Assembly: GCA_014898425.1 (NCBI GenBank)
Contig: RCSZ01000001.1
Span: 1,302,001-1,366,000 of the forward strand
Source of the DNA: Botryotinia globosa
Lineage: Eukaryota > Ascomycota > Leotiomycetes > Helotiales > Sclerotiniaceae
Direction: 5' to 3'
DNA length: 64,000 bases
The translations under genes were made by a program, and so were the position numbers. The notes under the pieces are model-generated. The model searched no databases and was not told the origin of the DNA. It was given only the letters and a program-made list of their open reading frames with translations. Positions 1 to 64,000 of the stretch are shown here, piece by piece; the first letter of the stretch is position 1; every line of letters begins with the position of its first letter.

Positions 1-196
1 CTGCAAAGCCCACTGGAGTGGCAAGGGTGCAGGATATGAGTAGTGAGGCTAGGAGGGGAATTGGTAGGATGGTATGTCTTCATTCGTATATGTTTTGGCT
101 TGGAGAGCTGCACCGAGAATAACTGATTAACCTCGATTTTAGGGAAATGTTATCACGCTGGCACTTGGGATTGCAATAGGGGCTTTGGTATTGTAG
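1..196 (+). CDS. 3' end of a gene cut by the window edge; product with hydrophobic C-terminus
   Basis: Only the last two exons are visible. Reading from base 3, the frame is open to an ATG codon at 69-71, followed by a GTATGT donor at 72. A TTTTAG acceptor ends at 142, and 143-196 encodes 18 codons including the TAG stop (intron 72-142, 71 bp, phase 0). The visible 40 or so residues are a basic and polar stretch (containing VQDMSSEARR) followed by a hydrophobic tail rich in Gly, Ala, Ile and Leu that ends ALVL. The tail could be a final membrane segment or a tail anchor. I do not recognise the family. It points towards the siderophore genes and ends 600 bp from the 3' end of the SidF-like gene, so the two genes converge. 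Whether it belongs to the cluster cannot be judged from this fragment. Confidence 0.45.
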
Positions 197-795
197 AGAT
201 CAGCTGTGGGGTGTTTTTATTCACCGTGTTGTGGGCAATGCCTAAGAATATATGGTCATTGACGCTGTTCTTTCGCTTGAATTAGGAGAAGCAGTACATA
301 AAGATCGATTGTAGGATCGATTGTTGGACCGCCATTTTGAGAATCGTGCATTGATCTTGGGATTCCGAACGTGGTTATACGAGTTGCTCAGAGTTTTCTA
401 GTGTTCTTGTTACAGGAGAAGTCGATGTTAGTCCAATTGAATAGATGTTTGACTTGATCTGCTAAATTGTCTTCACTCATACATTCTGCGGTTCAGATTA
501 GCTTCTTCCCTGTCTGACAATGGAATTAACTACCAAAGTAATGATTGTAGCATCACTCAATGTTTCTCCTGCCTGTGGATAACCTTATTTTGAGAGATTA
601 GCAAATTAAAATAAATCTGAACAGTGGGCATCTCATTACCAACCCACCTCAACAAATAATGCATACTGGTTAGACTTCGTTTTTTCTATTGAAATTACAA
701 CGTTTGCTCGCTTTTTTAACCCAATTTTCACATTTCCAACGACTAATATATACAAATCATTCTCATCTTAGTAGCGCATCTTAGCTATTTGGATC
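197..795. other. Intergenic, between two convergent 3' ends
   Basis: No gene or recognisable site was found. It lies between the stop of the left-edge gene (194-196) and the stop of the SidF-like gene (796-798), so it should hold the 3' UTRs and polyadenylation sites of both. No ATCWGATAA iron-repressor site is present. Confidence 0.6.
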
Positions 796-2207
796 TTACA
801 GCTTCGGGGCGTAAATCGAATTCCACGCTGCTCGATCTGCAGATTCCAATGGCTGTTTTCTTCCATCCCAGAATAAAGGACATAGCTGGAACCATTTATC
901 CCGGCTACAGATTGAATGGACAGATCGTTTGTGTCCTAGATCGACATACTTTCCAATGGTAAGACCTTGGGCATTCTCGTAAGACAAGATAGTACCACCT
1001 GTTGCTTTGGGCTCACCAACTGCATTCACAGTTCGTGGATCGTCGAGGAATACATAATGGATACAGCTTGAATACCAGGCGTTAACACGCTGTGGACCAC
1101 GGAACGAAGCATCACCGACGAGAGAGTGGCGCCCGCGATCATAGTCTCCAGCGTTGTAGTGTGCACCATAGTGATCCTCCTATGATATCGTGTCAGTATG
1201 AATAGAATAACGTAGAACATGAGTCATGAAAGGAGATGTCAACTTACTTTCGCCCAGTAGAGCTCAAAGTAGGAGAATCGGGTATCGTTGAAGCGTCCAA
1301 ATAGACACAGCACGTGAGGATCAAAGTTCAACTTCCGTAGATACTCACGATGCTGATCCAATGTTCCAGTTTCGTTCCAGCCCTTAGCAACACGAGGATC
1401 ATTTTGCCACGTGTTGAAGGTCTTCAAATGTGCATCGTTCTGCCAATCAACCACTTCGAGAGAGAAATGCTCGTCCAATTCGGGAATATAGCGACTGTAG
1501 CAGATAGATCCCGGGTGTGGCTTAGGACGGCGTGTTGGGTGGTGAGTGTAAACGGCTTCTTCGGGAAATTTCATGGTGAGTTGGTAGTTCTCGGGCATGA
1601 CTGGATATTGTGCTAGAGATCCTCGGACTGGACCGTCGGTGCCATCTCCAATCACCCAAATAGGGCGAGGGCCAAGTGGTGAGGCAGCTCCTTGCCAGAA
1701 TGCACCTCGGAGAATTAACAATTCTTCGGTGGGTGATGCGGTTTTTGCTGCGCTTGAGAATCGCCATGGTTTTGGGTGCTCAATTCCCAAACCAGTAGAT
1801 AGCAACTCGCTTCGGATAACCTCTTTCTCGGAGCCACTCAAAGTCAATCGGAAATACTCTATCGTTGGATGAGCGAGATATATTGCGTGGACAACATTCC
1901 AAATTTGACCCAATGTAGGAGCATTGTTTCCTGTCCATTCGAACGTGGTTTGTGGGCTTCGACATGCTCTTCCCCAGGCGGTATTGTCAGATATAGGGGG
2001 GCACTCATCTTCGCGCCTGGTCACCAAATCAAGCCATGAAAGAGAATTGGAATGCAATGGTTGAGGTAAAGACTTTCCAGATGTGGGTTGCTGACTCTCC
2101 AATGTCAAAGTATGTTTAGCTGGTGTTGTTTCCGTGTTGGTATTTACTCGATACGTAGTCAAAAAAGGATGTGGTAATTTTACCAGAGGGTACTTGTGTG
2201 GTGCCAT
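796..2207 (-). CDS. sidF: SidF-like hydroxyornithine transacylase (siderophore biosynthesis)
   Basis: Exons are complement(1248-2207) and complement(796-1179). The 68-bp intron has a GTAAGT donor and a TAG acceptor, giving a 447-residue protein, close to the roughly 460 of Aspergillus SidF. The start at 2207 is the first ATG in the open frame. The C-terminal half is the GNAT-like AlcB/IucB acyltransferase domain used by SidF and SidL: residues around the splice site read [17 protein letters not shown], followed by a Trp/Tyr-rich end. SidF attaches an anhydromevalonyl group to N5-hydroxyornithine; SidL attaches acetyl. I favour SidF because a SidH-like hydratase and a SidD-like NRPS are next door. 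The last three residues are PKL, a permissible variant of the peroxisomal PTS1 signal, and SidF is known to be peroxisomal in Aspergillus. It is divergent from the hydratase gene, with a shared promoter of about 820 bp. The acyl specificity is inferred, not seen. Confidence 0.88.
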
Positions 2208-3029
2208 CCTCGCAAAGTTTATGATGTGAAATTTATTAAGAATGTAGAGACACGATACTGTCACGGCGGTTTATCGAAAGAGTTTGGATGTACGTAGGAC
2301 ACTAAAAACTACAACATGGTCTATACAAGTACATACAATTGTTTTATTTACATTGGTAATAATGATTTTCACCAAGGATAGTATAACACCATTCATGAGG
2401 ATTGGACCAAGGCAAAATTCCTGACTTTTTGAATTTTACGAAATATTGGTCTAGCAAAATAGAGAAACGGTCTAGATCTGCTACGGATTTTTAATGCCAG
2501 GGCAAGACGAACACAATGTCGTTGATCTACCTACCTTGGTATATAAGACCTCATACATACCCCACTTCCATACAAATAACAGGAGAATCGAGATACTCGG
2601 ACCGAGCAGGGTAATTGCAACGCTACACATTCTTTCTTATAGTAACTATTACTAAGTTGCAACTGCATCCAAGATTCCATACTTTTTCCAAGCCGATATC
2701 CCGATACCGCAAATTCATACCGCAAGCCAATTCGATTGTCCTTCAAATGGAGTCTCAATCTCAGGGATGTCGAAGCGAGAGAATGAAAGCTTTCTAGGAA
2801 AATTTACTAAACAAGAAATTAAGAACGCACTATCCATACATACATTTACCTGCCTCGAGCCTGCTAGACGGTAGGTAGATGGTGGACGCACTGATCAATA
2901 AAATGTTATAAAGTTACATGACGGGGAGCTCGTAAAACTAGTCAAAATATTATCCTTCTCTACCTGTATGAGATTATTTTGCTGTGGCTGGCAATAGTGA
3001 CCTTCTATATACATCGACCCACAGTTAAC
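2208..3029. promoter_or_regulatory. Shared divergent promoter of the SidF-like and SidH-like genes
   Basis: This 822-bp gap separates two divergently transcribed siderophore genes. I found no perfect ATCWGATAA site in it, unlike the NRPS promoter, only isolated GATAA cores (for example TTATCG near 2272). It does hold one match to the CBC:HapX bipartite pattern (listed separately). No other gene is visible. Confidence 0.6.
2337..2356 (-). promoter_or_regulatory. Candidate CBC:HapX bipartite site (CSAAT-N12-RWT)
   Basis: On the minus strand CCAAT (2352-2356) is followed after exactly 12 bases by ATT (2337-2339). This fits CSAATN12RWT, the pattern reported for the CCAAT-binding complex with the iron regulator HapX in Aspergillus. 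It sits about 130 bp upstream of the SidF-like start codon. The pattern is loose enough to occur by chance, so this is a candidate only. Confidence 0.4.
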
Positions 3030-3931
3030 ATGTCTCTCAGATCAAGATCCTTGAATTTCAAACATTTTAATGTCTCTTTTCCTCAAGAACGAATTGTGCA
3101 GGTCACATTGAATAGACCCGAGAAGCTCAATTGTATCGATCAAGCCACGAGTCGGGAGATTCAAAAAGTATGGGAGCTTTTTGATCAAGATGAAAGCCTC
3201 TGGGTTGGAATCATCACCGGTGTGGGGAGAGCCTTCTGCACTGGAGCCGATTTACAAGGTTAGAAATTTCCAATATTCAGTCACTATTCGGTATCGAATT
3301 ATACTTTTTGCACGAAAACTAATCAAAACTGGCCAGAACAGAATGGAACGAGATGAATAGAGCAGGGGTTGTCAATGACATGTCCGCACCAGGTCTTGCA
3401 GGACTCCCGCGTCGAAGTGGCAAAAAGCCTATTATTGCTGCAGTCAATGGCATATGCATGGGAGGGGGATTCGAAATGATAACCAATTGCGATGTCGTAG
3501 TCGCTGCCTCCACGGCCGTCTTTTCTCTGCCCGAAGCGAAGCGTGGGATCGTCCCTGTGGCGGGGTGTCTGCCGAGGCTAGTTCGCACCCTGGGTTTGCA
3601 ACGCACCTCGGACCTGGTTTTAACCGGTAGAAACGTAAGTGCTCAGACTCTGAGTGATTGGGGACTTATCACTCGAGTGGCAGAGTCTGGTACAGATGTT
3701 GTTGATCTTGCTGTTCAAGTTGCTCAAGATATGTGCAAGAACAGTCCTGATGCGTTGATTGTTGGTCGTATGGGTATTAGATTGGGCTGGGAAGCTGGAA
3801 GTGTAGAGGAAACTGTATCGACCTTGGCTGATGAATGGTATCCTCGTCTGGTTAAAAGTCCTAATTTTGCCGAAGGTATTCAAGCATATGTGGACAAACG
3901 ACCACCGAAGTGGGTAAACTCAAAGTTGTGA
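3030..3931 (+). CDS. sidH: SidH-like enoyl-CoA hydratase (mevalonyl-CoA hydratase), peroxisomal
   Basis: Exons are 3030-3258 and 3342-3931. The 83-bp intron runs from a GTTAGA donor to a CAG acceptor, giving 272 residues, the usual crotonase length. Splicing at the second of two nearby AGs restores the motif GADLQEWNEMN, typical of the family. The start at 3030 is the first ATG in frame. Crotonase landmarks are the early TLNRPEKLN, the oxyanion-hole segments FCTGADL (before the intron) and AAVNGICMGGGFEM, and SLPEAKRGIVP. In siderophore clusters this enzyme dehydrates mevalonyl-CoA to anhydromevalonyl-CoA, the donor for SidF. The protein ends in SKL, the canonical PTS1 signal, so peroxisomal location is very likely and agrees with SidH in Aspergillus. 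General beta-oxidation hydratase is the alternative; the neighbours argue for SidH. Confidence 0.9.
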
Positions 3932-4121
3932 GAGGGCGTGACGGCGATTCGGGATACTGCAGCGCTATTTCAGAAAGGAACAATGGTATAGATAGGTTCG
4001 AGATACGCAGACGAGACAGGCTCCTTCGATGCAGCTGTCTATTTTCATGTGTTGAGAGAAAATTTTGAGTATGTAGTGGAGACAGCCAAGGAAAAGCGGA
4101 GAATGACATGTAATTATTATC

Positions 4122-4130
4122 TTATCAGAT
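4122..4130 (-). promoter_or_regulatory. SreA/GATA iron-repressor site 1 of the NRPS promoter
   Basis: TTATCAGAT on the plus strand, i.e. ATCTGATAA on the minus strand, a perfect match to the ATCWGATAA consensus of fungal iron-responsive GATA repressors (SreA, SRE, Urbs1). Confidence 0.75.
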
Positions 4131-4252
4131 GACATGGATAAACATCTAATCAATCTTGTTAATTTATTTCGCTCAAAAATCCATACCAGAGCCGTACTAG
4201 CTGGGGCAGCTAGAATAGTCGTAACCGAGGTCATGGATGGTAATCTATTATC

Positions 4253-4261
4253 TTATCAGAT
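4253..4261 (-). promoter_or_regulatory. SreA/GATA iron-repressor site 2 of the NRPS promoter
   Basis: Perfect ATCTGATAA on the minus strand. Its flank (TATTATCTTATCAGATGA) repeats almost exactly the flank of the site at 4122, which suggests a local duplication of the element. Confidence 0.75.
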
Positions 4262-4274
4262 GAGATTGAAAAAG

Positions 4275-4283
4275 ATCTGATAA
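4275..4283 (+). promoter_or_regulatory. SreA/GATA iron-repressor site 3 of the NRPS promoter
   Basis: Perfect ATCTGATAA on the plus strand, only 13 bp after site 2 and in the opposite orientation. The two therefore form an inverted pair suited to a dimer or to a protein with two zinc fingers. Confidence 0.78.
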
Positions 4284-4309
4284 TTTCTTGGACCCCACAA
4301 CTCATCACA

Positions 4310-4318
4310 ATCTGATAA
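4310..4318 (+). promoter_or_regulatory. SreA/GATA iron-repressor site 4 of the NRPS promoter
   Basis: Perfect ATCTGATAA on the plus strand, 26 bp after site 3. Confidence 0.75.
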
Positions 4319-4392
4319 ACTACTCCGTAATTAATAAATAATAAAGCATTTTAGGAAAGAAGACCGAGCTCATCTTTTACGTCACCTGAAAT

Positions 4393-4412
4393 CCAATTCG
4401 TGTACGGTGGAT
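4393..4412 (+). promoter_or_regulatory. Candidate CBC:HapX bipartite site (CSAAT-N12-RWT)
   Basis: CCAAT at 4393-4397 is followed after 12 bases by GAT at 4410-4412, matching CSAATN12RWT. A perfect ATCTGATAA site lies 28 bp downstream. A HapX/CBC site close to a GATA iron site is the arrangement described for Aspergillus iron-regulated promoters. The match is by eye and the pattern is short. Confidence 0.5.
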
Positions 4413-4439
4413 TATGAAACTAGCTCGGGTTGCTAATTA

Positions 4440-4448
4440 TTATCAGAT
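4440..4448 (-). promoter_or_regulatory. SreA/GATA iron-repressor site 5 of the NRPS promoter
   Basis: Perfect ATCTGATAA on the minus strand, about 560 bp upstream of the NRPS start codon and 28 bp after the candidate HapX site. Confidence 0.75.
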
Positions 4449-5007
4449 CCGATGGCAATCATGGGATCAGCGGGGTGAAAATTTAATCCTGAAATATCTG
4501 CTAGTGGAATCAGTTAGGCTCGAGCTAATAGAGAAGTCCCATTATTTCATATTGTCACACAATAAGGATGGATATTTTATGTCTTATATTAACTTACTAA
4601 CCAACAGCTTCCTTAAAAGTAGGCTAAAACGATGACACTCTTCCCGGTCTGTTCTCTCCAGTTGAGGCATGGTGATTGCGTGGTTGGCGAGCTCCTATGC
4701 TCAAAATCACACTATCATGCCGCACCCACACAGGTAACGCAATATGGGTATTGATCCTGACCAGCGCAAAGATAATGGCAGAGATAGTGGCTTTGCTGCT
4801 TTACTCTCAAAGGAAGGAGGTTTGCTATCGAGATCCTTAATACCCCAGCACTCCGATTTCGAATCAAACATAATATCTCAATAAAGTGCGACCCGTGCAA
4901 ATCTTAACGGAATCGAACACACGGCTGAATTTCAGCTTTCCCTTTCAGATCTCAGATCTCAGATCACCGCCGAAACCACACGACCTTAAGTTCTGGCTGT
5001 CGAGAGG

Positions 5008-8000
5008 ATGAGTTCTGTATATATTGATGATTTACAAAGTCAACATTCACCTGGAAATGGGTTTGTTGACCTATTACCTGGCCAGCCTGACAGTGAAGGC
5101 TTTAGAGCTTTCAATGTCAAGGGTCTTTCGTGTGATCAAGCCATGACTAAAACTGGCATGAGAGAAGAACTCCTACTTGTATCCTGGCTCATCGTGCTTT
5201 TAAGGATACAGGACGAAGGTAGCCAGATATCTTATGACTGGGCTTACAAAACTCGAGAGAATAGTTTCGAGCACGAGCCCGTGAAGGGGCGCCTTTCGCT
5301 AGGCGAAGTGATGAGGACATCGCAGGATAATGTCCAGCAGGTTACTTCAGAAATTTCACAACATATCACGAAAGTTGTATCAACACAGGATGCCGCTATT
5401 TCAAGTCCTGTCTCGCTTTTACTGAGCACCAGTTCTTTATCCCAAACGTCTGAAGAGGCGATAGATGATGTGAGCAAATAATCCATTTATGTTGCCAAGT
5501 CGCTAATGGTAGTGAGCAAAGGGCGTCCTCCACCTCGAATTACGTTTTACAAACGATCTTCTCGAGATTCGACCCCTATGGCACACCGAAACCATACTAG
5601 AGTTTACAGTCACACACTTCGTTGAGAGTCTAGTTGACACCATCAAATTGTGCATTTCAACTCCCGAAGCTTCGATCGAAGAATGTCTCCGTCCAACTGC
5701 ACGTGACCTGAACGAAGTTTGGCGGTGGAACTACAAACTACCTCCAACATGCAGTTCTTGTATGCACGATATGATCTCTGAAAAAGCCAAGAAGTTGCCT
5801 GGTAAAGTGGCAATTAATTCCTGGGATGGCAGTTTAACATATGCACAGATCGATCAATATTCCAATATCCTGGCGTGCTCTCTCAGAGAAATGGGTGTCG
5901 AGCTACACGACGTCCTGCCTGTGTGTTTTGAGAAATCCAGATGGACAATAGTAGCTGTACTTGCGGTGATGAAGGTTGGAGCAACTCTGTTGATGACTGA
6001 CCCAACGCTTCCGCTTGCGCGCCTTCAAAATATGGCTGAACAAGTAAATGCAAAATTGATAGTGACTTCTCGCGCCCAGTATGATTTCTCAAAACTGATC
6101 GTTCCAAATGGAAAGATTATGGTAGTAGATGAAAACACATTTATTAAATCTTCAGATTCGTCTGCTAGTCCACCGCTAGAGGCCGTGCCACCATCTGCTT
6201 TGATGTACATAATTTTTACTTCTGGCAGCACGGGTACACCGAAAGGAGTCATGCTTTCGCACGAGACTTATACAAGCAGTGCTATTGCTCGAGCGAAAGC
6301 GGTTGGCTATACGGAGGAGTCGAGAGTTCTTGATTTCGCGGCTTATGCTTTCGATGTCAGCATTGACAGTATGCTACTGACTCTTGGAAATGGCGGGTGT
6401 CTTTGTATCCCATCAGATGAAGATCGACTGAATGACATAAATGGAGTGATGCGGAAAATGCAGGTCAATTACGCAGGTTTAACTCCTTCAGTTGCTCGAA
6501 TTTTGGACACGGATGTTATAAAATCTCTTCACGCCTTGGGTCTTGGAGGAGAGGCATCATCAGTGAGAGATGTTAATACTTGGGGTCAATATACGCGAAT
6601 TGTTATAGGCTATGGTCCTTGCGAGTGTACCATCGGATGCACAATAAATAGTGACACAGCTACCGGTAGAAACTATGTTTCTATTGGAGAAGGAAATGGG
6701 GCTGCTATCTGGATTACTCATCCCGACAATCACGAACAGCTAATGCCTGTGGGTGCTGTAGGCGAATTACTTATCGAAGGGCCTATCGTAGGGCAAGGCT
6801 ATTTGAATGATCCCGCGAAAACTTCTGCATCTTTCATCGAGAACCCGTCGTGGCTTGCTGCAGGTCATAGTGGGTATACTGGTCGTCAAGGGCGTCTTTA
6901 CAAGTCGGGAGATCTTGGAAAATATGATCCTGACGGCTCTGGAGGTATTATTTTCGTCGGGAGGAAAGACACACAAGTCAAGTTACGTGGACAACGTGTT
7001 GAGCTTGGTGAGATTGAAAGTCAGCTGATGGCTAGACTACCATCAGAGATCAGCGCAATTGCTGAGGTGATCACACCTCAGGGACTCGGAGGACAACCCA
7101 CATTGGTCGCATTTATTGGGCCACAGCAAAAGAAGGGACAAGAGGGTTCTGAAATAACGTCAGTTCAGCCTTCCGAAGAGCTAAGTCAAGCGCTGTCGAA
7201 AGCCACGTCAGAACTGACCAAGGTTCTGCCGCGATACATGATACCAACCGCATGTATACCAGTCAATTATATCCCCGTTCTGATCTCAAGCAAGATTGAT
7301 CGTAAACGACTGAGGCTATTTGGTACCACAGTGGATTTGAGGGATGTGAATGAAGAAACAGCCAAGGCCAGTACTCGAGATCTAACTGATCTTGAAAAGC
7401 TTTTGAGTCAGGCCTGGGGTCATATATTAAAGCTCGATGCAGAATCCATTCGAATCGATGACAACTTCTTTGCACTAGGTGGAGACTCTTTGGCGGCGAT
7501 GAAACTCGTTACTGTTTGTAGGGAGGAAGGCCTGGATCTTAGCGTCATCAACACTTTTGGCCACCCCACACTCTCAGCCATGGCCGAAGTCGTGCATGTC
7601 TCTAGCTCCGAGGCAGAAACGGAAATTCCAGCATTTTCAATGATTTCTCAATCCGCTGAAAGTGCTTGCCTTGAAGCATCACAGGTCTGTGGGTCCGATC
7701 AGGCAGCTATTGAGAACATTTACCCATGTACACCCACGCAAGAGTCACTATTCACATTTGCGCTTAAATCAACTGAAGTATACGTCGCTCAAAGAGTTAC
7801 ATGTATTCCATCCCATATCGAACTCGATTTCTGGAAGAAAGCATGGGAGAGTGTTGTTGCGGCCATCCCTATTCTTCGCACTCGCGTAGCCCAGCTCCAA
7901 GAACCTGGCCTTCAGCAAGTAGTACTCAAGGAAGGAATCTCCTGGAGAAGTTCAAGCAACCTAGAACAATATCTTGAGTCTGATCGAAACGAGAGAATGG

Positions 8001-11000
8001 ACCTAGGACACAGCTTAGCTCGATATGCTATTGTCAACCAGCCAGACGACGACAACCGATATATGGTCTGGACTATTCATCATGTAGTGTATGATGGATG
8101 GTCAGAGCCTTTGTTGCTGAAAGCCGTCAGCAATGCTTTGCAGGGCCAAAATATCGAAGTTCAAGCATACATGAGCGACTTTGTCAACTATGTGCGTGGT
8201 ACAGATGAAGTGGCCATGCAAGAATTCTGGCGAAATGAATTGGATGACGCTGTTGGACCCCAGTTTCCACGATTGCCTTCTAGAGACTACCTGCCAACTC
8301 CAGATGCGAATCTCGAGATCAACATAAGCCTTGACCGCAGCACTAAATCCCCCTTTACAATGGCAACATTAATTCGCGGTGCATGGGCGCTTGTTGCATC
8401 GCAGTATACCGGGAGTGACGACGTGGTATTTGGTGAGACTCTCGCAGGTCGGGACATCTCATTGAAGGGTGTCGAAAGTATTGTTGGCCCATTGATCGCA
8501 ACAGTGCCTGTTCGCATAAATTTCAGCCGATCAAGCTCCATTGAGTCTTATTTACAGAGCGTACAACAAAGTATGCTGGCCCGCATACCATATCAGCATA
8601 TGGGGATGCAAAATATTCGAAAAGTAAGCCAGGATGCTCAACATGCATGCGAGGCTGGCACAGGATTGGTCATCAATTCAGAGCCGGAATATGTGGGCAG
8701 TGACCTCGGGTTTAATTCAGGAGATGTAGAGCACGAATCTCTTCATTTCAACCCTTATCCGCTGATGCTGGCCTGTGGAATACGTAAGACCGGGTTCAGA
8801 ATCTGCGCAAATTTTGATAGCAGCCTGATTGAGATTACTCAAATGGAACGAATGCTTGCACAATTGAAGATGGCTTGTTCGCAATTGACTAAAGATCTGT
8901 CCAGAAGGATTGATGAAGTGTCATGTCTGCCAGAGGTGGAATTGAATCAAATCTGGCAGTGGAACCAAACTCCTCCATTGTCCTTTGACAAGTCTTCGAA
9001 GAGGATCCGAGCAGACGCAAGTATCAAGCAAGGGTCTACTTATCCCCCAGCGGTCGTCTCCTGGGTGTGTGATCCTCGAAATCCATCTCTACTTTCGCCT
9101 ATCGGTTGTATTGGAGAGCTCTGGCTTGAAGGGGTTTTTTCTTCGGATGAAGCTGTTGAATCTCCAGATTGGCTCGTAGCCGGAAGCCCTACATGTGGTG
9201 GTCGCACTGGCAGAGTGCAACCCACAGGTGATATGGTCCGTTTACTAGATGACAAGAGCTTAGTATTTGTTGGTCGAAAAGAAAATGTCATACCAGTTCA
9301 AGGACATGCAGTGGACATAACAGAACTTGAAGCCCACTTTGCCAAATACCTCCCACAAGCCGTACGTGCCGCCGCTGCCGTGTACCAACCATTGTCAGAT
9401 GACTCTCAACAAACCTCAAAGCAAGAGCTACTGGTCTTCGTAGAACAACAACTATCTGACGAGGGAGATGTTGAAGTTATCTCAGCCGAGCACGACCTAG
9501 TTTGCAACTCACCAGATTCACAAAGTTTCCAGGCCACTATTTGTACCAAGATCTCCTTGAGTCTTGCTTTAGCACTCAAAAAGCTGGATAAATTCGTCCA
9601 AGACTCTCTTCCTTCATACATGATGCCCTTTGCATATATCATAGTTGCCAAAATGCCAAAGGAAAAGAAGATAGTTGATCACAACTTGTTAAACCTGCTA
9701 GCTTCGAACATTCCTCGATCTGTGCTCTCCGACCTTCGCCAAGGACTTAAAGAGGTCTGGTCAAACAATTCAGCAAAACAGAATCTGACAAATTCGGAAA
9801 GTATTCTCCAGGCTGCGTGGGCAAATGTACTTGGAATTCCTTCCGAGAAGATTGATGTTGATGACAACTTTTTCCGCCTCGGAGGTGACTCTGTCATGGC
9901 GATGAAACTAGTGTCAGGTCTTCGTATGCAAGGCCATGGCCTAACAGTGGCTGATATCTTCCAACATATGCGTCTTTGCGATGCTGCTAAAGTACTCAAG
10001 GTAGACCAAGCATCAGCTAACAAGGTTCAGCCTTACAAGCCATTCTCAACATTGAATAATTCAGACATCAAGACATTCTTGTCCGAAGTTGTCCGACCAA
10101 AGCTTGCAAATCAAGATTGGACTATCCAAGATGTGTCTCCAGTGACTGACTCCCAAGCACTTGACATCAGAGGAACTATTCAATCATTGCGCACTTCCAT
10201 ACAATATACTATGTTGTACTTCGACGAAACCATTGATCGCCTGCAACTATTCCGTGCCTGCAAAGAGCTCATTAAAACCCACGCAATTCTACGCACTGTT
10301 TTCATTGAACACGAATTGAACTTCTTCCAAGTGGTTATTGATGAGTTAGATAACCCTGAAATTAGTACTCTACGAGCCGAAAACATTGAGCAATGCACCG
10401 CCGAGCTTTGCACAAGGGACATTGAATCAGGCTTCCATCTAGGATCCTCCTTTCTTAGATTACTACACGCCGAAGACAACAATGGTAAAGAATGCCTCAT
10501 TATAGGCTTGTCTCACGCGCTGTACGATGGTGTTTCCTTGCCCATGATTCTTCGAGATTTGGAAAATCTCTACAAAGGAGAAAAGGTTGTTGACTTTGAG
10601 CCTTTCTCGGCATATATGGCACGAATTTGTGATAGGAGTATACAGACAACCGCCATCAACTACTGGTGCAATCTTCTAGATGGCTCATTGTTATCTGTTT
10701 TGAAAGGAAAGTCTACGGAAACTACAGATAAAGCAATCTTCCAAACAAAATCAGTCGATATCTCCCGCCGCCCAGAAGAGATCACCACGGCAAATTTGCT
10801 TACTGCAGCATGGGCACTTGTGTTAGCGCGTCGTCTTCAGAAGCCAGATGTGACATTTGGTAGCATTACTTCCGGGCGAAACATTGACCTGGCCAGCGCG
10901 GAGAATGTGGTAGGCCCATGTTATCAATTCACACCAATCCGTGTCTCGTTTGAGTCAGAGTGGACAGCTATGGACCTGTTGAGATTTGTCCAGAAGCAAA

Positions 11001-11365
11001 GTGCCGAATCCGCAGCCCATGATTTACTCGGCTTTGATAAAATCTCCAAACAGTGCACTCAATGGTCGTCGGATTCGGAGGCACAATTCTTTGACTCCAT
11101 TGTTCACCATCAAGATTGGGACGATTTCGATACCATGCCTTTTGCTGGTAAAGAATGCAAAGTGGATATCTTAAATCCACATGGAGACGCGGCGACTCCT
11201 GTCAAAGCTGTAACTTTTATCAAAGATGGACAAATGCATGTCGGTGTAGTTGGAAGTGAAAATGATACTGTGTTTGTGGATGCAGCCCTTAATGAGCTAG
11301 CTGCTGCTATTCAAGAGTTGACTAATAGCCGATCAGAGCTGTTACTTGATGGTCAAATATTTTAG
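5008..11365 (+). CDS. sidD: SidD/NPS6-type nonribosomal peptide synthetase for an extracellular hydroxamate siderophore
   Basis: Exons are 5008-5469 and 5522-11365. The 52-bp intron (donor GTGAGC, acceptor AAG) joins two frames without a shift and gives about 2,101 residues, like SidD and NPS6. Order of parts: a short N-terminal piece without an A domain (1 to about 200); a full A domain with FTSGSTGTPKG at 386-396, YGPCE and SGDLGKYDPDGSGG further on, and the SKIDRK lysine near 745; carrier domain GGDS with Ser810; condensation domain HHVVYDG at 1007; a shortened second A domain (about 1310-1550) that lacks the FTSGSTG and YGPxE cores; carrier GGDS with Ser1611; condensation domain SHALYDG at 1818. 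A-T-C-dA-T-C is the known layout of SidD/NPS6, which joins three acyl-hydroxyornithine units into cyclic fusarinine C. The start is the first ATG after the iron-responsive promoter. Product identity is inferred. Confidence 0.92.
5470..5521 (+). other. Inferred 52-bp intron of the NRPS gene
   Basis: The first frame stops just after 5469 and the long second frame is closed by a TGA at 5513. The GTGAGC donor at 5470 and the AAG ending at 5521 are the only nearby pair that keeps the phase and avoids the stop. A CGCTAAT branch-like site lies at 5501-5507. Residues straight after the junction (GVLHLELRFTNDLLEIRPLW) resemble the end of a condensation-like fold, which supports the join. The short branch-to-acceptor distance and the AAG acceptor are slightly unusual. 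Confidence 0.7.
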
Positions 11366-12626
11366 TTTTTGAGTTAGTCATAATAACTTACATTACTCGA
11401 AACTATGAGACGGCACTTGATTTTGTACATAGGGATTTAATTTATGAGATATATGAGAAGCGAGTCCATCGTCTAATAGTATTGTTTTTGAAATATATCA
11501 TTTCAGAAGTCATCTGTACTCATTAGGAGAAACAATCAGCCTGGAGCATCGGACTTCGAGACGAGAGTTTCGACTAGAGATCTTGAGCAAGTATATTGCC
11601 CATATATTTCTACTATATTGCTGCCCGAGTACCTTGGTATGTTTGAGTTGTGCTACAACTACATAGAACGAACACTTACAGACACCACATCTTGATACTG
11701 TACATGACGTAATTTGTACGAGACTGTTATAAAAAACTCTCATTTCGACATTGTAACGTACGCGTGTTCGGATACGGTGAGCAGCAACTTAGCCACTCGA
11801 TCATTTTATGTTTCTCCATCTAAATACCAACTTTACAAGCAAGGATTCCTCGAGAATGTATTTATCCATAGTTTTCGTTTCGGATGCTGTTCGGGAACGA
11901 GACGCTTGCGCATCACCTCATTATTCACATGTAATAGCAGCACCTTTCAATTTCTACGGTGTATAACGAATAAACGTAAGTCTATGGGTCTTGAGCGGAT
12001 CGTTATGTATTCCCCTGTACTACCTGCTATATACTAGGTGAATAGTCCGTACGTAACCTTACTAGGGAGTCGGGACTTGCACGACTAGTGACTAACCTTA
12101 ACACAGCTAACTTGGCTGCGGACTCCTGGTTAGTGATAAATCAAGTGGAGTCGTTCTAATTACTAGTTGATTCCCCCCACCTTCCTTACCATTATCTAAT
12201 CTGATGATCCGATGATCTGATAAAAAAAATCAACATTTTTGGCTAGTATGGATACTTAGAATAAACATCGAAATTTTCAAAACCCATTCGAGCCACCCTC
12301 CACCGCAGAATTGCCAAGGAAGAGAGAATGCACCTGGATCTGTTTTCCAGTGCCTCCACTTGTCTGACCCCTGTAAAAATGAGAACTAATGGGCGAAAAA
12401 GTCTGAAAATTAATGTTGTCGGTACAAATATACGTACGTATAGGTGGCATTTCAAACTTGCAATAATGACTCAATTTGTGTGGAGTGATGTCGGGCTAAA
12501 TCTCATAGCAGAATTTTTATGCACCTTAATTTCTTCCCGTGTCCAACGATAAGATAAGACGAGCTCTATAATAGGCAGTCCAAGGTTGAAAGACTTTCCT
12601 TCCGACCTCAAGCAAAGTACTTCACC
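11366..12626. promoter_or_regulatory. Intergenic between NRPS and ABC transporter; ABC promoter
   Basis: No gene was found in this 1.26 kb. The last 420 bp before the ABC start carry one perfect ATCTGATAA (12215-12223) and an overlapping pair of GATAAG cores at 12548-12558, about 70 bp upstream of the start codon. This is consistent with shared iron control. Confidence 0.65.
12215..12223 (+). promoter_or_regulatory. SreA/GATA iron-repressor site of the ABC transporter promoter
   Basis: Perfect ATCTGATAA, 404 bp upstream of the ABC start codon. It is preceded by the near-miss TAATCTGATGATCC at 12197-12210. Confidence 0.7.
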
Positions 12627-15600
12627 ATGGCCGAGAAAATTACGGCCTTCCCTCGCCTACTTTTGGCTGGCAGTCCTTCTGCCGCTGATAAAGGCACGCT
12701 ATTGCTGGGTGTGATATGTTCCATCGCAGCTGGTGTTCCCTTCCCACTTATTGGAGTTCTGTTTGGTCAACTCCTCGACGATTTCAATGCAGCTACATGT
12801 AGTGAATCTTCAAGCTCCTCTTCGGACGAGGATCAGAGTGAAATCAACAGCAAGATTCTGATCATCGTATATCTGGCCATTGCTCAGTTCGTGCTCATCT
12901 ATCTGCATCTCTCGTGCTGGAGTCTTCACGGCGCGCGATTGGCCCAGAGATTGCGCGAACGTTATCTGCAGAATTTGCTTCGACAGGAACCTTCATACTT
13001 CGACAATTTACCTCCCGGAGAAGTCGCCTCACGATTGAATAGCGATGTTCAGACTATTCGCTCGGGCACTTCAGAGAAAGTGGGCATCGTCCTCTCTAGT
13101 CTCTCGTTCTTCGTCACTGCTTATATTGTAGCCTTTATCAAGGATTGGGAGCTTGCAGCAATGCTACTGTCGTTGATTCCGGCCTATTTCCTGATGTCAT
13201 TCATTGGAACTTATTATATCGAGAAATACTCTGGGCTTATGTCGGACCATGCAGCTACTGCCGCGTCGATTGCTTCGGAAGCTCTTTCTAACATCGTTGT
13301 GGTGCAAGCTTTCGGTGGTAATACTCGGTTGGAGAACAAATTCTCTACTGCTCTCAAAGCTTCGAGAACTGAAGGTTTGAAGAAGGCAACCGCGATTGGT
13401 ATACAATCCGGATTCTTGTACTTCATTGCTTATTCTGCAAACGGACTGGCATTTTGGCAAGGAAGTAAAAGCATCGCGGATTCTGTGCGCAACAACACTG
13501 CAGGTGTCACTGTGGGTGCTACGTTTACCGTCATCTTTATCCTGGTTGAAGGTAAGTTGAACTCGAATTCCACTACAGGGTTACACTAACACGATAACAG
13601 CTACCTTGCTTTTGAGTCAAGTCGCACCCTTTCTCCATCTTTTCATTGCAGCTATCGCCTCGTACAAGAAGCTACGTTCGGACATAGATCGACAACCACT
13701 CATCGATGGCACAACCGATTCGGGTCTTCGACTTCCACAGGCAGGTGGTTTCGAGTTCAAGAATGTTTCTTTCACCTATCCTTCCAGGCCCGAGATTACT
13801 GTTCTAAACAACATTACTCTATCTATCCCTGCCAATAAGAATACGGCCATTGTCGGTCTTTCGGGAAGTGGAAAATCGACTATCGCGGGTTTGGTCACGA
13901 GATTGTACGATCCTACGCATGGACAGATTCTTTTTGATGGCCACGATATTCGTGAGTGTAATACTCGTGACTTGAGAGGTTTCCTCAGTTTGGTACAACA
14001 GGAGCCCTCTCTCCTTGATCGTTCCCTCTTGGAAAATATCGCACATGGTTTGATCAACTCTAGCAATCCCAATCATGCGCATTTGAAGTCAGCACTCAAT
14101 AGTTCTGAGCTGTCAGAGCTAGCAAGCGAAGTTAGGGAGGGTAAGGATCTCATGGCTACTGTCGCATCAAGATCTCCGGAAATAATCGAGATTGTCAACT
14201 TGGTTCGTAAAGCCGCAGAGCTTGCAGATGCAGACTCTTTCATTACTGCCTTGCAACACGGATACGGAACAACTGTGGGTTCCAGTGGACGACTGATCAG
14301 TGGTGGTCAGAAGCAAAGAGTGGCCCTTGCAAGAGCTCTCGTTAAGGATCCCGCTGTTCTTATTTTGGATGAGGCAACGGCATCGTTGGATTCAAGAAGT
14401 GAACAACGTATTCAACAAGCCATCAACAAGATTGCGAGTGGCAGAACTATGATCACCATTGCTCATCGTCTTTCAACAATTACTACTGCGGATAATATCA
14501 TCGTCATGCACAAAGGTGACATCGTGGAGCAGGGAAATCATTCAGAATTGATGGCTAGGAACGGTGCATATGCCGACCTCGTCAAATTACAAGGCCTTGG
14601 ATCAACATCTGGTAAGAATGAAAGAGCTAGCATAGACAGCGTTAGCAAATCTGTAGCCACTACAGCTACTGCCGTGGATATTGAAAAGAGTAGCGTCATA
14701 AGCACCCCTGTTGGTGATGGAGAAGAACCTGAGCTCTCGGCCAAAAAGGAAACAGCTGGCGATGTCCCAGAAGAAGACCAAGAGCCCGAAACTCCCAAAA
14801 AGTCTGTATGGGCTCTCATGAAGGGTTATGCCCCAACATTGCGACCTCACTTCCTTACGATTTTCATCGCTCTTGTTGCCTCTATTGTTGTTGGTGGAGC
14901 TTTCTCCGGCGAAGCTGTAATTTTCGGAAACACCGTCGGAAGTTTGAACCCGTGCAAGAGTGCCAGCTATATTGATTCCAAGGGAAACTTTTATGGACTT
15001 CTGTTTTTCATCCTTGCCATTATCGAGTTTTTCGGAAATTTGGTCAGTTGGGCAGGATTCGGCTGGATCTCCGAGAAAATTGTTTTCAACGTGCGGGTCT
15101 TGTCATTTAGATCACTGTTCGAACAAGATCTCCAATGGCATCAATCTGAAGGTCGCACGCCAGCAGTACTCCTCTCATACATTACCAGAGATGGTAATGC
15201 TTTGGCTGGACTGAGCGGCTCCGTCATTGGCACATTGTTCTCCATTACAGTCAATCTTATCGCCGCCATCGTTTTGACCCACATCATCGCTTGGAAAATA
15301 GCATTGGTCTGTTTGGCTTTGGTACCACTTCTTCTTGGAGCTGGTCTTATGGAACTCAGAGTCCTTGGTCAATTCGAAGACAAACACGAAAATGCATACA
15401 CTCAATCTGTTGATATCGGTGTAGAAGCCATCACCTCAATCAAGATCATTGCATCTCTCTCCCTCGAGGAAGAGACATTGGCTACCTACCGAAGATCTTT
15501 GAAGGGGCCTCGCACAGAGACTTTCAAGGTTAGTGTTCTAGCCAGTCTCTGGCAGGCAACTACCTACTTCCTTGGAAATCTTGTCAATGCACTAGCATAT

Positions 15601-16614
15601 TGGTGGGGTGCCAAACAAATTTTAGCAGGAACGTATACACAGACCCAATTTTTAATTGTAGTCTTCTCTCTTCTTGTGAGCGCACTACTGTGGAGTCAAA
15701 TGTTCGCCCTCGCACCGGAACTTTCTAACGCTCGAGCTGCTATGGCAAGAATCTTGAGTCTCATCGAAATAGGATCAGACAAGATGCGAGGTAACGTGGA
15801 GGACCTTCCTTCCAAAGACATTGAAGCGACGGCCGAAACCAAATCCGTCGCTCCGTCGTCCAATCAAGGAGCTTCCAGCGTCCAGCTCCGTGATGTTCAT
15901 TTTTCATACCCTGCCAGACCAGATATGCAAGTTCTGAACGGCTTGAACATCGATATTCAACCTGGAAAGTTTTGTGCCCTGGTCGGACCATCTGGTGCTG
16001 GTAAGTCAACAATTATTTCATTGGTCGAACGATTGTACACACCACAATCTGGATCCATCATTATTGACGGCGTCGATGTAACCAAACACCGAGATGTTGC
16101 CTTCCGAGACTCCATTTCCTTGGTACCCCAAGAAAGTGTACTCTTCGAAGGAACGGTCGAGTTCAACATTGGGTTCGGTGCCAGACCTGGCCACGAAGTC
16201 ACCATGGACGAGATCATCGCCGCGTGTAAACTCGCCAATATCCACGATACCATCGCAGCCCTACCAGATGGGTATCAAACCCTCTGCGGAACAAACGGAA
16301 ATCAATTCTCAGGAGGACAGAAACAGAGATTATCCATCGCTCGAGCGCTCGTTCGGAAACCTAAATTGTTGATTCTCGACGAATCCACTAGTGCTTTAGA
16401 TGCCGAGTCGGAAAAGCTCTTGCAAGATGGATTGGAGAAGGCTGCGAGGGGAATCACAGTGATCGCTATTGCTCATCGTTTACGTACGATTAGAAAAGCG
16501 GATGTCATTTTCTTGGTGGATGCAGGACGATGTACGGATCAGGGATCGCATGAAGAGTTGTTGGAGAGGTCGGAAAGTTATAGGGCGAATGTCATGCATC
16601 AAACAGTAGTATAG
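12627..16614 (+). CDS. sitT: Full-size ABC transporter (ABCB/MDR type), SitT-like, of the siderophore cluster
   Basis: Exons are 12627-13551 and 13601-16614. The 49-bp intron has donor GTAAGT, branch CACTAAC and acceptor CAG. The product has 1,312 residues, right for a TMD-NBD-TMD-NBD full transporter. The start ATG sits in a good context (CACCATGG). Nucleotide-binding domain 1: Walker A GLSGSGKST at 394, signature SGGQ at 542, Walker B LILDEA with D565-E566. Nucleotide-binding domain 2: Walker A from G1104 (GPSGAGKST), signature SGGQ at 1212, Walker B with D1235-E1236. Both sites keep their catalytic Glu, so both halves look active. An acidic Lys/Glu linker (about 630-680) joins the halves. 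It lies straight after the NRPS in the same direction, and an ABC gene holds this place (sitT) in Aspergillus. Role is probably export or handling of the siderophore; substrate and direction are inference. Confidence 0.9.
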
Positions 16615-19600
16615 GAAAAAAATGTTTCTGGGGGCGTAGAACTCGTATATATCCTGGATATTTCTTTAAACATCTATAGAATTTAATAATGTCAGACTCA
16701 AGTTGGTGTCCATTTTGATTTTGCTTTTGACTATTCACAGTGCCCAGCCGCTGGTCGACGGAACCTAAAACCCCTGCGATTTCCCGTCATCACCGCAGCG
16801 TTCATCGCAGAAACTGCATCAACCCGATATACACTCTATAAACATTTCTACTAAAATAAACTATAAGGTTGAGAATGGTATCTAAGCAATCGCTAACAGT
16901 TTGATAAATATGTTTTAGAATAGGGTAGCCATGGATTAGACAAGGTCACACATAGCCCTTCGTGATACTTATCTGGCCTGCATATGTTGTGAAAGAGGAC
17001 AATGAGTTTATAACGGATACCGCGCTTTAATGCAATTTGCCAAGACATACTCACTCAGTAGGGTATGGAATTAATTGCATATATCCTATTTATTTTCTCA
17101 GGTGAGTGAAGAATACAACGCAACAACGAACAGGCCTTAGTCTGTATGAACTACTGCCAATCGGAATACGCCCAAAGCAGGCGCTTGGGCATACTGAACA
17201 AGATCAGATGACAATGCGGAATATATCTCCTGCAATTGTCTCGGTTTGGAAAGCGGCTGTAAGCCTGATGCGACTGTATCTTTGCCCTGGATCGGTTCGG
17301 CATGTAAGCCTGAGACGGGACTACAGTACTTTGTTTTCTCAAATTCTTCATCCACAAATGAATGTTCTAGGTCCTAGGGCTGAAACGCGAAGCCAGAAAG
17401 AAGTAAAAATGTGTGATACCACAGAGGTAGGTCACGCGACGCGCCCAAAAAAAGTAATTATGATTGTATCGCAAGTATGCATACTTCAAGCGATAGTGTA
17501 CAGATCTGTAGCGGGCTTAAGCCCATAATTCGGGCTAGATCATTCAAAGCTTATAGAAAGATAATTCATGTACCACGCGAGGCTGGCCGTTGACATGTTG
17601 ATATGCAGCGCGGCTCTAAATTCTCTCACAAACAACGCAGAAAAATGAGTGAGACTTGACGAAAAGGAAGAAGAGACTTCGATACACCACATTACTAAAA
17701 ATGGCTCGCACAGCACAGTATGATAAGGCGAGGTCTCGAGTGCCTCTCCTGCCCTACCAACAACCGAGATCTCGAGAGTATCTGCCTTGCCTCGCCCGAG
17801 TTCTCGGATCTTGAGTAACTAGATCCGAAGTCCTACTCCGAGATTGTGGGACAATCGGGAACTTTCAGCGGAAATATATCACACGTGATGAGTACAAGAC
17901 TTCGGTGCATGAAGACGAACTACTTGTCATGTACCTTAGTATCCTATCATGGGTCAACACTTAGATCTATGATCTCTCAAAAGCATGGAAGGATATGTCG
18001 TATTGCTTTGCTTCCTCAAAAATAGCTTCGATACCAGAGGAAGCGAAAGCGAAGGAGTGAAAATCGAGGGGGATGCATATGGAAAAGAGTACATGTCTTG
18101 AATTATTCCCCATGTTTCCCCCACACCGCTTCTTCCACGACGGGTGTTTGCAGTAATGACGCTTTCAACCCTTTGGGAACGGAATTGACCCATTTGTTCT
18201 TTTGATGATCCGACAAGCTTTATATGATGTACCGACCGAGAGACCAGAATCGCTTCATGCGGGAAGCCGTTTGTAAGGATCAGTTTATGTAGGTTCAGGG
18301 CCGGGAAATATAATCTATCATTTTTCTTTCCATCGATCAATACCGAGAAATAACAGCAGAACGGAACGCATGAATAAGCATTGATAATTGCTTTTTAGAA
18401 ACAACCTGTACTTTGATAAGTATTTATAATGCCTACTTCGTCTTCTGAGACAAATTGGACAATGTGATTTGTGATTGAAAGCATGCTTCGTGGCTGAAAT
18501 TCAAAAGGCACCCCCCCTCTTGTCCAACCAGGCCACCTGCAAACTCTTGCAGATGACTTTCTCGAAAAAGAAAAGACAGCAAATGACCGGAGGTATCCTC
18601 ACTCCTATCACAAATATCACGAAATGCGGGATTCAGAGGAATTTCTAACATGAGCAATCAACTCTCCCTCCTATAGATTTCGCTTGGAGGGGTAGAACGA
18701 AAAGGTGCGTTTCTATATCGTAATTGCTAACAAGAGTTACGTATAGTATGATGAAAGGTTTTTTTATGTAACGAGTACAACAAATTCAGTCATCCCCGTT
18801 CATCCACCTTGCTCTAGTGCATTGGTGATACGACAACAGGTGCTGCACGACACGTTCGCAACTCCGAGAGCTGGGGTTGCCGTCCCATCATTTTTTTCAC
18901 AGCTGCAGGCATCTCTTTGAACCCGGCTCGCTCTAAGAATCGTTCACGAATTAATGCAGGAATTTCCGTATACGATTATACCGCATACCGCATACCGCAT
19001 ATCGTGCAGCTGCAACGCACACTATCGGGGAAATGAGAAGATAGGGATCTTTTTATTTCTTTTCATGGGTGAAGGGAGAAAAGCGGATGGGAGAATGCGC
19101 GGAAGAAAGGCAGAGATTCAACAGCTAATAACGAATAACGAATAACGAACAACGAAACACCAACAAAATAGAAAGCCTTTCCCAAGACGTGTGTGTACTC
19201 GATGTTCCGGGGCTCATCCAGACGGTATAATAGTATATGAGACATACGATAGGCTTAGAGAGAGACCGATAGCTGCACTAACAAGACACTTGATAACGGC
19301 ACCGAAGTACGATATAAAATACGCCATTCTCTTTCGCTGATCGCTATATTCCTCCGGTCGGGGGGGGGTGGTGTGGACAACAGTCTGTTGTTGGAGCTTG
19401 GTATAATGTATATGATGTATCCAAACCCATCCAATTCGGACCCAATATCGAACAACATTTGGAAAAGCTCGAGATCAGAACTGCGTATATGAGAAAGAAT
19501 TTTGGAAAGGGAAAGAGAACCAGAGAACAGAAATATAAAGTTCGTGACTGCAGATGTGCATTTATGTGCCCAGGATGCGCGAGTGATGTGTTTCTATTTA

Positions 19601-20707
19601 TTGTGAGTATGGATTTCATTCGCATTCTCCTTGCTTCTCCTTCGAATTCATCACCATCTCGCATACATCTTCATACATTATCTGTCGTAATAGCAGCAGC
19701 ACTTCCGGGTCAGACTGACATGCATTTGGTAAGGTTCTCCAAGCAAATGTGAAGACGCGGTTCTCATTGGAGCTGAAGCCTTTGCATTGACTGATGTACA
19801 GGTACAGATCTCAGTATTGGATATGATATCCCGCTCCGAATCATGCTTTGGGGGTTAATGGGGGGGGGGGGGGGGGAGGGGGGGGTAGAGCTTTTCCAAA
19901 TCAAGAAGTCTTTTTTTTCACAGTGTCCAGCTATCGAGCCGTCTTTTTCTTTGATACATTCACCACCACCTTATTGTATCGGCTTGGTTTCTTTTCCCTT
20001 TCTTACTTTGACCATTCGGAAGAAAGGATACATGATATATCGCACTCATTTTCTTGGCTGGCATGAGAGAAGATAATTATATTTATTAAGATAATAAATA
20101 TTATATGACTACTACCGAGTAATTACTCCCACCAGTCCCCACGCCATTCTTACGATATCGGATACTGATGATTCAGATGACAAGTTACAACCCCACCACC
20201 CACTACCACCATTACATACCACCGACTACCACCATTACATACCACCACCACCACCACCACTCCTAATATCATCATTATCATCCTTTCTCTCTTCTACCAC
20301 ACCATTTCAACGAGCAAGACGCCACCACATCCCGCATCTCATATTACACCGACTACTTATTATTCTACGCCCAATCCTCCCAGATTCATTCCAATCTCAT
20401 CATAAGTTACAGCACATATACACCTTTTCGATAGGCCGAGGCCGCCCATGCTAGTAACACCAAATCGCACATTGCATCGCGCATCTTGTACGGCTTAAAG
20501 ATCCCAAATCTGTCATTGTCATTCAACCGGTACCCTAATTTACTACAATTACCTACTTATTATTCTTCTAGCTTGTGCTCAGGTTCTTACGCGCCAATTC
20601 ACAATACTCTCTTGCTCTGGCTCTGGCTACGAAACTTTTATCCGCGAGACCGACTTTCCTATCTATGAAAACTGGTAATCGAGTGTCGTAAAGACGACGA
20701 CGGCGCA
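16615..20707. other. 4.1-kb gene-poor region to the right of the siderophore cluster
   Basis: I see no credible gene. The longest open stretches (17106-17528 plus; 17954-18340 minus) have random-looking composition and no family resemblance. The region contains G-homopolymers near 19359 and 19860-19885. Its last 550 bp are CCA/CAT-rich and probably the 5' leader of the WD40 gene. No siderophore MFS gene (mirD/mirB type) follows the ABC gene, so the cluster seems to end here. Confidence 0.6.
19860..19885 (+). repeat. Long guanine homopolymer tract (G17-A-G8)
   Basis: Seventeen consecutive G, one A, then eight G. This can form a G-quadruplex on the plus strand and is also prone to sequencing and assembly length errors. 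It lies in non-coding DNA about 820 bp upstream of the WD40 start codon. Confidence 0.9.
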
Positions 20708-23195
20708 ATGCTTTCAGCTCCACTGACTCCTCCTTATGGAGATTCGGCAGACAACATCGAGAATGATTCAACCAATGGCCGCATGTTGACGGGCGGATCA
20801 GACTCTTCCTATACAAATCAACCATTTGCGCTTGCAACTCCGACGAGTAATTCGAGTATGATGTTCAACGAATCTAGCGAAGAATATACACCAGGGGGTC
20901 GCTCCTTCTCCGAGGATATGATGGAGGAATCCGATCAGGATATGTCTGATGGAGGAGCGCCTTTGACAACAATACCATCGCATGCAGAAGAACCCACCAC
21001 TGATATGGATCCAGGAGATTCAGAAAATACATACAATAATGATCCGGTAGGACCACACGATGACTCTCAGTCCCAACTCTCGGCCAACCCGTTCTATACC
21101 CAAAGTTTCTTGGAAGAATTTGATGTGCCATCGGAACTAGGAGGTAGCTTATACCCATTTGGGGCCTATATTCCTTTACCTTTACCTGAAGCCATTAATA
21201 CCACGGATTTGCCAGCTGTGATGTCAGAGGTTTCGCAACAACTACAACATATTCAAGATGGGCAAGAGCATGGAGATTCTGAATCGGCCACAGATGAGCA
21301 TCATGATATGTTCATAAATCACAATCAGAGTACACCCCCTGCTTCATATGTTCACACTATCCTCATGCCAGATTCTCTTTTTGAAGAAGATAAAAGTTTG
21401 ATAACGTGGTATGACCTCTCAGCTGGAGGAGCGCTCTTTGCGTTAGCTGCGTCACTAGAAGAAGACGAGGAATCTGTTGATCAGGGTATTGACCATGTCG
21501 CTCCCCATGAAGTTGACCATGTCACTCCCTATGAAACTGATCAGGATGCTGACCATGTCATTCCCCATGAGAATGATCTTGACATCAACCATGATGCTCA
21601 CAATCTTGATGAGACTGTTGCTAACCAAGCTCAAGTTGACAGCCAATCTAATATGAACTTCGGCAACTTTCTTGACGACTGGGCAACATCTTTTGCTCGC
21701 AGAGGCACAAATAATTCGAAGCCTTCACAGGCCGCTATTACTGCTCATACACTTGCCGAAAATTTTGAGCCACTGCGGAGGTGTGACCTTCAAGGGGAGG
21801 AATGTGACATTCAGAGGATTGATTGGTCAGACTTGGGGGTGACACGATTGGAGGCTAGACAAAGACGTCGGGCCACTTACAAAAACTATACCAATCTTGT
21901 ATACCCCAATCGTCCACAGCTCAATGTGGGTTTACTCATACTTATGCATTAGTTGTTGATCTGACCAGATTTAGCCCCGGCAACTGCATGGCACAAGACT
22001 TGAAAATGTTGATAATTACTTCAAATTCCGCCAAATGGATTTTCAACACGACGTCCACATTCGACACTTTCAATTGCGCAACTTAATCACCTGCCCCTCA
22101 CAAAACTGTGTAATATACGCCGCAAAGACGAAGGTGTTGTATTATGACCCTACCATTGAATCGACCCCTCGCGTATTAATGGATCTTGGTAATCCAAGGA
22201 CGCAGTCATTTTATTCTTCCTTGAATGGGTGTCAAGTTTCCACTCTCACCAGTGGCCACGGGATCGTTGTTGCAGGTGGATTTAAGGGGCAATACGCATT
22301 GATTAGCACTAGGGCTCAAAAGGATGCGAAACATACTGAAGGCGTGATTACAGAGCACCCAAATGATATCACGAACCATGCCCAAGTTCATCTGTCAAGG
22401 TCTTCCTCGCCCCTAGTTACCTTTGCTTCAAACGACTCTGGCATTAGAACTCTCGACGTCACAACCAACAAGTTTATTTCAGAGCATATGTATGATAATG
22501 CTATGAATTGCACAGCTGTATCACCCGATCGACGTCTACGTGTACTGGTCGGTGACACTCGAAAGGTTATGATCTGCAATTCCGAAACAGGGCAGACTTT
22601 ACAAGAGCTCGAGGGTCATCTTGACTTTGGCTTCGCGTGTGATTGGTCTGAAGATGGATGGACGGTAGCGACTGGAAATCAAGACATGCAAGTTAAGATT
22701 TGGGATGCTCGATATTGGAATCGACCTATGGCAAGTATTGCTGCAGATATGGCTGGTGTCAGGAAACTCAAGTTTTCTCCTTTGGGTTCTGGCAGGCCAA
22801 TTTTGGTCGCAGCGGAACCAGCAGACTATGTCAATATCATAAATGCCGAAACTTTCGATAGTAAACAGACTCTCAGCTTCTTCGGAGAGGTTGGAGGCTT
22901 CGACTTTACCAATGATGGCCAAGAGCTGGTTGTTGCAAACTGTGACACCTTGAGGGGCGGGATAATCGAATATGAACGTTGCGATTTTGCTACCGAAGGT
23001 CTGTGTGGGAAGGATGAGCAACTGAGAAATATGATGGAAGATGACGAAAGTAGAAATATGATGGCTGGGAGGAAACGGAATTATGGTACCAGCCATCTGG
23101 CTGAAGAACTTCTAGAGGAATCACCAGCCCTTCGAGGTACTACGAAGCGCCGAGAAAGAAGAGCTGCCCTTCTAACCAACTTGGGATCATTCTAA
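20708..23195 (+). CDS. WD40-repeat protein with long acidic N-terminal region
   Basis: Exons are 20708-21925 and 21975-23195 (49-bp intron, donor GTGGGT, acceptor TTTAG), giving 812 residues. Splicing yields LHGTRLENVDNYFKFRQMDF, a sensible continuation into the propeller. Residues 1 to about 340 are low-complexity and rich in Asp, Glu, Ser and Asn, with an imperfect repeat of the form DHVxPHExD around 258-300. The segment RIDWSDLGVTRLEARQRRR then leads into the propeller. Residues about 415-740 carry degenerate WD units, the clearest being WSEDGWTVATGNQDMQVKIWD. The C-terminus is basic (RKRNY, TKRRERRAA) and could act in the nucleus. The fold and the RIDW/NYFKFR signature recall a conserved fungal and plant family of WD proteins with a DUF2415-like segment. 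Function is unknown to me. The start is the first ATG of the open frame. Confidence 0.85.
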
Positions 23196-26100
23196 GCATT
23201 CCCATACGCAGACACATTTCGATTAAGGAACGTCATTTACATTGTTAAGGGGTATATTCATTGAGCCCAGAATAACGCCTCAAGTATTTATAGTTGGCTG
23301 ATCATTCAATCCCTCTCTACTCCGATATCTATATTTCAATATATTCAAACCGCTACTGGTGGCTCAGATACAAGTCAGCCGCACTCTTTTTTCCTTTGTT
23401 GGCATCTCGTTTCAACTATTCGGCATTACTTGGAGTCACGAATTCTTCTTCTTCTTCATCGTTGGTGATTTGGCATATGGGATGAATGAATGGCATTTTA
23501 GGAGGGACTGGATTGGTATGGAATGAGAAATACCATTTGGGGAAAAATTCAAATCTTCCAAGTTAGCGACGGAGTTTTGGGTGCGGGCTTAATTCCCGTT
23601 TTTTTTTCAGGCGAAATTGTTTTTAGTTTGGTTGGAAGGATTTGGTATGGATCTCAAGAGATGAGATGGAATATGGGGAGGGAATTCGAATGCTTAGGGA
23701 GCATTATAAGTTTGTCTATATTTTACTTCACTTCGATTTGTGGCATTTTTCCGCCAGTTAAGCATTTTTTTAATTCGGAAACCCGGGGGGATTCAATATA
23801 AGTTGGAATTTGATTTGAGATGTGTGAATGAGATTGTGGATCTTGTCAATAGGGAGGCTCTGGACATTGTGAAGTGGTTGGCTTATTTAAGGGGACTTTT
23901 GTGGTGTGGCGCGGATGAAATGGAATGACATAGAACTATTCTGGTCTTCATCGGCACATTCGTCTCCGCGGTAGTAGCATGAAACGGTATATAGGAACTT
24001 CGGCAGCATGCATGAATATACAAAAGTTATTGAGAATTAATGGATGTCTTGTTGCGTTTGTTGAGCGGATATATGTCTTGATGTCTTGGTTTGAATTAGG
24101 TGGATTTGTTGCGGTGTTATCTGTTGAGGGCGTAGATGGTCTTCCTGTGTTATGGTTGTGTCCAGAGGATTTGTGTCTTGTATTGGTATGGGATCGTCTT
24201 TTGTTGATATGCTGTGTGCGGAGATAGCTGGGTGGATGGATGAGTATGTTGTTTATGGGGGTGTTGGTGGTAGATGGTGGGTTTGAGAGTTCTAGGATGC
24301 TGGAGTGCTGAAGTATGGGAATAGGAATGGAACTGGAGATGGAAATGGAAATTCCAATCCATGACAACTTCTTTCTCATACAAAGATTTTTATGAGGGGG
24401 GAGTTATCGTATGAAATAAATAGCAGCGTATCTAGGTATCTAGATTTTATTATATTAATCTTTAGAAGGAAGGAAGTGAATAATTTACTATGTGCATTAG
24501 ATAGAGAGAGAGAGGTTGAGTTGAGTGGAGTGTCAAATGAATATCGATGATCCCAAGAAGATTCGGAGAATTCTAATAGTTTAATATTAGATATCTAGCA
24601 GGTAGGTATGATGTTCGGTTTTGCGTTGCTGCGCGTCGTTTTTGTGGGAGTTTGTAACCGTGTTGTCGGGATGGACGGGTGGTGGGCGCTAAGCCTTGAG
24701 AATGAAGCGAAGGAGCTTGTTTTGGTGTGTGGATTTGGATTCGGATTCGGATTTGTTTGGTAGGGTAGTTATTAGTGGATTATGTGAAGGAGTGTAATGT
24801 TTATGGGGTAGGTGGGTAGGGAGAGTGTGTTTGGGTTGATTGTTTTCTGATGGCTAATGGGTAGTTTGGATGATCGGTGGTATGGAAAGATATGGAGATA
24901 CTAGGTATTGAGGCGGAGATATCGAGGTGTATTTGAGTGAGAATGATGCATCAGAAGAAATACAAGAGAGAAATGTAAGTGGATATTGATATTATAATGA
25001 AATATATCAATTAATAGTAAGTATTTCGAGGGGTGCTGTTGATTGTTTAATGGAAAAATCTGGATGAATTGTTTGTTTTTTATCTTATATATTTAGATTC
25101 GGTAGCTTAAAATGCTGAATCAAATCTCGCATTCGCTTCGAAAGATTTCAATCACAGCGAAGGTAAGCTTACAGCGATTGGTCACATCGCACTACAGAGT
25201 ATCAATCCTTCATTGCTTCTGCTCGCTCATAACATATGGGATTGAGAAAGTAGGTGAGTGGGTGATATACGTATAGAATACAGAATGGACATCTCAGCGT
25301 CCTTGGCACTGACTGGTGCAAATACGAATGTGAGAATGGATAGGAGAGCGTGTAAGCGCTTGGCGTCCTGTACCTTGCATCTCCCGCGGCAAGAACTAAC
25401 TTTGATTTAAGCTTATTTCTCCACGCTTTTCGGGGCGTGCTCTATTGGGCTTTGGGTTTTTTTTGTGGGGCGCTTCCTTGCTTGGTATTGGGATGGTCGG
25501 GTTTGGGGTTTGTGGAGGGGAGGAGGCGGTTAGGGGGTTTGTGTGACCGTGAGGTTTAAGCTTAAAATTATAATAAGGCCAAGAGGGTGATTGCGCGTGA
25601 AAATCGAAGATGGGGGATCGCTGAATCGTGGGCTGGGTTCGGCGCTTAGGATGGAAGAATGGAAGATTGAAAAGTTTGCGATCTTTTCTTGGCTTTGTTG
25701 CTTGGCGCGTGAGAGCTATGCTGTCGCATCTGGTGTGTGGTTCTAGATCTGTGGTTTTTCGATAGTGTATGTGTGGTGCTGGGATCCTGTTGGAACTCCT
25801 TGTTGAATGTTGGAAAAATCTCGAGTTTGGCAACTCTGAGAATATCTCAAGCATTCAGTTGATTGTCTTCCCCTCTTTTCTCTATTGAAGCTGTTGGAAT
25901 GAAAATTCCAAAATTAGGATGTAATATAATCCTTCTCTGTGCAGTCGTCGCCCCCAAAGTTGGGCGAAGCGTCGAAGGGTCGAAGCGACGAGATGTCCAA
26001 AGGAATATGGCCACCTTGGCGTAGTGCACAATGTACAATGCCAAGTGAGCAAAGTAATTCTGTACGAGAAATATTGAACATCGTGACAGAATTTACTGTC

Positions 26101-26332
26101 AAGAAATGTCAAAGAAAGCCAAGTGAAAACAGCCTATGGATAGTTTTCACGTGAAGATTGATCCTCAGATTGATGGTGAATAGAGAGATCAAAATCTATA
26201 TAAACTCGCTTTCCATCGCGCATTAAAACACTCTCTTCATCAAACAATCATACAATCATTTAATCATCTCATTCAATCATACAATAAACTCAATCACATC
26301 AATCTAAACCATCCAACCCATCCACCGCAACC
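23196..26332. other. 3.1-kb gene-poor region
   Basis: This lies between the WD40 stop and the start of the small secreted protein. Open stretches on the minus strand (23948-24379, 25396-25854) are Ser/Thr/Pro/Asn low-complexity with no start context or homology that I recognise. The last 130 bp are the TATA-containing promoter and CAATCA-rich leader of the secreted-protein gene. Nothing else was recognised. Confidence 0.55.
26197..26204 (+). promoter_or_regulatory. TATA box of the small secreted protein gene
   Basis: TATATAAA lies 129 bp upstream of the start codon at 26333 and is followed by a C/A/T-rich leader with repeated CAATCA/ATCAT elements. This is a common layout in strongly and conditionally expressed fungal genes for secreted proteins. 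Confidence 0.6.
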
Positions 26333-26772
26333 ATGCAATTCACTACCATTGTCATTTCCTCCATCCTCGCTCTTGCTACCAACATCAACGCTTGGACCCA
26401 AGATGACGCTACTAAAATCTGGACTGCAAACAACAACTACACGACCATCCGAGGCTGTAAGTGTTTCCACACCCATCTTATCCGATACGATCGCATCAGT
26501 TAGCTATTGAACTAACTCTCCTTCTCAGCTGTTGTCCACGAAGCCTGCACCGAGATGAACTCGGAGAATCTGCGTGCCGGTGGAGCCGATTGCGCTTACT
26601 GGACTAACGGTGTGGGAGGAATCTTGAACGGAAGTATGTATTTTGTTCTCCTTTTTGCTTCGAGATTGAGATTGAGAATGAGAATGAGTCGGATATCATA
26701 GATGCGTACTAACACAATGATATAGAGTGCAACTATCAAGGAAACTCGGTTCTTTGCATCAGTGGTTGTTAG
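26333..26772 (+). CDS. Small secreted cysteine-containing protein (candidate effector), three exons
   Basis: Exons are 26333-26456, 26529-26633 and 26726-26772. Both introns have canonical ends (GTAAGT...CTCAG, 72 bp; GTATGT...TATAG, 92 bp, with a TACTAAC branch site). All phases agree and give 91 residues. Residues 1-20 form a clear signal peptide (MQFTTIVISSILALATNINA). The mature part of about 71 residues starts WTQDDATKIW and has five Cys, two of them in the closing CISGC. No transmembrane segment or GPI signal follows, so secretion is expected. The exons are too short to show up as long open frames, yet the splice sites, leader, TATA box and signal peptide fit together well. I do not recognise the family. 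Small size, Cys content and isolation in a gene-poor region fit a host- or microbe-directed effector, but that is inference. Confidence 0.8.
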
Positions 26773-29700
26773 AGGATGTCAGGAGGTGCGCTGTGCGTGA
26801 TAGACTTGTTATCTGGGTTGTGAGGGCTTTTCGCCCTTTAGATATTTCGTTCTCTTCGGTTCCGTGTCTGTTTTTATAGATCTCATTTCAGTATATAGTT
26901 CAATAGAATAGAGTGGCCACTCGTTCTTTGAATCCATCAATTTGGGTCTGTGTGTTTTTGTGATTTCTTCCTTCTTCGTGAGGTTCATCGATGTGTTTTC
27001 TTACATTGTAGTGTGTTCGTGGGGTTATTCTGTACTGTAAAGTTATCACATTCGACTTGTTATAGCTTTGTATTTATTGACTTTAATATTCCTCATCATT
27101 CTAGTTGTGCTTTCTTTCTACGATTTTAATCTCGCTCTCCTGTTACTAGGATATATTCTCCTCTTGATGTCTTCTGTAATTTCATAATTCTTGACTGTTG
27201 AATAAATGAATCATTTCACAAGAGTGTCAAATTTCTAGCTTCTGGAATAAGCGGTAGAAATTTACAATGCATGGATCTCTTTTTATATTCACCGAGAATG
27301 AGTATGGAAGTATTCAGGGGTAATAAGGGGCTAGTTTTTAGCCGAAACATTCGCTAGCCAGAAACATTCGGATCCGATGGTGATTAATTGGGGTACTCTT
27401 TCCCTACTTGATTAGATCTACCAATGAACCCATTATATTCATTAGTCTAGACTTAGTGCTTTTTACAACATATCCAGTAATGATAGTTTACAGACAATAT
27501 AATTCATTCCCAAGATAGAAAGAATTTACCAGCTCCTTGGGTCTTTCAACATCTTTCATAATTTGAACAGTTATATTATGCGACATAGCCTCACATAGGA
27601 GAAGTTTGGATTGTTGAACTACCGCTTGTAGAATTGATCACACTACACCAAACAAACAGGCACGGCACGATGACATGACCAACCATTCTTGAAATCTCGG
27701 AGAGCAAGCAACTCTCGAGTATCTCGACTGAACCCCCAAGAATATGAAGAAATCTGGACTCCATGACGATGAGTTCAATACGTGGAGACCGGAGACGATC
27801 AAACATAATCTTCAAAGTAAATCTCCTAAACCACGATTTAGCATTTCCCCATTCATCTAAAGTCGAAACTAGCAAAGCAGATTGAGAGATCCCCCCCATG
27901 CGGGAACTGAGAAGAATAGTAAATCTTACAAATGCAATTATGAATCGAGAACTTACAGATTTAAGACTGGATAAATCGGCTACGGGTTGGAGTATGAATA
28001 TGATGGCATTGAGGTATTTAGAACTGAGAAGGAAGGCCATGTAAAGTTTTTCGAAATCCCTATGTAGTTTGCCTACTAGGCAAGTCATCTAGGACATTCA
28101 CACTATTTGAATTGTGGAAGCAATGAAATCGTTCGAAAGTATTGGATCAAATCATCTTTCAAGAAAACGAGAGATCTTATCTTATCATTGTCGTCGGCAT
28201 GAAAAAGTTCGCCGACACACCGACGAGACGTGTTTAGAAGAAGACGGTATCCATTGAATAATCACTTGGGTCTTTGAAATCGACAAGAACTGATAAACAA
28301 TGCAAATCTCCACCCCATCATCGCTACTCCAGACTATTTCCCATCACACCGCTCTCGGTAAATCATGCATGCATTTTTCCCTCCTTTCCTCTTCTCTCAT
28401 CCTCTTCCTCATCCCACCACACGAAATGCATTTATCGATCAAGAATCAATCCCATCATTTCAGAACAAATCAAAACCACGCATACGTAATTCTCTACCCC
28501 CAAATCCCACGGCAAAACCGTATCATGCGTCCACACGTCTGCTTTTGGTTTCCACGAGTAGACGCGTGAGTACATGTTTCCGCGGAGAGAACCCCCGAAT
28601 CCAGAGAAAAAGAAGGTGGGGGTACATCAAGAACTTCTTCGTACACATCAATCAACCAATGAATCGGTCATGTCAAGTCCGGTGTATAAAACCCGAGTGT
28701 CAAACCCCCAAGGAACATTTCAAAATGTCCTGCCGCAATCCCCTAACCTCCAAGATCCAAAAAAGAAACACAATGAAACTCGATAAAATTTGAAACTCAC
28801 TGTAACATACTGTTCCGGCGCTAAACACCGACAATATAATTCCTGCCACTCCTCACTCCTCACTCCTCACTCCTCACTCCTCACTCCTCACTCATATTCA
28901 TTCTCCTCAGTTCCATAAATACAATCAATATTCAAGTAGCAATCTCCAACCATATTTCTCAAGTAGGAATCTCACTCCTTCTCTTCCTACTCCGCCTTCG
29001 GCTTCGCTCCAGCATCTGGTATCATTAGTTTTAGTTTCGGAAAATGAGAGCTTAGATGATATTTTTTTATTTTTTTCCCCAAGAAATTGAAAGTCTACGC
29101 TGGGAGAAAAAAGAATGTCTTTGCAGAAGAGGTTGAAAATTCGGCTTTAAAATCGAGATGTAAAATGATACTTGGTTAGAAACTTCGACATCCACCCATC
29201 ATTCAACCTCCCCACACACATATCAATCATTAATCCATGAAATCCATGAATCATATAACGTCATTATATTGAGTGGCAACAAAACGATCACTACCTAGGT
29301 ACCTATCTTTTCCCCATCTGCTCCTCCTTCATCAAATTCAATCATTTCTGGAGTAGGTACTCAATCCATCACTATCTCATCCCATTTCAAATCTCGCCCC
29401 CAACTCACTCACTCGGCTAAGCCCCTGGTGAAAAAAGTCACCTCCTATAATTCTCTCCTTCGTACATGTGCCATTTAGCCGAATACCGCTCCCTGAAATC
29501 TCCCTTCCCACTCCCAAAAGAACCACGCTTACCCCTGTCCTAGACTATGCTCCATCCTCCCCGTTCAAATGCAAACATCATCAATGCTATATAAAGAAAT
29601 TCGCACACAAAGATATTTCTTTTTTCCTCGAAACATGATAAAATAAAAAGATAAACCCCAAAAACGCCATTCATCATGTAGAGTAATGAAACGCCACGCC

Positions 29701-29984
29701 TCGCATGCAACGTATCAAACGCGAAAAAAAAAGCAAGGCATTTTGCCCAATGCATTCAAATCTTAGCCTGCGAGATCTATATCACGCCTTTCTATATCGA
29801 CAGCTATGCCCACAGCCAACAGTCTATCTCTGCTAATACAGTCCGGACCACATTGTACGCGCTAGTTACCAGATTCGGCTTTTTTAAATGTTCCAACCGA
29901 TAATTATTAGACATCAGAACTGATTGGCGTGGCTGCAAAGCCTTTTGCGTTCCCTCTCCAAAGTCGGGGCTCTTGTACCGCTCT
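26773..29984. other. 3.2-kb gene-poor region
   Basis: The first few hundred bases are the T-rich 3' UTR of the secreted-protein gene. One 165-codon open frame (27591-28088, minus) has no recognisable similarity or good start context. A 7-bp tandem repeat lies at 28847-28894. The right end is the 3' side of the Skt5-like gene. Nothing else was recognised. Confidence 0.55.
28847..28894. repeat. Tandem repeat, 7-bp unit CACTCCT
   Basis: About seven head-to-tail copies of CACTCCT, nearly perfect, in intergenic DNA. Confidence 0.9.
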
Positions 29985-32120
29985 TCACATCATCACACAC
30001 TCCTTCTCATCTTTCCCCGGTTTATCGACTGCTGAAGCACTTTTCTTAATCTTGGCCGCGTTCCTGGGTGGGGCCACGTCCATCGGTGTACCTCCCGATG
30101 CTGCTGCTCGGATTTTGGCCAGTCGGTGCTTCGCGCGCTCATCGCCAGATTCGGCAGCTTTCACGTACCAAACATTAGCTTCCAGCGGATCGCGTCGGCA
30201 ACCAATACCCATCTCTGTGAAGTATCCTATAGCATACTCTGCCTTGAGAAGACCTATAATATGATTAGTTTGAGATTGATGAATGAATATTATAAAACAC
30301 ATACCCATATCAGCAGCTCTTCGTGCCCACTCATATGCCTCATTCTCGTCTTTTTCGAGCACGGGTTCCGCACCAATCAAATACCAAGCACACAACGCCA
30401 TCATAGCTTCGGGATTGCCAGCCTCCGCAGCTCCATTATAGAAATGCACACTTAGAGCAGGATCTCGAGGACAAGATAGCTTTCCATGTTCATATGCCTG
30501 GCCTAGTTTGAAAGAAGCATCGGCGTTTCCTAACTCTGCAGCTTGGGTAAAGAGTTCAGCCGCATAAGCTTCATCTTTGAAAAGATCTTCTCCGTAACCG
30601 TTCTCGTACAATACTCCAAGATGATACGGCGCAGAATTGTACTGAGCATCAGCCGATTCAGTGGCTCGTTTCAGCCATTTAAGGCCCTCCTTATATCGAT
30701 CAAAGCCGAGGTCACCAGAGAGACAAGCTCGACCAAGACGAGTCATTGCACCAGGATGGTTCTTAGCTGCCGCTGCTCGATAGAATTGCACTGCTTTTGC
30801 AGCATCAGCTCTACAGCCCCACCCGAATTCATAACACAACGCAGCTCGGTAGCCAGACTCAGCATGGCCGTGCTTGCTTGCTGAAACGAATAGAGAAAAA
30901 GCTGTATGGTGATCTGGTTTTCCTTTATTGAACAGCCCAGAGGAAAAGCCGTCGGCCAAATAATATTGTGCGAATGGATACCCTCGGTCGGCCAGCTTTT
31001 GTAGAATGCTCTTGGCTTCGCGCAGGAGGTTTTGTGGAGTGGCTGGTTCACTCTCTATATAAGGGCTATGGCGACCGGGTTTCGGGCTAGCTTTTCGTGG
31101 AGTGTCTTCTTCTACATTTAAACCAGCCTCTTGAGCTGCTTGTATTAAAAATATAGCAAAAGAATATTGAATCTCCGAGCTACTCGATTTCTTGGCATTT
31201 TGCCGATACATCTCCAATGTCTTCTGGGCACTCAATAGTGACGCATTTGATCCCACAACGGTCCTCAGCTGTGAATTATCTAGTGAGATTGGACCCGGTG
31301 CATGCTGTCTCGTGTAGGGCATATTAGCAAGGTCGATATACGACATTGGCCTATCATGAGACCTCCCCGAGTTAGCGGATCCCGTACGCCAAGTTGGTGA
31401 GTTGGGGCCATTGCCAGGTGAACGAGTTCTCCCACCCAGATCAGAATACGCAGATAATGGTCTCTGACTTGAATTATTAGAAGAATGTCTGGCATATGAA
31501 CTAGGGGTTAAATGGCGATTGGTCGAAGCTCCTGCTTCCATAAAGTCGGTTGAACCTGTGCCAATGGGCATAGAAGCTCGATGGTTTGGAGTTGTTGTAG
31601 CCTGATGGTAATATTGCAATTGAGGCACTGGTTGCTCATGTGCATCAGCTTCATTTTCATCGATTCGTTCGGGAATTCCATTTCCAATTCGGCTTGGGTA
31701 GGCCGCCGAGGTCTCTGATGAAGTTCTTGAAGCGGACGATGATTCCCCAGACCTCCTTAGGTCTGACTGCTGAGAAGGATCTATAACAGTTGTGGGCGGC
31801 GGCGGTGGTGTTCGGTATGGCATTTCAGTCGTCACAGGTAGAAACAATTCTGACTGCTGAAAACTCTCATTTTCATGAGTCTGACGTGGTTCCTCTTCGT
31901 TCCCTATCTGCGACTGACGAGACTGTCGTTGGATATTGAGTTTAGTGGGAGTCATTGGTGATCCTTGGATTCTTCCAGCGGGAGGTGACGGTGGTGATGA
32001 CTTTCGCCCAGTATTGTTTTCTTTCGAATTTTCACCGTCAAAATATCCTGCCGGTGATCCTTTCGTGGAAGCTTTGCTGAAGCCTTCTGGACCAGGGGGG
32101 GTTGCAACTTGGGCTGGCAT
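29985..32120 (-). CDS. Skt5/Chs4-like chitin synthase activator with Sel1 repeats and CaaX box
   Basis: Exons are complement(30305-32120) and complement(29985-30253). The 51-bp intron (GTATGT...TATAG, branch CTAATC) is in frame and easily read through; removing it restores ADMGLLKAEYAIGYF and gives 694 residues. The ATG at 32120 is the first in frame. Residues 1 to about 290 are disordered, Ser/Pro/Arg-rich. Residues about 385-650 hold a run of Sel1-type helical repeats (for example YYLADGFSSGLF, ALCYEFGWGC, LGVLYENGYG, LGQAYEHGKL). The C-terminus is CVMM, a CaaX prenylation box, as in yeast Chs4/Skt5, which activates Chs3 and tethers it to the membrane. The Chs3-like class IV synthase starts 4.2 kb away on the opposite strand, which supports this role. 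Other Sel1 proteins rarely have a CaaX end. Confidence 0.88.
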   Translation of the reverse strand: MPAQVATPPGPEGFSKASTKGSPAGYFDGENSKENNTGRKSSPPSPPAGRIQGSPMTPTKLNIQRQSRQSQIGNEEEPRQTHENESFQQSELFLPVTTEMPYRTPPPPPTTVIDPSQQSDLRRSGESSSASRTSSETSAAYPSRIGNGIPERIDENEADAHEQPVPQLQYYHQATTTPNHRASMPIGTGSTDFMEAGASTNRHLTPSSYARHSSNNSSQRPLSAYSDLGGRTRSPGNGPNSPTWRTGSANSGRSHDRPMSYIDLANMPYTRQHAPGPISLDNSQLRTVVGSNASLLSAQKTLEMYRQNAKKSSSSEIQYSFAIFLIQAAQEAGLNVEEDTPRKASPKPGRHSPYIESEPATPQNLLREAKSILQKLADRGYPFAQYYLADGFSSGLFNKGKPDHHTAFSLFVSASKHGHAESGYRAALCYEFGWGCRADAAKAVQFYRAAAAKNHPGAMTRLGRACLSGDLGFDRYKEGLKWLKRATESADAQYNSAPYHLGVLYENGYGEDLFKDEAYAAELFTQAAELGNADASFKLGQAYEHGKLSCPRDPALSVHFYNGAAEAGNPEAMMALCAWYLIGAEPVLEKDENEAYEWARRAADMGMCFIIFIHQSQTNHIIGLLKAEYAIGYFTEMGIGCRRDPLEANVWYVKAAESGDERAKHRLAKIRAAASGGTPMDVAPPRNAAKIKKSASAVDKPGKDEKECVMM

Positions 32121-32920
32121 GGTCAAGTTCCGTCTTGCTCGACCTTTGACCCGCTGTTCGACACTTCTCCACCCAAAACTCCACTGGATGAGGTTGGGTG
32201 ATTCTTTCTGATATATCTTCGTACTTTCCGGATATCAAGAAGTTACGCTGCAATAGTAAGACCAGTCGGTACCGAGGTAGGAGGGGAAAGGTGCGATATA
32301 TGGCGAGCGAGAGTTTGTTCTATGCCGGTATTTCTCAGGTACTTGTGTAATCGTAGATGTTGGAGATGCAAGGCAAACGAGCGTGGTAGGTCGAGGGCTT
32401 TGAAAAAGGGAAGGGTTTGGTCTATGTAGAAGGTGAATCAGTATTGAGTAAGATGGTATCCTCGATCTCCATATGGAGATTATTTGAATGTACAATGTAA
32501 GATCTTACCGGTACTACCTGCACAAAACTGTCTGATGAAATGATCCAATTTTATAATCTCCCTTTAGAGTCCAAAGGCAAAGTGATGTGATTTGAACACA
32601 AAGAAGAATGAATGTATCCGTGGCGGTAACCTTATTATTCTTGTTGGTTTCGGAGCATCAAAGGGCAAGTGAATAATATTTTAGGATTACACCCCTGTCG
32701 CAATCCTAGGAAGTATTTATGCCCCCCCGCGAGTACGATGTATGAAGGTAGTATTTGGTGGGTTGATATACGAAGTACAGACAGAGGTGCGGCTGATACT
32801 CTCGATGTCCTTCACACACGAAGTGGTTTTTTCTGTTGACAAAGTGTACAATGGAATCTGGAGTCTGGAATCTGGAATTGGCGCTCTGTTTCCGATGGTC
32901 GGATCGGGTTTGGTTGAATA

Positions 32921-33036
32921 TGACTGGATTGACTGGATTGACTAGATTGACTGGATTGACTGGATTGACTGGATTGACTGGACTGACTGGATTGGACTGA
33001 CTGGATTGGATTGACTGGATTGGACTGACTGGATTG
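32921..33036. repeat. Minisatellite, 9-bp unit TGACTGGAT
   Basis: About 12 copies of TGACTGGAT or close variants, some units shortened or with a GACTGACTGG switch. The open frames that run through it (Ser-Gln-Ser or Asn-Pro-Val repeats on the minus strand) are a by-product of the repeat. Confidence 0.92.
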
Positions 33037-33746
33037 CGTTTCGCGTGATGAGGGAGAGGAATGAAGATGCAATATGCAGGAATGCTGTTGTCGCACGTCA
33101 GAATTGGAAACTCTTTCTCAACAGACTCGACCCTTCTTTCTCGGCCTCGGGAATGACCAGTAGCCGTCAGTAAAGACGGAGTATTGCACGATGGAGTATT
33201 AGATACCAACCACACCACTATTATTGTAATGACGGTCCTTGGTTGATTGCTCGATTGCTTGACATTTGAATTCTCACAAGAATCTCCAACCTTCAATGTC
33301 CATCTTCATAAAAGAGGGATTGATAATTATGATGTGATACATGTGATGATTATAATTATTGACACTGGTGTCCCCTCCCCCTCCCCGCTTTGTTTTGCAT
33401 ATCAATCGACTTGATACTTTGATTGAGTTTGTCTCGGTGCTCTATTATAGTATACCTACTAGCTAGTATTACTCAGATAGGTAGGGCGGGAGGGTCCTCA
33501 AACTTTCAAAGCGCACTTAGCTCTCTCCACAACTACCCTATCTAGGAGTTATGGTTCCCTCCCTGGTCCCGTACGATGCGATGGGTGGATGGATGTCTTT
33601 CTCCTCGATATGGATAATTGGATGGAAAAAGAAAGAAAAATGCAACAGGGGCGGATAGGTCAAGCGTCAAAAAAGGAGTTGAGCTGCGGGGACAAGACCT
33701 TTCTTCCAATCCCATTCTAGTACTCTGCAATACAGTACATGAAGAC

Positions 33747-33828
33747 GACTCAAGACTCAAGACTCAAGACTCAAGACTCAAGACTCAAGACTCAAGACTC
33801 AAGACTCAAGACTCAAGACTCAAGACTC
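33747..33828. repeat. Minisatellite, 7-bp unit GACTCAA
   Basis: Nearly 12 perfect head-to-tail copies of GACTCAA. The lack of sequence drift suggests recent expansion or active homogenisation. Confidence 0.95.
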
Positions 33829-34994
33829 GACCAGATCCCAGCTCCCTCGTCAAGAGATGCATGCTTGCATACCTACTAGGTACTGTAGTGTCGTTGGTTC
33901 GCTGTGAAAGCTTTCCGCATACGTCCCCAAGATGTCGGTTTGGAAGATCCGGGGTTTCTTGTGTATTCCGACGAGTTACGTTACCAGTGATCGGTGATCA
34001 GTGATCACTTTGCACTTTTCTGACAGATGTCAATCACTTGCTACCGTATGTAGGTAGACTCGTCGGCAGGCAGGTAGGTACGTGTTATGTGTGATGTTAT
34101 ACAGCAGTGCATTACGCTCATTAAATAGTTAATTAATCAATTCGTGGACATTGGATACGTTTTATCCTGCGATGCTACCGCACTCAAATTGCAATACCAT
34201 ATACATGATTCTTGGGATATCACATCAAAACCACAACATCTCACAACATATCACATTCTATCGGTTACATCAATCGAGATTGATAACCCAAGCAAGGTGG
34301 GGAGGGAATGTTGTATTGTATGTTTAAGACGAGAGTAAATAAGTTTGGATAGCCTCATTGCTACTAAGCATAGTGTCCTTTTCCCCCTCATGCCGTCGGG
34401 TATTCTTGGTATTGGTTTCGAGAGCCTCAAACAGGACATTCCAATATCATATCGGCCACTCATTGATTACTTCTTCCCTCTATCGTACACATTTTAGCTC
34501 ACGGTACAATGCACGGTCGGTCTGTATCTGAACTGGACCCGAATCTCCATACCAACCGGGAAGTCTCAAGCGCTGAGATCAGCCATGAGAATTTTTCCAT
34601 TGAGGCTGAGTTACGAAGTCGACTTATACCTGCGGTCGGTATGACTATTATGTAGGAGAGGAACTATTTACGATAGCCAAGTCGAGGTCTTCCATCATCA
34701 TACACCGCAGATAGAGTAGGTACCTAGGTAGGATTCAGTTCGTGATCAGGTGCGCTAAATAAGAAAGAAGTTTTGCAAGACACGACTGGTATCAATCATC
34801 CCTACATTTTTTATTTGACATTTTTTTATTTAAAAAATTGACTTTGTGTCAAGCGGATGTGGCGATCATTGTACAGTAAGAGTAAGTGAGTACTTGATAG
34901 ACATGCAGGTGGTTCATGTTGTTGATGCGGAGAATCCCTCCCCTCCTTATTAATACTCTTAACCAAGGGTCTTTTAACTCTATAGATATATTAC

Positions 34995-35410
34995 TACTTC
35001 GCAGGTATCAATTACCTCTAGAGCGATTAGGCTGATGGATATTCAATAATATAAGAAGTATATATAGATATAGTAATATTCTTAGTGGGATTATGCATAT
35101 AAAGTATTATATGAAGATTGGAAGGATAAGTATTATCAATTATATTAAAAAACAATTTTATTTTATTTTACTTTTAAATTTTAGATTTTAGATTAATCAA
35201 ATGACAATATTAATTGAATATTTATATAATGAAATTTATCCAATGAAAATATTATCAAAAATTATATTTTATTGAAAATCTATTTAAAATTTATCGAAAA
35301 CAAATAAAAACTTCAAATGTTAAATTTTAAAAGAAAATAATTCAATATTTATTCAAATAATACAAAACAATAATAAAATTTTATATCTCGAAAAACAATA
35401 AGATTCTATT
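34995..35410. other. AT-rich island (left of the chitin synthase gene)
   Basis: About 400 bp with very few G or C, made of TTTTA/AAAAT/ATTTA strings and no tandem period. Such islands in ascomycetes are often remnants of repeats mutated by RIP, but no transposon is recognisable here. Confidence 0.7.
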
Positions 35411-36285
35411 AAAAGTGGGGTTTACCAGATTTACCCTTCCAACCTTTGTATTATCGGTTGGCGCTGCTCTTCTCGTATTTCCCCCTCCCTGTCTTGAGGT
35501 GGAGTGGAATGTGTCGGTCGATTCGGTCCAAATTCAATTCAACAAACAAGCATCAGTGATCAGTCAGATCGGTTGGATATCTCGTGATGAAACTCGCATT
35601 ATCGGTGCTGGTGGTATCATTATCGTCATGACAATCTTGGTGCATTCCAAAGCCGTTCGTTCTCTGGATTGGTCTCTCGTCTTTCGTTTGCAAATAACTG
35701 TTTTCTCTCGACTCCATCCATCTTCAAACCCACCGGCGGATATGCTTCGATTGTCATATATCATACCAACCATCCATTATTTCCTTCGTATTCCTCCGAG
35801 CTTTCCACTGGCAAACTACAAAATAAGCCCCGGCCAAATATCCCTTCCTACATTCGTAAGTAAGTAGTAGGTAGTACATGGACTTCTGTAACGCCGCCAC
35901 CTCCTCTTGACTTTGGTCGACCAAGGAACCAACCCACAACACTCAACAGGGGTAATAAAACAATCCCTCTACTCCGTACAATCATCAGAATAACTTTGTC
36001 CACGGTTTGACCGCCATCAATGTATGTTTCCCCATATTCTTCATTATTCTAAACTTATACTTGCCCCTCATCCTCGCTTTTGTTGCAAAGCTTGGAAGAA
36101 GAAGAAGAAGAAGAGTCCAGGTGTTGGATATCTAATTTCTCCCGGGGAATTTGATTACCACGGCCTCATTCCTTCTAGCCGCTCTTGCCTGCGACGGAGA
36201 CGCCCAAGTGATTGAAGTTGGAATATTCTTCTGAATCTTTCATTTATTCTTTGGTAACAACTGACAATTCTGCTGAAATAGAATC

Positions 36286-39200
36286 ATGTCTCCTCCTAGG
36301 CGACCTGATCATAGTGAATCACATAGATCTCACCACTACCGAAATAATTCGCGGCGCGCACAAGTTCAAGATGAAGAAACTGTCTACTATACTCTCCCCC
36401 CAGCTTCGCCGACACACGAAAGCCGACCTTCGAAATCTTCCTTTGCGGATACAGCATCATCTCCAATGACTCCAACCATGTCTCGCGAACCCATCTCACC
36501 ATCGCGAAATACAACACCTGCGACTGCGATGTCGAGGAAGCGCAGTCTGATTCGCCCAGAACGCAATAGAATAGATGAAAACCATCCCAACTACCACTAT
36601 CGCCAACATGCCGCCAATATGGATACCCTACCTTCAACGACTGGCAACGATCCCATAATGGAGGATATCGAGGCGGATGCTGCCAATACAGAGACTTCGG
36701 GGCTTCGATCGTCGGGGGAAGCGGATTCAGATATTGCGCCACCCGCGAGACGAACCACACGCGGTCATGGAGCTGGACCAGAAGATCTCGCCTCGAATGA
36801 AAAGGCTGGTCTTGCTTCAAAGTCTCGAGGGGGAAATAAACTGAAGAGGGAGAGGGTGCCAAAAATGTCCAAGGAGGAGAAGGAGAGGCAAAAGGCCCTC
36901 GACACTGTGAAACCGCCGAGTCTGTGGAATGTTTATTGCGCCATTGTAACCTTCTGGTGTCCAGGGTTTGTTCTCAAGTGTTTCGGCTTCCGTTCGAAAG
37001 CCCAACAAAGAGCTTGGAGAGAAAAGATGGGATTGATCAGCATCATTCTCTCCATCATGGCATTTGTGGGATTCTTGACATTTGGATTTACCGCAACAGT
37101 GTGTGGGACGGGTTCAGGTCTACGATTACAAGTCAACCATGTGGATTCCGGATATATGATCTTTCACGGTAACGCGTATGATCTTTCAAAATCAGAGCAT
37201 CCCGCTGCAACAGGCATCACAAATGGGGCAAACGTTCTGTATGATTTACCCCAGAAGTATGGGGGGATGGACGGAAGTTTCTTGTTCCAGAATGTCAATG
37301 GCAAATGCAAAGGCTTAATCACTTTAGCTGATGGATCGGACGTTCCAACCAATTCTGACAAAGATCTTGCATGGTACTTCCCTTGCCATGCATTCAATCA
37401 AGATGGTTCAAGCTCGCCAAATGAGACAGTGGGTGCCTATTTTGGGTACGCGTGCCATTTGCAGGCCGGTGCTCGCTCATCGTTTTACGCACTCAATAGT
37501 GCTGGAGCTGTCTATTTCACCTGGGATGACATCAAGAATTCCTCGAGGAACCTGATGGTTTACTCTGGCAATGTTCTTGATCTAGACCTACTGAAATGGT
37601 TCAACACTACCCAGGTTTCCGTTCCATCCAGGTTCACCACCCTTGCCGATAAGTCTTCCGCTGCCAACGCCGCTGTACGCGGTAGGGATGTCACACACGC
37701 CTTCCAATCTTCAGAGGACAAGAAGATTGCTCAGTGTTTTGAGCAAATCCTTAAAGTTGGAAGTGTCGATACCGAAACTGTTGGGTGCATCGCTTCCAAA
37801 GTAGTCCTTTACGTCTCCTTGGCGTTTATTCTTGCCATTGTTCTGGTCAAGTTCGTCTTGGCTTTGATCTTCCAATGGTTCATTGCCTCGAAATACGCCG
37901 CATCGAAGACTTCGCAATCATCTGACCCCAAGAAGCGTCAGCAACAAATCGAGGAATGGTCCGATGATATCTACCGGGCTCCTCCAAGATTGGCTGGCGA
38001 TATTGGTAGCTCCGCTGCGGGATCTGGATCCGACAAGACAAGCAAACGAACTAGTGTGTTTTTGCCAACGACATCTCGTTTCTCGAATCCTTATGCCGCT
38101 GCTGATCGATCCTCTCGCATTGGACGCCCTCAACCTACAACCATGGCCAGTCAAGCCTCAACAGCTCAGCTGATTCCCCCAAATCCCATGTTCCGAAATC
38201 AAAACAGTAGCCGAAACAGCCTTTTGCGAACGGATAATTCAAATGATCTCGATGGGTCCGGTCCCACCAGCTTCATTCACGATCTAGTGGTTCCTCAGCC
38301 ACCCAAAGAATGGGAACCATACGGATTCCCTCTGGCCCATGCAATCCTTCTTGTGACTGCCTATTCTGAAGGTGAACTTGGTATTCGCACGACCCTCGAC
38401 TCTATCGCTACGACTGATTACCCCAATAGTCATAAAACTATTCTGGTTATTTGTGATGGTATTATCAAGGGTGAAGGCGAACCAAAGTCAACACCAGAAG
38501 TGGTTCTTGGCATGATGAAAGATTTTGTCACTCCTGTTGAAGAAGTTCCTGCATTCTCTTACGTAGCGGTCGAAAGAGGATCGAAGAGACATAACATGGC
38601 CAAAGTGTACGCTGGATTCTACGATTACGGTGCTGATTCTACTATCAACGTCAATAGACAACTCCGAGTTCCAATGGTGTGCATTGTAAAGTGTGGTACT
38701 CCGGATGAAGCTACACACCGCAAACCTGGAAACAGAGGCAAGCGCGACAGTCAAATTATCTTGATGTCTTTCTTGCAGAAAGTCATGTTTGATGAACGTA
38801 TGACGGAACTCGAGTTTGAGATCTTTAATGGATTCTATCAAATCAGCGGCATCTTCCCGGATATGTATGAGGTTGTTCTTATGGTTGACGCAGATACAAA
38901 GGTTTTCCCAGACAGTTTGACACACATGGTATCGGCAATGGTTAAAGATCCTGAAATTATGGGGCTTTGCGGAGAGACAAAGATTGCGAACAAACGTGCC
39001 AGCTTCACAACCGCAATACAAGTTTTCGAATACTTTATTTCTCATCACTCGGTCAAATCTTTCGAATCGATTTTCGGTGGTGTGACTTGCCTTCCTGGTT
39101 GTTTCTCCATGTATAGAATCAAGGCTCCAAAGGGTGGCAACTATTGGGTTCCTATTTTGGCCAACCCTGACGTCGTCGAACATTACTCCGATAACGTAGT

Positions 39201-39994
39201 AGACACGCTACACAAGAAGAACTTGCTACTTTTGGGAGAGGATCGATACCTCTCAACACTCATGCTTCGAACATTCCCCAAGCGTAAACAAGTGTTTGTC
39301 CCACAAGCTGTTTGCAAAACTCAAGTACCAGACTCTCTCTGGGTTCTCATGTCACAGAGACGTAGATGGATCAACAGTACCGTTCACAATCTGATGGAAT
39401 TGGTTCTGGTCAGAGATCTTTGTGGTACTTTCTGCTTCAGTATGCAGTTTGTCGTCTTTATCGATCTCGTCAGTACTTTGGTTCTTCCAGCCGCTATTGC
39501 ATTCACCATTTACGTCGGTAAGTAAATCATTCTTCATGAAATTGTAACATCTTGCTAACTATTTTCTAGTCATCATTTCGATTGTTCGTAGCCCTGTCCA
39601 AATCATTCCGCTCGTACTCTTAGGATTGATCCTTGGTCTACCAGCAGTTTTGATTGTTATAACAGCTCATCGTTGGGTCTATGTTCTTTGGATGATGATT
39701 TATCTTGTCTCATTGCCAATTTGGAATTTCTTACTTCCAGCATACGCCTTTTGGAAATTTGATGATTTCTCCTGGGGAGATACTCGTAAGACGGCTGGTG
39801 AAAAGACTAAGAAGGCGGGTATTGAATACGAGGGAGAATTCGATAGTTCAAAGATTACTATGAAGCGATGGAAGGAGTTTGAGAGAGAAAGAATCTTGAG
39901 GAGCAACCCAAGTTGGGTTCATTCAAATACTTCGTTGAATAAGGAGAATCATCGATGGCAGCAACATCAATATGATGATTACGCGGATAGTTGA
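36286..39994 (+). CDS. Class IV chitin synthase (division 2, Chs3-like)
   Basis: Exons are 36286-39517 and 39570-39994 (52-bp intron, donor GTAAGT, branch TGCTAAC, acceptor CTAG), giving 1,218 residues, typical of class IV enzymes. There is no myosin motor, which rules out classes V and VII. Residues 1-210 are a disordered, Arg/Ser/Pro-rich cytosolic head ending in a Lys/Arg-rich patch. Then come two membrane segments (about 217-235, 249-267), a cytochrome b5-like segment ([15 protein letters not shown] and on), a further hydrophobic region at about 505-532, the glycosyltransferase domain with VDADT (D868-D870), GEDR (E985-R987) and QRRRW (Q1024-W1028), and a C-terminal membrane cluster. All catalytic motifs of the chitin synthase family are intact. 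It polymerises UDP-GlcNAc into cell-wall chitin at the plasma membrane and would be the client of the Skt5/Chs4-like protein encoded next door. Confidence 0.95.
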
Positions 39995-40787
39995 TGAGGT
40001 GGCTGGGATAGTGTTATTCTGATGGAGGGGATTGAATGGGATTGATTAGAATTTGCTCGTTGTTTATTATTGAGCGTACATAATGCATCGCGTGGTTGGA
40101 AAGTGGGAAGCAGTGGTAGTATAGTCAGCCAGTCTCCCTTCTTGAAAAAGATGACGTAATATTATATTGTTTTGTAATCGTAGTCTTGACCTACGTGCCT
40201 TGGATGGTTTGTTTAATGCTTCTTTTCTATTTTTTGATGGTTGATTGAGGATGTGGGTGTGGATGGGTGTGGATTATACACGGTTTCATGAGTTTATGGG
40301 TTAGGATGGGGGTTGTGGTTGGGGAGGTCGGAGGAGGGAGGAGGGATTTATTTAGCATTTGTATGGATGAGGGGTGTGAGGTGTGAGGTGTGAGGTGTGA
40401 GGCGAGGGAGGAGAGGGGTTCATCTAATCAATTATATAATATTGTATTATCTTCTTCTTCTTCTTCTAGTAGTTTTGTAACTTTTGTGACTTTTGTTGGT
40501 GGGTAGGCCGGTTAGAGATAGAGAGGGGCAGGGAGGGTGTGTATATATGTATATGTATATGTATATAGATAAAGAAAGTAAAAAGAGATGAGGATATTAG
40601 ATAGATGAATGGATGGTTGGAAGTGTGTGAGTGTATCTGGTTTGGTTCGGGTTTGGATTCTATCTGGGTATCTAGATACCTGGGTTGGAGGTTGGAATTT
40701 GATACTGATACTCGGGGTTGATGTTAGATGTTAGGCTTTGGATTTATATTGGAGATTGTAGATTGTATATTAGGTTTGTAGGGAGAT

Positions 40788-40990
40788 AGGTTTGTAGGTA
40801 GATAGGTATATAGGTAGATAGATATATAGGTAAATAGATATGTAGATAAATAGATATATAGGTAGATAGATATATAGGTAAATAGATATATAAATAAATA
40901 GATATATAAATAGATAGATATATAGGTAAATAAATATATAGATAAATAGATAGATAAATAGATATATAAATAGATATATAAATAGATAGA
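40788..40990. repeat. Imperfect GATA/TATA microsatellite array
   Basis: About 200 bp built from TAGA, TAGG, TATA and TAAA tetramers (units such as TAGATAGATATATAGGTAAA). It is highly diverged compared with the clean minisatellites elsewhere. Confidence 0.88.
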
Positions 40991-40999
40991 TATATATAA

Positions 41000-41480
41000 C
41001 AATTATATACTTCTATTTAATTGATCTCAAAAATACACTCAAATATACCATTTTATTACTTTTTAGAAATTAGATTATTATTCTTTTGAATAGTTTTTTT
41101 TTTTAGAAAAATTCAATAATTTAATTATTTATATATAAATGATATTATGATAAGATTTTCCTTTTTTTTTAAAGAATTAATAAATATAATATATGTATTA
41201 AGAAATTTCTTATAAAAAAGTTCTTGAGAATTCGCTTATTTTAGCTGTAATTTCTAACATATTAGAATTTTAAAACATTAAATGAATATTTTATAATATA
41301 TAAAATTTCTAAAAATAAAATAAATAATTTTTATTAAAGAAGATATTAAAATAAATAAATTGATATAATTATTTCAGAAATAAATATATAATTTTGTTTA
41401 AAACTAAATATATTTAAATGATGAGTTTTGGTGCAAAATGACTGTCGACCAAATAGAAGTGCCCTAGTACTGTAAATAAA
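41000..41480. other. AT-rich island (right of the chitin synthase gene)
   Basis: About 480 bp almost free of G and C, like the island at 34995-35410. With it, the chitin synthase gene is bracketed by two AT-rich blocks 5.6 kb apart. Confidence 0.7.
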
Positions 41481-41613
41481 TAAATGGAATTTTCTATAGT
41501 ATTTGTTTATATTTATTCTGTAGAAGGGGAGAAATTGTTAATTAGGTGGGTTTTTTGGGGTTTTTTGAGGATAGGGATGTGATGGAATTTGATGCGAGGT
41601 GATGTTTTGAGAT

Positions 41614-41704
41614 GAGATTTGAAGGAGAGATTTGAAGGAGAGATTTGAAGGAGAGATTTGAAGGAGAGATTCGAAGGAGAGATTTGAAGGAGAGATTTGA
41701 AGAA
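41614..41704. repeat. Minisatellite, 13-bp unit GAGATTTGAAGGA
   Basis: Seven head-to-tail copies of the 13-bp unit with only one or two substitutions. Confidence 0.93.
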
Positions 41705-42719
41705 GAGGTATAAATGAATTGAATGAGATGTAGATAATTGAAACATAAATGAGACTAGATGAGACAAGATGAGATGTGGATATAGATATAGATATAGACA
41801 AACCAAGGAAAAACAAATAAACTAGTAATGATTTATTCCTATACACATATACATATACATATATATAATACACAACCCCAAATCCAACCCCAACAAACAT
41901 CAAAAACAAAACAACCTCGTAACTGTGCGGGAGAAAATCAAACGGAGTCACGAATGCGTTTATACAATTATAGATATGCCAAGTCATGTAGAGGAGTGAG
42001 AGTGAGAAGCAAAGATGTGGATTCGAAGAATTGGGCGGGAGTTTGAAAGAATGGGTGATCCGGGTGGGAAGTGTATATATAGCCGAGATAAATTTTGGCT
42101 TTGTTTTGTTTTTTGAGAGGGGGAGAGAGATATGTATGTGTGTATGTTTGGGAGAATGAAGGAGGCATCACATCTATCTACGAGCTGATTGGTTAGTCCT
42201 GGTTGAAAGGACTTTAGGAGGAAGAGATGATGAGTGAGCGAGTGAATGAGTCAGTAGTTATCTTGACTATGTCGTAATATGGAGATTGAGAGATGTGAGA
42301 ATCTGAGAATCTTAGAATATGTATGTGTGTATATATGATGTATCCAAGTATCTAGATACTAGAGTATAATATGAAGATACGGAGAAAGAGAGAGATATTT
42401 TCATATATAATTCATCTGTCTGTATACATAACAGCTCCACAAACCCAATATCAATATTAGACTATAATATAATGCAATGTAAGGTAATGTAAAGTGATAC
42501 AAAACTCCTAATCTAACCCCTCCACCCAATCAACCTTAAAACTCCCATCCCATGCGAACTCGCGGATTTTATCTTGAAAACTTTTCATTAAATCTCTTCG
42601 AGTCGCCGATTATCTATACTTCTTAGGTATCCATGCTCCCTATCCATAACACCAAAAAATCAATCTCACCCTACCTTGCCCTGATAGGTCCTACCCCAGC
42701 TATAACCGCAAAAAAATCA

Positions 42720-44179
42720 TCAATATCCCATTCTATCTCTCTGTGGTGGACTGGGTGTATAGGTCGTTACACTTCCTCGATAAACATACGCTTTTCGCCC
42801 GAAAAAACAAAATCAATTAGCAACTTTGTATCTCAAACATCAAATCGTGATTCAAAAACCACCCAAAAAAGAAATCAGAACAAAAAAACAAATCATCTAT
42901 CCTCCCTATCTTTCCATCCCTCTTGTTTCATCAAATTATCTTCAAGAAGTTGATACTTACGTTGACCCTTCTGTAATCCAGCCAATCCACTCCTCTCCAT
43001 CATATCCGTGAATGTAGTGTTGTGACTTCCTCCTCTTTGTCCTTCTACTCCAAATGTTGGTGGTAAACCGAGATGATTTACACGTTGATTCTGATTCTGT
43101 TCTCTTACTTGTCGAAAAGAACTCGCAGTATCGGCATCTGTAAATATATTTATATCTTCATAACTCGGTTCGCGTTGTAAAGGAGGAGTAATAGGTCGAT
43201 TGGGTGCGTTTGTTTGTTTTTTCCTTTGTATATTGAGTGGTATTGGTAATGCTGGAGGTGGACTATTTTGATAAGCTATGCCAGGACTATTGGACATTCC
43301 TGTAGCGGTGGATTTTCGAAATAAGGATTGAACCCGTGTAATGGTTTTATTTCTTCGAGGAGTACCATCTGCGGATGTAGAAGGAGTTTGAGGCATCTTG
43401 CGGAGGAAATCGGTACGCACGTCGCTAGTGGGAACAGGGTCGGAGATATTTCCGAAGGAGGAACCGCTTTTGCGTTGGGAATGTTTACGGCGACCGAGAC
43501 AGCATACAGTGAGGAGAGAAAGAATGGCTCCTATGGCAATACCTGGAAATAAACCAATGAGGATTGCAACAATAGGGTATTTGTCGCATGTTTCTGGGAT
43601 GATAGTTATAGGTGTGCCGGTTGACGACGGGGTCGAAGTAGACGATGGGTTAGTGAACGAGGGATTTCCCGAAGTAGCGGTTACTTGTGTACCTGAGCTC
43701 GTGGCTACAGGTGATGTTCCACTGCCCACGGCAGAACTCTGTTGTTGACCTGGAACGGAATCCGCTTGATCGGCGTTCATCTGACAGTTGCCATTTACGC
43801 ATGTATAACCAAACGGACAGCAATTACTTCCACATTTTTCCAAAGTTGCTGTCAGAGCTGTAGTTTTGAGTGTATTTTCAGGATGTGAAGTAATATTTTG
43901 TTGAGTGATGTCGCAAGTAATAGGTTGAATAGTGCTACAATCACTTCCACTAGGACAACACAATAAGGTGGTGTTTTTTGCTAAAGCTATACAAGTCGAC
44001 GTAGAAGGGCAACAAAAGTCTGATGGTAACCCAGTATTTGCACATTGTACATAGCCCGCTTGAGGACATGTTGCCCGTTCGAAGATAGTGTTTGCTTGCG
44101 CGAAATTTGAGCTCAAAAGAGAAACAATCGTCAATAGCGATTGTTTGCTGATTCGACTTTGCCTCATAGCTGCAACCAT
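42720..44179 (-). CDS. Single-pass membrane protein with Cys-rich ectodomain
   Basis: Exons are complement(42961-44179) and complement(42720-42790), giving 429 residues. The 170-bp intron (GTAAGT...TTGCTAAT...AAAAG) is my reading; without it the frame runs on to a stop at 42893. I prefer the spliced form because it gives the end QKGQPYVYRGS, more protein-like than the charged read-through tail. An alternative start lies four codons on, at 44167. A signal peptide (about 1-30, ending FAQA) is followed by a Cys-rich ectodomain with CC pairs (FCCPS, LLCCPSGSDC, SNCCPFGYTC), a Ser/Thr/Gly stalk, one membrane segment (about 202-230) closed by CCLGRRKHSQRK, and a cytosolic tail with Pro-rich and basic patches. 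The layout suggests a wall-facing sensor or adhesion protein. Family function is unknown to me. Confidence 0.75.
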
Positions 44180-47100
44180 ATGTAATAACAATTTTCTCAC
44201 CGAAAATGTACCAAATCGTGATGTAGGCACTTGAAGCAGTGGACGTTGTGTTAAAATGGTAAAGGCTAAATGTATCAATGGTCTGAATGAGTGTTGGAAG
44301 TAGAAATAAATGATCCAAGAAGTATTAATGTAAAGGATGTGAGTCCAGAAAGAGCATATCACGAGAAGAAACCCGGGAGAATTTGTAAATATAAGAGAGT
44401 AACAAAGAAAGATAAAATTAGAATCGCAAGATTTTTTTCCCGCGCGAAATAATGAACCATGAAAGACGAGAGATTCCAGAAAAAAATGGAGTGGAATTTT
44501 TTGAGTATGAAGAGAAACAAACTAAACTTCCTTTGTTCACTACCTGATCAAGCATTTGACTTGACTTTCGTCATATAGCGTTTCTGTAAGAGACTTCTAC
44601 TTCAGAAACACTTGGTTTTAGAGGAATCAAAGGTCATCACCCATACATTCTTCAACAATGACCCATATCTATGTCTAGATGGTCATTCATGCGTCGACCG
44701 TGTGTACCTTCGAATAGGATATTCAGAAATGCGATCCATAACAAGCTACACATGGGAGTACTGGCTCTCATGACAGCGGTTCGAGATGATGAAGATGGTT
44801 CATTGGTATTGAAGTTAGAGTTTGAAGAAATCTTAGAAAATGAATCAATAGCGAATTAGATGGTATCCATGGATAGTGTCTTCATGGTGAAGTCATTGGA
44901 GATGATGGACAGGTTATCAAGCGCTGAGAAGGAAGATTTGTTGTTGAACCTTTGGCGCGAATGACTGGTGAATATTGATTTGAGCAAGTTGATTGGGTAA
45001 GAAGAGCAGAAAAGGTAATTGACGCGCTGGTTTGAGTTTTGTCCTTTTTGATTGGTCAAAAGGTTTTAGGTGGTGAAACTTAGGTAAGCTTACCTAGATA
45101 GGTAGGTAGATGGAAAGAACTGGCGGTCTAGACCACCGGTGGACTTGTGGGAACGTGGGAACGTGGGAACGTGGGAACGAACTTGAAAAAAACAGATGAG
45201 AGTCACGAGACCATTATTCTATTTTCCTCTTCCTTTTGCTGATGAAGAGGTAGGTAATGGGTAATTGAGGTGACAAAGATGCATACATTATATATTTACT
45301 GATGATGATTGTTCATTACCTATTATTTATGGTAAAGTACTACATATATCGTCATGACGATATCAGAGCAATTTGGGTTCATTCGGGGTCCTTGAAGTAT
45401 ATTTCTTCATGAAGCTTTCTCTTTCTTGACAGATCTTGCAAGAGTATACTGTACTATACTTATTATACTAGCCGTCGGTAGGTATTCAATGGCTGTGCTG
45501 ATTGTGGGTGTCTAGGTACGGATACCGATATAACGATGACAGTATCGTGGCGGTTTGTTGCATATTCCTCGCTCTGCTTCTTCGATTCTTCTTCCTGTCT
45601 TCTCCTTCTTCGACTCTCTCCTCATTCAATGCTCGTTTTGCTTCCACGATCGGTCGAGAATCATATTGTACAACCTTATATATGTTGGAGCAATCTATTT
45701 CTGTTTCTATTTTTATGGTTAACCTCTGAAGCAAGTTAAGGTTCAGTCAGATGGAAATGTTTCTCTTTAATTTTGAAAAACACGAATGCCCACTCTACCG
45801 AGGTCGTGGCTTTCCCTTCCCAAGCGTCTGGCCGTTGAATCCGGTAGCTCTCCAAGATGATCTATGAGATGAAGCTGAATCGTATGCCGATAATTACCAG
45901 TACGGACGACGTCGGAGTATTGTACAAGCACAGGGCAGATAGGCAACTCAACTTACCCATGGCCGTCTTTTAGATTCCTTTCAATTTTTGCAACTATTTA
46001 AAAAAAAGAAAGTGGGCGTGCAAGACATCTATCTAGATTCTACATCTATGGAAAGTTTGTCAGAGCAAGTTCGGTACCGTGCTCTTGCTACCCAGTTTCT
46101 GTCATTGAAAAAGGGATTGAGTTCGGGAGTGAATTGTAATACATATTTCTCTCTCGACTCGAGTTCTCGTGCCATGCGATGGTCATGATCTTCTGTCTGA
46201 TCTTCTGTCGTTTCCCATTCGAGTAAACATTAATCAAAGGAAATGAGATGATCTTCTATCATGCTTATTGCTAGGATTGAGCTTCATGCCATTGCCAAGC
46301 TTGATAGATAGAGTGATTGATTGGAGGTTTCTACTACTTTGTCGTCTACTCCTTACCAACATTTAGTCAGGAACCGATGAACGGACGGGTCAGTCTGTAC
46401 GAAATTTGTGGGTTTTGTGGATATGCATCATGTGAGTGGGTGGTTTGTGAATGGGACTAAGAGAGGTACGAGGTGGTCACTGGTAAAGGAGGGTAGGACC
46501 CCTGTTTCCTTGTGCTTGGAGAGAACGGAGAGAACGGAGAGAACGGCAAGACAACGGAAAGACTGCGTGGTTTTGATTGTACGTACCTGCGCGTGTTGCC
46601 GAAGTGATACGGGAGAAGACGAAAGGGGCAAAAAGAGAGATGAGACGAGACGAGACGAGACGAGACGAGACGAGATGAGATGAGATGAGATGAGATGAGA
46701 TGAAATTGTGACCAGAATTAGGTATGTATCGGTTCGTAGGATGGTGACGGGAAGGTATGATCCATGGATGTGTATAGTACTAGAGATACCCAGATATACC
46801 TAGAGTGTATATAAAACAAGTTTACACGATGATGAGAATGACAGCAGGTAGAGAGACAGAGAAAAGTCATAATCCGGGGAAGTTCTGAGTTTGGGAATCA
46901 ACATGAGCTTACTTGTTATTATTAGCTAGCTAACCTCTCCTAACTCCCTAGCTAATATACAGAGTGTAATAATGTAAAGTCTATATATAATAAACATTTC
47001 AATTAATCGGCCACTATGAGATATTATACTTCTTAATAAATGTATAATACTTCGGGTTTGTCATCATTTCTCTAATGATTTCTTGCATAAGGTTGTTATC

Positions 47101-48288
47101 CGTCATCATCCATCCAAATCAGGCTAGACCTTAATTGGGTGTGGCTTAGCATCTCTTTTCACTTCCAAGTAATGAAACTTTAAATTTTGATCGCTTTCCA
47201 ACATTTCCCCTATCATCCATCCCATCCATCCATGGCCCATGATTCCACTCATCCATCCATCCATGGACCATGATTCCACTCATCCCATCCACTCCCCGTA
47301 TGTTGAAATATTCTCATCGGTGAAAAATCGAAAAATCCTTGACGCACATCCACATCCACCTCCACCCATCATCTACTTGGTCTATTTGGCCTCTTCGTCC
47401 TACAGTCCACAAAAAATGAGAGATCTCAATGGGGAAAATACGACTTTGGGAAATTGCGTGAAGGGATGGTTGGATGGTTGGATGGTTGGATGGTTGGATG
47501 GATGAGTGGATGAATGTCCTGGACTTGTTCAAATTGGTCAATGCAATTGCCACTTTGGGAATGCACATTATGAAGAGAAGAGGGGATATCGCTTTGCTGG
47601 AAGTGACTCGTGAGAGAGGGAGAGAGGGAGAGAGGGAGAGAGATACAAGAAATAGTGTACCGAGTAGGTCGTCGGTATGTATGTATGATGGTGATATGTG
47701 ATGATGAAAACAATTGGATACAGGAAGTGAAATTGAATACCGCTAACGTATAATACTCTTCCTACTTGTTCATTTCCTTCGTATTATTTCTCCTCCAATC
47801 AATCAAAATATCTTGGCTTCTACTGCGTTGTCTCTTGGTGCACAAAATTTAAACATTCATCGCTTGTTTGTCAATTGGGAGAAACACCCAAAGAGCTTAG
47901 TCTGACCATCAATCACTTCCCATCCCAACTTCGGGGGATCCTACCCATGTTCAGAAGTCTTGGAACTTATCCAGTCCTGCGGCCTTTGGGTTTAGCTTGC
48001 CTTCTGATTATCTCTCCACGTTTTTATTTATCTCTTCTAAACTCCCTCTTCTTTTTCATTCTTCACTCCTCTTATCGACGTTGTTGTTGTGAATACCTTC
48101 ATTTTGTCAATCTTCACGTTCTTCTCATCGCCGAACAAATATCTCTACCGCTTCACTCTTTCAGCGGGCATTCTTTACGAGCAACCTCGCGAACATATCG
48201 ATCGTGTGAGAGGGTATCATCCAATCAAATTTCGATTCTTAATATACAATATAATCTACCATATACAAGATAATCTACCATACACAAG
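44180..48288. other. 4.1-kb gene-poor region with several simple repeats
   Basis: No credible gene was found. Repeats include GAACGTGG units at 45147-45179, GAGAACG at about 46519-46548, the GAGAC/GAGAT array at 46641-46702, a duplicated 30-bp element containing CATCCATGG at 47224-47287 and GGTTGGAT units at 47463-47502. The last 400 bp are the C/T-rich promoter and leader of the GH17 gene, where the element ATATACAAGATAATCTACC is nearly repeated just before the start codon. Confidence 0.6.
46641..46702. repeat. Pentanucleotide array GAGAC then GAGAT
   Basis: About six copies of GAGAC are followed without a break by about six copies of GAGAT. This is a two-variant microsatellite with a sharp switch point. 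Confidence 0.92.
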
Positions 48289-51107
48289 ATGAAGGCCGGA
48301 GTTCTCGCAGTCGCGGCTGCAATTGCAGGTGGTGTTAATGCTAGAGACCTTGGAAGAAGACATGGTCATCAAGAGTTCCATGAGAGAGGATTGTTAGCTA
48401 CCCCAGCATCATCATCGGAGTCATGTGGTTGTACAACTGTTTGGTCTACCGTCACTGGTGAACCTCAATGTATGTGATATGTTATACATCTACCCTTATA
48501 CATAAAGTATCTTGTTTTTGAACATTGACTGACATCAGAATTTTAGTATACTTCCCACCAGCTCGAACCGGTGGTTCTGTTGCTTCTAGCTCAGCCGCAC
48601 CACCAGCACCATCAACATCTGCTGATGCGTGCTCTGACAAGTGCAACACTGAGTACAACACCTGTAGAAGTGCTCCAGACGCAAACCGATCTACTTGTGC
48701 TTCCAACTATGCATCATGCCTTGGATATTCTCCATTTGATAGCAATGGATCCTTTGTCGCCCCAACTGCCTGTTCCTCAACACCATCTGTCCCAGCACCA
48801 TCTGCCCCAGCAGCTTCTGATGTGTGCTCTGACAAATGCAACACTGAGTACAACACCTGTAGAAGTGCTCCAGACGCAAACCGATCTACCTGTGCTTCCA
48901 ACTATGCATCATGCCTTGGATATTCTCCATTTGATAGCAATGGATCCTTTGTCGCCCCAACTGCCTGTTCCTCAGCACCATCTGTCCCAGCACCATCTGC
49001 CCCAGCAGCTTCTGACGTATGCTCCGATACCTGCAACGCTCAGTACAACACCTGCCGAAGTGCTCCAGATGCGAACCGATCCACTTGTGCTTCCAACTAT
49101 GCATCATGCCTTGGATATTCTCCATTTGATAGCAACGGATCACTTGTCGCTCCAACTGCCTGTTCCTCAGTAGCATCGACACCAGCAGCATCTGCTCCAG
49201 GTTCATCGGTACCAGCACCATCTGCACCAGCACCATCTGCACCAGCACCATCTGCACCAGCACCATCTGCACCAGCACCATCTGCACCAGCACCATCTGC
49301 CCCAGCAGCTTCTGACGTATGCTCCGATACCTGCAACGCTCAGTACAACACCTGCCGAAGTGCTCCAGATGCGAACCGATCCACTTGTGCTTCCAACTAT
49401 GCATCATGCCTTGGATATTCTCCGTTTGATAACAACGGATCCCTTGTCGCCCCAACTGCCTGCTCCTCGTCAGCAACATCTGCTCAAGGCGTTTCATCTG
49501 TCCCAGGCCCATCGGCACCAGCACCATCGGCACCAGCACCATCTGCACCAGCAGCTTCTGCTCCAGGCTCATCAGCTCCAGCCACTTCCAAGGGAGTATC
49601 AACTGCTCCTACAGCCCCAGCTTCAACTGCCCCAGCCGTTGTCCCTACGCCTTTGGCAACCACGTGCCCAACTCCAGGTGTCTACACCATTCCAGCCACC
49701 ACTGTGACTCTGACTGAGTCCACCACTGTCTGTGGTGCTACATCAACTGGTCTTCCATCTGCAGGAACTTACACCGTTGGAGGTGTTACCACTGTCGTGA
49801 CCACCGCCACAACAGTTGTATGCCCATACGCTGCTGTCTCAACTTCAGATGGTGTTGTTACAAGCACCATCTTGACAACCACCTATGTATGCCCATCCGC
49901 AGGAACATACACCATCAATCCATTAACCACTACCGTTACCGAGCCCGCTGTTTGGGTTTACCCAACTCCTGCTTCCTATGCTCCAGGAACCTACACACAA
50001 CCTGAAGTTGTTACCACCATCACCGAAACTAATGTGGTTGTTTTCTGCCCTTACTCTTCATCATACTCCACAATTGTTGATGCCACATTACCAGCTGGTA
50101 CACCTGCCCAAGCTACTTCTGCTCCAGCCCCAGTTAAAACTTCTGTCGTAGTACCAGTTGCAACACCAAGCTCTAGCTCAGTTTATATTGCTCCTTCTTC
50201 AAGCGCTGCATCCGTTGTCCCATCATCTTCCGCAGTTTCATCTTCCGTAGTTGCATCTTCCGTTGCATCTCCATCTGCCTCCTCTACTTCCTCCTCTTCC
50301 GGAAACGGAGGTAGTGTAGGAAGCACTGGAAAGCAATGGGCTATGACTTACTCCCCATACCAAGATTCTGGATCTTGCAAGACTGCTGCCGAAGTTTCCG
50401 TTGATGTAGCACTCATTGCCTCCAAGGGATTCAAAGCCATCCGTATCTACAGTACCGATTGCTCCGGACTCGAGAACGTCGGTAACGCTGCCAAGCTTGC
50501 TGGTATCAAAATGATCGTCGGTATCTTCATTAGCGAAACCGGATGTTCCGGAGCAGCCAAGCAAGTCACTGAACTTATTGCATGGGGACAATGGTCTCTC
50601 GTTGAGCTTATCGTTGTCGGTAACGAAGCCATCTTTGGTGGCCACACTACCGCTTCTGAACTCGCCGGATTCATCAGCTCCTCCCGATCATCCTTCGCAA
50701 GTGCTGGATACACTGGTCAAATCACCACCACCGAACCCCTCAACATCTGGCAAGAAAACACCAGTGTCCTCTGTTCCGCCGTCGACATCACTGGTGCCAA
50801 CCTTCACCCATTCTTCAACGCTGCAGTCACTGCCGAAAATGCTGGTAAATTCGCCCTCTCCCAACTCGAGCTTGCCGATGCTATCTGCCCTGGTCTTACT
50901 GCCATTAACCTCGAGTGCGGATGGCCTTCCGCCGGTACTTGTAACGGAGTTGCTTGCCCGGGTGTAGAAGAGCAAAAGACTGCCGTCTCTAGTATCGTCG
51001 AGTCCTGTGGTGGACGTGCCGCCATCTTCTCCTACACCAACGAACTCTGGAAACAACCAGGTGGATTTGGCTGTGAGCAAAGTTGGGGTTCCATCCATCT
51101 TTTCTAG
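48289..51107 (+). CDS. Modular cell-wall protein: four Cys-rich repeats, Ser/Pro/Thr stalk and GH17 glucanase domain
   Basis: Exons are 48289-48469 and 48547-51107 (77-bp intron, donor GTATGT, acceptor TTTTAG; an earlier CAG would give a stop), giving 913 residues. A signal peptide (about 1-18) is followed by four modules of about 51 residues, each with six Cys (core CRSAPDANRSTCASNYASC), encoded at about 48627, 48822, 49017 and 49317. Linkers are rich in APSAP repeats. Next is a Thr/Val/Ser stalk with repeated TTVxCPY and AGTYT units, then the GH17 domain (about 655-913) with acid/base Glu754 in VVGNEA and nucleophile Glu850 in NLECGWPS. GH17 enzymes cleave or rearrange wall beta-1,3-glucan (Scw/Bgl2/EglC types). 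No GPI signal is seen; the protein ends at the catalytic domain. Modules 1 and 2, and 3 and 4, are nearly identical in DNA, so copy number probably varies between strains. Confidence 0.9.
48627..49469 (+). repeat. Intragenic repeat array: four copies of a six-Cys module
   Basis: The repeat starts are spaced 195, 195 and 300 bp apart. The last gap is longer because the APSAP linker has expanded to about 35 extra residues. All spacings are multiples of three, so the reading frame is kept. Sequence identity between neighbouring copies is very high at the DNA level, which implies recent duplication or gene conversion. Confidence 0.9.
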
Positions 51108-53833
51108 ATGATGTGCTCAAAGAGGGATCGGAATATATATACATGACAAGATATTAATTTATATGATATATTTCCTTTGTTTTTTGGCATCACATTACAG
51201 AAGTATGGTATGGCCATAGCATCCAACTTTCACGAATGGAACGGGGATAAATTAAAATACTTGAAGGATTGGAGCATTTTTTCTATGTTTGTTTTTGGAT
51301 ATTGGATATTTAGCATTTTGGCTTGGGAGAAGCGGTTGGAGCAGAGGTTGAGAAATGGGCATTGCATTTTTGCATAAGCTTTTAGGCAGATTATTATACT
51401 ATACTATACTTACATTAATTATTCACACGTGGATATGGCGAATGCCAAACTCAAATTCAGATTCAGATTTGGACTTTGCATGTTTTTTCCCCATTGATTG
51501 ATAGATTCTTTTTCTTCGCATTTGTGTTTAATGTGTGGTGATTTCTTACTTGTGGATACACTTGGGGTACCTAACTCCCCCTTAGCACGTAAGAATGTAA
51601 GTCTGATAGATCGAGAAGACCCTCAACCTCGACCTTGACTTTGAACAGAAACACATATTCAAAGACACTTTTCTGTCAAGTTGTGATGTGAAGTAGAATG
51701 TCTCACGAGTCACAATAGATTTGCAATCGATGTCGAGATCGATACGAAACGATTGGGCTATTTCTATATAGGTATGTATCTATTTTTATGTTTATCTAGG
51801 TATATATTTGATTATTTATATATCATGTAATAATATCATCCCTTTCTATCTTATATCATCCCTTCCCATATCAAATCGAATCTTTTAAACTACCTACTGT
51901 AGTAGGCTAGTACCCATCCCATTCAAATCCCAAATTTCATTTCTGATCTCCTTCTCATCCTTATCCCTATTCTATCCCTATAGTATAATATGATATACCA
52001 CATAATTCAACATCATCTCAACCTACATACCTGTATAATTGTTAGAGTATTAAATCATACTCATTCATCCCTATGCCCATCCTTATCCTTATCCTCATAT
52101 TCATCCATCTCTATACTCATACTCATATTCTAATTCTAATTCCTAGCTCAAGCCCTTCACTCCGATTTCCGATTTTCAATCTCTAATCTCTCGAATTTTT
52201 CCTTTTATTCCCTTTTTTCCTGATTGGAAGGAAATTATTATCGAGGTGGATGGGTGGAGGTGGATGGGTAGATAGGTAGTTAGGCATTTATGTACTGATA
52301 TATAGATGAATATATGAATCTTCATTTTTTTTAAACTTGAGGGTAGGAGGAGGAGGAGGATAATATAGTGATATAGTGATATAGTAATAATGGATCAACC
52401 CCAATCCCAATCCCATATTTCCCATAAACAAAACAAAGTTTGTCCAAAGCTTCAATATAGGATATCCATCCATCCACGGATTATCTTAATTCCCTCCCCT
52501 CCCCCTCTAGCCCTCCCCTTCCTTCTCACGAACCCAAAACTTCGCTCTCCCACTCTTTCCCTCAAACGAATCTCATCCTCATCCTCACCCTCCCCAAACT
52601 CAAAATTACCCACTTACCCATCTGCATAGTACATATACAATTACGCATAAGTAGCGAGCAGAAGAAGCGAGGCAAAGCAGAGCGAAGCGAATGAAAAGGA
52701 CAAAGAAAAAAGAACAAAAAGGAGTACGTTTATTGATTTGTCGATTTCTTAAGTCGACATATCTCACAAATAGAAAACTGATGGCGTTGCTGCTGGTGAT
52801 GATATCTTCTATGTTGAGGAAGCAAAGGGGGGGTTGAAACATGGATGGAGATGTATTGATTGGATACTTGCATTAGAATGAAATGAATCACTCATCTACA
52901 CTATTTTTCGAGGGCCAGTTTCTATCACTAGTTCCACTTCCACTTCCACTTCCATTTCCATTTCCATTTCCATTTCCATTTCCATTTCCATTTCATACTC
53001 ATACTCATTTAGAAATCCAAACGATACGGTAACACAATGTAATAAAATGTAATGCAAAAAACAAAACGAGATATAAAAGAACAGAGAATAAGCAGAAGAA
53101 CGAGACCAAAACGAGAAGTCAAGTATCGACATCTCTTATTTCCCACTTCTTACCTTTGTATTTAATTAGTAATTTGAGGGACATAGTCATCTACCCAAGA
53201 GAATCCTTGGGTTAAGAAGCAATTATGATTTGTACTATCACTAGAATATTCGAGCCGGTAACTTGTCGGCTATTTCAATGAAATCTGCCGATCACATCAC
53301 CTTGGGGTGGTTGGCCATGGAGGGATTAACCGACAAGCAGTGAGGATGGTTTCTGCATGGCAAAGTGGTTGTGTTTTGGTCCGGAAGTTAGGAGTGGTAG
53401 AAGATACCTACTAGGTACCTAGATATGTTTGGGCAAGGCAAAGCTCAAGAAAAATACTCATTGTGGCCCATCGAATTACTCAAACAATGTGGAGTGGAAG
53501 TTTTGTATTTTGGTGAATCTTCAGCTCAGTTCCAATATGTCTATATGGAAGGGAGAAACTTGTGGTTTGTCAAATCTGCCTCAAAATGTTCTCGTAAGGC
53601 TACTAGCACAGAATGATTGAACATTCCGCATGCTGAACGGAGTACTTCCTCTCCAACTTGAGCTATAAACAATCGTATTTTGGTCCGCCATCTCATATTC
53701 TACACTTCTAGATGCAGTTGTGTCGAGACCTCACACATATAGTACATCAAATGTCTTAAACGCCATCTCCCAGATATACCACAGTGTAGTTTCCTCCGCC
53801 TCATATCTTATGCAGAGTGAATTTTTTATATCT
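51108..53833. other. 2.7-kb gene-poor region
   Basis: It starts with the 3' UTR of the GH17 gene and contains AT-rich and TATCC/CATCC-rich stretches, a TTCCAY hexamer array at 52932-52994 and GGAGGA runs. The open frame at 53425-53616 has no recognisable similarity. No gene is supported. Confidence 0.55.
52932..52994. repeat. Hexanucleotide array TTCCAC/TTCCAT
   Basis: About ten copies: the first few read TTCCAC and the rest TTCCAT, a two-variant array like the one at 46641-46702. Confidence 0.92.
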
Positions 53834-54890
53834 TTAATTCCTCTCAAGCCTTGAAGCGGAGTTACCAGACAAAGCTGCAAGATCCGCCACAACACTCCAA
53901 TCGATGACATTCCACCAATTCTCCACGTAAACCTTCTTTCCTCCTATATCATCAGTTCCCATTCCGTAATCGGCAATCCATACGTGTTCCCATGTATTGA
54001 CGCAAAGAATGGGTGTGACTTCAATTCCTCCCGGTGGTATCCTCTCTTTGCTATAATGCCCATGTGCTCCTACTGTGTTTACAGGTGGTGCCGCTAACTT
54101 CTGTCTGTAAAAGTCCGTCACACTCTCGCTTTCGGTGTTCATGTCTTTTGGTTGTCTTCTATGATGTGCACCAGGAAACGGTGAACCTGCTAAATATGTA
54201 GTCATTAAGGATAGTCGATCCAATCTATCCTTCATTAACCAGACGAATCCGGGTCCAAACATTTTACTAGCGGTAACGACGAATTCCCTTTTGAGCCCAT
54301 CGACAGAGGAAAAAGAGCTCTCGATGGCGGCTCGGAGTCTCTCTGACATGACGGGTTCGCTAGTTGGATTGGGTTGGAGGCAGTCGAAAAAGAAGTTGTT
54401 GTTGAATGCCATAGAAGCATAGTTGAAAGTGGCCGCCTGGTCTGGGTCTCGCGCACATATGAGAGCGATTTCTTTGGGTTGTTTTCCATCGAGATGGGGA
54501 ACTCCTTTAAAATTGTCAGTTACAGGGTGTCTTGTAAAGAATGTAGCAGCAATTATAAGTTGTATCGCAGAATACATAGCAGTAATTTTAGAGGGAACCA
54601 CGCAATTTGTGTTCCCAGGTAACAAAAGTCTCTCGCAGACTGAATGCTTTGACTACCAATTGCAAAATAACCCAAATAATAAGAAGTAACTCACCGGCTA
54701 TAGCATCACTCAATTTGTCCACCATGAGTTTTTGATATGAAGTCCATGACAGCTCGAAAGCTTGGGGTCCAATGAATTCAGGAATACCGTTAGAGAAATC
54801 ATGTTTCAATGGCGGTATATGCTGAGAAATACTCCTGAAGAAGTTCTTCTGCACAGAGCGTCCTATCCTAGGGAAGCGCGAGCGAAACAT
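53834..54890 (-). CDS. SOD-fold mitochondrial small ribosomal subunit protein (mS42/mS43-like)
   Basis: Exons are complement(54695-54890) and complement(53834-54504). The 190-bp intron (GTGAGT donor, AACTGAC branch, AAAG acceptor) restores LSDAIAGVPHLDGKQPKEIAL, and the product has 288 residues. The N-terminus is rich in Arg, Ser and Phe (MFRSRFPRIGRSVQKNFFRS), as expected of a mitochondrial presequence. The rest follows the Fe/Mn superoxide dismutase fold: FNYASMAFNNNFFF, MFGPGFVWLM, NTWEHVWIADYG. The usual metal ligands are mostly replaced (Gln and Ser or Ala where SOD has His, Asn where SOD has the Asp of DVWEH), so it should not be an active SOD. This is the known character of the mitoribosomal SOD-like proteins (yeast Rsm26 and Mrp1). 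It is head-to-head with the MoCo sulfurase gene, 382 bp apart. The exact paralogue (mS42 or mS43) is not settled. Confidence 0.85.
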
Positions 54891-55272
54891 ATTTGGAGGG
54901 GTGATGGACTTTCAAACCTCGACGAGATGTTTCGCGATCCAAAAAATTGTATGGAGGTCCGCAAAGTCCGCAATTTTGTGCGTGCCTTAGGCTTCAGTAT
55001 TTCTTTGATGAACGCATGGATGCTCAGCTGAAGAGGAATCTTGATGAAGCGGCCAACTCCGCTGTCCTATCATTGTTGATGCGGGGAGATCTAAAACATT
55101 TCATTGCATTATATGTCACAATATCATATTCACTAGTTGCGTTGTTGAGAATGAACAGTCAAATTAGTCTCTGGAAGTCTTTTACTTCGATTTTACATCC
55201 CCCTTGATTCCACCGGAAGTGAGATGTGTCAGTAAGTTTCTGTGTTGTTTGAGCTACCTAAGTATATATAAC
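54891..55272. promoter_or_regulatory. Divergent promoter between the mitoribosomal and MoCo sulfurase genes
   Basis: This 382-bp gap separates two start codons that point away from each other. A donor-like TCAGTAAGT at 55228-55236 upstream of the sulfurase start could belong to a leader intron ending near CTAAG at 55257-55261. No other feature is recognised. Confidence 0.5.
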
Positions 55273-57762
55273 ATGGAGTATGATAAAGCAGTAGAAGAAT
55301 TCAGGAAGCATGAATATCCCATGCTCAAAGGTAGGTTTTCTCCCAAATATATATGTGCCAAGCTGATAGAATTTCCAGATGCCGTTTACCTTGATCATGC
55401 AGGTACAACCCTCTACTCGAAGTCCCTCATGGAGAGATATATGGTGGATATGATGTCGAATTTATATGGAAATCCACATTCCGCCTCTACATCCTCGCAA
55501 TTGTCGACTTCTCGCATCGAGAATACCCGTCTGAATGTTTTGCGGTTCTTCAACGCCGATCCAGAAGACTTCGATGTTGTGTTTGTGGCGAATGCCACGG
55601 CTGGAATCAAACTTATTATGGACGCCTTCAGGGGCCAAGAAGATGGATTCTTATATGGATACCACCAAGATTCGCATACTAGTCTCGTTGGAGTGCGAGA
55701 GGATGCCGTGTCAAGTCGTTGTCTCGATGATGATGCTGTGGAGTGTTGGCTATCTGGATCAGAACCTCTTGTCAGAAAGGTAGATGATTCTGAGATTGGC
55801 CTCTTCGCATATCCAGCACAATCAAACTTAGATGGTCGACGTCTACCACTGTATTGGCCAGAAAGAGTCCGAAATCTTAGTTATGAAACCCAGGCAACTA
55901 CATATACATTATTAGATGCCTCTGCTCTAGTTTCTACTTCTCCACTAGACTTGAGTGATGTTCGTAAGGCACCTGATTTTGTGGTCCTTAGTTTCTACAA
56001 GATATTTGGATTTCCTGATCTCGGTGCATTGATAGTGCGTAGAGAATCTGGAGCGATACTCCAAACCAGAAAATACTTTGGAGGTGGAACTGTCGAAGTA
56101 GTAGTGTGTCTAAAAGAGCAATGGCATGCTCCGAAAGGGCAGTCCTTGCATGAAACTCTAGAGGATGGTACTCTGCCTTTCCATAACATCATGGCACTGG
56201 AGGTAGCAATCGATGTTCACAAATCATTGTATGGTTCCATGGAACGCATTGCAAATCACACCACATTTCTCGCACGAAAATTGTACGAAGGTCTGAAGTC
56301 ACTACGGCATGTTAACTCGGAGCCGGCCTGTATAATCTACTCCCCTGGCTTCTCCTCCGAAACCTCCTCCAATGTACAAGGACCTACAATAGCGTTCAAC
56401 GTCAAGAACAGTTTTGGGGCGTGGGTGACTAATATTGAATTTGAGAGGTTGGCTTCGATAAGGAATTACCACATTCGAACCGGTGGTCTTTGTAATCCTG
56501 GTGGTGTTGCATCAGCACTGGGGCTTCAACCATGGGAAACGAAAAGAAATTTCTCGGCTGGTCTACGATGCGGTGGAGAGACCGACATCTATGCGGGCAA
56601 AATAACGGGGGTTATTCGTGTGAGCTTAGGAGCCATGAGTACGATGAGCGATGTTGAGTCGTTTCTTTCATTTGTGGATGAATTCTTTGTGGACCACACA
56701 GCTGTATCCACCGATGAGGAAACCGAAAGTCACAAAACGGTTGACATGTATGTCGAAAGTCTTACAATTTATCCAATCAAAAGTTGTGGTGGCTTTGAGA
56801 TTCCGAAGGAAACAGCTTGGGAAGTTAGGCCCGAAGGTCTTGCTTGGGATAGGGAATGGTGTCTTATTCATCAAGGTACTGGACAAGCATTAAGTCAAAA
56901 ACGTTACCCTCGAATGGCTCTCATCAAACCAACAATCGACTTTGATCTGGGATTGCTGAAGGTTCGGTATCAAGGATCAACCTTCCCTAATTTGACGGAT
57001 GAAATCAATGTCTCTTTGTCATCTGACCCGTCATTTTACAAAAATCCAAATAACATTCATTCATTGGCATCAAGGGTCTGTGGAGATGCTATCGCGGCAC
57101 AGAGTTACTCTAATCATGAAATTAATGATTTCTTCTCCAAGATCCTAGAAGTACCTTGTGTTTTGGCAAGATTTCCTGCTGGCGGTAGTGGTCCTTGTTC
57201 GAGACATGCAAAGGCGCACATGCAAAAGCATCAAGGACCAAAACGTTCGGTCGCGATTGAGAAATCGAGTACTCACTCCTTCCACGATCCCCCTACACCA
57301 CCGGATTCTGATAGTGAGAATCGAAAACGCCCAATACTTCTATCGAATGAGAGTCCCATACTTGCCATTAATCGATCCAGTATCAATATGCTAAATGAAG
57401 AAATAGCTAAGAGTGGAGGTAAACTTGCTTCCGCCTCTGTCTTTCGAGCAAATATTGTACTAGCGTCAACCAAATTAACCGATCGCCATCATCCGTACAG
57501 TGAAGATCATTGGAGTTCTTTACACATTGGTTCAGAAACATATCAAATGCTAGGATCTTGTAGGCGTTGTCATATGATATGTGTTGATCAGGATACTGCT
57601 GAAAAGAACGAAGAACCTTTTGTTACGCTGGCAAAAACACGAAGGTTCGAATCTAAGGTTTTCTTTGGTTCTCACATGTGTCATGTTCCTTCGTTGTCAC
57701 CTCTTAAAGAACATCAATTTCCAATCATCAAGGTGGGAGACAAGGTTTCTATTGGGCTATAA
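55273..57762 (+). CDS. hxB: Molybdenum cofactor sulfurase (HxB/MOCOS type)
   Basis: Exons are 55273-55330 and 55379-57762. The 48-bp intron (GTAGGT...TTTCCAG) is in frame and hidden in the open frame; removing it restores EYPMLKDAVYLDHAGTTLY, the classic start of the family. The product has 813 residues (A. nidulans HxB is about 840). The start at 55273 gives MEYDKAVEEFRKHEYP, as in homologues. Residues 1 to about 460 are the class V aminotransferase/NifS-like domain, with the PLP lysine K227 in SFYKIFGFP and the conserved GLCNPGG cysteine segment. A linker leads to the MOSC N-terminal beta barrel (from about 473, IYPIKSCGGFEI) and the MOSC domain, ending with the GSCRRCHM signature. It transfers sulfur to the cofactor of xanthine dehydrogenase and aldehyde-oxidase-type hydroxylases, activating purine use. 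Confidence 0.93.
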   Translation: MEYDKAVEEFRKHEYPMLKGRFSPKYICAKLIEFPDAVYLDHAGTTLYSKSLMERYMVDMMSNLYGNPHSASTSSQLSTSRIENTRLNVLRFFNADPEDFDVVFVANATAGIKLIMDAFRGQEDGFLYGYHQDSHTSLVGVREDAVSSRCLDDDAVECWLSGSEPLVRKVDDSEIGLFAYPAQSNLDGRRLPLYWPERVRNLSYETQATTYTLLDASALVSTSPLDLSDVRKAPDFVVLSFYKIFGFPDLGALIVRRESGAILQTRKYFGGGTVEVVVCLKEQWHAPKGQSLHETLEDGTLPFHNIMALEVAIDVHKSLYGSMERIANHTTFLARKLYEGLKSLRHVNSEPACIIYSPGFSSETSSNVQGPTIAFNVKNSFGAWVTNIEFERLASIRNYHIRTGGLCNPGGVASALGLQPWETKRNFSAGLRCGGETDIYAGKITGVIRVSLGAMSTMSDVESFLSFVDEFFVDHTAVSTDEETESHKTVDMYVESLTIYPIKSCGGFEIPKETAWEVRPEGLAWDREWCLIHQGTGQALSQKRYPRMALIKPTIDFDLGLLKVRYQGSTFPNLTDEINVSLSSDPSFYKNPNNIHSLASRVCGDAIAAQSYSNHEINDFFSKILEVPCVLARFPAGGSGPCSRHAKAHMQKHQGPKRSVAIEKSSTHSFHDPPTPPDSDSENRKRPILLSNESPILAINRSSINMLNEEIAKSGGKLASASVFRANIVLASTKLTDRHHPYSEDHWSSLHIGSETYQMLGSCRRCHMICVDQDTAEKNEEPFVTLAKTRRFESKVFFGSHMCHVPSLSPLKEHQFPIIKVGDKVSIGL

Positions 57763-58434
57763 GAGAAAGAGGATGTAGAATAGAATCAAGAAGTATTTTC
57801 CATAAGTCTTATTATTCTTTCGTTGTACTGGGCTTCTATGTTCTTCTTACAGTGGTGATGACGTTGTGTGACTCTCATTAAATGTACATAATGATGTTCT
57901 TCTGGCGCACGTATAGGGTAAAGCATCCCAAGACACTTGGGTATATGGCAGAACATACTTACATTCTTAGCCCTCGTTTCAAATCTCTCCTTGAATGATC
58001 ATCGGAGGAAAGTAAATCGAGTTACTAATAGAATCAATGGTTAACTCTACCAATTATAAAGGTATCAGACCTCAGAAAGAGAAGGCGGAAACTACTCAAA
58101 AGTTTGAAAATCATATTAGAAGGCATTGGTCTTCAACCCCAAGTCCATCGCAATCGGAAGTTGGGAACGATCAAAAAGTTACTAGCTACCTAGTAGTTTG
58201 GGCTACGAGCCCAGCCGAAATCTAGCTGCGTAGTAGTTCGATTCACACACAATCACATATTTCAAAAATTCACAGGACACATTCTATTTTATTAAATTTT
58301 CCCCCCAAAGGATTCAATTCATAATAACTTGCACCTTTGCATCTTCAGAAGAGAGTCATATATATTGATTTGAGAGACAACAAAATCCACTATTTCGCTG
58401 ACTTTACACCTTACAAACATCATTTTCGGAAAGC
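57763..58434. other. Intergenic, 3' of MoCo sulfurase and 5' of the 2EXR gene
   Basis: The two genes point the same way. No further gene or clear site is visible. Confidence 0.6.
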
Positions 58435-59940
58435 ATGGCCGAAATATTGGACTCTGAGCTTGATAGCTCAAATGACAACAAGATTGGGGAGACTTTTCAT
58501 CATGAGGACTCCGATGATTCTAATACCTTTGATAGTGACCAAGGAGAAGAGGAAGAGGAGGAAGAGGAGGAAGAGGAAGAAGAGGAAGAGGAGGAAGAGG
58601 AGGAAGAGGAGGAAGAGGAGGAAGAGGAGGAAGAGGAGGAAGAAGATTACGGCGCCTTTCAAGACTTCGATGACTTCTCTGACAACCAAGACAACAATCA
58701 GAGTTTCGCTCTTTCCCCTTCAAGAAACCCAAATGTTGAAGGGCTGACAACGGGTGTCTCCAATATCGAGCTCGCAGAAGACGGACCACCTCTCATGTTC
58801 TTTGAAAAATTCAAAGACTTACCCGAAGAAATTCAAATGAGCATTTGGCAATTTAGTGCTCTTCATGTCAGGCGCACCATCGTTATGGATTTTTCGAAAG
58901 ATTTCTTCGACTTTCAAAATTATCCTTCTACGCCAGCTTTTATGCAGGCATGTCAGCAAGCACGAGAATATGGCAGAGAACAATTCTATGCTGTTAACGC
59001 GCAAGGAGTTCTGCATAATTTCACCGACCCTCGACAGATTAACGAGCCTTATTTTTATGTCAACCCCATCAGCGACGACTTTATCCTGAAATTCGGAAAT
59101 GAGAAATCTTGTCCTTTGCCGACTTATTGTCCCATAGAGTTTAGTTCGGAGTATTTGCAACAGGGATTGAGGGCTGGGGAAGAAAAGCTTTATGAAGAAG
59201 AAGTGAAACTGGAAAGGGCTCGTGATTATGTACGTATTCACCATACTCCATCTTGATTCCTTTGGCTAATGATTACACAGCCGAGAATGAGTCGAGTGCC
59301 TGCTACTATTGTACCTGCTTTTTACGTATGTGATCCTAGCGGACGCTATCCTGTCGGAGCCATCCATTGCGACCATATAGTAGATAGGAGCATTGTGCCT
59401 ATTACCCTTCTTCAACACATACCCCCTGGATGGGGAGGCCCAATAAGTATCGATTTCCAAACTCCTGGCGAGCCAGTTTTCCCTATTCCGTTGGCACTTC
59501 CTCCATTCTTCGACAACATTCGATCGGCTGGTATCAACCTCTCAATCAATGACCCTGCACTTGTCGGCTTTGAACATATGACCACTGAGCAACTCCAAAA
59601 ATGGGCCAAAGAGGAAGTTCAACGCAAATTTGACAAAGTGCTCAAGAAATTTTTGGATCGTTTGCCTCATCTCGAACACTTGTTTGTGGTAGTGAGAGCA
59701 TTTGGGAGAAGTAATCAGTGTAAATCAGACCGGGGTCTCCCGCATGAGCTTGAGAAGAAGAAGTGGACGAGTGTGGGCATGGAAAAGGGAAAAGCCAGAT
59801 GTATGGGATACAAAGAGTTCAAACAGTTTGAGAATCAGGCGAAGGTTTGGTTAATGAATGAGAGCATCGATAGGGGAATGCAGATCAATAGCATCGATTT
59901 TGGATTGTATGTTCAGACGAGTGTTTCGTGGGAGGTTTAG
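58435..59940 (+). CDS. 2EXR-domain protein with a 33-residue poly-glutamate tract
   Basis: Exons are 58435-59229 and 59281-59940 (51-bp intron, GTACGT...ACACAG, phase 0), giving 484 residues. The first 120 residues are acidic and disordered, with an unbroken run of 33 Glu (38-70) encoded by a GAGGAA-type microsatellite. A 2EXR-type segment starts near 122 (FFEKFKDLPEEIQMSIW), then VRRTIVMDFS. 2EXR proteins are an F-box-like family strongly expanded in filamentous ascomycetes; their function is unknown. The rest has no motif I recognise but is well structured (PAFMQACQQAREYGREQFY and a Trp-rich C-terminus ending VSWEV). The start is the only early ATG in frame. The Glu run probably varies in length between isolates. 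Confidence 0.83.
58546..58644 (+). repeat. Coding GAG/GAA microsatellite (33 Glu codons)
   Basis: Ninety-nine bases contain only GAG and GAA codons, mostly alternating. A multiple-of-three repeat is tolerated within the reading frame of the 2EXR protein. Confidence 0.95.
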
Positions 59941-60933
59941 GGAGGATGGGGGATCTGAGGGAGTAAGGATTTTGGTTTGCATGTGGGTTTATTCCTGACA
60001 GATATCATGAGTTGGGAAGCTGAAGATTTGGCTGTCGTTATCGCTTGCTAACACCCTGTCAAAGGCTTCATGATGTCTTTCGATATCAGCTCACTGGAAT
60101 TATCGTCTAACCCCCCCCCCTGAGTCTCTACTTGCGAATTTCGTTCAACATTTTACTCGTTTACTTTCCCATCTAAATCAAATTCTACACGAAGGTTATC
60201 ACGGCGCGTATAAGGAAGGGAAAACAGGCATACCATTTCATATCAGGAAGGGAAACAAACATCTGGAGCTCTAAGTCTACAATCGGGGTTCCACATCTGT
60301 CTCTTACATCAGGACTCTTACATCTAACAAGGATTTGGATATTGGATCTCACTTCAATCGTATTGCCTATCGATGAGTTACAGGAATTTGATTACATCTG
60401 GGATAGATTTGCCGGCAATGAAGGTCGTTGAGATGCCTAGGTACTGATAGTAATTGATATTAAAGTAGAATAATCTGAAATGTTTTTATGAGTGTGTTGT
60501 GAAGTAAGGTGATGTGATGTGATGTGATGTGATATGAAATGATGTAGAGTAAGGAGAGTCTTGGGAAGTAGAATGAATGGTGTGAGTGAAGATGTATGTA
60601 CCATGTTCGTGTCATGCTCATGCTTTGATTAGGTTCTCTAGATCAGTATTCTAGAATTGACAATTTTTCGACGAGGGTTGATGTGTGTATGTGAGCGGGT
60701 GAGGGGATGGAGGTAATGAAAGGGGCCCTGGTGAGTTAATAAGGATTCGCCAAAGCTCAAGATACAAATCACATTAGATAGGTACGTAGATATGAGACTT
60801 TTCGATGGTGGTAAGAGTATTTGCTTTTAGTGAGAATAGATATCTTCGTGTAAAAGAGAACCAAAGAATATTACTACACATGAATTCGCGCCCCATCCAC
60901 CATAGATACACAATCCTCCAGTTGAGACATCCC
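59941..60933. other. Intergenic between convergent 2EXR and Shr3 genes
   Basis: It holds both 3' UTRs. Seen here are a C homopolymer near 60110-60120 and a GTGAT/GATGT array at 60508-60532. No gene is visible. Confidence 0.6.
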
Positions 60934-61665
60934 TCACTGTCTCTTCTTCGAAACCGATCTCGTTACATGCCCACTTCCACTCCTCTGCTTCTTGTCAGAT
61001 TCCTTCTTCTCCTGCTCTTCCTTTTCAAACTTCTCCGCCTCGTCTTGATCCTTACGCTCCGCATACCATTGGCCCGCTTGCAAAACCAACACGCCCACCA
61101 AAACCAAAGCTAAGATCGTGTTACTGGCCGCCAAAACCCTCAAACTGTCTTCTCTTCCTACGCCTGCTTCTCCTTCTGGCGCACCAGCCTCGCCATATAA
61201 TCCGAGTGTTACAATGCGCATACCCTTGACAATATTGGTGATGTAAACCACGACGCCGACGACATAGAGAACGAGTGATGCGCCATCGAACAGAAGATTA
61301 GCTTCCGAAGGCTTGAAGAGCTTAATGAAGAGTCCAATGAATCCAACTGAGACGACAATGTGGAGGATACGTGGAATGATGGGTGGAGAAGCGTGCATGA
61401 ATTTCAAATGCTCTTCGATAAAGGTGTAGTAGGCATCAGGAGTGCTTTCGGTGGTCCAAAGAAGAGGGTAATCGTAAGGGAATGAGGAAAAGAGAATCCC
61501 AAGGAAGAAGCATACAGCTGTGATGTGTCAATTGGGGTATTGCTCAATCGAGTATTCTTGGGAAAACTTACGACCGATGATCATAAAGGTCGCGAATGAA
61601 CTCGCGCCTCCTTGACCTCGAGGTTTATCGTACGTCTTGAAGATTGAGACTTTCGAGGTATCCAT
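60934..61665 (-). CDS. Shr3-type ER chaperone for amino-acid permeases
   Basis: Exons are complement(61572-61665) and complement(60934-61517) (54-bp intron, GTAAGT...CACAG), giving 225 residues, the usual Shr3 length. The N-terminus has a short cytosolic piece, then four hydrophobic segments: FATFMIIGPVCFFLGILF, ILHIVVSVGFIGLFIKLF, LVLYVVGVVVYITNIV and ILALVLVGVLVLQAG. The motifs SSFPYDYPLLW and KPSEANLLFDGASL are characteristic of the family. Shr3 (ShrA in Aspergillus) resides in the ER, where it keeps amino-acid permeases from aggregating and helps load them into COPII vesicles. The cytosolic tail is charged and ends KKRQ, a KKXX-type ER retrieval signal. The start at 61665 gives the expected short N-terminus. 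Confidence 0.93.
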
Positions 61666-62476
61666 TTTGTGTATGTGTGAGTGCTATGTATGCGCTGCTG
61701 AGGGGATTGAGGATCTAAAGAATTGATGCGGATGGTTTCTCGGATGATTTCGAATTGTGCGAAAGTTCCACGGATGGTAATGGTAATGGTAATGGTAATA
61801 ATCTTATCTGTTAAGGTGGGCTGGTCTTAGCTATGGTTGATACAATAGTGGGGTGATGAAGTGTAGGTAGGTAGGTAGGTAGGTAGGTAGATAGGTAAAC
61901 TTGTAAGATTCTTAATACAATTTACCAATTATGTATGATGAATTATGATGAATTATGATGAATTATGATGAATTATGATGAATTGTGATAAATTATGATA
62001 AATTACAATTGCGAGCTCAATCTCTGGTAATCTCTGTAATCTCTGGTAATCTCATGTGGAGACCACTAGACTAGGTAGGATAAAGAAGCCGCTAGGATGG
62101 TTTGGGATGTCCTGTACGGGCTACGATTGAATCCCGATGCTCCGGCATAATTTGACATTTTTCGCTCTCGGTACGAACGAATAATACCTATGTATGTACG
62201 TAGGTATATATATATATATATAATATACATCGAATAGAGTTGATAAAGTCCACAGACTGAACTTTCTTTGTATTACTTACGGATCATCTTGGTATGACGG
62301 ATGAGTAGGTAATGACATGAAAATTCAATCAGGAAAAAGAGCTCTTTCTTGAGGTACAAGTAAGTATCAAAGAAGATTCTACAATCTCCATCCATTGTAT
62401 TCAGAACATCCATTACATTCAAGATCTCTTCATATATCTTCTATTTCTATATTCACCAAACTGTCTCTCCATTACG
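61666..62476. other. Divergent intergenic region with simple repeats
   Basis: It holds the promoters of the Shr3 gene and of the SRPBCC-like gene. A TGGTAA array lies near 61770-61799, a TAGG array at 61863-61896 and a 10-bp ATGATGAATT array at 61931-62005. No gene is visible. Confidence 0.65.
61931..62005. repeat. Tandem repeat, 10-bp unit AATTATGATG
   Basis: About seven copies, the last two degenerating to AATTGTGATA and AATTATGATA. Confidence 0.92.
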
Positions 62477-63139
62477 ATGGATATGTCCGTCTACCTCTTC
62501 TGGTTTCTTATCTTTCTTATCATATGTTTACTCTTCATCATTGTGCTTCTCATTCAGAATCACATTGATGAAAAAAGTCTCATTGCTACACCTTCCATCA
62601 AAAAGGACGATGCCGTTTTTACAACCTATGCAAGTGTCAAGATCAATGCATCTGCAGACGATGTTTTCCGTGTAATAACCTCTTCCAAAAAGTACGGAAG
62701 TGGTTATTCCCAATATCAATTCGAGCATGATCAGGAAAAATTGCCAGTCGTGGGTGCCAAGGGGATCTATTCCGTGAGAAACTCCTCATTCTCATTGTGT
62801 AGAAAGTTGTATAAAATCTAATTCGAAGTGTAGTTTCGGGTCGAAGATATACGGGATCGGTGTGTACCTGTTGCGTTAACCGTGCTGGATCCAGTGCACA
62901 GAAAGATGGTCGCGAAGACTACTCAATACCCCAATTGGCTTCTGGGCTCAGAGAGAGTCCAGGAAGTGGTGGCTGTGAAAGGCAAGGCGAATATGTGTGA
63001 GTATAGGACTTGGTTAACTGTGCAGGGAATTGCGGCATATTATCCATTGTTGACAGCAAAAGAAGAGATGGAGGACGTTGTCAGAGATGCGGCTGCAGAA
63101 TTAAAATTGTTTATTGAGTCGCGGAATCGCAAAGTTTAA
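62477..63139 (+). CDS. Membrane-anchored SRPBCC (START-like) family protein
   Basis: Exons are 62477-62773 and 62834-63139. The 60-bp intron (GTGAGA donor, ATCTAAT branch, TGTAG acceptor, phase 0) replaces a stretch with several stops and gives 200 residues. The join GIYSFRVEDIRDR is my inference. A single strongly hydrophobic segment (about 5-28, FWFLIFLIICLLFIIVLLI) anchors the protein. The rest resembles an SRPBCC/polyketide-cyclase-like ligand-binding fold: ASVKINASADDVFRVITS at the start of the first strand and helix, LTVLDPVHRKMV and SERVQEVV in the later sheet, and a long final helix (MEDVVRDAAAELKLFIES). Ligand and role are unknown. If the splice join is wrong the gene may be a pseudogene. 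Confidence 0.72.
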
Positions 63140-63623
63140 CCTCTGAATTCGTAGCAAGAATGCTCGTATTGGGGGTCAATTGACGGGAGGCGAACATTCG
63201 GGGATATCCGTGGTCGCTGGTAAAAGCTCGTCAAATAACGGAGAGAAGCACTAAGAAGGGTGTGTGTATAAAGGGCCCCAGGATTAGGAGAGGTTCCTTG
63301 TCTCCTACCCACCATGACAAAATGTGTTTTTTGAGGACAACTCGTCCTTTGCCTGATGACTTGCAGACGGTAAACATCTTCAGATTTCAAGGATTTACAT
63401 GGGCTCACGAAGGAGATCTTTGACTTCGTCGATTTCCCGGGGCTTGCAAAGCAGATCTCGTCAACGCATACATGCTGTCAATCATAACGAAATGTGCCTA
63501 AAGGGATTGGAAAGAATTCAGTGGATATTAAAGGAACTACTTGTCTTCGCCAATTACTGTCTCCGTATCTAGCTCTATTAAGCTTTGTACTCCCGTCTGC
63601 ATCTCGCCTTAACGACATCAGAA
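63140..63623. other. Intergenic between convergent SRPBCC-like and sugar transporter genes
   Basis: This 484-bp gap lies between two 3' ends. Nothing is recognised in it. Confidence 0.6.
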
Positions 63624-63971
63624 TCATACGATCCTCTCTTCTGTATGGTGAGCAGCTGACTTCTCGTCCAAACCACCATTACTAGTCTCGGCGCCAAGCT
63701 GCAGATCATGTTCCGCGGCAATGACTCTTGCCTTCTCGGTCGCAGCTTGACCACCAACGAGCGCATTGTCTCCATCGAAATGCTTCACGATTTCTTCCAA
63801 AGGAGTGTTTCGTGTCTCGATATAAAACTTCCAGACAACAAAGAGCTCAAAGGTCAACCATACGCAATAGAATATGTAATACTTCCAGTGAAGATGGTCC
63901 AAAGCGATTGGGTTAACATATTGGTTGAAGAATAATGAGAGGTCAACAGCCAAAAACATGACGGTCATTCC
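63624..63971 (-). CDS. 3' exon of an MFS sugar transporter, cut by the window edge
   Basis: The last exon starts after a TATAG acceptor (63972-63973) and ends with the stop at 63624-63626. Residues MTVMFLAVDLSLFFNQYVNPIAL are followed by a last membrane segment (YYIFYCVWLTFELFVVWKF) and then YIETRNTPLEEIVKHFDG, the typical end of fungal hexose and lactose permease-like transporters of the major facilitator superfamily. The remaining 45 or so residues are a hydrophilic tail. The substrate cannot be told from this part. The rest of the gene lies beyond position 64000. Confidence 0.85.
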   Translation of the reverse strand, partial: GMTVMFLAVDLSLFFNQYVNPIALDHLHWKYYIFYCVWLTFELFVVWKFYIETRNTPLEEIVKHFDGDNALVGGQAATEKARVIAAEHDLQLGAETSNGGLDEKSAAHHTEERIV

Positions 63972-64000
63972 CTATAATTTCAATTAGCGACGCCAGCAAA

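Follow-up and report, generated by a model that had tools for sequence, protein, structure and literature searches.

What does an array of five identical GATA-type sites do in front of a fungal gene for siderophore synthesis? The question is raised by positions 4122-4448 of a 64,000-nucleotide stretch of Botryotinia globosa DNA (the window, hereafter), where a first-pass annotation made from the letters alone had described five perfect SreA-type sites in the promoter of a nonribosomal peptide synthetase (NRPS) gene. We put the probability that the array is an SreA operator through which sidD is repressed by iron at roughly 0.85, and we infer both the binding and the repression. On the best reading the array belongs to a regulon that has been well described, and is ordinary but for its unusually large number of sites. 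Neither the signal nor its use is new; what is unusual is the presence of five exact copies in 327 bp, together with an adjacent sidF/sidH promoter that has no site at all. Among the literature matches listed, and as judged by title and the start of the abstract, none dealt with SreA sites in this plant-pathogenic group. At the sequence level, the locus is a clean case for the question of whether repression by iron deepens with the number of SreA sites. Further candidates for the iron regulon of this genome came out of the analysis, including a FAD/NAD reductase gene with six upstream sites.

Five sites between two siderophore genes

The gene behind the array, taken in the first pass for an NRPS gene, turned out to be a siderophore NRPS gene of the SidD/NPS6 type. 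Its product carries PF24895 SIDD_N in a profile search, matches a Botryotinia convoluta protein at 95% identity, and also has adenylation, condensation and carrier domains; its neighbours are of the sidF and sidH types. The features around the array are the following.

1239..2206, minus strand: 5' exon of a sidF-type GNAT acyltransferase gene (ATG placed by eye at 2206; more coding sequence below 1239)
3030..3931, plus strand: sidH-type enoyl-CoA hydratase gene (start placed by eye; domain on frame 3323-3931)
4122..4130, minus strand: SreA-type site 1, ATCTGATAA, inside the 18-bp double-GATA element 4115-4132
4253..4261, minus strand: SreA-type site 2, inside the identical 18-bp element 4246-4263
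4275..4283, plus strand: SreA-type site 3 (motif match)
4310..4318, plus strand: SreA-type site 4 (motif match)
4393..4412, plus strand: CCAAT-N12-GAT between sites 4 and 5, fitting the HapX motif CSAATN12RWT
4440..4448, minus strand: SreA-type site 5 (motif match)
5008..11365, plus strand: siderophore NRPS gene of the sidD/NPS6 type (frames 4990-5481 and 5516-11365 with a presumed intron; ATG placed by eye at 5008)
12190..12207, minus strand: third copy of the 18-bp double-GATA element, TCATCAGATTAGATAATG (3 mismatches to TATTATCTTATCAGATGA; SreA core degenerate)
12215..12223, plus strand: SreA-type site in the ABC transporter promoter, the sixth in the window (motif match)
12627..16614, plus strand: gene for the cluster's ABC transporter (frames 12558-13589 and 13561-16614; ATG 12627)

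A motif search of the 64-kb window recovered every one of the five ATCTGATAA copies that had been reported in mixed orientation, at 4122(-), 4253(-), 4275(+), 4310(+) and 4440(-). Together they span 327 bp (4122-4448) of the 1,076-bp gap (3932-5008) that separates the sidH-type from the sidD-type (NPS6) gene. Their starts lie 568-886 bp before the sidD ATG (5008), which places five exact ATCWGATAA matches within 2 kb upstream of sidD. The start-to-start distances among the five, inspected by eye, have no common helical phase. The sixth site of the window, 12215(+) before the ABC transporter gene, was absent from the first-pass annotation.

On the other side of the sidH-type gene, the common promoter of sidF and sidH has no SreA-type site in 2265-3029 even when one mismatch is allowed, and no exact one in 2207-2264. 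The stretch 2265-3029 does hold one CSAAT-N12-RWT match, at 2337(-). This HapX motif, published as CSAATN12RWT (PMC10602907), has 31 matches in the 64 kb, about 0.5 per kb, and the match at 4393-4412 is weak evidence alone because about that many are expected. It fits the consensus, but since chance alone would give such a fit once in about 2 kb, it does not by itself show a HapX site within the array.

Two genes elsewhere in the window may be mentioned in passing. One, at 36277-39525, is a chitin synthase gene (PF03142). The other, at 55168-57762, pairs an aminotransferase class V domain with a MOSC domain, as molybdenum cofactor sulfurases do.

More sites than chance provides

How surprising are five sites in such a gap? 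We shuffled the gap 3932-5008 with conservation of dinucleotides 5000 times; 4721 shuffles had no site, 259 had one, 20 had two and none had more than two. The sites in the sidD promoter are thus above the random expectation. Genome-wide, the count of ATCWGATAA that the first-pass annotation had proposed gave 1310 occurrences in 45.68 Mb, or 1.8 per 64 kb, against 675 for the reversed pattern used as a control. At this density and with random placing, one expects 4e-7 sites per genome that have four or more others within 327 bp, and 2e-4 when the duplicated pair described below is counted once. Presumably, most of the 1310 sites lie away from iron genes.

At the scale of the window the picture is different. 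Its six ATCWGATAA sites compare with a shuffle mean of 2.71, and 8 of 100 shuffles reach at least six. The earlier chance figure of about one or fewer per window was slightly low, given this mean and the genome density of 1.8. Six sites in the window are therefore unremarkable, and it is the five in 327 bp that are remarkable. The ordinary window count is what can be said for a chance cluster, an explanation that we find hardly credible: none of the 5000 gap shuffles exceeds two sites, only 4e-7 such clusters are expected per genome, and the array precedes exactly the type of gene for which the motif is known (PMC2610380).

A scan for three sites in 2 kb, which covered the first 100 listed sites up to C1:4,007,548, found no other such stretch in the first 4.0 Mb of contig C1. 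At least one other array exists in the genome, with six sites on contig C16 (C16:56610-57930).

Origin of the copies and the extended element

Part of the array probably arose through local duplication. Sites 1 and 2 lie within an identical 18-mer, TATTATCTTATCAGATGA, that starts at 4115 and at 4246, and site 5 has 11 bp in common with site 1. The first-pass observation that the flanks of the first two copies are alike is thus borne out to the letter. The local duplication that was proposed from it is supported for copies 1 and 2. Copies 3 and 4 have different flanks and an orientation opposite to that of 1, 2 and 5.

One might go further and see in the array mainly a side effect of local duplication within A+T-rich intergenic DNA, with one or two sites at work and the rest idle. 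This is compatible with an SreA array, and the 18 bp shared by copies 1 and 2 and the 11 bp shared by copies 5 and 1 speak in its favour. The flanks and orientation of copies 3 and 4 argue against it, and so do the failure to find a second copy of 4090-4460 in the genome and the absence of any tandem repeat across the array. We consider it unlikely. The same two observations, single copy and no tandem repeat over the array, led us to reject an origin from a transposon or satellite. The two short tandem repeats that we found in the gap lie elsewhere (4766-4791 and 4945-4965). A search of a plasmid collection with the intergenic stretch returned no match, as expected for fungal DNA.

The extended 18-bp double-GATA element is the one new detail of the case. 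Written as the pattern TCATCWGATWAGATAATR, it has three matches without mismatch in the genome, two in the sidD promoter and one in the ABC transporter promoter, these being the three cluster copies from which the pattern itself was derived. Allowing up to two mismatches raises the number to 51 (3 exact, 3 that differ at one position and 45 at two), whereas the reversed control gives 22. The shorter extension ATCWGATAAGAT is found genome-wide at 42 of the 1310 sites (3.2%), against 14 of 675 (2.1%) in the reversed control. In iron promoters besides sidD, it occurs at 4 of 15 sites (hypergeometric p 0.0008), a set that is biased because the sidC site and the loci on contig C5 surfaced through the motif search. 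Without these the count is 1 of 10, which gives no support for wider enrichment, and we set aside the extension as a general feature of iron promoters and keep it as a lead only.

One may speculate that TCATCWGATWAGATAATR is a lineage-specific form of the SreA operator, with a second GATA core fused behind the site, that it would be bound by the two-fingered repressor distinctly, more strongly or cooperatively and would mark the extracellular siderophore cluster, and that the sidD array may in that case act at a distance on sidF/sidH as well. We see this as a long shot.

SreA or another GATA factor

Does the genome encode the repressor to which we ascribe the array? A genome-wide profile search for PF00320 gave seven matches at six places, and a single frame, at C15:962714-963268, contains a pair. 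Between its two GATA fingers this protein reads C-x5-C-x8-C-x2-C. The Sre family is described as having a 32-residue segment with four invariant cysteines (PMC10938068). With two fingers and an intervening region of four cysteines, C15:962714-963268 is by its sequence an SreA-type gene. The HapX motif for binding to the CCAAT complex has one match, at C8:1283665, in a frame where a basic region and cysteine-rich stretches can be recognised by eye.

Might the sites serve another GATA factor, of the nitrogen AreA type or the light WC type, and so tie siderophore synthesis to nitrogen or light? Five of the six places with GATA fingers lie outside the sreA-type gene. Moreover, HGATAR in general is in excess in the gap, with 12 matches against a shuffle mean of 5.4, a number reached by 11 of 2000 shuffles. 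The title of PMC6788720 also names an FgAreA-HapX cascade in the iron homeostasis of Fusarium graminearum. Yet, among these 12 matches the ATC extension is present at each of the five TGATAA cores and at none of the other seven matches, which points to SreA rather than to a general GATA factor. The ftrA/fetC and sidA promoters contain this extended site, too. We therefore regard another GATA factor as quite improbable.

Under the SreA reading, the array would work as follows. When iron is sufficient, SreA, with its two zinc fingers and the cysteine-rich region between them, would bind the partly palindromic ATCTGATAA sites and repress sidD. When iron is scarce, SreA would release them, and activators, probably HapX with the CCAAT-binding complex, would drive transcription of sidD. 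Several sites might raise the occupancy by SreA and hence make repression deeper or sharper.

The site in other iron promoters

If SreA is the factor, the site should recur. We selected ten promoters by protein family or by adjacency to a gene so identified; six have the exact site and four do not. The counts are five for sidD, one for the ABC transporter, three for ftrA/fetC, three for sidA, one for sidC and three for a weak second PF13434 gene. The ftrA/fetC sites are on contig C16, between an FTR1 gene and the divergently oriented exon of a multicopper oxidase. Those of sidA (C19:410646, 410901 and 410983) lie 1.6-2.0 kb before the ATG as read, in a stretch overlapped by small ORFs. The sidC-type NRPS gene has its site at C19:417178, 1.4 kb before the frame, and was not a fully blind choice since this site was already in the two-mismatch list for TCATCWGATWAGATAATR. 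We name it sidC because it adjoins sidA, as NRPS2 does in PMC6941272. The weak second PF13434 gene, on contig C12, is short and divergent (L076:2450-3355) and has its three ATCTGATAA sites 344-590 bp ahead of the frame, with a CCAAT-N12-GAT match (L076:3686) overlapping one of the three.

The search for PF13434 gave 15 matches in all, two of them at sidA and one at the C12 gene, and the other 12 (at most 36.8 bits) were taken as other oxidoreductases. Three of these 12 (L049-L051) were inspected: two have no site and L051 has one, about 1.4 kb from the match.

Besides sidF/sidH, the promoters without the exact site are those of a sidL-type gene (the second PF13523 gene; about 2.9 kb upstream searched), of hapX (about 3 kb) and of sreA itself, where none lies within about 2.1 kb and one lies about 2.2 kb upstream of the frame. 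A uniform SreA model is seriously weakened by these four promoters. What stands of the first-pass attribution to SreA is that the motif matches the published one, that an SreA-type gene is present and that the site recurs; what weakens it in its simple form is the absence of the site at sidF/sidH, sidL, hapX and, within about 2 kb, sreA.

Known systems

In Aspergillus fumigatus, ATCWGATAA is enriched upstream of SreA-regulated genes, sidD among them (PMC2610380), and altering the motif at ftrA abolishes iron repression (PMC10294635). The motif and the gene types of this regulon (sidA, sidC, sidD, sidF, ftrA and fetC; both papers) are those found here. There are differences as well. The A. fumigatus regulon includes sidF, whereas sidF/sidH has no site in our window. 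At A. fumigatus ftrA an extra GATAA precedes the motif on the other strand, whereas here two of the sites are followed immediately by GATAA on the same strand. In the consulted parts of these two papers there is no mention of five exact copies within 327 bp.

In F. graminearum, ChIP-qPCR placed FgSreA on promoter regions that contain ATCWGATA, and the genes that it inhibits include FgSIDD (PMC10602907). In Histoplasma capsulatum, the Sre1 site (G/A)ATC(T/A)GATAA is reported to occur at least once in the 5' region of every gene of a siderophore cluster that includes NPS1 and ABC1 (PMC2275787). Siderophore-cluster promoters have the same site in both fungi, but H. capsulatum has it at all cluster genes whereas here sidD has five, the ABC transporter gene one and sidF/sidH none. 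Such gaps have a precedent, since MIRB and MIRC of Blastomyces lack the longer motif (PMC2848559). At NPS6 promoters, the same repressor family is known from Alternaria (SreA, cited within PMC10938068) and from Curvularia (SreC), the latter with an element given as ATGWGATAW, unlike the ATCWGATAA found here (PMC10938068). The extracellular siderophore cluster 2_4 of Sclerotinia sclerotiorum, with the B. cinerea NRPS6 homologue, has the same four gene types, i.e. NRPS6, ABC transporter, enoyl-CoA hydratase and GNAT (PMC6941272). The words promoter, GATA and SreA are absent from the main text of that paper.

Close pairs of sites elsewhere in the genome

Close pairs of sites, with a gap of at most 30 bp, were searched for genome-wide and blind to genes in two of the three possible arrangements (same orientation, and inverted other than ATCWGATAA then TTATCWGAT). 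Same-orientation pairs gave 10 matches at 7 loci and inverted pairs 5 places, each of them appearing once on either strand, making 11 loci together, against 2 matches for the reversed pattern in each search. Three loci were set aside by eye as short tandem repeats (C5:1583494, C22:133279 and C23:112470). The eight others are sidD, ftrA/fetC, an NRPS gene on contig C13, a sucrase/ferredoxin-like gene on C2, a reductase gene on C16, an ankyrin gene on C17 and ORFs on C1 and C6. Half of them (the C16 FAD/NAD reductase, the C17 ankyrin gene and the C1 and C6 ORFs) are beside genes without a known role in iron metabolism, and the C1 and C6 ORFs have no Pfam match.

The reductase locus is the array on C16 mentioned above. 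Its six ATCWGATAA sites (C16:56610-57930; L074:4610-5930) fall within 1.3 kb, 1.3-2.6 kb upstream of a FAD/NAD-binding reductase frame. This frame is conserved and 657 aa long and carries CCGGGCC near the N-terminus; a B. cinerea relative bears the name FAD-binding protein C12C2.03c. The pair on C2 (C2:2174121-2174150) lies before the sucrase/ferredoxin-like gene (PF06999).

On C13, four sites precede the NRPS gene (C13:1395674-1396439), two of them in the form ATCTGATAAGAT. The best local alignments of this NRPS piece show 33% identity with the sidC-type protein and 26% with sidD. It may be a second siderophore NRPS and may belong to the ferrichrome-type NRPSs that PMC9920419 lists for B. cinerea.

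Four ATCAGATAA sites surround two genes on C5 (C5:2464648-2473648), one MFS transporter-like and the other for a DUF1749 hydrolase. We take DUF1749 to be the domain of the siderophore hydrolase SidJ.
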